A DNA stretch of 64,000 nucleotides. It comes from Xiphias gladius. Its lineage: Eukaryota; Chordata; Actinopteri; Istiophoriformes; Xiphiidae. Shown piece by piece: positions 1 to 64,000 of this stretch. The DNA is taken from positions 12,843,213 through 12,907,212 of the forward strand of contig NC_053408.1 in assembly GCF_016859285.1 (NCBI RefSeq). The letters are read 5' to 3'. Made by a program: the position numbers and the translations under genes. Under the pieces are notes generated by a model. It had not been told where the DNA came from. It did not search any database and worked only from the letters and a program-made list of their open reading frames with translations. The stretch's first letter is position 1; each line of letters begins with the position of its first letter.

Positions 1-3000
1 CAGTTGATTGTAATAATTAGTAATGCATTAATTTTATCTTGTGTAATCCAAAATAGTCAATTCTAACTCATAACCCAAACCACTGGCATCATGCATCATA
101 ATTAAAAATAACAATTATCAGACAGGGGTTTGTTCGGCAGGAAAGGGTTAATCAGCTGCAGTGTTGTCATCTCAGCACACAAACAAGTCTGTCATTCACA
201 GAAACTTTTCCACCAGCACCTTTACACAACAACTCATCCCTGATGACAATAAGTACTTGTCTTTCAGTGCAGTTAACATTAAAAAAAACAAAAAAAAAAA
301 AACACTCCACAAAGGTTAGGAATTCAACACGAGTGATGACCAGCTCATGCTGACTCCTTGATGGCGTCGCTCACGTAACTAAAAACAACAATATACAGCT
401 TGCTGTGGGTTCCTGTTCCGCCGTGACTTTTACAAGTCATCCATCATTTTTCTTTGAATGCAAATATGCATTGTGACAGTAAGGAGAAAGACCTTTTCAA
501 ATGCAGTTATATAACTTTTAAAAACAACACAGAATCTTGTTTGCTTAGTTAATAACTTTCTTCCTTTGTTCTCAGTGAGACTAGTTAACTTTATGCACAC
601 TGAACCGTCATGTTCTGACATAAAAAATCATTTAGGACCGAAAAGTGTTTAAAACTCTGCTAGTTGAGCCTCTGGTAAACAGAAAAAAGTGCACAACCCA
701 CTTTATTATAATACAATTCATATGTAACTACTTCTGCTGTCCTGAGAAGTAGTAGAAGAAGACGGATATATGCTTTAGCTGAAGCAGCACTATATGTTCA
801 TTTACTGGTTGTAGCTTTAGAGAGAAAGACACATAAACAAAGGATTGGAAGGTATCAAAAGCCCTTAAATACTGGCACAAGATGAGTTGTACCTTTCATC
901 ATAAATAAATAATGAAGAACTAAGTTTTTGTCGTCACAAATGCTCTCCAGTACATAACACTGGCAGCAGCTCAGTGTTTTGACAATGAGTTAAAAAGCCT
1001 CCCACGCGAATTTGAATGCTTTCCTACATGCTGGAATGTTTGTATGGTCAAACGTACCAGAGAAATGTGTTTAATTATTTTCATTATAGTCAGTCAGTGT
1101 TTTACTTTATCCAGTGAGATTCACTTATTCTTTCAGTATCATTTGGACACTAGCAACACTCAAGGCATGGTGTTATCGCAAAATTTTTCCTGTCCAAAAT
1201 AGAGAATTGAAACACTGATCTCAAAACCAAATTTGGGTGCTGGTGTGGTGATTAGTGTCCACATTGCAGCGTTGATCTCGCCTCACTTTAGGAACTGATC
1301 ATTCAGACCATGGGAACAAAAAAAGTAATGGACGATTGTGATTTTAGAATTAACTTTGTGAGGGCCAGCCAACAAAAAAAAATTCAACATTTTGCTAAAC
1401 GTGACATTTAATGTGTGTAACTCTCTTGATCTCACAAATACTAATGTTGTTACAAAAAATCTGGAACTTCCAGAGATCTGTGCATACACACCACATGAAG
1501 GAAGTTCAGTCTCACCATTTTATTACAGTGGCCGGGAAATGCAAACTTCACGGTCACAATTTTAGACCAGACAATTGTCTACGGTAAAAGCAAAGCAGGT
1601 TTATCTATAGTCTCTGATCATCATTTAAAAAGGGGAGAAGTAGTCTTGACATGATTACGTGAGGATTTAAACATGACAGCTGAGTGAGTCACCTGTTACA
1701 AAGAATCCACTTAGATTATGTGGGAAACTACTCTGTGAGGAAGGATATTGTATGAAGTCGAAAAGTGAAAAAGTAAGTAATAGTTTGGGTTTGAGATCAG
1801 GAGTTACAATCAGAAAACAAGCTAAAATTGGACATCATTTTTTTTACCATAAGGAGTTTGTTGATTTTCTGCCGAAGTGACATCTGTCAACACTGCAATC
1901 AATGTGGCATGTGGAACACAGACAAAAGCTGCTGAAGCACTTCTTTTCATGTTGTAAGTCAGCTCGGCTTAGGTGGCCTAACAGGACATTTTTGTACACA
2001 CCCTCTGGGAGTATGCACAGCCATCCATTCACTTCAAATAGAGGGGAGCTAATGATTATTGTCATCATTAATTCCTTAATTAATCAACTAATTGTTCAAT
2101 CATTATAACTTCAGATAATATTGAGAAATCCATCCCAGTTCCCCAGGGTCCAAGATGACATTGCAAATGTCTTTATCGTTCAATCGATGATTCACTTTAC
2201 AATGACAGACAACAGAGAAAAGCAGCATGTTTTCACATTGCAGGAGCTGGAACCAGCAATTTTTTTCTCTTAGAAAAGGACTCAAAATGATGAATTGATT
2301 ACCAGGAGCATTTCCAAATGATTTTCTCTTGATCAACTACTCAACTAATCATTGCAGCTCTAATTTCCAGTATCAAATAATGTTTTTCATGTCAGTTTGC
2401 CAACAAAAGATATAACCACTTCATTTACACTTTCATAAGAGCTAGGCCATCTACTTTCTTTTTTTGAAATATTGTTACTCTGTACTCAGTACTAAGTAAA
2501 TTAAAATAAAATAGTATGTGAACGATGAATAATGGACAAAATGATTACTTATCAGATGCTTTCATGACAGTCACAGTGGACTGTGGTAGCACGGGTGGAG
2601 TCATACATTTTGGCTGACATTTGAAACTTCTGATGTGTTTACTGGGATCACATGGCAACATGATTCGAACAAGTGCAAATGATTCACATTTCACAAGATT
2701 TAACCAACTGAAAAGTTGTAGATGTATAGATAGTAGAAACTGAACAAAATAAAGCCAGAATTAATAAATAAACTGACTGTACTGTGTCATGGGATTGTTT
2801 AATAAAGCAATTCCATTAATGCATATCTAATTGGACAATAAAACGATTTTACAAATTAATGAATTTATCTAGAAATAAAAACGCTAAATTAATATTTAAT
2901 TGAACCATAAAAAGAAAAATCATTGAAAGAATTTACAAATGAATATACAAATCCATAACTCTCAGTTAGATATAGATTACTGGGATGCTTTATAACCATT

Positions 3001-4053
3001 TTTATGACACCTGTGGTCTACTATATAATGCACCCTTTCATTTTGACTTGATTAGGCCTGATCAGCACCTCACTTTAGTCGAATAATGTTGTTCAAAACC
3101 ATAAAATGCAAGCAAACATTTCTGCCTTTAAGTTTCCTTTTAGATATTTTTTACACTTACTTCTCAGGGAGTCAGCCAACTACAGGGATTTTTCCTTCTC
3201 ATCCTTTATCCTTCACGTCATATTCGCCACGTAGCCTCAGCTTTCCATCTAGTATTCAGTGTTCATTAACCTCATCCTTGTGGAGAGTCTGCAAATTGCT
3301 AAATGTGAAGGAGTGAGCTTGTGAATTTCTAACTGCAGTTAAAAACTAGTTCCGTGAGGCGCCTTTCATTTTAAAGTAGGGTTTTATAAAAGGGTTAACT
3401 ATTGCTTTAGGAGTTTGACAATACTTGTTATGTTATCCTTGTTATTTTCAGCCGTGCATGTAACACAAATACTGTAGTTTTTTTTTTTCTTGAAATAGAG
3501 AGGTGCCCCCTTCGCCACACATTACAAGGTAAGGATTTACTTCATGACTGAGTCCACCAAGTATTTGGAAATAATAGAAGATTTCCTTCACAAAGGGTAA
3601 ACTTCCCTTCATCTTGAGACAAAGCAGCCAAATAGCTCTGTTGTTATTTGATTGAATTGAATTTGATTCATATTTGATATTTAGTTCCATCTACTGGTAG
3701 GGCTGAGTAATTGCAGGCCACTGGATCGCTTACCACCTAGTAATTTACTGTATTCTAGTGTATATCCACTTTTAGGATTTCTATGGACTTCACCAGGCTT
3801 TAATCACATGAGACAAGAGGTAGTCTTCAAAAATGTGTAATTAGAATCACAAATGTACACTGATATACAAAAATGGCTGACAATGTTCTGAAAAGTATCT
3901 TATAAATCTCCTGAGACGCACATCCAGTCCCGTTTCTCTGAAAAAATAAAATAAAATACTGTGGGAGAGAATTTGCGCTTCAGATCCAGTGTGGCTTCAG
4001 CTCAGCAGAGAAAAAAAAAAAGAGAAGGTGTTGAATATCACAAGTAGCACCAT
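1..4053. other. Gene-free flank downstream of vkorc1
   Basis: I see no convincing exon on either strand. The open frames are short (80 aa or less except the vkorc1 exon), AT-rich and lack family motifs or paired splice sites. The vkorc1 3' UTR must occupy the right-hand end on the minus strand, but its polyadenylation site was not resolved. An interspersed repeat lies at about 2048-2366 and is listed separately. Confidence 0.6.
2048..2366. repeat. AT-rich interspersed repeat, family A copy 1
   Basis: This stretch carries the diagnostic order of a repeat seen four times in the window: an ATTAAT-rich end, a block about precipitation of 'caagatgacat..caaatgtct', a block near 'gagctggaacc', and a terminal block ending in 'aatcattgcagctct'. 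Related copies lie near 7125-7345, 22020-22325 and 28335-28575. The ends are palindromic and AT-rich, which suggests a nonautonomous DNA transposon, but no target duplication was defined. Confidence 0.6.
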
Positions 4054-5213
4054 CTATCCAGCCTTTTCCTTCATCCCTCCGATTGCTCTCCTCCGTTTGA
4101 GGTTGGTGAAGAGCAGTGCAAAGTTGATAATATATGTTGACACGCAGACCATGCAGAAATCCCCCAGAACAAAGGCGAGAATAGATGCAAGATAGAGCGA
4201 GCCGGCCACTGACACCCAGGAGGAGAGGACCAAAAACACTGCTGCTTTCTTGGACAATAACAGTCCTATGATAAAGACAGAAACAAAGATTTTAGACCAT
4301 TGATAAAAGACACCACATAAGCAATATAAATCGTGCATAAACTATGACTGATAAACTTTGTGTAAGAATCAAATATAATGATATAATTTCACCAACAAAA
4401 TATGCAATGCGAAAATACCTGAAGTGCAGGGCTGGTCATGGTTCACAAAAATGCTGGAATGCAAACAATATTTTGCCTAGAAGATACTCTGGACTATAAA
4501 TAGCCCAGAACTATAATTTGCATAAGACAATGACAGACTAACCAAGGCCCATCTGGAGAGTGTAAAATATGATGCCAAGGAGGCTGTTGGGCTGGTTCAG
4601 AGGGCTATCTTGGGCCACAAAGAACTGGACCAAACCAAACCCACGTCCCCATCTGCCAAAGAAAAGAAAGGGAAACGGTCAGAACAACATATCATTGAAG
4701 ATTAAGAGATAGCAATTTGACGGGGGAAGTCAAGGGATATCTGCTTGGTATTCCAACGATGTAAAATAGTAGCTGATGTGAAGCACTTCCAGAGGAATGT
4801 TACACGTGGCAATGAAAGGGGGTCGGAACTGCCATGAAAAATGCAGATGTCAGAGTTTACGAGTAAAAGTTAGGAGACCGAAATGAACCGGATCTCGCTA
4901 CAGAACAAGGCGAGATCTGCTGGTTCTGCACAACGGCGCGGGCACGGAGCACTAAAGCAAAAACAGGAATTTAAAAAGGTATATAAATAAATGAAGAAAT
5001 AATGGAATAACCAACCTACCTGGAGGTGAAAACTTTGGAGCAGCTCACGGACTCCCCCAGGTCGCACATCGCCCTGTAATCTGGGTTTCTCTCCCGGGAC
5101 AGCTCGACGTGAAGCGCATAAACCGAGAGAGCCAGGCCAAAAACGCACAAGAGGACGCGCGCTTTTCTCTCCCATGTCGGCATCCCCTGGGTACCAGCCG
5201 CCGCCGCCGCCAT
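4054..5213 (-). CDS. vkorc1: Vitamin K epoxide reductase complex subunit 1 (VKORC1)
   Basis: This gene encodes the ER membrane reductase that regenerates vitamin K hydroquinone for gamma-carboxylation of clotting factors and other Gla proteins. Three exons on the minus strand (5213-5020, 4652-4543, 4265-4054) join in frame to 171 aa. The pair Cys50/Cys58 corresponds to the loop cysteines of human VKORC1, and the catalytic CXXC is Cys139-Met-Val-Cys142, followed by Thr145-Tyr146 of the warfarin-site region. Four hydrophobic segments are visible (about 18-36, 91-104, 108-126 and 128-155). The second exon is 110 bp. The start was chosen at the alanine-rich ATG because frame, Kozak context and length fit. 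The paralogue VKORC1L1 is less likely because the exon 1 text ([19 protein letters not shown]) follows VKORC1 more closely. The gene is head-to-head with mapk7. Confidence 0.95.
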
Positions 5214-5324
5214 GTTATTGCGAGACAATGTTGGTGTAGGACACGACAACAGGACGCTACGGGATTCAAACTTCACTGAACCGGCCTCCTGGCGAGGGCG
5301 ACGTGTTAAAAGCCAGATTCTCTC

Positions 5325-5371
5325 TTTCGATTGGTCTGATCGACTTCTGCCGCTGCCTCTCATTGGGCGGT
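5325..5371 (-). promoter_or_regulatory. Putative vkorc1 promoter with two CCAAT boxes and a GC box
   Basis: About 120-160 bp upstream of the vkorc1 start codon there are two inverted CCAAT boxes on the plus strand (ATTGG at 5330-5334 and 5362-5366); the second overlaps a GGGCGG GC box (5365-5370). Spacing and orientation suit a TATA-less housekeeping promoter for the minus-strand gene. The transcription start is not defined by the sequence. Confidence 0.5.
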
Positions 5372-5689
5372 CGGGTACAGATGTTGGACCAGCCAGAGGG
5401 GTGTTTACTGTGTATTTACTGTGGACTTCAGTCCTTCTGGCCTCTAGGGAAAATGTAAAAAATTCCCTCGTTATACACTGCGTTAGTGGATTTCAGCACA
5501 ATTTTAATGTTGTATTTGATTGAGATAGTGCTAATTTTTCACTACTTTGTACCTTACTCACCAGTTTTGGCCGAGGCCCAGAACCAGGCCCCTCAAACTC
5601 AAGGATCACTTGCTTCTTTAGTATTGCATTATATGACAGATACGATAACCACGTGTTTTCGACTTAAAATCTTGAGCTTCAAAGTAAAC

Positions 5690-5860
5690 ACTGACTAAGG
5701 CTGTCAAATAAATCTAGTAGAGTACAAAGGACAACATTTCCTTCTGAAATGTTGTGGAGCCGAAATAAAAAGTAGCATCAAGTGTACTCGAGTAAAAATA
5801 CTCAAGTGTCTAACAATAGTACTTAAGTACATTATTTGAGTATTACTTTTGGCCACTGTG
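5690..5860. repeat. Interspersed repeat, family C (AGTACT/AAGTACA type) copy 1
   Basis: The segment contains the recurrent text 'gagtacaaagga', 'ctgaaatgttgtggagc', 'aagtagcatcaag', 'actcaagtg' and 'acttaagtac', ending near a 'ccactg' motif. The same order of blocks recurs at about 43945-44080 and, inverted, at about 20855-21243 and 63065-63245. It is a common teleost-type dispersed repeat. The left edge is uncertain. Confidence 0.55.
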
Positions 5861-6304
5861 CATAATTTGCACTTCCAAACAGTTTCCTTTGTATTTTTCT
5901 ATTTTTTTCCTTCTAATTATTTCCTTCTATCTTCCTTTCAACCACACTATCTATATTCTTTCTTTCTTTCTACCTACCTATCATTTGTACTATCTCTCTC
6001 TCTTTTCTACTATCAGTCTCTCTGTCTATGTGCCTGTGTTGTTGTCATAGCAATTATGGCAGTTACTGCTCTTTTCTCAGTCTTATTCTTATTTGTAGTA
6101 GTGGTGGTGTGGTAGTCGTTTTTTTCTACACAGTTATGATTCTAGGTCCATGAGACATAGGAACAGCTTTCAGTGCTTCAACTAATTCTTCTCCAAATGT
6201 GGCCCCCTCCTAAACTAATGAACTTCTGGAAAACCGCGTCACCACCACCCAAAAAAACAGAGACCCTACTATCTGCAACAGTGTCCCGCCTCCCACCACG
6301 TCCT

Positions 6305-6400
6305 GTGCTCCAATTGGACAGTCTCTCGGACGTCGCCTCCCCTCGTTGGTCCGCCCCACGTCGCTCAAACGCAACACGGAACTGTTACGAGGAGGCGGCA
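6305..6400 (+). promoter_or_regulatory. Putative mapk7 promoter region
   Basis: A locally GC-rich segment carries CCAAT at 6310-6314, an inverted CCAAT-like GTTGG near 6345 and a CCGCCCC GC box near 6351. It lies just upstream of a plausible noncoding first exon of mapk7, which would end at the strong donor site after 6565 (TTTCAG followed by GTAACT). The assignment to mapk7 is an inference from position and orientation. Confidence 0.4.
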
Positions 6401-6404
6401 GACA

Positions 6405-6565
6405 AAAACAAGAGATAGCCGTGTTACTACGGGATTTAAAACATAATTACGAATGTCGTGGTTAGTGAACATGGCGAAAATCTCTTCCGTTACTTTGTGA
6501 TGTCGCCTTGGGTTATATTACCTAGAAAGACATGGTTCAACGTTCCTGGAAAGCCTGAGTTTCAG
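6405..6565 (+). other. Candidate noncoding 5' exon of mapk7
   Basis: The mapk7 start codon (7796) lies four bases after a splice acceptor (tattgacag ending at 7791), so at least one upstream noncoding exon must exist. The best donor in the CpG-richer region upstream is at 6565/6566. The left edge is a guess based on the promoter elements near 6310-6357. Several upstream ATGs are present. Confidence 0.35.
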
Positions 6566-7124
6566 GTAACTAGCCTACGCCCCTGCGTCAAAAAGTAGGT
6601 ACGGTCTTTATCATGGAGTTAGTTTATTTAATCCCTCTGTTGTACGGAGAGTAGCGATACCTTAAAGACAGCTCCTCACGGGTTCGTCCTCTGCCCGTTT
6701 GTAAGCTGAATCCAGCTCTAACGTAGACTCGTCTCTGGACCGAGAGCTACAGGTTTTGGCCACTTGACTGCCAGGCCTTACGGGTGTGAAGTCACGCCTC
6801 GTTTCTGTGTCGTATCAGCTCATTTTAATGCCCACGGGCAAGTTATCAGCACTTAAAAGTGCAATACCTGTCTATTCAACAGTGCGACTTACCAGCGGCG
6901 AAGTTTTATCATCGGGCTAAGTTGCACCTTAGTAACCACTGATCCAGACTGAGTCCTGAAGTGGCTCCTGAGGGCTCCGGAAGAAGAGAGTTTTTTTTTC
7001 TGTGGAGTTCAACTCGTGCATCAGTAGCTTGGCTCCTAAAGGAACAGAACTGATGCCTGTTTAATCCACAGCAGGTTCAGTGGTTTGTTTCATTGTAGCT
7101 GTCAAAGCAAAGACTGAATATTGC

Positions 7125-7345
7125 CTTTCATTTCCTTGTTTTGTCCGACCCACAGTCCGAAACCTGAAGATAGTCAGTTTAATATCATATAGGGCAAAAA
7201 AAAAAAAAAAAAAGCAAATATTCACATTTTGAGAAGATGGAGATGTTTGGCATTTTGGACTGAAAGTGACTCAAACGATTAATGGATTATCAAATTAGTT
7301 GCCAGTTAATTTTCTGTTCATTGCCCAATTATTTCGCCTATAATC
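7125..7345. repeat. AT-rich interspersed repeat, family A copy 2
   Basis: This copy in the 5' intron of mapk7 shows the order 'ttgttttgtccgacc', 'gaagatagtcagttt', a poly-A stretch, 'aatattcacattttgaga', 'tttggact' and 'actcaaacgattaatgg', ending in alternating ATTA blocks. The order matches the copies near 2048, 22020 and 28335. Confidence 0.6.
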
Positions 7346-7780
7346 TGGTCACTGCAGTTTTCCCCTCATTTTTAATGCGACACAGTGCAAGCGTTGTCAG
7401 GCTGCATGGGCATTGTGAGTGAGCCCCCTTTTTCAAGTCAAGAGACAAGTTTCATTAAATCCTCTTTGATTCAGTGTTGTATAATAATAAAACACAAAAA
7501 CGAAGGGCGAATACTTTTCATAGGCACTTTAATTTACCAGAATTGCCCAGCCCCAGTTGTATTAAAACACAAAAGGATTACAAAAATGCCAACTCACACA
7601 TATGAACAGTAAAAATAACACTGGACAAATAGAGTAGCTTTTATAAGGTATCGATGAATATTGACAGTGTGCTGATATACTGTACACACTGATGTAAATA
7701 AGCAGTACTTTACCCCGAATGTTGCAGTTAAGATCCTTAAAGATGATACCAACGAATACCTCTCACTTTGTTATTTTTGA

Positions 7781-13744
<5,964 letters not shown>

Positions 13745-13918
13745 CTTTATTTTTCCTGGAATTTGAAAAGACAATACTTGGATTTGTGTAAAAGTTAAAA
13801 TTTTTTAGCATGAAAATCTTGAGGACTTGTCAAAATAATTTAAATGCTAGCTTTTTTTTAATAATAGGCACTACCAAGCAGTCTTTTTTACCATTATGAC
13901 AAGCTGTGCTTTCTTTAT

Positions 13919-13924
13919 AATAAA
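13919..13924 (+). terminator. Likely mapk7 polyadenylation signal
   Basis: AATAAA occurs 175 bp after the mapk7 stop codon, at the end of an AT-rich stretch that would be the 3' UTR. It is the first canonical hexamer downstream on the plus strand. Confidence 0.6.
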
Positions 13925-14129
13925 GAAAACCATGTCATCACCCATCTCTGCTTCTGGATATTTAAATGTGGGTTGTGCACTGAAAATGAATTATAAAACA
14001 GGTTTATAATACTTTGAAGGGAACCTCATGTATTTACAGTTGAGGTCCATAAGGGGTATAACATGGTACAAAATCAGTTAGCAGAGGTTGAACAGAGCAC
14101 TGAGATAATTTTAAAAATCAAATTAACTA

Positions 14130-14158
14130 TTTATTTCAATCGTAGAAGACAATTTATT
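14130..14158 (-). terminator. Likely polyadenylation signals of the serine protease gene
   Basis: On the minus strand AATAAA hexamers read at 14135-14130 and 14158-14153, about 245-270 bp after the protease stop codon (14403). With the mapk7 signal at 13919-13924 they imply convergent transcripts ending about 200 bp apart. Confidence 0.45.
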
Positions 14159-14402
14159 TAGCTCATAATTCTGATTTATAATACAAACCTATCAAAGCCA
14201 CTCTGACTCAAAGATCATAATGCAGAGTATAAGATCTAAAAGTTAAGATTATAGTAGATATGGCTTCATGTGCACGTCAAATACAGGTTTCTAGTTTGAC
14301 TATTCAGGATCACTTTGGACTTAAGTCAGACATTTACAATTAATTTCCTTCATTTGGCTTGGTTTACATTCTACCTCCCGGAAACCCAGTTTTCGAAGTG
14401 GT

Positions 14403-17400
14403 TTATCTCTGAAGCAGCATCAGCAGAGTGGACAAACAGCTGCCCAACACAGCAGCCCTCCCACACCAGTTCTGATCAGCTCGGCCATACAGCCTGATCT
14501 CTTGTATCGTGTCGCTGATGAAGCTTGAGTAGCTGGTCAGTCTGGTGTACACACCTGGCTGGTTTGGGTGAGCACAGCCCAGTCCAAAACTCACGACCCC
14601 AGCCTGCACCCAGGTCCCATTTACCATTTGGCAGACAAGAGGCCCTCCTGAATCACCCTGGAAAAACAACACAAACACACACACAAACTCATTCAGGTGT
14701 GTGTGTGTGTGTGTGTGGGGGGTTTCACAGACAATGGATGGAGGCAGAAAAGTAGCAATCCAAGTTACTTTCAATGGAGGTTATTGCTTTTTCTCATCTA
14801 TACAAGTATGTATTTGTGAATGTACACACAGCAGCACAAACAGCTGATCCAACAGTACCTGGCAGGAGTCCTTGCCACCCTCCTGGTAGCCAGCGCAGAT
14901 CATGTCATACAGGATGTCCACCTGCTCCGTCGGGTTCATCTGGTACATCTCCTGACATGAACTCTTGGAGATGATTGGCACCTGCACTTCCTGCAGAGTT
15001 CCGACTCCTGGCAGAGGGACTGAGGGGGACAAAGACAGACAGACAGATGGAAGATGAAGAACAAAAGGAGTGTAAGACTCTTGAATTTCTTCAACTGAAC
15101 AGGTGGCCAGTAAGCTTTCTGCTACTATCTAATATAGTTTAAAAGGACAGTACTTCTTTCCAGTATGAATTTTCAATTACAAAACACTGATTTTGGCATC
15201 TGGATTGTGTTTCATACTATTTATTGTCCTTTCTATTGTTTTAACGCTTTTTGTATTTTGTCTTTGTGTAGACATAACCAGTTGTCTGCTGAATCTGTTC
15301 TTTACATTGTGTATTTTGTATAGTGTATGTGAATATTGATTAGTATGACATAAGTCAGAACCTATCCAGGGATACCATTACTACCAATACTAATGGATAC
15401 TATATGAGAGTGCCAAGTTTCAGCTTTCATTTTAGTTTACGTCAATATAGAAGTAACTGTGTCTGAGATATAGGCCTTTTAACACGTAGAGCCCAAATTG
15501 CATGGGTTCAAAAGTAACTGGAAACCTGACTATTTAAAGGTTTCTTGGGCAGCTGTGGGTTGTGTGAATGTTAGTCAAAGAACTATTAAAAGGTAGTTGG
15601 GTTTGTCAAAAACCAACAGTTGGGTACAGTCTAAAAAAGCTGGTGTGGCCTGGTAGACCGATTAGCACAGGTCTGTTTGGAGTCAAATTTGTGTGATGAA
15701 GATAAACCTCTTTATGACTGAAAAAAAAAAAAAAAGGAAACTGTTAGTCCTGGAACGATGAAACATAAAAAAATCTCTGTTCAAAGAAAGAGTTCATGAC
15801 CCAAAGCCACCACCTCATCTGTCAAACATGCTGGTGGTTCTGTCATGGCTCTGGCATGTATGGCTGCCAGTGGAGCTGGCACACTGGCATTTATCGATCA
15901 TTTCACTGTTGATAGAAAGAACAGGATGAATGCAGAGGTATACACGAGCATTCTGTGAGCTCAGATTCAGTCAGACGCATCAAAACTCATTGGCCAACAT
16001 TTCATCACTCGGCAGGACAATGACTCTAAACATACGGGCTTTTCAGGGTGAAGAGGTGGAATATCCTCGGCTGGCCAAGTCAATCACCTGATCTCAGTCC
16101 GACTGAGTAGCAGTCCACTTGGTGAAGACCAAAGGCAGAGAGACCCCACAACAAGCAAGAGCTGACGGAGGCTGCAGTGAAGCTCTGGGAGAGCTGTCCC
16201 ATTACTTTTGAACCCCTAGGCTTTCAGCACTATGTGTTAAAAGGGCTATACCTCCCACACAGTTCTCTCTCTCTTGATGTAAACCTCAAATTAAAGCTGA
16301 GACGTGACACTTTAATGTAGAAGCCATTATTTTTATTTCAAACTGAATGTGCTGAAGCACACAGCCTGAAGAACAATAAATATGTGTAACTGTCTAAATA
16401 ATCGTGGTCTGGACTGTATTTGCATGCCGGAGTTCTAGAAAAAAATAAAACAGCCATTTGGTGACTGCTGAAACATTAAACTGCTGAATAAAAGTGGTCT
16501 GCACAAATGCTAAAACGAGGTGAAGAATTCAACAAGCCCTACCATCATCCCGTATGTTCCCCCAGCCAGTGACAGAGCACAACATGCCACTTGGGAACAG
16601 AGTGCTAGACGTGGGCAAGCAGACGGGACGGACGTGATCTGACCAGGTTACTGGGCTGGACAGCTGCACCAGCGCTAAATCCTTCCCACTGTGAGGCTCG
16701 CTGTAGCCGGATGGGATCACCACCTGGCTCACGCGATGCGATGACTGGTGCTGGTTAATGCCATTCAGCTGGTACCGGCCAGCGTAGATGATGTAAGAGC
16801 TCACATCCGACGGACTGAAAGAAGAAGGGGAAGACTGAATGGAACCCGCTAGACTGGAAAGCAAGGGGAACCTGAAATGTGAAACCTCTAAATTTTACAC
16901 TGTCAAAAGGTTAAAATGGCTTCATGGCAACCAGGTGTTCCTTAAAATGGGCTTATTGTTGGTCATATTTTAAAGGAACAACTGTTTCAGGAGGAGAAAA
17001 AAACAAACAAACAAAAAAAAAAACTGTACACACCTGTACTCGCTTTATTAACAAAGTTTTTTGTCCTCAGGCTTTCATCAGGTAAAATCCAGTGACTTAA
17101 ATGATAAACTGAAAGATTTTTTTGGATTTCTCACAGTCAGTTTTTTGATCTGACGCAACAATGTATTAGACTTTCTGTGAGCAGGAACTTCGTGGTCATT
17201 ATTATGTGTAGCGAAAATAATTGGGAAAACTTGATCATTTTACAACTTGAATATGATGTAGTAAGTTTCCTGGTTATCCAAAGAAGAATATTTAAAAAAA
17301 CACTGTCTTTGAATAAATAGATTTTGCTGAAGGGCTTTAACAAAATTGCAGTGGCAATTGCCTAGATTCAAATTCAGACGGCCCACTGAGGAAGCGGAGA

Positions 17401-18080
17401 CCCTGTGGACTGGTGCTCAGCCGTGAGTTTACCTGCTGATTTTTGTCTGGGCTGAGTTTTCTTACTTGGGGAAACAATGAGCAGCCGATAGCACCCAGCT
17501 CTCCGTGATGATGGAGCCTCCGCAGATATGACCGTCGCTGACTGTCTGGAAGCCGAGGGGAGAAAAAGAGTGAGTCACCTCTGCATCACAGGCAAACCCC
17601 TCTCTCAGCAGGTCAGTTTGATAAACAAACCCCAGACTAAAACACACACAGAGCTGCCCACCGGCAGGACTGATACTAAAGAAGAGCACATGCTGTGGCT
17701 GACAGATGTACCTGTTTCAGGGGGACCCACCTGTACGTCCACCTGCCAGGGCCAAGCCCCATCTTCGGCATCCATCCCTCCCACAATCCTGTTCTCCATT
17801 AATGGTGGTCGGCCACATTCTTGTGCGTAAGAAGCCAAAATACCTAACATATATATATATAGAACATAAATTACGTTTCTGAATCACTCACACGGAGGCA
17901 GCTGAACATTTTACAGTACTACACTAAAATCTGGCTTTACTGGATTGGCTAAAAGAACGAAGATCATGTTTTACAGGTTGACAAAGAAGCGACAGACAAA
18001 GGAGGAGATGGTGGGGGGTAAGGCTGATACTCACCTGTTACGCACCAAAAGATGGCTGGAAACTGTAATTTCGGGGACAT
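14403..18080 (-). CDS. Prostasin/PRSS27-type trypsin-fold serine protease, probably GPI-anchored
   Basis: A secreted or membrane-tethered S1 serine protease. Six exons on the minus strand (18080-18035, 17843-17731, 17545-17466, 16853-16543, 15019-14859, 14657-14403) join in frame to 321 aa. A signal peptide (about 1-22) precedes the pro-cysteine segment ECGRP and the activation site Arg34 before IVGG. The triad is His76 (AAHC), Asp138 (KDLALVQL) and Ser240 (GDSGGP). Asp234, six residues before Ser240, predicts cleavage after Arg or Lys. The C terminus ([12 protein letters not shown]) is hydrophobic and preceded by a charged spacer, as in GPI-anchored prostasin, testisin and PRSS27. The exon layout matches the prostasin/tryptase group. 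I cannot decide between the prss8, prss27 and related symbols. Intron 4 holds a Tc1/mariner relic. Confidence 0.9.
14697..14716. repeat. Short TG microsatellite
   Basis: A run of about nine TG units followed by a G run lies just beyond the acceptor of the last protease exon. It is simple sequence with no other feature. Confidence 0.7.
15395..16345 (+). mobile_element. Degenerate Tc1/mariner DNA transposon
   Basis: The element lies in the protease intron between exons 4 and 5 (15020-16542) on the opposite strand. Broken plus-strand frames between about 15790 and 16120 encode transposase fragments: KHAGGSVM followed by an [12 protein letters not shown] block, QDNDSKHTG, and [12 protein letters not shown], which are the typical D-containing blocks of Tc1-like transposases. 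Stop codons and frameshifts interrupt them, so it is inactive. The flanks at about 15400-15490 and 16240-16330 are inverted repeats of each other (shared blocks 'cagctttcattttag'/'cagctttaatttgag' and 'ccttttaacac'). Exact termini and the TA target duplication were not resolved. Confidence 0.85.
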
Positions 18081-20382
18081 TTTGGGAGGTTTCGCGGCAC
18101 AAAATACGTCTCAGCTCTTACTGATGTAGGAACCAACGACTATGTCTGAGCTGCTGTCGAGTTTTATTTCTTTTGCGTTACTTCTACTTTCTGGTACCTT
18201 GTGACTGAAACTCAAACAACAATTAAAGGAATTTTGTTATGTTGAAAAAAAAAAAGTTTTATCATAGAGCTCGTTTGTTAAAATCACAAGTCAATGCGTT
18301 TTACCGTCGACAAAATCCCTTGATGGATCCAGGTTTCAACATATAAGGTTTAAAATAAATTCCAAGTGAAGGCGTCGATCGCTATCAGCTGGGTACCTGT
18401 GGCCTCACCTACACCCAATCAAAATTCTTGTCCCGCCCCCAATCCACTTGTGCCAATGATATTAGGGGAATTTAACCGCAGACAAATCAGATTCTCTTCC
18501 TGGTTTGTTACAGGTAGACAAAGTTTTCTTCTCTTTTGCTGAATATAATGGTCCTTTTCAAAGTTCCAGAGAGGCATGATTGTGGAAAAAGGGGTTGCCT
18601 TTGCAAAACGCCATTTCGGCATTTCCCTGTTTCCCTGTTTCCCTGTTATCCTATCATTCAATCCTAGACATTGGTAAGTGATAACACAGTTAGTCCATGT
18701 GTTTTTGATATTATACTTGTGTTTTTTTTTTTTACATTTGACACCTTTGTCACATTAGCGACTCGAGCATATTGATATATCAATATAATAATGTGTAGGT
18801 GAGCCCAATATGATTTATCTTATCTGCCTCCATGTGGAATTGCTGGATGCAACGTTTTTATAATAGCATATCCTTATTTTTTCTACAAATTCGCAGATAC
18901 ATGTGGACATGTCAAAGCTTCATGAAGAAAAAAAAATTAAAGATCAGCTTATGTTTTAGGTCTTTAAATTGGGATCAAAGAAAATTAGCCTCTTCAAATG
19001 TGAACATTAATTTTAATCTAATAATGTCATTTGTCTGGTTCCTGTTTTTTGTGTTGAAAAAAAAAAAAGAAACTGACACACTTGACTGCCAGTTGCACTC
19101 AAAATTTAGATGCCATTTATGGCTAAAACAGGACCACAAGTGTGAACTGAGTTAAATCATAAAAAATGCTGTTAGGTCATGAGTTTTATATCCTTCTTCA
19201 AAATTATAATTCTCCTGATTTTATGTCAGTTTTAATACCTCACCAACTATAATAGGCTTATAAACTCCTTTCTTTAGAACTTAATTAAACTGTTGAGGTT
19301 ACATTGTAGTCTTTACTCAGTGTTTATAGGGACAGGGAGTTCTCCCATTTTCTTTGTGGAACATACAAACTTTCTTGTGGAAAATTCAAACCAGTTTAAC
19401 AGGTCTAATTTAGAGGAGGATCGACTAGGTTATAGCACACACAAGATAAACAGCATCCTGTTTCTAGTATAAAACACCCAGGTCAAAGGTTTAAGTCTCT
19501 CCAAAGATGGGTAGATGTGTGTATGCAAGCAATAATTATGTGTTTGTGTTGTTTCCAGTGCTACATTACTTGAGTGTTGTATTTGTTTTGGCTGGATTGT
19601 GAACATGAACATAACTCATTTGATTGGTTTTTAGAGTGTGCCACACATCTGGACTGTGGTTATCCTATCTTCTTTTTCTTTAAATGACACCAAATATTTA
19701 TTCCTTCTGTCTGTCTATAAAGCTGTTTGTCTGCCTCTCTTTTTCCCTCTCTCTTTTCCTCTCTTCCCTCCCTCCCGCTTTCTCTCCCACCCACCCTGCC
19801 TCCCTGCCCCAGGCAGTGTGTCTAGTTTCACAGAGCAATTGAAGGTGACAGGGACAGAGAGAGAGGGAGAGGGAGGGCGGGACAGAGGGAGGACACATCA
19901 CAGTATCGCCTGGGGCTACACAACAGTAGAGGAAGAGCGAGAGATGGAGGGACAAAGAGAAAAGAGAGGAGAGACTCATGAAAGTACTCATAGGGAATTC
20001 CATAAACAGGTAATGGAAAAATAAAGTCACACTAAAGCAGCTGAAATGTGTGTTAGTGTGAGTGAGTGTGCGTGTCACATGCGTTTGCCTCCAGGTCAGT
20101 TGATATTCACTTTTTATCACCAACAGCATTTTTGTGTGTGTGAGCCTCTTCCACTCCGCTCCTCTCACTCATAATATATGAACACATTATAGAATCCAGT
20201 CAGTAAGAGCAATTATAATGCACTCCCGTTTGTTTTTATTTTAACGTCTTGATGAATATTTGTCGTGGCATTGTAACCATGGTGACTGCCTCCACCGCCA
20301 CCGCCTCCCCCTTCCCTCCCCTCCCAGCCCAATCCACCACCCCTTCCCCATCCCCCCTTCAGCGCTGAAAAAGCAAGGGATG

Positions 20383-20383
20383 G

Positions 20384-20414
<31 letters not shown>

Positions 20415-20416
20415 GG
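20383..20416. repeat. GA microsatellite
   Basis: An interrupted run of GA dinucleotides follows a C-rich strand-asymmetric block at about 20285-20360. It is simple sequence. Confidence 0.8.
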
Positions 20417-20854
20417 TGACAGGAATGAACTAACAAGATGCACTAAAAAAAATGCATGTCCTGGAGCTACATGAATCTTTGCAGTGAAGCACGCGTCGTC
20501 ACACACACACACCCACACGCTCACACACACATTGTTGCACTCAGCACATAGGGATCACATAGGTTAAGCCACATTCCAGCAACTGGAACACAATAAGATG
20601 CAACCATGATTTCTGAATAAAAGGAAAACAAAAGGGTAACCAGCTAGAAAACGGGGTGGGAATGGAAGGGTGTGTGCTGGGTTAATACCATGTTTTTAGG
20701 CTTAGTTTTAATTTAACCGACCATTTTTGTTACTCAACTTTCCCTCACTTACTGTCTTTCGTGTCACCCGCTTCTGAGACCTATTCTTCCATTTTCAGTT
20801 TCTTCATGCTTCTATTTCACTACATTAACTTCTCTTAAGGGAAAATACTGTATC

Positions 20855-21243
20855 TTTCACTCCACCACATTCATGTGACATTTATATGTTATCGTCACTT
20901 TGTAGATTTTCATTATACCAAAACATATGATGAGTTTATTAAATATAAGGCGTTGTAATAGATTAAACTACTCAACAGTACATAAAGTAGCTTAATTGAG
21001 CTCCACCTTAACAAGCTATAAATATTAAAATGCTGCTTATATGTTTCCCCATCAGTAATAATAATACAATATATGTAATGTTACTGTAAAATGGGTACTT
21101 AAAATACATTAGGCTGATAATACATATATATTTTTACTTAGGTAAAATGTTGATTGCTGGCCTTGAACTTGAATTTGAGTATTTTAATAGTGTAATTCTG
21201 GTAGTTTACTTAACTAAAGGATCTGAATGCTTCTTCGACCACT
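20855..21243. repeat. Interspersed repeat, family C, inverted copy
   Basis: The block starts with 'ctccaccacattcatgtgac' and ends with 'ggatctgaatgcttcttcgaccactg', with AGTA/ACTTA-rich text between. This is the inverted form of the repeat near 5690 and 43945 and a familiar teleost dispersed repeat. Internal divergence is high. Confidence 0.5.
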
Positions 21244-22019
21244 GTTTTTTACTCATTTTTACCTTTGAACTTGTCAAGTCCTTTCCTTTCTCCAAGGCAC
21301 GTCTCGGAGGAAAGTAGCAGGGAAAGAGGGGGGGTAGAGAGACAGAGCAATGGGGGCACGGAGAAAGAATAGCAGAGTATGAAAGAGAGAGGGAGCGACA
21401 GAGAGAAAGGGAGCGCAAAGTCTTGTCAACCGGAAATAAAACAAGCTGGCACCCTCCCCATCCCCAAGCCCCTACACCCACCCCAAAGTCACATACTTCC
21501 TCTTCACTCTCTCTGTCTCTCTCCTCTGCCTCCCTGCTTCCATCTTCCATCTCTCTCTTCTTCTCTCCCTTCCACTGCAAAGGGATATATTTAAACCCCG
21601 GTTCTACTCTGCTCTCGCTCTTTGACTCTACCATACATACTGTCATACCTGCGTCATTACTTACGCCTGACATCCAACCTTGTCTGTCTATTGCCATTGG
21701 TTTCTGTATGGAGCTCCTTTAACCCGCTTTGGGCCCAGACAATGCCTTTGTTTATTGTCCCATAGCTTTAAGCTCAGTCTGTTACAGCAGGAGAACAATA
21801 CCTCTGTAGTCAGGGAACAATACCCAGGTGCTCTGGGAAAATCTCTAACTCAAACTAATTTTTTTTAGCCCTTGTGTTAAAAAATAATCTGTGGTAACTT
21901 TACCTGCCCATCTACATTGTCTTTACAGCACTGCAGGCCTAAAACACTCGCGCTAGGGTTCTGTAACGTAGTCCATATGTGCATGATACGAAATATCTGA
22001 TTAAGAAAAGAAGCTGAGT

Positions 22020-22325
22020 TTACCATTGGAGCTGAAGTGATCTGTCAAATAATCGATTACATGATCAACAGAAAATTAAACAGTCATCAGTCATTTTTCA
22101 GGCAAAAACATGTTTTAGTTCCAGCTTCTCAAATCTGATCATTTGGTCTTTTTTTTTTTCTTTAAACTGAATATCTTTGAGTTTTGGACTGATCCCCAAA
22201 AAGGGCAATTTGACGAAAACTGCAATGCAACATTTTTCAATATTTCCAGTGTTTTATGTACCAAAACATTAATCGATTAATCGAGATAATAAATGGCATA
22301 TTCATTTCGATAATGAAAACCGTTC
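22020..22325. repeat. AT-rich interspersed repeat, family A copy 3
   Basis: The best preserved copy: 'gctgaagtgatctgtca', 'aataatcgatta', 'gttccagcttctcaaat', 'gaatatctttgagttttgg' and the ATCGATTAATCGA palindrome near 22270, ending at about 22325. It is inverted relative to copies 1 and 2. Confidence 0.65.
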
Positions 22326-23514
22326 ATTTCAGCCACAGCTCAAATGAAGAGTATGCTTTTGTTAAACAGTTCTTACAATTGAAACACTCCATAACTTGAA
22401 TTTTGCTTATTCTATATGTAGATCATGTTATATGCATTGTTATTAAAATATTTTGGTTTTTGATGTTAAACATCACTGAAAAATTTGTAGCTAAATTCAT
22501 TAAAAATCCAAAGTATTTATGTATTTTTATTACTCATCTTTATCGAACAAATATCAGATGATTCAGTAGGATTTAAAGATATTTAGACAATAACATCTTT
22601 ATAAAATTAGTAAATCAAATTCAATAAAATAATTCAATAAAATAAGTTATCGATATTCGAAAATTACTCATCTCTACCTTAACAATTATCTGGTTATAAA
22701 GCAGATTAATGTGTTTTAATGATTAATGATGCAGACTGTAACATGATTTCTACTCTTTATACCATCAGTGTCAAAAATATAATGTAATGTTGAGCCTAAT
22801 GTTACTGCTAGATATATGTCTTTACTGCATTAATGATTGTTATAATGCAAAATATTTGACATCACATCAGTGGCTCCAGCAAATTAAAAAACCAACAAAA
22901 TAAAGTACTATTAATATTACTGCTTATCATTACTGAGAAATAACTCTTAATTACATTAAGTTTAAGGATTTAATAAAAAATTTTGCTACTTCATTGACAT
23001 AAATAGATGAGAAAAATCAATATTACAATTTGTTAAGCCAAATACTCATTCCTACTAATGACAGTAATTACTAATAATCTTTTATCCTTGCCAAAAATAT
23101 CTGCTTCTGTGTGCAGTTGCAGAATACAGTATTTTACTATAGCCACACAATAAATACAGTACAACAGCACATGCATGTTATCGGAGTTTTAAGAAGGATC
23201 TCTTTTAACTATCCAAATGAGGATCAATGAAAATGAGTCTTTCCTAGTGTGAACATTAAGTTTAATCTGATAATGTCAGTTTTCTGATTGCACATGTTTT
23301 AGTGTAAAAAAAGATCAAACTTGACTGACAATTGTGCTCAATATTTATGTGCAATTTATGGCTAAAATTGAATTCCATCATCTATTTATCATCCACTATC
23401 TCTCCATTATCTGTGCTTTATGCTCTACTCTCTCGGCCTCCCCTCCTCCTCTTGCTGGCATTAAGTTCAAACTTGACACTGATGTTGACTCACTTTGTCA
23501 CCCCTCGGTGGCTC

Positions 23515-23516
23515 CC

Positions 23517-23560
<44 letters not shown>
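23515..23560. repeat. CT microsatellite
   Basis: A nearly pure CT run of about 20 units, about 250 bp upstream of the likely end of the pax10 5' exon. Possibly part of the promoter-proximal region; no function can be inferred. Confidence 0.85.
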
Positions 23561-23562
<2 letters not shown>

Positions 23563-23689
23563 CTCCATCGCTTGGAGGACAAGACTGCCCGCAGACGCAT
23601 TTCTCTCCAGAGCCCCCCCTCTCCCTCTTTCACTCTCTCTCACCCTGTCTAACTCTCTCCATCTCTCCTACTCTCTCCTTTACACACAC

Positions 23690-23808
23690 ACACAGAGTAT
23701 TGTCAACAAAGCTGGAGAACAAGGGACGTGGGGAGAACAGGGGAATAAAGGTCCACAGAAGAGGAGAGTAACACACAGGACCCCTGCATCATTCCACCTG
23801 TGCACTTG
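23690..23808 (+). other. Candidate noncoding 5' exon of pax10
   Basis: A strong donor (CACTTG followed by GTAAGT) sits at 23808/23809, and the next exon begins at a good acceptor at 24644/24645. The segment has in-frame stops and no ATG that would extend the homeodomain frame, so it is best read as 5' UTR. The left edge is uncertain. Confidence 0.4.
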
Positions 23809-24764
23809 GTAAGTTTGCAAAAATCACATCATTTGAGCAGTTTTGTGTGTTTCGTTCTGTGCCGATGTCACTTCTTTAATATTGACTTTAGTGGAGGCTT
23901 TGCGATCGACTACACCGCCAACATTATTCGTAAATATTTTCTGGACATTAATGAAAGACAGATGAATAAATTGTTGTTCAGGGGCTGTTTCATCTAAATG
24001 AATGAAGTTTGACCTTTCACATTGTGTTGCTGCAATAGTTGAGATTTGGCATACCAAATCATACCTTTGACATACCTTTATAACTTCCAAAAAATGTGAA
24101 TGTAAGATAAGAGCAGACGAGAACAGCTTTTACTCATCTCAGACTTAGACACATATTTATTCAGGCAGATCACGGTCTTTATGGACAATCTTGAGCACTT
24201 TATATCTTATACTGAAAGTTAAACATGGGCTTGGTTCGAATGTTTTACGGGAATGTTGTTCATAAAACCACTAGGTGTGTGTGTGTGATGCCAGTTTGTA
24301 GCTACATACAGTATAAATGCAATGTCTTTTCATGCATACGCGTGTGTGCATGTATGCGCCGGCTTACCAACAAAGATAGGGCTGAAAGCAAGTAGCATAA
24401 TAAATGTCATGGCTTTCAGAGTGGGTTCTAATGTACCTTAGCTCCCCACGGTATACTAGTATACCAATGTATAACACACGCACGTTACGACAGTGCACAT
24501 GTAAGTAACTCCATTTCTGTCTGTCATCATGAGGCTAATTCCCCACAATGCCGACCATGTGTGAACTCATGTGATATGAACCCCTCCTTCTTCGTCTCCT
24601 TTTCCTCGTCGCTCATTCCCCTAACCCCTCCGCCCCCTTTCCAGAAGGAAGGAGTTGAGGATCGAAGGAGGAAGAGAGGAGCCAAAGGTGACGGTAAACA
24701 GGGGCGGATACGCACAGGACAGGACTCCTTTATTTCTCCTCATGGTGTTTTGGACACTCGTAGT

Positions 24765-30074
<5,310 letters not shown>

Positions 30075-32041
30075 GCAACAGACAGTCACTTCCAACAGGC
30101 ATAACAAAAGAAGAAGGAAAAAATGGCATGTGAAAAAAAAAGTGTCAAGAAAACAATACGGGGGACACACAGGTTTTAAGGGAGCACAGGTCTGAGCTAA
30201 AGAGGGGCCTCAATGAGTTGCAGACCCCGAAATGCACTAAATGTTTACAAATTCAGTCAAGAGCAGCTTTGGTTGCACTTGACAGTACTCTGGTCATACT
30301 GGTATTTGCTTAGTATTTGCACTTTTTTTTTGAATATTGTGTTAATCATAGGGCTGAGGTTACGAGTAGAAATAGGATCAGTGTGAGGCTGTGTTTAGAA
30401 TTAAAATAGAGTCAGGATTAGGATCAGGATCACTTAGTGCTATTTGAGAATAAGCATCGGACCCTCAAAATGTTTTACCATGTTTTTTTTTATTGTGTCA
30501 AACATTTTGGCTTTCTCAAAAAAAAAAAACCCCAACAAAAAACAGGGAAAAAGAGTGGATACCTGCCTCAACCTCTAAATACACCGTGAGATGTGGATAG
30601 AAGCTAAGAAAAGCCAGCAAGTGGCCTTTTAAACTTAAACTATTTTGATACACATGTTTGAACAAATTTTATCCATAGGCGGCAGAAGACTGCTTTGAGG
30701 TTTGAATTATACATGGTTCAGAAATTTGATCCGACGAGCTCTCAGCCAGTAAACCGAAGATAAACTTAAATGTCTCCAAAGTTTATTTTTAAAAAGTAAA
30801 TTTTAAAAAACTACTTCTTGAACTGTAGCCTTGAAATTTTCAAATATCAAAAGTGGCAAATGGCAAGCTTTTAGTTATTATTCTGCCATACAGAAAGTAC
30901 TGTATGTGGTACTAAGTAAATGCCAGCAGATGTCTGTATTGTGAGGTGTAACCACAGTTTCTTGTTACTTGAGCAGCTCAATGATATTGTGATAGCTAGC
31001 TGGTTTCCTTAAGCATAAGCTGTGTGAGGCTACTGTGAAGATTTTAGACTTGCTTATGGCAATCACTTTTACTAAAACTTAAAAACTTACCATAAAAAAG
31101 TGTAAATCCTGCCTATCCTGCCAGCAAAATTACACTGAGACTGAAACTGCATATTTTTGTACAGACATCTGTGTATGATGAAGATAACTGTGGAATATTG
31201 TCAGATGTTATTGGAGGGAAGAATGTAGCACGTCGTGGACTCAAATCATCCTCAAAGCACAAGTTTCATTTATCATAATAAATTAATAGGGGTGCACCAT
31301 ATCACTATTGGTATCAGATATTATCAGATACTAAGCTAAACATAAAAATATTACAGATTATGTACAGGTACTACAGATTTTTGCCAAAAAAACACAGTAA
31401 AGCAATTTCATTTTTTTTCTATTTAATAAATATTAGGATGACGCTTTTTTATCCGATGTTTCAAAAGACAAAAGCAATTCAGTTACAGACATTTTTGGCT
31501 GAGTGCTCAATATCAAGCAAAAGAGTATTAGCAGTGTTTTTGTAAATAACTAATGAAACATATCCATCAGCCAGTGACAATCAAACATCATAGCACACCA
31601 AACAAAAGGACTCAAGAGACAGACAATCAAAGCTGGAGAGCAGAGGAGGGGTTCAAAATGAAAAAAAAAACGAAAAAAAAAACTACTGTGAAATTATTGC
31701 AACACTGTCGATACAAGAGCAATGACTTTATCAACTGTGCATGACCAAAATAAGCCACTATAGACAATCAGCTACTTGCAGAAATGAATAAAGCATTGTA
31801 CAAAAACTGTTACTGTACTTTGCAGGGTTTTAACCTCTGCTCACTTTCCTCTGACTCTTGGTTTTGTAGATGCATCTCAGTTTGGTCTCATATGAAATGT
31901 CTTTCCACTCTTATTTATTTGTCTTTTCACTCGTTCTAATAAGTCTTCTGTGTTGTTTCTGTTGTTGTTGTGTGTTGTGTTAGTACTGTATAGCTACCAA
32001 GAGTCAACCCTTTTGTGAAGGCCTTGGATCCCTTTAATGAG

Positions 32042-32047
32042 AATAAA
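32042..32047 (+). terminator. Possible pax10 polyadenylation signal
   Basis: AATAAA lies in the context 'gagaataaaactgtg', followed by a T/G-rich stretch, about 2 kb after the pax10 stop codon. Earlier hexamers exist (for example near 31275), so the true site may be nearer. Confidence 0.35.
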
Positions 32048-34191
32048 ACTGTGTAATGAATATAAATTCAAAGGTCTTTATTTATGATTACATTTTACTC
32101 GCCGTCCATGTGATTCAAGAAAAAACAAGGTTAATAATTCAACACGGCATTTTGACTAATATACATAGAGATGATGGTTGTTTGACAAACGTGATGTTTA
32201 AAAAAACATTGTCATCACCATCACCCAAATAGAATGTAATTTTTTTAATTGAATTTTTAAGTAAGCCCATGAATCAACATAAATGAATAAAGGGTTCTTA
32301 CAGTAAATAAATTAACATAAATCAAAATACGGAATGTGATGAGATGAAAAAAATCTGGTTTAGTTAAAGCAGCTTCAGTCAGTGTTTTTACATTAACAAT
32401 GGATCACATGACTACTTGTATGCAACTCTGTAGTTCCTCTCAGCTCTACCGAGCATTTTAGTGTGTTTTAGCTAACTGTTTTGGTTTTCTTACGCACAAC
32501 TTTACTTTTATGGTTCACTCTCACAGCTCTCATCCGTGTTGTTTAGTTTCGGTTTGTGCTCTACCTGATCAGCACGAAAGCCCATGTTGAGCATAGTGGA
32601 GCCTTTAGCAGCTAAAGAGCCAGATATTTCCTTCGGGAGTTGGTAGAGAGCAAAGCAGAGTTAAAAAGAGAGGGATTATTGGACTTGCATTCATCAAACA
32701 AGAGTCCAATTGAATGCAAATGTTACTCTGTATAATCTAATATAATTGTTTGCTAGTTGTTTGCTAACATGTTCACCATATCAACTTAAATGTAAGTGTT
32801 ATATTTATAGCTTGTTTCTGCTGCCCCGAAGTGGCCAAAAAGTCAGTTACTGCAGGTTTAAGATATTCTATTTGTTATTTATAAAGGTGAATAATAACAA
32901 ATAAAAATGGTTAATATGATGTAGGCCTGCCTACCTGCGTGCCAAAGTGTTAAAGCCATCCAAATACTGCGAATCTGACATAACCTGCAAACACTGGGGG
33001 TCCATTTCACAGAGTGGGTTTATTTAGTGTTTCCCATCTCGGGGATTAGTCAAGTCAGAGTTCAAACTTAGGTTCAGAGCCCCAGCTGTATTTGAATGTC
33101 ATTGCAGAGCAGCAAGATTATCCAACACTTAAAAAATATCCACATGCCCTGAAAAGGGAACAGCACGAATGAGGCATCCATCATAATCGCGACTGCTAAA
33201 TGCTGAGCAGCTGAAAGACTTCCATGTTTTCCGCTGGTGCAGCGACATGAAGTGGACATGGTGGAAACTGGACAACCATTAGCAGGGCAGCATTTTTAGC
33301 TAATGGCATGACTCACTTGGGCCCTGGAGGATGCAAAGAAATTAAAGACGAGAGACGAGCAAGAGGGAGAGGGAGGGAAAGGGAACGATAACACCAGGGA
33401 TGCTTCACAGAGAAAATGAACACGCAGACCTATGAACATAATGGGGCTCTAAGATGCTACATGAGATGCCAATGCACTCCAGCTTAATGCAACGTCATCA
33501 GTCTCCCTCTATTGTATTATAAGTACTTTGTGTTGAATAACACTAGCAAAGTAGTTCATGGTCAAAGGGAGAACTACCTTTAAAACTTAATTTTAATAAT
33601 TTTACACTTATATTGAAAAAGGTTTTTTTTCTCATAATGATTTATATGGAGGCTCAGGAGTGCCAATATTAAAATGAAATTAGATTAAATTTCACTTTCA
33701 ATTTGTGTGTGCTGTAAGACAAAATCAACATTTAAATTTAAGAACCATATTTTCATGTTTGAAAATTTCACCTGCCACAATTAAATTTGAAATAAAGACA
33801 GCACTGACAAATCCTTTTCAGTGTACTTCATGGGACAAAAGTGCTATAATGAATTGTAAATGAATATGAAATTGACAATTGACATAACATAACATAAACT
33901 TGAAAATAAGATTGTAAACTGGACTTTTAGATTTGAATTTAAAGGACGTCTTGATTTTAGCTCATTTATAATGAAACTGCAACTTTAAAAATGTCCTTTT
34001 TCATGGTCATCATCAATGGCACCTTCATTTCAGAGGCCTCTTGTGAAATTGACCAAAGTTAACCATCAACAACAGGAGAAACCAACGTTTAGTGGTACAG
34101 GTGATTAACCAGCAGGTGGCCATGTGATATAGTTGTGGTAGGTGAACAGATATGAGGAGCCCAAATGGAAATGACACCCATACATAGTTTG

Positions 34192-34967
34192 TGTCACGAG
34201 AGACTAAGGAACCCGAATGCAAAATGCAGCAACACAGAGTCACAAAGAACCAGGAAGTTTATACAGAGATGGAAAGAGGAGTGGGGCTTTGGGCCCGGGA
34301 GGTGAGGGGAAGTAGCTGTGATCAGGAGAAGGGCAGGGAGGAGGGCTGGGAAGGGCAGAGACAGTGACGACCGTGGAGAGAGCGCGTGAACTGGCTGGAT
34401 TCAGGGGTTGCCAGAGGAGGTAGCGTGCCGAGTCCTTGGGTTCGCAGGGTCAAGGGGCTGGCTGGTTCTGGAGATGGCATGGTGATGGCTGGTTAGTTGA
34501 TGGAGGTGGATGTGGGGAGATGAAGCGGAGGAGGCTGCAGTCTTGAGTGGATGTGGATGTGATGGCGAAAGGCAGAGGGTTAGTGGCACAGCAGGAACGG
34601 AAGACGCCGGCGGAGGAATTGGAGCGTGGCACTCAACAGGTTACTCTGTATTCTGTTGCTTTCTCAAACAGTACTAAGTGGCTTGAGAGTCTACCGGACT
34701 GGCGAGAACAACGCTCGGGCGAAGCGTGGCCGGGGATTATATGCAGCAGACTTGATGAGTAGAAGAGAGGCAGGTATGCAGGCTGATTGAAGGCAGGTGG
34801 CTGAAAGAGAGGGAGAGAGGGAGACGGAGGAGCGCTTCGCCCCAAACACAGACACACATACACACACAGGACGAACCGGGGGGGAAAAAAAACAGAAAAC
34901 ACAAGCAAGTGGGGGAAACTGAGGAGACATGAGGAAGAAACCAGAGTCACGAGCAGGGCAGTGACAG
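34192..34967. mobile_element. Candidate solo LTR or short LTR-like insertion
   Basis: A GC-richer, G-rich 776 bp block sits abruptly in AT-rich DNA. It starts TGTCAC (34192) and ends GTGACAG (34967), and is bounded by the identical 5 bp GTTTG at 34187-34191 and 34968-34972, as expected of a target-site duplication. TG..CA termini and 5 bp duplications are typical of LTR retroelements. No gag, pol or protease frames are present. A MITE-like element is the alternative. Confidence 0.55.
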
Positions 34968-35639
34968 GTTTGGATTGTACCTAATACAGTATGTGTGAAA
35001 TTCTTCTTTACGGCTTTTATGGGTGGCAGGGGACATGGGGAAGTCAGTCTGCCATGGAAATGTGTCCAAAAGGTGTTTGGTGTCCACGCCTCAAAAAAAT
35101 AAAGGGGCTGCAAATACAGTCCATGGTCCTACTACAAACAAAAACCATCTTTGGTAAGATTCATAGGGTTCACTGGAACCGAGGGTAATAAGAGTGTGGG
35201 ACTTTAGATTTGCAGCATGTTTCAGAGATTGAACACGACCCTCTGCACCATTATTGTCCCAAGCTTAAGCCTCTCACCAACCCCCACATCCTCCCCGGAT
35301 CCACTAATAAAGTTCAAAGCAATAAACATCAGTATCAATGAAAACCTTGTTTCCTTTCCATTTGTTCAAGATATATTCCACACGTCTTCATTATAATTGA
35401 TTTTTTTTTTTTACAAAAATTTAATTTTACCACAAAAAACGAATAGCACTTTTTTTGATAAGTGTGATCTAGCAGAGGTAAATTTCTATATTGCTTGTAA
35501 TTGGGATAAAGTCAACATCTGTTAAGTATTTTTTTGATAAAGTTATGGCTGTTTTATTTTAAAAACCCAGTAGGGTTGTGGGTCTACTAGACCTGCAAAC
35601 ATTGGTTGAGTAACAGGAGAAAGTAGCCTCTTAAATCTT

Positions 35640-35871
35640 CTCACCTTGTGCACCTGCAGCAACACGCGCCAACGCACCGTGGCTTTTTTATTTTATTTTA
35701 TTTTTTATTTTTTCGAGATCCGTCTGATGCCTCCATTAGGCAGGGAGCTCGGGGAAGCAGAAGCAAAGCGAAAGACACTAGAAACGGGGAGGGAGGGGGG
35801 CCAGAGGCAGATCGATCAGCCCTGCCTAGTCCCAGTAGAGAGCAAACGGAAGCATCGGAGGAGAAACAAGG
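35640..35871 (+). other. Candidate noncoding 5' exon of mmp25
   Basis: The mmp25 start codon lies nine bases after an acceptor (ttcttctacag ending at 36009), so an upstream exon is required. A good donor (CAAGG followed by GTGAGC) at 35871/35872 ends a purine-rich segment. The left boundary is uncertain. Confidence 0.4.
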
Positions 35872-36017
35872 GTGAGCTTTGTTTCGCGTCTCCTTGCTTT
35901 TGGACGAAGCTGCTGCCATTACAAACGGGAAAATGTCTCCGGTTTCTCCAAGTGATAATAATAACGGAAGGTTTTTTTTTTCGTTTGTTTGGTTTTGCTT
36001 CTTCTACAGTGGCTACA

Positions 36018-39000
36018 ATGGAGCTGGGTCTTCTGCTGTGGATGGTTTTGACCTTAACGGAAAGCACATCAGCAGGGGACGGCCAGTACAGTAGAGCAAT
36101 GGTGAGTTCAAAATAAATGTTAATCACCAACAAATACTTTCATAAAAAGTTTGAAATACTTGTCTGGCTGATCTGTAGCTCCCCCTTTGATTTTGTATTG
36201 ATTCTATAGGCGCATGTTGTAATTGAGTGTAATATTTAATTTTCACCACATTCATTTTTAAAATGTTCTTGTACAAAAAATTATACAAAGACATACACTT
36301 GTCTCGGAAGTGATGATTGGCTAATCAGGAATATGTATCACTTTGTTGATTAGGATTTTCTTTTAAAATTGTGAACTAATGAAGCTAATGAACTATTTAC
36401 GAATAGTCATGTCAATTTAATCACACATATGTTTATATCCAATAAAGTTTGGGGAAAAATAGCTTTGCATTCTTGAATGTTTATGCCATAGATGACACAT
36501 GAATGATAGAGGGATGAACAAAAAAAAAACATAAGAAAAGACATCATATCCAGGTTTTGTTTGCGGATTTAGGTTCGGGTTTTTTTCTTTTTAGGAAAAA
36601 AATGGTTTTGAGAAAAAAAAAACCACACAAACCTAACAGCTAGTATTAGTGTTTGCAGTTTACAAAGTATTAACACTATATTCAAGATATTACAATAAAC
36701 TGTCTTCAGCTGATTGCAGTTGCAAGTATGGAGTGATAATCAATTTTAAATCCGAAGAAGGGACAAACTCTGGGAGTCTGTGTGCCTCCAACATTCAGTT
36801 CACCTTCATACTTCTCTAAAAAGACAGGTTTGTTTTTTTTCACTTCACTGTGAAAGTCATCAAGTGTAGTCTGGATCCTGTATGTGACTGCTCAAGATCC
36901 TCGAAAATGTGAGTGCACTGAATAAGAGAACAAAATGTAATCGGGGAAAAACAGTATTTAAAAAAATACATCTTTTCACTCTTGTTGAAGGTAAAGAAAG
37001 TGAGTAAAAGAGTGAGCACATTTTGATTTAGGGACTTTTTGACATCTTTTGCTATGACAACTGCCGATGGTGTAGCAAAACAACCCTTCCTTTCATGTTT
37101 AACAACAGACGGCGTGCAGGAGGATGGGCGAGTTTCAAAATCACTTCAACTGTTGTTCCTTGTTTCAACAGAGATGCATGCTTAACAGGAAGAATGCAAA
37201 CCAGATTCATCATCTTGCTTCGACTTTCATCTATTCTCTATTCAGCTTCTTGCATCATGCAAATTGCCAATGGTGCACAGCCTTTATTTCATCAAGAACC
37301 TCACTCAACAAGGACAGGATCATTTAATATTAATGAGAAAAAGGGTCTGACAGTAAACTGATGATCTAGAGTCATAAGTGGAGCAGTATTTGTGTTGAAT
37401 ATCCTCCATGACATCAGCATTTGCCCTTAATCGTTGAGTTGACTCATCCAAGAGATTGATTTCAGTAATATTTTTGGTCCACTTTGGTTTGGAGCTTGTT
37501 AATGGTGCATTAACTGAAAAGTTTTTCTTTCTTCTTCGTTTTCTGTCCAGGATTGGTTGAGCAGGTATGGCTACCTTCCTCCTCCTGACCCGCGCACAAG
37601 CAGACTGCAGACCAAGGAGGGTATGGAGAGAGCTATTCGTGTCATGCAGAGATTTGGAGGGGTCCAGGAAACTGGGGTGCTTGGTAACAACTTCTTAACT
37701 TCTTTCAAGACAATATATTAAGCGTATACAGTGTTACATTTTGCAAAGTTCTTCCTGTAATCTGCTCTTTTGTTTCGACATCCTGTATGTGATCAACTTC
37801 CCTTCCAGACGGCGAAACCCTCAAACTCATGTCTACACCGCGCTGCTCTCTCCCTGATATTGTTGGTAGTGAGGACATGCTGAAAAGGAGGAGGAGGAGG
37901 AAAAGATACGCGCTGTCAGGCCTTAAGTGGCATAAAACAGACCTCACGTGGAGGTGGGTCTCACTGATGTAGCACCGTGGCTTTACTTCCCCGTGTGAAT
38001 CTCAGTGCTTTGTATGTCATCCACAAATGTTTCAGGCTTCTCTGACATGAAGATCACAGCCATCATTTTTGATCCCAAACAAGATCTTAATTATATCAAA
38101 AGTATGTTTAGTTTTAAAGCCAACTACTGGATTAAAGAAAACTTTAAAGGTGTAATTAAGTTTTTGGGGAAGTTTACTATTTGGTATGCTTATCCTTATG
38201 TATTGCGTTATGGCTTTTTTTCTGTGTCTGCAAACACTTTGAAGATCAGATCAAAAACGTTGGTCCAACAGTCTTTCTTAACAAATATTTATAGAAGCGC
38301 ATACACACTGTTCGGATCTACCGCTTCCACCACTGTGGCTGTGAATGTGTTCGAGCTGTATGTTGACTGTACATTTCATATATCTATTTTCTTTGTTAAC
38401 GGTGAAATTAGCATCTCTCCATCTATAGAGAGAGAGGATAAGGCAAGGCAAGTTTATTTTTATAACAACTATCAAGTCAAAGTGCTTTACATAAGGCATA
38501 AAAGTCATTAAGAGAAGAAACAGAAAGCAGTATAAAAAGACAATATAAAATGGCACATTAAAAAAATGATTTAAAAGATTTGTGGTCAAAAAGTGCCAAA
38601 TGCGATCCATCTCTCACATCTCTCGGACTTCCCTACCTTATCTGTTGCACTCAGTCCCAAGCCAATTTGCTCTCACTGAGACGTAATGTAAAATTTTGGG
38701 TCACAAAGATAGTGTTTCTTTTTCAGCAAAGGCTCATTAATTTCCCAAAACAGCTGGGCACTGTAGTTTTTAGCAAACATTACTCAAACAGAGGTAAATT
38801 GTGGACTTTTGGTGAGTGCTTTCAGCTGCGGGTTGATACGCATTTGGTGCTCTAGGGAGAATTCACAGCAACAGGAAGCTGTGTACAGGATTGATTCAGA
38901 GTAAACTACAGCTCCTATGTTCGTGTATGCTGAAGGAACCAGTCACCCAGTGTAACACTTTAGCTCAAGGATGTGTTTTAAGAGTTTTTCAACAACAATG

Positions 39001-42000
39001 GAGCTCTGTGGCACAGAGGAATAAGATGTATCTGGATTTGGGTGCACAGGCAATACATGTTAGCAGGATGGTTTTTATTGATGGTTTTGGTCTTTTGATG
39101 GGATTTGTTGACAATATGAGAAAAACATAATATCACCATATTATGCTTTAACTTTGGGTTAAGCAGAAAAAAGAATTAAATCTCAAAAACTAAAATCTCA
39201 TAGAGAATACACAGTGTCTACAACTTTGTTATAATACCAACTCTATTCTTGTCTGTAGTATCCACAGCTACCCGTCGCCCTCCCTCTCACCCGGCCTGCC
39301 TAAAGATAATGTGGAGACAATCCTGACTCACGCCTTCAAAGCCTGGAGTGACGCGGCCCCCTTGCGTTTCCGTCACTTGCCGAGTGACGGCAGTGGGGCT
39401 AAAGCTGGAGGGGACATCAGAGTGTCTTTTTCCCGTCTGCTGCATGACGACGGGTACCCTTTTGACGGGAAGGGTGGCACCCTGGCCCATGCCTTCTTCC
39501 CTGGCAGGGATGAAGTGGCGGGTGACACACACTTTGATGATCATGAGATCTGGAGCTACGGAGGTATTTACCGATTGAAATCGTGATGGATGAATGATGG
39601 CTCGAGGACCTGTCCTACCTTAGAAATGTAGAATGTAATGCGAGAGTGATCTATGGTTATCAATGAAGTAAACAGAGTTCTTGGTGAAAAAAACAAAAAG
39701 AGGAAAAGACATCTGCACATTCAGTGACATAAAACTACCAATTTATGGTTGTTTGTGTGATCCAGAAACACTTTTGCCTCACACTTCCTCAGGTGACAGC
39801 AGCAGCACAGACTTGTTCACAGTTGCAGTGCATGAATTTGGCCACGCGCTGGGCCTGTCCCATTCCTCCACTGATCCGTCCATCATGAGGCCATACTACC
39901 AGGGTCCTGTGAAAGACATTCACAACTTCAAGCTGGACCTGGACGACAGGCTGGCTATCCAGCAGCTTTACGGTCAGTGACCAGGTCGAACTGCCTGTGT
40001 TCTGAATGAGAGTAAATCTCAAGCTAATGTCTGTTACGTTTATTACGTACCCACTACAGAATGTATCGATATGTTGTGTCTTTGTCTGATAAGAAATCAT
40101 CTGAGGAAACAGTGGGGTAAACATAAACTCCTTTTGACGGCTGTACCAGATGCTGCAGTCCTCCCACTGCTTTATTTTATGGTTTTAATTTGGCTGTTCA
40201 AAGGAACGACATGGAATTTAATCCACAGGGAATAGATGAAAAGAGGTAGGAGGTAAAAGTACACTTTGTCGGTCATAAAAGGTGGGGAAAAAAACACTAC
40301 AGCAGTGCTAGCAGCTCTATAAGGCTGTATATGTTGGCAAAGCAGTAATTTGAGCTAAATGCTAAAGGTCAGCTCACAGTGACAGTGCTATAATGCTAAT
40401 GTTTAGCAGGCATGATACCTACCATGTTGTCCGTCTTCGTTTGGCGTGTTTGCATGCCAACATTTTCTTCAGCATTGTGTCCTATCACCATTCTTTCATA
40501 GGTGTGAAGGATGGCACTGACACTGGTGTTGATCCTAACCTCCCACGCCTGCCCACTCCTTCTTCTCCGAGAGCAACACAGCTGTGAGTAGAGCCAAATC
40601 CAATCAATGCTTCTCTGCATCCATTCATACAATAAGCAGATTTCAGTTGGTTTTTCAAACTATGAATCCTATCCTATCCATGCACTCAGTTTACTCATGG
40701 GCAAATTTACGATGATGAGTAATTTAAGACCAGTTATGCAGATAAAAACCTTCCTATCGACCCTTACTTCGATAGCGTTTGGTCTTGTTGCACCCTCTAG
40801 TGAATTTTTTAGCAAACTACATTCTAGAAAATAAAATTTGTGTTGAATATCCAAAAATTTGCTTTAACATAACTTTTCCCATCCAGTTCTGACCCCTCGT
40901 TCCACGAACGCTGCCAGGGAGGCTTTGACGCAGTGGCAAATATCAGGGGTGAGGTCTTCTTTTTTAAAGGTAAGTGGAACCCATTCACACAAAAAAGTGA
41001 AATTTCACAAAATAAAGATGTTCTTCAAAATCTCCAAAATGATGTTAATTGCCTACGTTGTTCATGTAACAAAAAGATGTTGGCGGGTATTTTAGTTTTA
41101 TAGATAGACTTGGTGATCCCATTTATCATTTATACTGTGTCTGAATATACGTGTTCACTCTCCTTTCTCGGACAGGTGCACAGTTCTGGAGAACTCAGCA
41201 AGATGGGTCTTTACTGTCCCTCAATCCAGCTCAGATTAAAAACTTCTGGATTGGCCTTCCACCAGGAACAAATAAGATTGACGCTGTGTATGAGAGGAGA
41301 AGCGACAGCAATATCATCTTCTTCATTGGTAAAAAATCAAATCTTATGGTTTAGTGTCTTTTTGGTGAATCAAATTTGGCTATTTTGAGTCAGAGTACAA
41401 GATTTGAACATTGTTGTTGCTTCTCGTGTCTTCGATTGATGTTATTTTGAAGGTGGTGGTTTTGAGCAGTAACAAGAGCTTCATTAAACTAATAATAGCA
41501 TCAGCATTAATCTTAAAAGCAGAAGAAATAGTTATAAATAAGGATGTATAGTTTTAACTTTGGGAAAATGCAGTAGCTACCCGAGCCTGGTCTTATTTAA
41601 AAAAAACCTCTGCATTTATACTGTAGTTTAAAACACACACTTAAGTCTTCTACTGCTTCTCTTATTTCCTTCCGCTGCTTCTAAGGACACTAGCACAAAC
41701 AACATCTGCTATGCTGTTAAATCTTAAGTAGGTTTAACTGATCTGATTTGATTGTGTCATACAACAACATAGAAATAATACACTGGTCCAAATACTCACA
41801 AAATAAATCAAGAAAGAAGAAAAATCCTTACCAAAAAACAGTCAATCCAAATCGAATGTGTGTGTAAAGACTAAAAAAGAAAAACAATCAACAACAAATA
41901 AACCTTTGAATATTAAACACTGTATTATTATTATGTATTATTGTTATTGTTATTATCATACAGTGTACCGCAGGTGTCTACAGTTATACCAGCAGTTTTG

Positions 42001-44438
42001 TGAGGCTGCACTTATGCGCAGCTTTGAGCTAAATGCTAACATGCTGATGTTTAGGAGGTATAATGTTTATCAGGTTTACCATCCTCTTTTAGCATGTTAG
42101 CATAGTAGTATTTGCTTATTAGTAATGAACACAAAGTACAGCTGAGACTGGTGGGAAAGTCAGTATTTTTGCCACTGTTATTTGATCATAAACCGAAGTG
42201 TTGGACAAGTTGGAATTTTTAGACTCGATGATGAAAAGTCAGTTATTTTACAATTCATCATGAGCGGATATGAATGCTTGTACCAAATCTTATGGAAATC
42301 CATCCAATAGTATTAGATGGTTGAATTTTTCAATCAAAGTGGTGGGAAGTCTGAGGGCTGTCTGGCAAATCAACATCGTCGTCTCTACTCTTTACATTTC
42401 CTTTTTTAGGTTTTTATACCTGTTTTGGTTTAGTTTCCTAATTGTTGATGGCGTTATTTGTTACAATGTGCAATGTGTTAGATGGTTTAGATGTGTCCAT
42501 ATGTGTCCTTTTGCCTCTGATACATACATCTGCAAAAATTACAAACTCTGGTTTGACTCTAATTTGCATAAGCAAATTCTGAAATGTTCTCTCTCACACT
42601 TTCCTCCATCTGTCCAGGATCTCAGTACTGGGTCTTCAAAGACACGGTAGCCATGAGCGGTTACCCTCGGCCCCTCTCTGAATGGGGCATGAGGACAAAG
42701 AGGGGGGCATTGGTGGACAAGGTGGATGCAGCCTTTACCTGGGCTCATAACGGCAAGACCTACCTATTCAGCGGAGGGGAGTTTTGGAGGTTTGACGAGA
42801 GCCGTAAAGATAAACAGGTGACCAGGAACCCGGAGCCAGGCTACCCACGGGACAACAGCCTCTGGGCAGGAGTGCCCTCCAACATGGATGACATCATCAG
42901 CTGGGGAGAAGGTAACACTGTGTTTAGAAATTTGAACACGTGATGAATTTCTGAAACCGGTGCTAAACAAATAAACGAAACCATAGAGAAGGTTATTCCA
43001 GGTTGAAGACATTTTTCAACAGCTATGCACAAGCTGCTGGAAGGTATGAATTGTTGTCAAAGCAATGAAAGAGATCTAATCAAAGTCAAGATAAGAAGAA
43101 GTAAACACCATAAATCAACTGTCTGACTTGAGTAACAGATAAACAAACAATTATAAAAACCAGACCAGAATTATTCACATCCTTAAATTAAAGGATCCCT
43201 GTAGAGTTTTTGACCTCTAGTAGCGAGAAGTAGCGAAAAATACACAGGCTGGGTGACTCATCCTGCGGTTAGTTTCACACTGTTCCGCTGATTGACAATT
43301 GGTGGTGTTAACACACCAACAAATGTAGCAATGTGCCAACAAAGGCAGCTAGCAAGCATTCATGGGTGTAAAGAATTCACAATTTAAAATACTTGAGTTG
43401 AGTTTTCTTGTGAACGAACAAAAGCTCTGTTTACATTCACTGTTTCTCACCCCAACACACTGTGTCATCCCTGCGCCCCCATTTCTTTGTGCGTTGCCGC
43501 CAACTGCATATCCGTGGGGTAGTGTGCATTGGAAGGACCGGGTTAGCACCTCACCCAGAGATGCAAAAATAACAGCTCTTAGTCTATAACAAGACTAGGA
43601 GGCTACAGCCATGCTAGCAGCTCTGCTTTGAGCTAAACACCAACGTCAGCATGTCAACAAGGCTCACGATGACAGTGCTAGCGTGTTGATGGTCGAACGT
43701 GCCTACCATTTGCCGAAAATTTGAATTTTGACCTGTTGATGGCACTAGATGAAAAGAAAAGGGAGCACCATAGTTATTCTGAGGGGGACATGAAAGATAA
43801 TTATGAACCTCATGGTGGTGCAAAGTCATTAGGATGAATCCTCTGGACACCATGAATGTCTGTACAAAAAATAATGGCAATCCATCCAGTTTTTATAAAC
43901 TGTTAAGATGTTTTGAATTAAAAATAACTTGCAAAGTGAGTAGTAACTATTGCTTAAAGATAAATGTAGTAAAGTACAAAGTACAAAATTTCCCCCTGAA
44001 ATGTAGTGGAGCTGGAGTATAAAGTAGCAGTAAATGGAAATATTTAAGTGAGTTACTTTCTACCACTGCTTTTGTGTAACATCTCTATTCTAGTTTATAA
44101 TTTACTAAATGTCTTACTCATTGTGTGATAAAAAAAATTAAATAAAGGAATGAGAGTTACACTGCTGCTGCTGCTGCTCTTTAGGAGATGCCTACTTCTT
44201 CAAAGACAACTTCTACTGGGTATTAAAGAACGGAGGACTGAACCAAGATGTTGTCACTCCTAAATCGATTGCTGTAGACTGGCTCAGATGTCCCGCTCCA
44301 CCTTCCACATCCACTCCAAACAATCCTCAAATCCCAAAGGACTGCAGATGTGACTTAAGGGGATCATCTTCATTTCTAAGAAGCAGTTGGATCCTCCTGA
44401 TCTCTGCTTTATTGGTAATTACTGAGTTTAGAAAGTAG
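36018..44438 (+). CDS. mmp25: Matrix metalloproteinase 25 (MT6-MMP), GPI-anchored type
   Basis: A cell-surface zinc endopeptidase. Ten coding exons (36018-36101, 37551-37683, 37809-37953, 39259-39563, 39793-39972, 40502-40583, 40887-40969, 41176-41328, 42618-42911, 44185-44438) join in frame to 570 aa. Order: signal peptide (1-20), propeptide with cysteine switch PRCSLPD (Cys85), furin site KRRRRRKR ending at Arg105 before YALSG, catalytic domain with [11 protein letters not shown] (His236, Glu237, His240, His246) and the following Met turn (IMRPYYQGP), a proline-rich hinge, a four-blade hemopexin domain bounded by Cys319 and Cys522, a cysteine-containing stem and a hydrophobic tail ([13 protein letters not shown]). 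The tail, the furin site and the absence of a cytoplasmic domain mark the GPI-anchored MT-MMPs. YALSG and the hinge favour MMP25 over MMP17. Confidence 0.92.
38435..38600. repeat. Teleost dispersed repeat with 'ggcaaggcaagtttatt' head
   Basis: The block begins 'aaggcaaggcaagtttattt', continues with 'caaagtgctttacata' and ends in A-rich text. This arrangement is widespread in teleost genomes. It lies in intron 3 of mmp25 and explains the end of a 168-codon open frame there. Confidence 0.6.
40300..40460. repeat. Interspersed repeat, family B copy 1 (mmp25 intron)
   Basis: Shares 'gctagcagctct', 'gagctaaatgctaa', 'cagtgctataatgctaatgt' and 'ttagcaggcatgat' with the copies at 41985-42345 and 43600-43905. 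It is a teleost-type dispersed repeat, truncated at its right end next to the sixth coding exon. Confidence 0.6.
41985..42345. repeat. Interspersed repeat, family B copy 2 (mmp25 intron)
   Basis: The longest copy: 'gagctaaatgctaacatgct', 'gatgtttaggaggtataat', 'agcatgttagcat', 'gaacacaaagtacagctgag', 'cataaaccgaagtgttggac' and 'aaatccatccaatagta'. It shares block order with the copies at 40300 and 43600. Confidence 0.7.
43600..43905. repeat. Interspersed repeat, family B copy 3 (mmp25 intron)
   Basis: Contains 'gctagcagctctg', 'gagctaaacaccaacgtcag', 'gatggcactagatgaaaag', 'cattaggatgaatcctctgg', 'accatgaatgtctgtaca' and 'ggcaatccatcca'. It sits in the last intron of mmp25. Confidence 0.7.
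43945..44080. repeat. Interspersed repeat, family C copy
   Basis: Carries 'gtagtaaagtacaaagtac', 'ccctgaaatgtagtggagct', 'ataaagtagcagtaaatgg' and 'gagttactttctaccactg', the consensus order of the AGTACT-type repeat. It directly follows the family B copy in the same intron. Confidence 0.65.
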
Positions 44439-47400
44439 GAACCTTAGTTTGGAATTTGTTTGATGCGTGTTGAGAGAGAGTTTTTTGTTCCTCTCCTCAT
44501 TCCGCTGGAGGGTAATAGGGACTCTTTACATCATCATATACTCATGGTGCATTACGACCCACAGGCTGGTTTCAAATTACATACTAGCATCATAAAAAGC
44601 CTATGTTAACTACCTGTCTTATACTTTAACATGGGGCCTATGCAACTGTGAATACTTTACTATTTTTCGTCCTCCCGCCATCCTGCTTTAGAATGTCACC
44701 TCTTCGTTTTTCTAGATTGAGTATTGGATTACATGGAGCCTCTATAGGACAATGCATAGAAATTCAATACTGAAATCCAGCATGCAGGCTACTCCCTCAT
44801 AATGAGGTCCTATACAATAACCTCATGTTTGGTCGGTAAACAGGCGACACAAACATGCTTTAGTAAAATAGTCAATTTCTTTATCAGAGGCTTTTTCTTT
44901 AGAATTAGGAGTAGATTTGTGCACATGTACACACACATATATACACTCCATAAAAGAAACATTCTCTTGTAAATTAAACTTGCAGACAGTATATTGTGGA
45001 AAGCTGAGATGGACCTATGGTTTGTTTTTGCCCCATTTTTATATTTTTGAGTTTGATACCGGATTTTACAGACGTGATACAATGTAAATAATTTTCACTG
45101 GAAACAAGGATAATTACAAACATGGTACATGAGAACAAGCGAGGGGGGAAAAAAAAAAATCACCTTTCTGTTGATAATTAAGGAAATTTACAGCATTACA
45201 CACATTCAAGCTTTGTTTTTTCATATTTTTGCTCTTGTTAATTACCATCATGCAATGTTTTTTTTTTTTTTATTTTACTATTGAAATGAATCCTTTTTTT
45301 TCAGTTGGGATAATAATGCTGATATCTTTCACTGAGTTGCTAAGCCCTGCAGATGTAATGTAATGAAATGTAATGTGATTCTCGGGTTAGGCGAGATGTA
45401 GTTACTATAAAAGCATGGTACTCTATGAACAGTATGTTATAATGTGGCTGCTGGTCCGTATGGAAGAAATAAACAAATGGAACACAATTTTCATCATTAA
45501 AATTTCAGTAAAATGACGACTGGAAAACTTTTTTTTAAAAATGACAGTATTATCTCTTGATCTCACCACCCTCAGCCTGAAGCTGTATTCTTGCTATGCT
45601 CTTATCTCATGGTACACATTCATCACTCACTTATGACATATTCACCAGTGACAGTCCCTTATGAGCACTGATTTATATCTTTATTAGAACGCTCTCCCAT
45701 CTGGGCCATAAAATACTTACAGACTATTACGCAATTTATTACCCCCCTTTATTGCTAAAGGGGAGGAAGCCCGTTTAGCCTGATGGAATACTGCCTATTC
45801 TTCTTCAGTCTAGTTTCACATTTTTCTTCTTACTTCGCTCAGATGGCTCTATATGAGAATTATTGACTCAGATTTTACAGTAAGCAGCTCTGGTAACTCT
45901 AAATCTGAAAGTGACGCACAGGTGGGAACTCTTCTGAAAAACCTGGATGTTTTTGTTTAAATAAAAATTATTGATTCTTGTTTTAGTTACATTGATTCTC
46001 ACCTTACACTGACAAGACCTGCATCTTTTCTTTTTAACTTGGAATATTTCATTAATCTGTCTAGTGAACCACTGAGCCTTTTGTTCAAAGCATATTAAAG
46101 TTATTTAAGGAAGTTTATATTTGCAGAGGATTATTTATTCAGGTCCGTAAGTGGGAAATGTTTAGATAAGCTATAAATGGCACAGGCCCTTTGTTAATGT
46201 TAAGCATAATATAAAACAACCGCATTCTCAGAGGCATTAGAGCAAAGTGACTTGGAATCAAAAGGGGGAACTTTGACAAGGATAGCAGGCTTTTATGTAA
46301 TATAATATTCTGTGAAGTAATGCTAAACTCTCAAAAGCCATGTCTCTATTGTCTGGCTCAAGTTCTGTCTCTTTGCAATAATAGGGAATTATATTTCATA
46401 CCATTACACAATGCCTTTTTTTTTTTTTTAAATTACAAAAGTTTCAAAAACATCTCAAAAAGTAAAACTAAGATTTCTGAAAATTGACTGGCACCAGATC
46501 ATTTTAATTTTGAAACATTTAACAAGAGGTCACAGTTCTGTTGCATTTGCAATAGTTCAACACAGGGTTAAAAAGGTATCAAATGTAGTGTAAAAAAATA
46601 ATGGTGAAAAATTATGGTGTTCATTGTACTGACACCTCAGTCCTTCATTACACCAACTGAAAAAGGAAGCAAAGGTTTCATTCTGAGTGTTAATCGTGGC
46701 AATTTGACTACATTTCATCTGCACCAATGAGGACAAGATAGTGGCAAATCAGGTTGCAAAATATAAAAGGTGATTCAAAAAAGCCTACAAAAACAAAAAT
46801 GAAATTAAAAAGTTCCATATTGTGGAACAACTTTTGGCAGAGACTGATGTGACACTCGAGACAATTACACGTGTAAGGAAGATTTAAAATGTAACAAAAT
46901 ACTGTCACACCCAGATTACATGAATGAATTTTACCCTCTCTCAATGACCATTACTACAGTTACTCAGTAAACTCAGTGCAAGTACATCCCTTCCTCAGGC
47001 ACCTGAATGTGGCTTGGGCAGCAGACGTGAGCTGTGCCTGAATTCTTGACCCTTCATACCAAAATTATAAATTCTTGTGCATTTCTGTGTTCAACACAAA
47101 TTGTGTATGCGAGACGTGCAAGCATGCATACAGATATTAAATAAGAAAAACAAAACAAAACAAAAAAAACCCATTATGAATAGGTAGCAGCTTGTCATTA
47201 CCATTTAAAGCTATATGATGGACAGTTACTTTAGCGCAGAGGCAGCCATGGTTATATTTAATGTTGTTTGAGCTATTTCCCGATAACATTGTTAATATAT
47301 CGAGCTACATTAGTAAACAAGTTCGCGCATTAAGGCTCAGTTTTGCTTGGATGTGAATCGACTGATCACATGTGCATCCTACATATTGAATTAAGGTCAC

Positions 47401-47557
47401 GACTGACAAGCAGTTCGGAGCAGAAGTTATGCATTAACAATGCGGACAAGACTACAGTCAGAAAAATCATTGGGGGAGGGGGACAGGTTCAACACTAACA
47501 CAACACGCTGTTGAGAATTCACAAAGAATTGACCCCCCCCCCCTCACTTTCTTGGCA
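44439..47557. other. Convergent spacer: mmp25 3' UTR and carbonic anhydrase 3' region
   Basis: No coding exon is visible. The mmp25 3' UTR may extend to AATAAA at 45468-45473. The 3' UTR of the minus-strand carbonic anhydrase (stop at 47560-47558) occupies the right side. The rest is AT-rich with poly-T and poly-A tracts. Confidence 0.55.
45468..45473 (+). terminator. Possible mmp25 polyadenylation signal
   Basis: AATAAA in 'ggaagaaataaacaaatgg', about 1 kb after the mmp25 stop codon, is followed by T-rich sequence. It is a candidate only. Confidence 0.35.
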
Positions 47558-49486
47558 CTAACTCCTCCCCAGAGCGAGGCTCAGGGCCATCAGCCCCAAG
47601 GAGTAGCAGGTTGTGGAGGAAGTGCTGCTGCTGGCGGGTTGCGTTGTGACCGGCTGCGCCGGCTGGAGGTTTCTGTAGACATTGATCGTGTAAGGTGATG
47701 AGCCGTTGGAGACGCGCACCGTTGTGCTGAAGAGGTCAATCTGGGAACGAGATAGGGAGCCACTTAGCTGCGCGAAGCACTGGCGAAACGTTTGAGCCGG
47801 CCTCGGCGCGAAAGGCGCACGAGTAGAACACTCACCAGATCTTTGCTGACTTTGATCGACTCCTTGAACACAGTCCAGACCACCGCCTCATTGCAAGTGG
47901 GGGTGGTCAGGGAGCCGAGGTAGCGGTAGTACTTGGTGCGATCCACCCCGTCCAGGAGATCATCCAGCGAAATCCCAGGTGCCACTGAGACAGAATCGCC
48001 TGAGGACAGAAACACGACCTCTGAAAGGGGACTGCAGCTGACACGCAACTGTGTTACAGAACAGTGGGACGAATTTTTCCGCAAGAAAACAAAAGTGAAA
48101 CGTCTCCGTACTGCTGTTTGTGATGTTGGCCAGATAGGAAGTCAGCGTGCGCCAGCTTGCGGGTTGGCCCGTTGCATTACCTGACATTTCCTTTATAAAA
48201 TAAATAAATAAATAAATAAGTGACATTTGACCATTTGAAACACACACTGAGCTAAAGAAGGGTCTGATACTCAGCTGAATGAGGTTGGAGACATAACCTT
48301 GAAGCATATTTGCAAAAACTTGAATGCATCTCTCCTCACCTCAATGAAGAAACCGAGGGCAGCAAGTCCCGTGGGGTCTGCCAAAGCCTGAGTTATGTTT
48401 CCTTTGTGGGATGACTTGAGATTCACAATGTGCAACTGCGGGAGTGAAGTAAAGACGGAATGTGATTTTAAAATATGGATTTATTGCTGTAACTCCAATT
48501 TATATCTTAATATAAAAAAATCAAATCAAATCAAATAAACTGCATACATACCTCCATGGGGTAGCGCTTGCCATTCACAGTGTGCTCAGAGCCGGGGACG
48601 GAGGAGCCGTTGCCCCAGTGCAAGTGGAACTGCAGGCTTTCATAGTCCTCGGACAGATCTCCTCCTGAAACCCTGACCCCGCTTTCCAATTTAACCTTGA
48701 CTGGGGGAGGTTAAAAATGAAGAGGAACAAGAACACACGGGATGGACGAGTAAAACCGAAACTGACGAGAAACAGGAGGAATCTGTTTAATCAGCCAGGT
48801 GCTGTGACCGGTGCTGATGACTATTTCATTCCAGCATGAGTATTTTTGTTAAAAAAAAAAAAAAAAAAACAAAACAAAGCACAATTTTCGAAAATGCTTC
48901 CACGTTGCATAAACCAAAGACAACCAAAAAGAAATCTGGCACCGCCTGAGAGGGCTCCCACGCCCACCCCTCACCTGTCTTGCCAGTGTTCTCGATCTTT
49001 TGCAGCGCGGAGGTTCTGCTGAAGTTATGAAAGGTGAACGCAGTCAGATTGGCATCGGGTTTGGCGGATGCTGAGACGATGTCGATGGGCGACTGTCGGG
49101 TGCCGTTGCAATACTGGGGCGCGATGACTGGCCAGGTGGTGTCATCTGTAAAAGAAAGAGAGACCAGACTTGGAGTAGCGGAAAGGGGAGCAGCGGCTGA
49201 GATGTTAGGATGATACTGTGGCCGTTTAGAGATAGGAGGGGAGATTTACTCACTGCAGCTCGGCAGGTGATAACACCAGGCTTGGGGAGGAAAAGAATAT
49301 GTAGTTATCGCTCACCGCTCGTTCATGACAAACGGCCTCCGTAGAGACGCAGCGTTTATCCAATGAGTCAGTTATGAATCCGAGATGGAAAAAGCGGGTC
49401 AAATACCTACCGACGGAGCCTGTTGCACAACGGGCGCTCGGTGCGAGGGCGCAGAGGGCAAGCGCAGCGACTACGAGGCGCTCCAT
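47558..49486 (-). CDS. Single-domain extracellular alpha-carbonic anhydrase (CA4/CA15 type), probably GPI-anchored
   Basis: An enzyme for CO2/bicarbonate interconversion at the cell surface. Eight coding exons on the minus strand (49486-49411, 49280-49254, 49145-48975, 48700-48552, 48435-48340, 48190-48112, 47999-47836, 47740-47558) join in frame to 314 aa. A signal peptide (1-20) precedes WCYHLPSC (Cys28, Cys34) and Cys47 with its partner Cys235, as in the CA4 disulfide set. Zinc ligands are His117, His119 and His143; Thr231-Thr232 form the SLTTPTC motif. The proton-shuttle histidine position (His64 of CA2) is Lys90 (ENTGKTV). Potential N-glycosylation sites are frequent. The tail ends in a short hydrophobic segment (YSLGLMALSLAL), consistent with a GPI signal. 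ATG directly follows a splice acceptor, so a noncoding 5' exon exists. It is more divergent than the two domains of the neighbouring gene are from each other. Confidence 0.9.
48196..48218. repeat. AAAT microsatellite
   Basis: About five AAAT/AATA units immediately upstream (in the transcript) of the acceptor of the sixth carbonic anhydrase exon, so that the acceptor is preceded by TTTA repeats instead of an ordinary polypyrimidine tract. Confidence 0.7.
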
Positions 49487-49784
49487 CTAAAATAACAGGC
49501 GAAAAAAGACAATTGATGGTCATCAGTTAGATCAAATGGTGTCCAATTGGGGAAAAACAAAACAAACACAAAAAGCTACTTTTTAAAATATTTCTGGCTT
49601 TTTTTTTTTTTAATTATTAAAATAATCACAAACCAAGGCCAACATTTTAAAATGACTCACTCGAATGAAAAAAAAAACAGTTCAGCAAAAACAAAACAAC
49701 AAAAAAAAGTCCGTTCCAGACAAGGAGAGCAGATCTTTCTGCGGCAGCTGAAACCAGTTGACCTGAGCAGCAGTCGCGTCTTAC

Positions 49785-49825
49785 CCTTGACACACCTGTA
49801 CCTCCTCTCTGTCTTCTAACAGCTG
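49785..49825 (-). other. Candidate noncoding 5' exon of the single-domain carbonic anhydrase
   Basis: The start codon at 49486 directly follows an acceptor (TTTTAG), so an upstream exon is required. A good minus-strand donor (CAAGG followed by GTAAGA) lies at 49785/49784, and an AATAAAAA TATA-like motif at about 49853-49845 would place initiation near 49820. Confidence 0.45.
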
Positions 49826-52800
49826 CGGAGCCTCACCCTTATTCTTTTTATTCCCTCAGCCCACCAGCGCTGCACCTCGTCTGAGATCGCTCCTCCCCGC
49901 AATTGGTTTTCTGGGGGGGGGGAGTCTGCAGGAGATGTGTTTCAGTTGTTTCAGTTGGGGCTGGAGAAGACACTCCGTTCTCAGCAAAGTCTCTTCGAAC
50001 TGCGAAATAAATACAAATGAATAAATAAAAAATGATGCAGCCTGTTTCTTCTGTATCAGAACACGGTATGCTATTGCTGCTTTATTGCAGCAGGAGGAGG
50101 AAGCTCCAAAACTTTATTGCCTGAGAAACCAGGTTCACATGGAAAATAAAGCTTTTGAGTTCCTGGGCCACATTTCAATAAATAAATAAATCCTCCAAAT
50201 TGTAAAAATGCTCTCAGGCGTTCTCCGGTGGCCGTTTGTCACGAAGACGTCGCCATAACAAAGATAAAATAGTTTTTTCTTACACAGCTGTGGTCAAGGT
50301 GCGGTTGGCTTTGGGCACAAAAACGACCGGGTTAGGTTTGGAGAAAGATCATGGTTCGTTGTGAAAAACCTCATGTGGGTCAAAATTAGAAAATTAGAAC
50401 TCTGTTAATGTTACAGCAATGGGCACATTGTTGTGGGGGGGGGGGGGGCGACGTTGGATGTTGTTAGGAAATGGCAAACCAACAGCGGTTTCCTGTTTTC
50501 AAATAATGTCACACCACACTTCCTCCTTCGCTCCTGATGGACAAGAGTCATCATTACTTTGTCACTTTGAACGTAAGTAAGAAGCGTTCGGCCGTGCGCT
50601 GAGAGGCCTGATGCTCTTCTTGTGGAAAACACTGTCTGTTCTCCCCTGTGCCAAAAAAAACAACAACAAAAAAGCCCCTGCTCTGTGGACATGGGATAGA
50701 AGAGAGCACTTCTGAGAACAATTCCTTTGTCTTCATAGTTCCTGGGACGATTTATTTCTGATTTGTCTCAGTGAGACGTGTTCGCTATAACCGGGAAGCA
50801 TAGATGACGGAAACCAGTTTTGCAATTTAATGTCATTAAAATGTTATGTAATATTTTTCGGTTAAACGGTTTTTCTTTTTTTTTCTTTCTTCTTTTTATC
50901 TGACCAGGTGTCCTGTGCGCTCTCCAGCCGCCGGCCTACGCTCAAACCACACGGTGAGGGACTACCGCACTGGCACACACTGTGACACGTGGCCCGCTTG
51001 CTCCGGCTGTGTTCATAAGTTTTCAGTCGCTACATTTTCTCCATTGTGCACATCCTCATACCTTCCACGCCCCCCCCCCCCCTGTCAAAAAAAAAAATTG
51101 GCTGCTGGGCTGTTAGAACCAGATTTCTATCATAGGGCTCCCCTGTGAGCGAGGGCCACGCAGTGGCTTATGATGCAGCGTCCACCTTGGTTGATGTACC
51201 CGCTGCGAATTCCCTAACACGGCTGATATTGTCCAGATTAGCGAGACCGAATGATGTGGTAAACCTGGGTCCAGTTGGTAATCCTAGCTTTGGTGGCTCA
51301 CGGGTTAACGCTGAATGTTGTCGTGCGACCACATCACCTGCCTACAGAGTCACACGGGGCCATGTCAACCCAACGCCCGCACGTTTTCCGCGTGGGGTGC
51401 CTGTGGTGTGTCTCTCGAAACTCCAAAATGAGCGTTTTTGTTTTTTTTTTTACCACGCAAAAGCAACAAGTAAACTTTCGGACCTGGACGTTACGTTGCA
51501 CTTCTCAGCTGAACCGTGGGTCCGTGGGCACGCGAGATCGTCAGCTTCAACGATGAAATGAAAAACACTGGAAGGGAAGGAGGTCGGGATGGAGATACTG
51601 CACGAAGCACGTGACATGATCATTCGGGGTGATTACACGATTTGCATAAATACAGACAAATGGACGAATAGATCGGCAGACAGAGACGGAGACAGAGACA
51701 GATCCGAGTCAGATGGGAAATCCTTGATGTCATGAGGATGGCAGGCCAGGTCACTTTCAATTATTACGATTTTTTTTTTTTTTCCAAAACCAGTTTCACT
51801 GGTTGTACACGGTCTTCAGGTACATTAAGATTTAAGCAGGTTTTCGCAGTCCCACCCAGAGATGTTATCTGCCGTAAAGGCACACGGGGACAGCTCTGCT
51901 TTGAAAAAAAAAAAAAAAAAAAACCCGTTTCTTTCGATAGCTTTTCCTCAGGCACCGAAGCCCTAAAAGTTTATAGCTGTTCTGAAAACAGGGCGCGTTT
52001 TTCTTTTTTGCTGTTTGTCAAGGGTTTGAAAAAAAAAAAAAAAAAAAAAAAAAAGTATCATCAGTGTTATCATATTTTACTGGAGGTTAGGCTGCTGGTA
52101 GTGGGTCCACTTAAAAAAACACAGATGAACCTTTAGTTCAAAGAGCTGGACCGTGGATCTAAGTCCAAGTAAAGATTCAAGTGTCGCGATCGGCCAGATA
52201 ATACCACACACGCTATGCCCCAGCAGAATAGCTTCGATTGGAGTTTTGTCCATGGCGGCAGCAGCAATAAATATGGGCTATAAAAGATTAGCTCAGACAA
52301 CAACAATACAGCAGTCAGCTGTGGTCCGTGAATCTTACTATTTCTGATCTGTAATAATCTATATTTTCTATATTATAGTAATTGTAGAATAGTCCGTACC
52401 TTATCTTTTTATAATAACAGGAGAGGATACAAGATATGTACCAATGCACATCAGTCAAACTGTGACTTTGGGTTGCAACTGTCAGTTAAAGATCCCAAAC
52501 AACCAGAAAAATGTTTTTGTTTTCTGAGGTGTCCCTGGGGCTGTTACACCACCATCCACAAATGCTTTTCATTTTTTTTCCAGCTGCTCCTCCATTTCAT
52601 TTGTGCATTACCTCGTGGGACAGTAGTGTACACAAACGGCACACTCAAATGTTTTTTAGTGAGCTTACTGACTTTTTTTTTTTTTTTGTTTTTGGAGTAT
52701 ACTTTATTTTGCCACTTTTCCTGTGTGAACACCCTACATATCCAAAACCTGCCCTGAGTTAGTACTGTGTAAACTTTGTTTGGCCCCTGAAGGGGGTCAT

Positions 52801-53489
52801 GGCAGAAAGTGTTTGAGAACCAGTGACGTAGCCAATAGTTCAATAGTTAGCGGGTATAAAGGGGACAATGTCAGGTTACAGGCCTACAATTTACAAATAC
52901 TTATTATCCAATTTATAGCAGAAGATGCTATAATCTGCCAGACGAGGCTGCTATGTTTTAATGCTCAAATAACCCAAGGCTTTCTGGTTTCCACCCCCAA
53001 ATTTTATCCCCATTCTCACGCAAGTTGAGTCAGAATTTGGTAAAACCTGAGCGACAAGGACAGGTCAGAAATGAGGGCGTTTGCTTGTGTGGCTGTGTTT
53101 CTGAAGCTTATGAAAGCGCAACACCTACAGATTCCTCCAGGCAGTTCTGTAGAGTTGTACACCTATGGTATGAGCAGGGAAACAGGAGCTTTGCCAAGTC
53201 AATGGTTTCGCTCTTCTGCTTCACAGACTATTTTACTAAATTTCGACAATGCATTTCGAAATAGAAATGGTGTTCTGGCAGTTTGAGCTGCTTGCTCAAC
53301 TTGAGAAAAAAGTTGAATAAAAGTGCTTGGGGTGAGGTAGCTCACTCGGTCCGGCGATAATAAATGGATGCCAGACCAAATGCATTTAAGAATAAGGTGT
53401 CTCTGCCAAGTGTACTGGTTGGGTTTTCTTAATTCATTTAAAATTAGTTAATTTCATTATTAGCTCATTCCTACTTTGACCCACTTTAG

Positions 53490-53560
53490 TTGATTTAATT
53501 TCGTAGACGCTTTTGTGTGAAGCAACTTACAACAAGTGCATTCAAACTCAACTATACTTT
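53490..53560. repeat. Teleost dispersed repeat tail ('cgctttt..gcgacttacaa' type)
   Basis: The text 'gtagacgcttttgtgtgaag' followed by 'caacttacaacaagtgcatt' matches the well-known teleost repeat end whose consensus reads roughly 'agacgcttttatccaaagcg' and 'acttacaataagtgcatt'. Only a short fragment is present. Confidence 0.5.
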
Positions 53561-55429
53561 ACCTTTATAAACTTTGGTAATGCGAGTGAGTCAGGGCGAG
53601 GTTGGCTTGTCATTAAATTTGTACCAGCTGATTTACAAGGGTTTATATTCTGTCCTGTGCAGATTTAGTGTGTTTGCTCATGGTGCGGCCTCCTGAGATT
53701 CAAGTATTTGTTAATAGGACTGTATTCAATGAGTAGTGATGGGGGCGTTTCAATGACCTTTTATATAGCTTTGGTAGTCAGGATTAATGACTCCTGTGTA
53801 TTTTGACTCATACAAGGTATGGTCGTGTCTTACAGATATGGTGGTGTTTTATCAGATCGCACTGAATTGTGTTCTCGAGCCACAGGGAGGATAACCTCTA
53901 CTGTCTTCCTCGAGGTGCCGTTTTACTGTAAAGTGTAAAAGATTTTTCTAATACAGATTTGGGTGTGTCCTGATAGACAAAACATGATGTAGCAGCATTG
54001 CTCTTCTCCTGGTTTCAGATTACACTTTAGGATACCACTGTTTGTTCCTATCTGGAAGAAAGACTTGCCTTTATTTAAAGTAATATTGTCTCAGTTTTAG
54101 GCTTAGCAGTGAATGCATTTCCTTTTAGACAGAATGAGTATTAGACATCAAATTCAATAGATTACTCTCATGTGGCAGAGTTTCTTTCTTGTTCCTAAAA
54201 GAGCACATCAGATGGTTAGATCAAGCAGATTTGCAGGACATGTTACGTGCTCGGGGAAGTATTTTGTACTCTTGTTTATATAACCGGGTACAGTCGTATC
54301 AGTTAAATCAAACTGAATTCAACTAGCGTACAACTAATTTAGCACAGGTTTACTGTATTTGTGTGTTAAATTTAAAGAAATCTCCTGCAATTGCAGGATT
54401 TTTTTTTTTTTTTTAAAAACATGCAGCACTACATTTGCCTGTAGATGCTTCATTCACTTTTGGGACATCGGTCATGTTTTTATCCAGTGAGTCACATAAC
54501 AATGCAAAACATTGGTGATTAAGATAACACAAATTGATCAAATTCCATTTGCATTATACACGTTATTCAAAATGTTTTCCTCGAAGGAAATGCAGGCTCA
54601 CATAAATTAAACATCTGGTTTACTGGTAGATTTGTGGGCCTTCAACCTCTTCTAACACATGAAATGATGTTGAAAAGAGAAGTGCCTAAAACTATCACCA
54701 TGCCAATAAAAAGTGGCCATAAAGATGACCTGTTTGAGTTGTGTTGTTGGTTAATATAGTGGACTGATTTAGACCTATTGAAATATGGTAAATATAAAGC
54801 TTCTAAAAACCAACAGTAAGTGACACCAATACAATTGTTTATTTAATTTTCACTGGTTACAGTGATAGATTTTCCCGCTGATAAAATGCACAACACTCAC
54901 TAAAATATTTTTTTTTTTTGCCTCATGTGGTCAACAACTGTAATTAGTGGTTAGCATAGTGGACAGTCTTGAATTACCTGAAATATAATTGTTCATTTTG
55001 TTTAATATATACACTGTACAAGTTTTGAAATAGCAAATGCATATATGATTAGATTGAACACCGGCTCCACTTTCCAACAAATCTAGAGAGTTGATTTGTG
55101 TGTGGTCATCTTGCAATTTTTAGTATTTTTTACTACTATAGTTGAAGTTGTTTAGAGAGTCTGATGACACCCTGGAGTTGAATAAACCATGTTAAGGTTT
55201 TTTTTTTTAAAAATCTAAAAACTTCACTGGTCAGCCAAAAGTTACCATTATCTTGGTTGTGAGATTATATAACCACATACTAAAAATTTCAAAGTGACCA
55301 CTGAAACACCACTCTCCCTTTTGCTAAGAAATATAGAAATAATCTGAAGAGTGCAAAACTGCTAATTAGTGCAATTTGTGATTATTCTTCACAGCGGTTC
55401 CAGTTAGTTAACCCTTTCACAGGTGCAAA

Positions 55430-58400
55430 TTAAATGAAAAAGACACCGAGACATGCCAGGAGCAAAAACGGTATGATGGGTCCAGGGGCACTGGCTGCTG
55501 ATCTGGTGGTGTAGACTGTCCTGCTATGAAGAGACTGCGTAGGCCGAAACACGTTGCGATATCCTGCCTGTCTCGGGAATAGCAGCATCTGGTGGGGTTG
55601 AAGCAAACGGTAGCTGTCATTTAGGACAGACTGAGATTTACAGCCACTCTCTTGACTCGATCTACATCTGGTCGCTTATTTATTCAAACATTATGTTCAT
55701 AACATGAGGCAACCCCTAAAAACATTAACACATTTTTTTATATATTTTTCTCATATATCATAGACACATTAAATAGCCATATGATACACGCCACCCAATG
55801 AAGGGTGTGACTTTTTTTTTTTTAATCTTTAAAAAAAAAAAAAACAAGGTGCAGTAAATACTTGCAGCATGTGGAGAGATTAACCGTTCTCATTAGTGGC
55901 AGTTCCGCCTAGCTGAATTAAAGTCGGAACCAGCCGGACGACATTCCCCTTTAGTATAATCTAAAAATAAGGTCACGTCATTTGCTTTGATTGTCCCTGG
56001 TAAGGACATATCATTACCTTACGGCAGGATCAGGCATCGCCTTTACAATTACCTGTGTTTAAATCCCATATGCCACCTATCCTCAACTGTTAATACTGTT
56101 CATAATCCCGTTCAAGTAATTATGCATTAAAAACTGCATTTAAATCATACATCAAATCTTTTAATTTCAACCACCGGAGTTAACTCTATTTGAATAGTTT
56201 TGCATAGAGCAATGCTAATTGTGCTTTTTTTTTTTTTTTTTTTTTTTTAAATTCTGGATCAGTGTGTTTGAGGTGTCTTCAGCACCTACCAGATTTCGGT
56301 CCAATTTGATAGACTCTTTGAAAATTGTCCAAACCACAGCTTCATTGCACGAAGGGGTGGTTAAGGAGCCATTGTAGCGGTAGTATTTAGCCCGGTTCAC
56401 ACTGCCGAGCAAGTCATCAATCGAGATCTCTTCTGTGACTTCAACTTCTGAGCCTATATTGAGGCAGAAACGCAAAAATGTAGCAGCACATTTAGATCCG
56501 CACAGTCAGTATTTTTGAAAGGTTATCCGCATTACAGCAAGTGGGCACTCACTGATGTTTGGAATAGCTGAGAGGTAGTGGGTCAGTTTTTTCCAGGCTC
56601 CCTTATCAGATGTCGGACTTGATGTGGGATTTGTCTACAGAAACAAACAGGGTGAACAATTAAGAACATTTGACTATAGTTGTCTCAGTTATCAACATAT
56701 AGGCTCTGGCCTAAGCAAGATACACAACTTACATCATGATGTTCGGAACTGCTGCTGCTGCTTTTGGTAGTATCTGCAGCCTAGAAAATTGATATTGAGA
56801 AAAGTCTTAAACAATAGACTCACTTGTTTGATCAAATTTAGACTGGAGAGAAAAGAAAAAACAATTTACAACAGAAAAAAAAAACAAAAAACAAAAAAAA
56901 AAAAAACCCCTGTTTTGTCATTCAGGCATTAATCATTCTGTAAAATCGGAGCTAAAAAGAATTGCATGTGTAGGGGTGATATTTAGTGTCTAGACATTAA
57001 CCTGATAACTCTGCAGGTATACACGTATGACGTTTAGTGATGAATGAGAGTAGATCGGGATCTTACCATTCTTGTCTCTTATTAGATGAAATGTTGGTAT
57101 GTCACTGTAGGTGATGTTGAGTGATATTTCAAGCTGTCACCATGAGCTAGCTGGGTGCCCCCCCACCCCTTTCATGTTGTATAACTGTGCTACTTCAAGA
57201 TTTTCATACAGTATGCCTGTTTGCCAAATGTCAACTGTGTTTGGTGTTGATGGGAAACATTTAAACAGCATGTCCAGACTATGGCAATAAGTATACCGAG
57301 ACTGTCATTTGCAACATATTCACATGCTTTGTTTGGCCCATTGCTTTCTTAACTGGAAACAGAAGTGTAGTCTTCAGCTAATTACTAGGCATGTACTGTA
57401 AATACAACAGGTGGAAAGCTAGACCAAATTGTTACATCGGAAGTAGGCTATTAAAGTTATACCACACACTAATTGTATAAGTGGTGTGTGAATCTTAAAC
57501 TTTTTTTGTTATTAGTATACAAGAAATCTACATACATAATTGTTTTATGCTAACAGGAAATGATACAATTCATGCACCTTTAGTTTTTTAACTCCAAACT
57601 GCCACTACCAATTAAACTTAGAAATAGCAACATGTTTTCCCAAAAAAATGTAATAGTTATTTGTTTTTCTGAATTTTCCTTGGTGGTGTTTCACCACCAT
57701 CCACCTTTTTTTCCCCCGCCCGTCCTTCCAGCTGTGAGCAGCAACGGTCCAACAGCACTCAAAAATCAGGGGTATTTTAGTATGCATGCTGGCTGAACAT
57801 TACCTCAATAAAGAATCCCAGAACTGCCAGGCCGTTAGGAGTCTGTATTGCCTCATCCAAAGTCAAATCCTTCCTCTTGTTCACTATATGTAACTGGGCA
57901 AAGACACAATTAAGGATACACAGTATGCAATGACAAAAGCAAAATCTATTACACAGCAATGCCTGTAAAGCAACAACACAGTTGTTCAGGGCTTGTAACT
58001 ACCTCCATTGGGTATCTTTTTGAATCCACTGTGTGCTCTGAGCCCGGAGAGTCATTTGATGTGGAGCCCCAATGGAAGTGGAACTGAAGGGTGGAGTAGA
58101 CGTATCCCAAACCTCCCCCTGACACCTCCACCATGTTCTCCTTCAGTACACACTTCACTGGGGGTTGAGAGACAATAAAAAAGGAAAAGTTTGGCTGGCT
58201 TACATTTCAAAAATAGTAAAAAAAAAAAAAAACAAATATGGGAGTCGTCGTCTTTTATCCATGTCAGCAACAATTTCTCATTTTTAGGTGTCATTGTCAT
58301 TTGACAAAATAATCATCTCGTATCAAAAAACTAACAAACTACAGTTAACTTAAGCTTTAGTTTTGTTTTGGACTCAGTAGCATCCATTCTTAAAAATCAA

Positions 58401-58846
58401 AAATTGTAGGTTGTGAATACACGGATTTAACAAGCTTAAAAAAGTTGGTCCATCTTTTGGGTCTTTTTAAAATTTAAAAAACGATGTCCATAAAAAAACA
58501 GTCCATAAGAGGAGAGAAAACCGTCAAACCTGCATGGCCTGTGTTAGTGATGTACTTGATGGTATGATTGTCGTCAAACTTTGTATAGGTGAGGGCATCA
58601 AGGTGTTCGTCCACCACAGTGTTCCGTGTCTCAATGTTTATGGGTGACTGCTGTTCACCACCACAGTAGGAGTGAGACAGAAGGTGCCACTGAGAGGGGC
58701 CGTACTCTGAGGGGAGTGAGGAAAACCAAAGTTTAAGACGAGCCTAAATCTTGTTCTGACAGCACTGTTTAGTCATCAGTTTTGCACAGTAGCAGCACAG
58801 GTTTGCAAATACATACCGCAGTGATCATCATAGCACCATGGATGAC
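55430..58846 (-). other. Domain B of the tandem carbonic anhydrase (exons 9-16)
   Basis: Residues 282-582 form a second complete domain. Zinc ligands are His377, His379 and His404; the shuttle residue is His349 (NTGH); Thr507-Thr508 are in SLTTPSC; cysteines are Cys287/Cys291 and Cys306/Cys511. Exon 9 (30 bp, PWCYDDHC) is the counterpart of exon 2 of the single-domain genes, and no signal-peptide exon precedes it in the 92 bp intron. A small extra exon (56780-56733) encodes [16 protein letters not shown], absent from domain A and the neighbouring gene. The tail after Ser560 is hydrophobic with small residues before it, as in GPI signals. Confidence 0.85.
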
Positions 58847-61800
58847 CTGAAGAATAGAAGAACAGTCATATTCAAAGTGTCAACTCGGATTCATAAATCT
58901 ATGTTGTGGGTCATATTTGCGGGATTTTCCCAACTCACTGAGAGGGAGAGGAGTTGCAGGGGAGGCAAACACTTGACGCTTGCCGAGGGCCTGTGCAGGC
59001 CGATAAACATTGGTGAGTCCCGTACTAATGGGAAACTGCTGAATCTGAGAACAGAACAAGACAAACATTTACTCCAACACAGTGAAGGTACTAGGCAAAA
59101 AATGTTTTAAAGTTGTTACTAAGTAGCAGCGTCTCTTAGATTCTGAGTTTTACTCTGGGAATTCACTTTCAAAGTGCATTCTCACAAAAAAAAAAAAAAA
59201 AAAAAAAAAAAGAAATGCTGTCTTCACAATCAAAAAAAAAAAAAAAAAAAAAATGAAGTATGTCAGTAATTTCAAACCAGCTGGTTACTGACCAACTCCA
59301 AGAAAATATACTCACACATCCAAAACCATAAATAAGGATTTTTTTTGTGTTATAATTCAATAAGACAGTACTGCAGTAAATGCTACTTTTATGAAGGATA
59401 CAGATCAGGTTTATTTGATTATTTGAGATTGTGTCAAAATGCATTCTTTGACCACTTGACCTGCTGTATTGTTGCCAACATCTACTCAATTACAATGTTT
59501 TAGCTCGCTTTCAGATCTGATTGTTTTATGCATTTTACAGATTGGTATGCTTAAAAGGGGAGGTCAAAGAGTCATACACCTGCTGAGTCACAAGACACAG
59601 CCAAGAACAGGCCACATGCAGAGAGACGTGCAGTTTACTATCTGACAAGTGCTGTCACATAGATAAGATGAAAGATTACATACATGCATAACATGTCTTT
59701 CTACAGAGAAATTACTCACTTTTTTTTTTTTTAAATTTACACAGTTACATGTGGCTTGCCTGGCATTCTCTCTTGTTGCTACAGTCAGAATAAAACAAAC
59801 CTGATTATCAAACACGATAATCAAACAAGACACCAGCATATACCAGTATGTTGCGGCACCTGTCTGATCTGGCGATCCTTGCCTGCTTACATCAGTCGCT
59901 GCTTGTGTGATGTGATTCCACTTGCAATAGGTCATCACAATTTTCACTGGTTCAGCTTGACAGTATAATTAACAAATTCTGTTCTAATTCAGTTGTAAAT
60001 GGACACACGGAAATAAAAGGCTCTCTGTACAGTATTTCCTCACATAACTGGTTAACGGGAAATGCAGCAAGACTGGTAGGAAACTCCCACACCCACTGTT
60101 GACAGACTGATTGTCAATCCAAAGAATTTACTGCCTTCTTAAACCACTAATTCGGCTCAGTAGTATAGGTGATTCATACGGGAGTCACAACTTAATGGAC
60201 TTCTTAAACTTAAGCTACAGTTAATATTTACAACAAATATACAACATGATCTCCAGTGCTAATCTTCAATGCCTACAGATTAGAGATTTTTTTCCACTGA
60301 TTTGAACCACTAATGTACAGTTATTTTACAGAGCACTAATCTTTGTATGGTGTCTAATCATTATATTAGAGTTAAAACTGCTATAACCATTTGTTTGTGC
60401 CCATGTGTTTGTCTACTGAGCAGGTGCGGTGGGTTTTTTTAAAGAGCATTTTTGCTGAAAACACTTGCCTGCTGTTTCCGCAGAAAAAAAAAAAACACTA
60501 CAAGAGCAATATAAATGAACCAAAAGATTAACATTGTGGGCCAAACATTTGAAAATTAACTCCAATTCAATATAAAGCAAGCTCTGCCAAGCCAATGGAA
60601 GCTGTTGATTTAGGTGATAATTCTGAGGTTCATCAATACAAACACCACCTTTCTACCTGGCATCTCATTTTCACAGACATTTGATACATACTTGTAAAAA
60701 TATTGATTATAGCCGCTTTTCCATTTTAGGCTGCCCTTTTGATATTTCTTGGCCTTTTATTGCCTTTTTTTTCCCAATACCTCTTTGTTTTTGCGATTTG
60801 GCTGCTGTAAAATTGCAAACAAGCCCTTTAAATGTTTGAAAGGCCCTTACATTCCCCCTCTCTGTTGAGGAGCATGTTTTGGCTAAACATGGCCTTTCCT
60901 CATCCTATCCTGTAGAAGAAAGGTTCCCAGGTTGCCCAACTCACCAGATTTTTGTTGATGTTGATTGGCTCATGAAAGACCGTCCATGCGACTGCTTCAT
61001 TGCATTTGGGGGTGGTCAGGGAGCCCATGTACCGATAGAACTTTGTGAGGTCAACATTTCCAATTAGGTCATCGATAGAGATGTTGTGGTTCATGTTAAC
61101 CTCAGTGTCTGTGGAAAGATGCAAGCCAGCTGAATCACCATAAGTGGCTACAAAGTATTTTTTGTTTTTTTTTTTTTTTTTTTTACCTCACACCAATCTC
61201 ACCTGTTCCATTTTTTTCTTTGACTCAAAAATTATAACTTGACTATCAAAATAAAAGCATACCATCTGAGCACAGGTGTGACAGAAATTAATACTCTCTC
61301 ATTCTCATACTCTCTCATTCAAATATGTTGGCACTGGACATGTCTCTGGTACCTCTATAGACGACATACAACCTGCTGTATTGGAAAAACAGGTGTGAAA
61401 TCTTAGAGGAAACAAAAATCAAATTACCTGTGATGTTTGTCAGGTAAGATGTGAGCATGTTCCATGGTCCTGACATATTGCCATCTTCTGTTGCCTATAG
61501 GTAGAAGCCATTATAAATTACATTTGTAATACAAGCATGATAATGTTCAAATGAACTCTATACCTTGTATATGTTTTGTTTTTTGTAAATTCTGTTATCT
61601 GTGGAGAGTCCAATTGTTACAATTTTAGTGGGTTGTTTATGTTTAGATGCAGCTATCAGGGAGCCAGTGCATGACCTGTGATATCAAGGTGTAAAAATCT
61701 GGGTGAGTGTGCGAAATAAATTTCATTAGGTACAACCTATTTCCCATGACCAAGCTGAAATTCGGCCGAAAATTGACGTTTTCAATACATAATGTTTATT

Positions 61801-63541
61801 GAGAGTATAGCCATTATAAGACTTTTCCTTGGGATAATAATTGTGTACACATACATTTATGAAAAACCCAAGGACAGCAATTCCCTCCGAATCTGCCGTG
61901 GCCTGGTCCACAGTAAGACCTTTCTTCAGACTGACAATGTGCATCTACAAGAGATTACATAAATGATTAAGAAGCAGCAAGTTAAAAATAAAAAAAAAAA
62001 TCGCAAAAAAGAGGAGAAGCATGTCATCTATAGTGAAAGCCAAAAACTGGAGTACCTCCATTGGATATCTGTGCTCATCAATCATGTGCTCCGAGCCTGG
62101 ATGATGTTCTGTATCACCCCAGTGAAAGTGAAACTGGATTGTAGAATAAATTCCATTAAGTCCACCTCCGCTCACTTCAACTTCATTTTCCTTCAAAATG
62201 CATTTCACTACGCATTGGAAAGATGGAGAAGCATGTTTATGCAGTTACAGTCAGTACAGTTAGTATACATAAGTTTGATTAATCAAATGAATTGCTTTGT
62301 GCCTTTTCTAGACTTCTGTCACAAATACCCATATTGTATATAGTACACAGTCAATTCAAAGGCAAGGACAAAAGGACAATTGGTGCCTCTGTTTCTGTAC
62401 CTGTATGTCCATTGTTTGTGATGGACTTGATGACATGTTGAGAGGAGAAGTTGACGAGGGTAAAGTTAAGCAGGGTAGGGTCCGTCTGAACATGACTGGT
62501 GACTATATTAATAGGAGACTGTCTTTTTCCTCCACAGAAAGAACCAGGGAGGTCTTCCCAGTGGGTTGGGGAGTGGTCTATGAAAGATAGAGGAGCTCTT
62601 AATGCTGAGGACCAGTGGAAACTAATGATGGTTTGATCCAAATCATTGAGCGAGTCAGAAATGTCCTTACTTACCGCAGCCAGTATAGCACCATTCACTT
62701 CCAGCAGCTGAAACAGAAATATAGCCAACATACAATAAATATTGCAGGAGCCAAGTGATACAAAAAGTGGCGTTACATAATGAAAAAAGGGAAATACAGC
62801 CTGGCCGGTGGAATATTTTCCACCAAACAGGGGTTTCCCCCTCTGAACTCTTTATATGGCTTCGTAACAGTCTAAGGTCCAAAGAAGTAAAATTATCTAT
62901 TTGACATATCATAATAAGCTTTCTTTGATGAAGAAAATCTTTGTTCTTTTCCTTCTTCATTATTCATGTCATGACCCCTCAGATTTACTTTGTGATCTTT
63001 TAGAGGGGCCTGACCTCTAGGTTGGGAACCACTGAACTGACTGACTCCATCTACAAGAGTAAAAAAAAAAAAAAAAATCTAATCATTTAATACAAAAATA
63101 ATATGTGTCAGTCTGCCATATTTCTGCAGGAGAAGTACTTTACTTTTCTTACTTTGTGTACCTAATACTTCTGAAGTATTTTGACTTTATTGCAATGCTA
63201 CTTTAGTCATGGATCTGAGTACTTTCTGCACCACTCTCTAATAAATACCAAGGTCAGGAAACTTTGGCAGGGGTCAGGCAGTGGAAAGCTTTGTCTGTGC
63301 GCTTTTTTTTTTTTTTTTGTTTGTTTTAAAACAACATGCACCTTCAAATAAATCCTAAATAAACTGCATCTTGCAGGAAACATGGTTATAGATAAAAATT
63401 ATAGCTATGATACCTCAGGAAGCAGAAGTAGATAGAGCTCATTAACAAATATTTCTTGTAAGTGGAAATTGATGTATTCTACTCACCATATTTTACCAAA
63501 GCTCCCAAACTCAGGCACAGCAGCAGGGAGGCGTGATACAT
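55430..63541 (-). CDS. Tandem two-domain extracellular alpha-carbonic anhydrase (CA4/CA15 type), predicted GPI-anchored
   Basis: Sixteen coding exons on the minus strand join without frame breaks to 582 aa: 63541-63487, 62707-62675, 62577-62401, 62207-62056, 61944-61855, 61494-61428, 61108-60945, 59044-58939, 58846-58817, 58706-58530, 58157-58003, 57893-57804, 56780-56733, 56634-56553, 56453-56290, 55588-55430. A signal peptide (about 1-20) is followed by domain A (22-262), a short linker (263-284), domain B (285-543) and a hydrophobic tail ([12 protein letters not shown]) typical of GPI signals. Each domain has three zinc histidines, the shuttle histidine, the SLTTP motif and the CA4-type cysteines. 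The join at 58939/58846 is phase 1 with consensus GTGAGT and TTCTTCAG sites. The alternative is two genes, the downstream one with an unseen first exon inside the 1.9 kb intron 60944-59045. Single-domain members are about 310 aa. Confidence 0.75.
56222..56247. repeat. Poly-T tract in the last intron of the tandem carbonic anhydrase
   Basis: A run of about 26 T residues on the plus strand lies about 40 bp downstream of the donor of exon 15. Other long A/T homopolymers in the same gene lie near 59187-59211 and 59232-59252. They are simple sequence and prone to length polymorphism. Confidence 0.85.
62965..63055. repeat. Short dispersed repeat ('ggttgggaaccactg' type)
   Basis: The text 'gacccctcagattt' and 'ctaggttgggaaccactga' is a common teleost repeat end. 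A diverged counterpart ('gaagggggtcatgg' and 'gtttgagaaccagtgac') occurs at about 52785-52830. It lies in the first coding intron of the tandem carbonic anhydrase gene. Confidence 0.45.
63065..63245. repeat. Interspersed repeat, family C, inverted copy
   Basis: Shows 'ctgcaggagaagtactttac', 'acttctgaagtatttt' and 'tctgagtactttctgcacca', the inverted AGTACT-type repeat, in the first coding intron of the tandem carbonic anhydrase gene. It is preceded by a poly-A run. Confidence 0.55.
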
Positions 63542-63867
63542 CTTCAGGAGGAAAAGGATATGATTACTGATCACGTCCACCTTCTTCACACAAGCATGGT
63601 GTGGGAAGTGTAACGGTCCACAAACTGAAATCCAATTTAACTACTGAAATAAAAAAAAGAAACCATGGTCCTTTAAGAGCATTAGAAATGGAGCGATGAT
63701 TTGTGATCCTGATTGGTTTCAAATTTTGTTAATTTTGCATGTAATGTGGAAGTGATTAATCTCAGATGACTTGATCAAATTACTGTATTCAGATGAAAAA
63801 GAATAAAATTTGGTAGAAGAATGCTATCTGACAAGTCATGTTTTAAAGGTTTGACAAATCGTCCTAC

Positions 63868-63905
63868 CTTACAGTTCAGGTCTCAAGTCGTTCAGGCCAA
63901 AAAAA
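63868..63905 (-). other. Candidate noncoding 5' exon of the tandem carbonic anhydrase
   Basis: The start codon at 63541 directly follows an acceptor (CTCCTGAAG). A donor-like site (GTAAG followed by GTAGGA) on the minus strand gives an upstream exon ending at 63868. The right edge is not determined; the DNA to the window end is A/T-rich simple sequence without a clear TATA box. Confidence 0.35.
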
Positions 63906-64000
63906 GAAAAAGAAAAATAAAAAATAAAAAAATAAAAAGGTATACCAGTATGAGGTGTCACCTTAAATACATCCAAATACATCCATCAATGAGGAGAAGG

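Follow-up and report, generated by a model that had tools for sequence, protein, structure and literature searches.

Carbonic anhydrases (CAs) with two alpha-CA domains in one chain have been described in bivalves, namely DDCA from Tridacna squamosa (601 aa), tgCA from the giant clam T. gigas and MCACO2 from Phreagena okutanii (594 aa), in agreement with the remark of an earlier note on this DNA that such enzymes occur in molluscs such as giant clams (PMC5879104). DDCA is described with a signal peptide, a membrane segment within domain 1 and, close to its C-terminus, a possible GPI site, and phospholipase C did not release tgCA, implying that the GPI-type tail in tgCA is no proof of simple GPI anchoring (PMC5879104). 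The same source describes two alpha-CA domains per chain in the green alga Dunaliella salina, in a largely hydrophilic protein without a membrane segment, and calls the advantage of such an arrangement enigmatic (PMC5879104). Among vertebrates, the zebrafish CA6-pentraxin is a CA that carries an additional domain, but this added domain is a pentraxin and not a CA (PMC9032886, PMC5723433). Zebrafish ca15a (= ca4c) and ca15b are of single-domain size, 324 and 320 aa, respectively (PMC9032886), salmonid CA15b genes form tandem clusters of 4-5 genes (PMC12530279), and species of ~70 and ~140 kDa of zebrafish CA15a were interpreted as stable oligomers (PMC3615223). No two-domain CA of a vertebrate was among the matches listed in our literature searches, which included oyster, limpet, jellyfish and ciliate papers with such phrasing.

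We analyzed a 64,000-nucleotide stretch of contig NC_053408.1 of the swordfish, Xiphias gladius (hereafter the window, with position 1 as its first letter), and rebuilt from it a gene of 16 minus-strand exons running from 63541 to 55430 (Table 1). As the earlier note had claimed, the exons sum to 1749 nt including the stop (582 aa) with no break of the reading frame, and all of the introns (15/15) are GT-AG. The exon lengths are 55, 33, 177, 152, 90, 67, 164 and 106 for the first half (domain A) and 30, 177, 155, 90, 48, 82, 164 and 159 for the second half (domain B). The full chain has a calculated mass of 64.8 kDa, and residues 21-563 one of about 60.7 kDa, glycans not included. A Pfam profile search found two stretches of PF00194 (Carb_anhydrase) in the chain (474.8 bits, E 9.2e-143), corroborating the note's two CA domains in one predicted chain; Rfam gave no match in 44000-64000, and the prokaryote-oriented NCBIfam gave none for A or B. 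With two alpha-CA domains in one predicted chain, the gene model would fit the dual-domain description, and its size is close to that of the bivalve proteins (PMC5879104), all being chains of about 580-600 aa. It shares with vertebrate CA4 and teleost CA15 (zebrafish ca15a and ca15b) the family, the WCY start, the cysteine pattern and, by hydropathy, a signal-like start and a GPI-type tail, but departs from the single catalytic domain typical of CA4/CA15 in having two domains in one open frame.

Table 1 Features of the two-domain locus and its neighbor (window positions).
Feature	Position	Strand	Description	Basis
Exon 1	63487..63541	-	Start codon; signal-like peptide of 18 letters	Hydropathy, rebuilt gene model
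Exon 2	62675..62707	-	Domain A, WCY exon	Gene model
Exon 3	62401..62577	-	Domain A, His64 region	Gene model, motif positions
Exon 4	62056..62207	-	Domain A, QFHFHW zinc ligands H115, H117; E128	Motif positions
Exon 5	61855..61944	-	Domain A, zinc ligand H141	Motif positions
Exon 6	61428..61494	-	Domain A	Gene model
Exon 7	60945..61108	-	Domain A, T223	Motif positions
Candidate ORF	59749..59839	-	Signal-peptide-like ORF, weak, within A intron 7 and with a phase-1 donor; sole candidate separate start of B	
Exon 8	58939..59044	-	End of domain A and most of linker, without GPI tail; phase-1 donor (TCA/GTGAGT)	
Fusion intron	58847..58938	-	92 bp	Gene model
Exon 9	58817..58846	-	Domain B, 30-bp WCY exon	Gene model
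Exon 10	58530..58706	-	Domain B, H349	Motif positions
Exon 11	58003..58157	-	Domain B, H377, H379, E391	Motif positions
Exon 12	57804..57893	-	Domain B, H404	Motif positions
Exon 13	56733..56780	-	Additional exon of domain B, carrying a Ser-rich insert	Gene model, A-B comparison
Exon 14	56553..56634	-	Domain B; donor (TCA/GTGAGT) same as that of exon 8	
Exon 15	56290..56453	-	Domain B, T507	Motif positions
Exon 16	55430..55588	-	Last part of domain B, hydrophobic tail of GPI type, stop codon	Hydropathy
Gene C	47558..49486	-	Adjacent single-domain CA4-like gene, 8 exons; comparison only, outside the fusion	

By motif positions, both active sites are complete. We located H115, H117, H141, E128, T223 and H87 in domain A and H377, H379, H404, E391, T507 and H349 in domain B, which we take to be the three zinc histidines, Glu106, Thr199 and His64 in CA2 numbering. 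The CA4 cysteine pattern, predicting two disulfides, occupies matching positions in both domains. A and B are identical in 52.5% of the aligned columns (137/261), whereas 37% similarity is given for the two domains of MCACO2 (PMC5879104). Nonsynonymous divergence between A and B (pN 0.32) lies well under synonymous divergence (pS 0.77), and this constraint, together with the two complete active sites, implies that the presence of two domains is not accidental. Both domains are predicted to be catalytic. The pS values of 0.75-0.77 are saturated, and synonymous change gives no date for the duplication.

Among PDB sequences, carbonic anhydrase 4 gives the best match. In our tree, A, B and the adjacent gene C form one clade (support 98/92) within the CA4-like group, and a split of 95/97 places them with CA4 and apart from the genome's remaining CA types, in keeping with the family assignment in the note; this tree has 13 rows, including 9 of the 13 paralogue loci with hits, is built from crude peptides (L009 is only 44% filled), and holds its CA4 reference on a flagged long branch. 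That A and B cluster with C, a gene from their own genome, argues for an origin independent of the bivalve proteins. The tandem duplication proposed in the note is supported. Among at least 72 exon matches, we read C9 as the only place with two same-strand CA gene-sized sets no more than about 3 kb apart, and no further CA domain was found in the 9.8 kb past the window end (L014).

A 15-residue hydropathy mean above 1.6 is reached only at residues 1-21 and 561-582 of the fused chain, so that by hydropathy alone A has a signal-like N-terminus and B a GPI-type hydrophobic tail, as the note had it, with no other strongly hydrophobic stretch and hence nothing resembling the membrane segment in domain 1 of DDCA (PMC5879104). 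The CA4 alignment of A ends at V271, about where a GPI tail is expected, and is followed by 13 residues (four of them Pro) before W285 of B. Exon 8 of A ends with TCA/GTGAGT at 58939/58938, and after 92 bp the 30-bp PWCY exon of B starts at 58846 and is entered in phase 1, matching the arrangement first noticed. The same donor 9-mer recurs at exon 14, and the intron is comparable in length to six others in the gene (97-111 bp). The junction donor is of moderate strength (5.36 bits, under the median of the gene's donors), and chance would be expected to supply 0.083 in-phase donors of at least this strength in the open stretch of 84 bp, a figure that depends on the donor matrix used and on a stretch picked after viewing the sequence. 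Since the junction is weaker evidence by itself, the case rests on the donor together with the two complementary missing halves, the tail of A and the start of B.

We ran tblastn against the 92-bp intron and intron 7 of A, using as queries exon 8 of A, the final exon of B and of gene C, and the start region of each of A and C, and found only chance-level matches for a separate GPI exon of A or a signal exon of B. The best match, of the gene C start region to A intron 7 (E 0.28), is itself chance-level and overlaps the candidate ORF in Table 1. The claim that B has no signal exon thus holds insofar as none is convincing in either intron, but is qualified by this weak ORF. Hydrophobic C-terminal tail candidates, two in intron 7 and one past the read-through stop of exon 8, were compared with a background of 0.5 per kb, and none was accepted.

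Taken together, we consider it likely that the locus is one fused gene for a predicted GPI-anchored ectoenzyme with two active sites, derived from two tandem CA4/CA15-like genes. Two old tandem genes would have merged through loss of the DNA coding for the GPI tail of the first and for the second gene's start with its signal exon, such that the donor at the end of the last exon of A would splice in phase into the first post-signal exon of B. The signal peptide of A would take the product into the secretory pathway, CA4-type disulfides would form within each domain, and the tail of B would hold the protein on the outer cell surface. The earlier note had instead proposed that the GPI and signal exons are skipped, which the locus does not support in detail: in both B and gene C, the tail shares one last exon with the end of the CA domain, leaving no separate GPI exon available for skipping, and neither a remnant tail nor a convincing signal exon was found in the 92-bp intron or in intron 7 of A. 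We infer that loss of DNA between the two genes fits better.

The locus might instead hold two separate genes, with A a secreted, unanchored CA whose chain runs 18 residues beyond the last spliced codon, and B using its own promoter and signal exon in A intron 7 and splicing past exon 8 to the WCY exon. Salmonid CA15b copies are reported to be separate tandem genes (PMC12530279). Read-through of the exon 8 donor gives Ser and 18 more residues before a stop, without a hydrophobic tail; intron 7 is the longest of the 15 introns (1900 bp) and could contain a promoter of B; and the candidate ORF has a phase-1 donor of 5.0 bits. However, signal-peptide-like ORFs with a donor number 11 per strand in the 64 kb, true signal exons among them, and A would be without the anchor of its family. 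The minus strand has no AATAAA or ATTAAA between 59415 and 56165 and therefore no poly(A) signal soon past exon 8, and the exon 8 donor with its matching phase would be a coincidence. We regard two separate genes as improbable. Equally doubtful is a locus that makes both forms, in which the fused form would be a minor or tissue-limited read-through chimera beside single-domain isoforms that use other starts or poly(A) sites or retain the 92-bp intron. Two AATAAA motifs within intron 7 (60761 and 59415), the only moderate junction donor and the one possible signal ORF of B are consistent with it, but use of the intron 7 sites would truncate domain A ahead of exon 8, and A has no tail and B no convincing signal exon of its own.

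Our model rests on a single assembly, and an assembly error or a decaying locus without a working fused gene could be suspected; we find this very unlikely. There are no Ns in 55000-64000, and DNA similarity between A and B is limited to exons and simple repeats, making the collapse of near-identical copies unlikely and leaving A and B too unlike to be confused, while decay is at odds with 16 exons in frame and with pN far under pS.

If the single fused gene is real, it would put two covalently joined zinc active sites on a single anchor, interconverting CO2 and bicarbonate beside membrane transporters, and a fixed dimer and two sites per anchor may be its advantages. We lean, by a small margin of confidence, towards a covalently fused GPI-anchored CA with two intact sites having evolved in a vertebrate independently of clams and algae, fixing genetically the dimer that single-domain teleost CA15a may form by association. 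It would likewise illustrate clearly how genes can fuse when an anchor signal and a signal exon are lost at matching intron phases. Should fish databases turn out to contain the fused form commonly, under automatically assigned names, it would be an overlooked gene form and not a rarity, and the matter would be smaller. The relevant tissues would be those in which surface CAs are important to acid-base balance and salt uptake, and with the single-domain sister gene C alongside, a single active site per anchor could be compared with a pair in a fish.

The predicted fused gene runs from 63541 to 55430 on the minus strand; its 16 exons, separated by 15 GT-AG introns, add up to 1749 nt (582 codons plus the stop codon). 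The window is part of a contig of 23.8 Mb in a genome of 691 Mb, probably that of a bony fish. Pfam matched the carbonic anhydrase (CA) family in two stretches of the chain, domains A and B, and the top PDB sequence match was carbonic anhydrase 4 whether the query was the fused chain or only domain B (human structures 5ipz and 1znc). The zinc-binding histidines and the equivalents of Glu106, Thr199 and His64 (CA2 numbering) were found in both domains, at H115, H117, H141, E128, T223 and H87 in A and at H377, H379, H404, E391, T507 and H349 in B. The first exon of A is hydrophobic and signal-like, and this domain has no anchor at its end; the opening exon of B is a 30-bp WCY exon, resembling exon 2 of A (33 bp) and exon 2 of the adjoining single-domain CA4-like gene C (27 bp), and B ends in a hydrophobic GPI-type tail. 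In a 15-residue scan of the fused chain, hydropathy exceeded 1.6 in residues 1-21 and 561-582 only, and the chain contains ten N-glycosylation sequons as potential sites, with six falling in A and the other four in B. The predicted product is quite probably a single secreted enzyme that carries two active sites and is held at the cell surface by GPI. The neighboring genes, which could help to place the locus by synteny, are listed in the table with other local features.

Neighboring genes and features of the two CA genes (window positions)
Feature	Position	Strand	Assigned by
VKOR family	5019-5492	-	Pfam
Protein kinase, reads like MAPK7 by eye	9383-11065	+	Pfam
Trypsin exons	14406-14780 and 16532-16894	-	Pfam
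Matrixin and hemopexin exons	39194-39583 and 42572-42940	+	Pfam
Gene C	49486-47558	-	
Gene C exon 6 donor, weak (1.49 bits in the donor model used)	48112	-	
Domain B extra exon and Ser-rich insert following AVLGFF	56780-56553	-	
C91 and C353	62577-62056 and 58706-58003	-	

The alignment of A to CA4 reaches V271, and a linker with four prolines ([13 protein letters not shown], residues 272-284) leads to W285 of B. The human CA4 anchor site sits a few residues past the equivalent valine, so that A is cut about where its own tail should begin. At 5.36 bits, the junction donor (TCA|GTGAGT) falls below the 6.31-bit median of the gene's 15 donors and is identical to the exon 14 donor; the junction intron (92 bp) is similar to six others of the gene (97-111 bp), and pyrimidines make up 79% of the 19 bases scored ahead of the acceptor. 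An in-phase donor at least as good is expected by chance 0.083 times in the 84-bp stretch considered, a figure that depends on the donor matrix used and on a stretch chosen post hoc. Taken alone, the junction is suggestive of a fusion; combined with the missing tail of A and the missing start of B, which complement each other, it gives strong support.

A scan for an ATG, a hydrophobic stretch and a phase-1 donor recovered the signal exon of A and that of C. Within 60944-58800 it gave one candidate B start, at 59839-59749 ([10 protein letters not shown]...) with a donor of 5.0 bits, on a background of 11 such matches per strand of the window, true signal exons counted in; similarity at the candidate was only a chance-level match to the start region of C (E 0.28). 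Between 59415 and 56165 the gene strand has neither AATAAA nor ATTAAA. Two AATAAA lie in intron 7 (60761 and 59415), and their use would end the transcript ahead of exon 8, the last exon of A. The tail and the end of the CA domain are encoded together in the last exon of both B and gene C, so that the skipping of a GPI exon, proposed in the earlier note, does not describe the event; we infer that the DNA for the tail of A and for the first exon of B was lost.

A and B share 52.5% identity in the four-sequence alignment (137/261 columns) and 48.6% over 284 by BLASTP; A-C and B-C identity is 45.5% (125/275 each) and A-CA4 identity 41% (99/241). Since synonymous change is saturated (pS 0.77; nonsynonymous pN 0.32) and A-B DNA similarity is restricted to exons and simple repeats, the duplication is, on these sequences, old. 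A 13-row tree, built partly from crude exon peptides and with the CA4 reference on a flagged long branch and one row 44% filled, groups A with B and C (support 98/92) without fixing the order among the three. A split with support 95/97 puts this clade with the CA4-like sequences. CA matches came from 13 of the 14 regions fetched, nine of which are in the tree; the other four (L016, L019, L020 and L022) are outside it, as are five more CA places in the genome.

Gene C has a Lys in place of the proton-shuttle His64 of A, B and CA4 (NTGKT vs NNGHT/NTGHA), and its activity may be lower. Its exon 6 boundary may also lie elsewhere. The AVLGFF region takes two exons in B (48+82 bp) and one short exon each in A (67 bp) and C (79 bp). 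An additional Cys, C91 and C353, occupies the equivalent place in both domains (VKC, four residues past His64), without counterpart in gene C or CA4 in the alignment, and could form an interdomain or intermolecular bond.

Two-domain alpha-CAs are already known: one paper gives them for Tridacna gigas, T. squamosa, Phreagena okutanii and Dunaliella salina, with no vertebrate among them (PMC5879104). A vertebrate two-domain CA was likewise absent from the literature matches listed, mostly at the level of titles and abstracts and with few subscription papers, and salmonids are described as having CA15b tandem clusters of 4-5 genes (PMC12530279). In the clam, phospholipase C did not release tgCA despite a possible GPI site (PMC5879104), which cautions against reading the tail of the fused chain as proof of a simple GPI anchor. 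Zebrafish CA15a, alike in CA type but single-domain-sized, was localized in ionocytes to the outer surface and the apical membrane, near Nhe3b and Rhcg1, and ran mainly at ~70 and ~140 kDa despite 6 M urea and 10 mM DTT, species that its authors regard as stable oligomers (PMC3615223). By analogy with these oligomers, the fusion would lock a dimer into a single chain.
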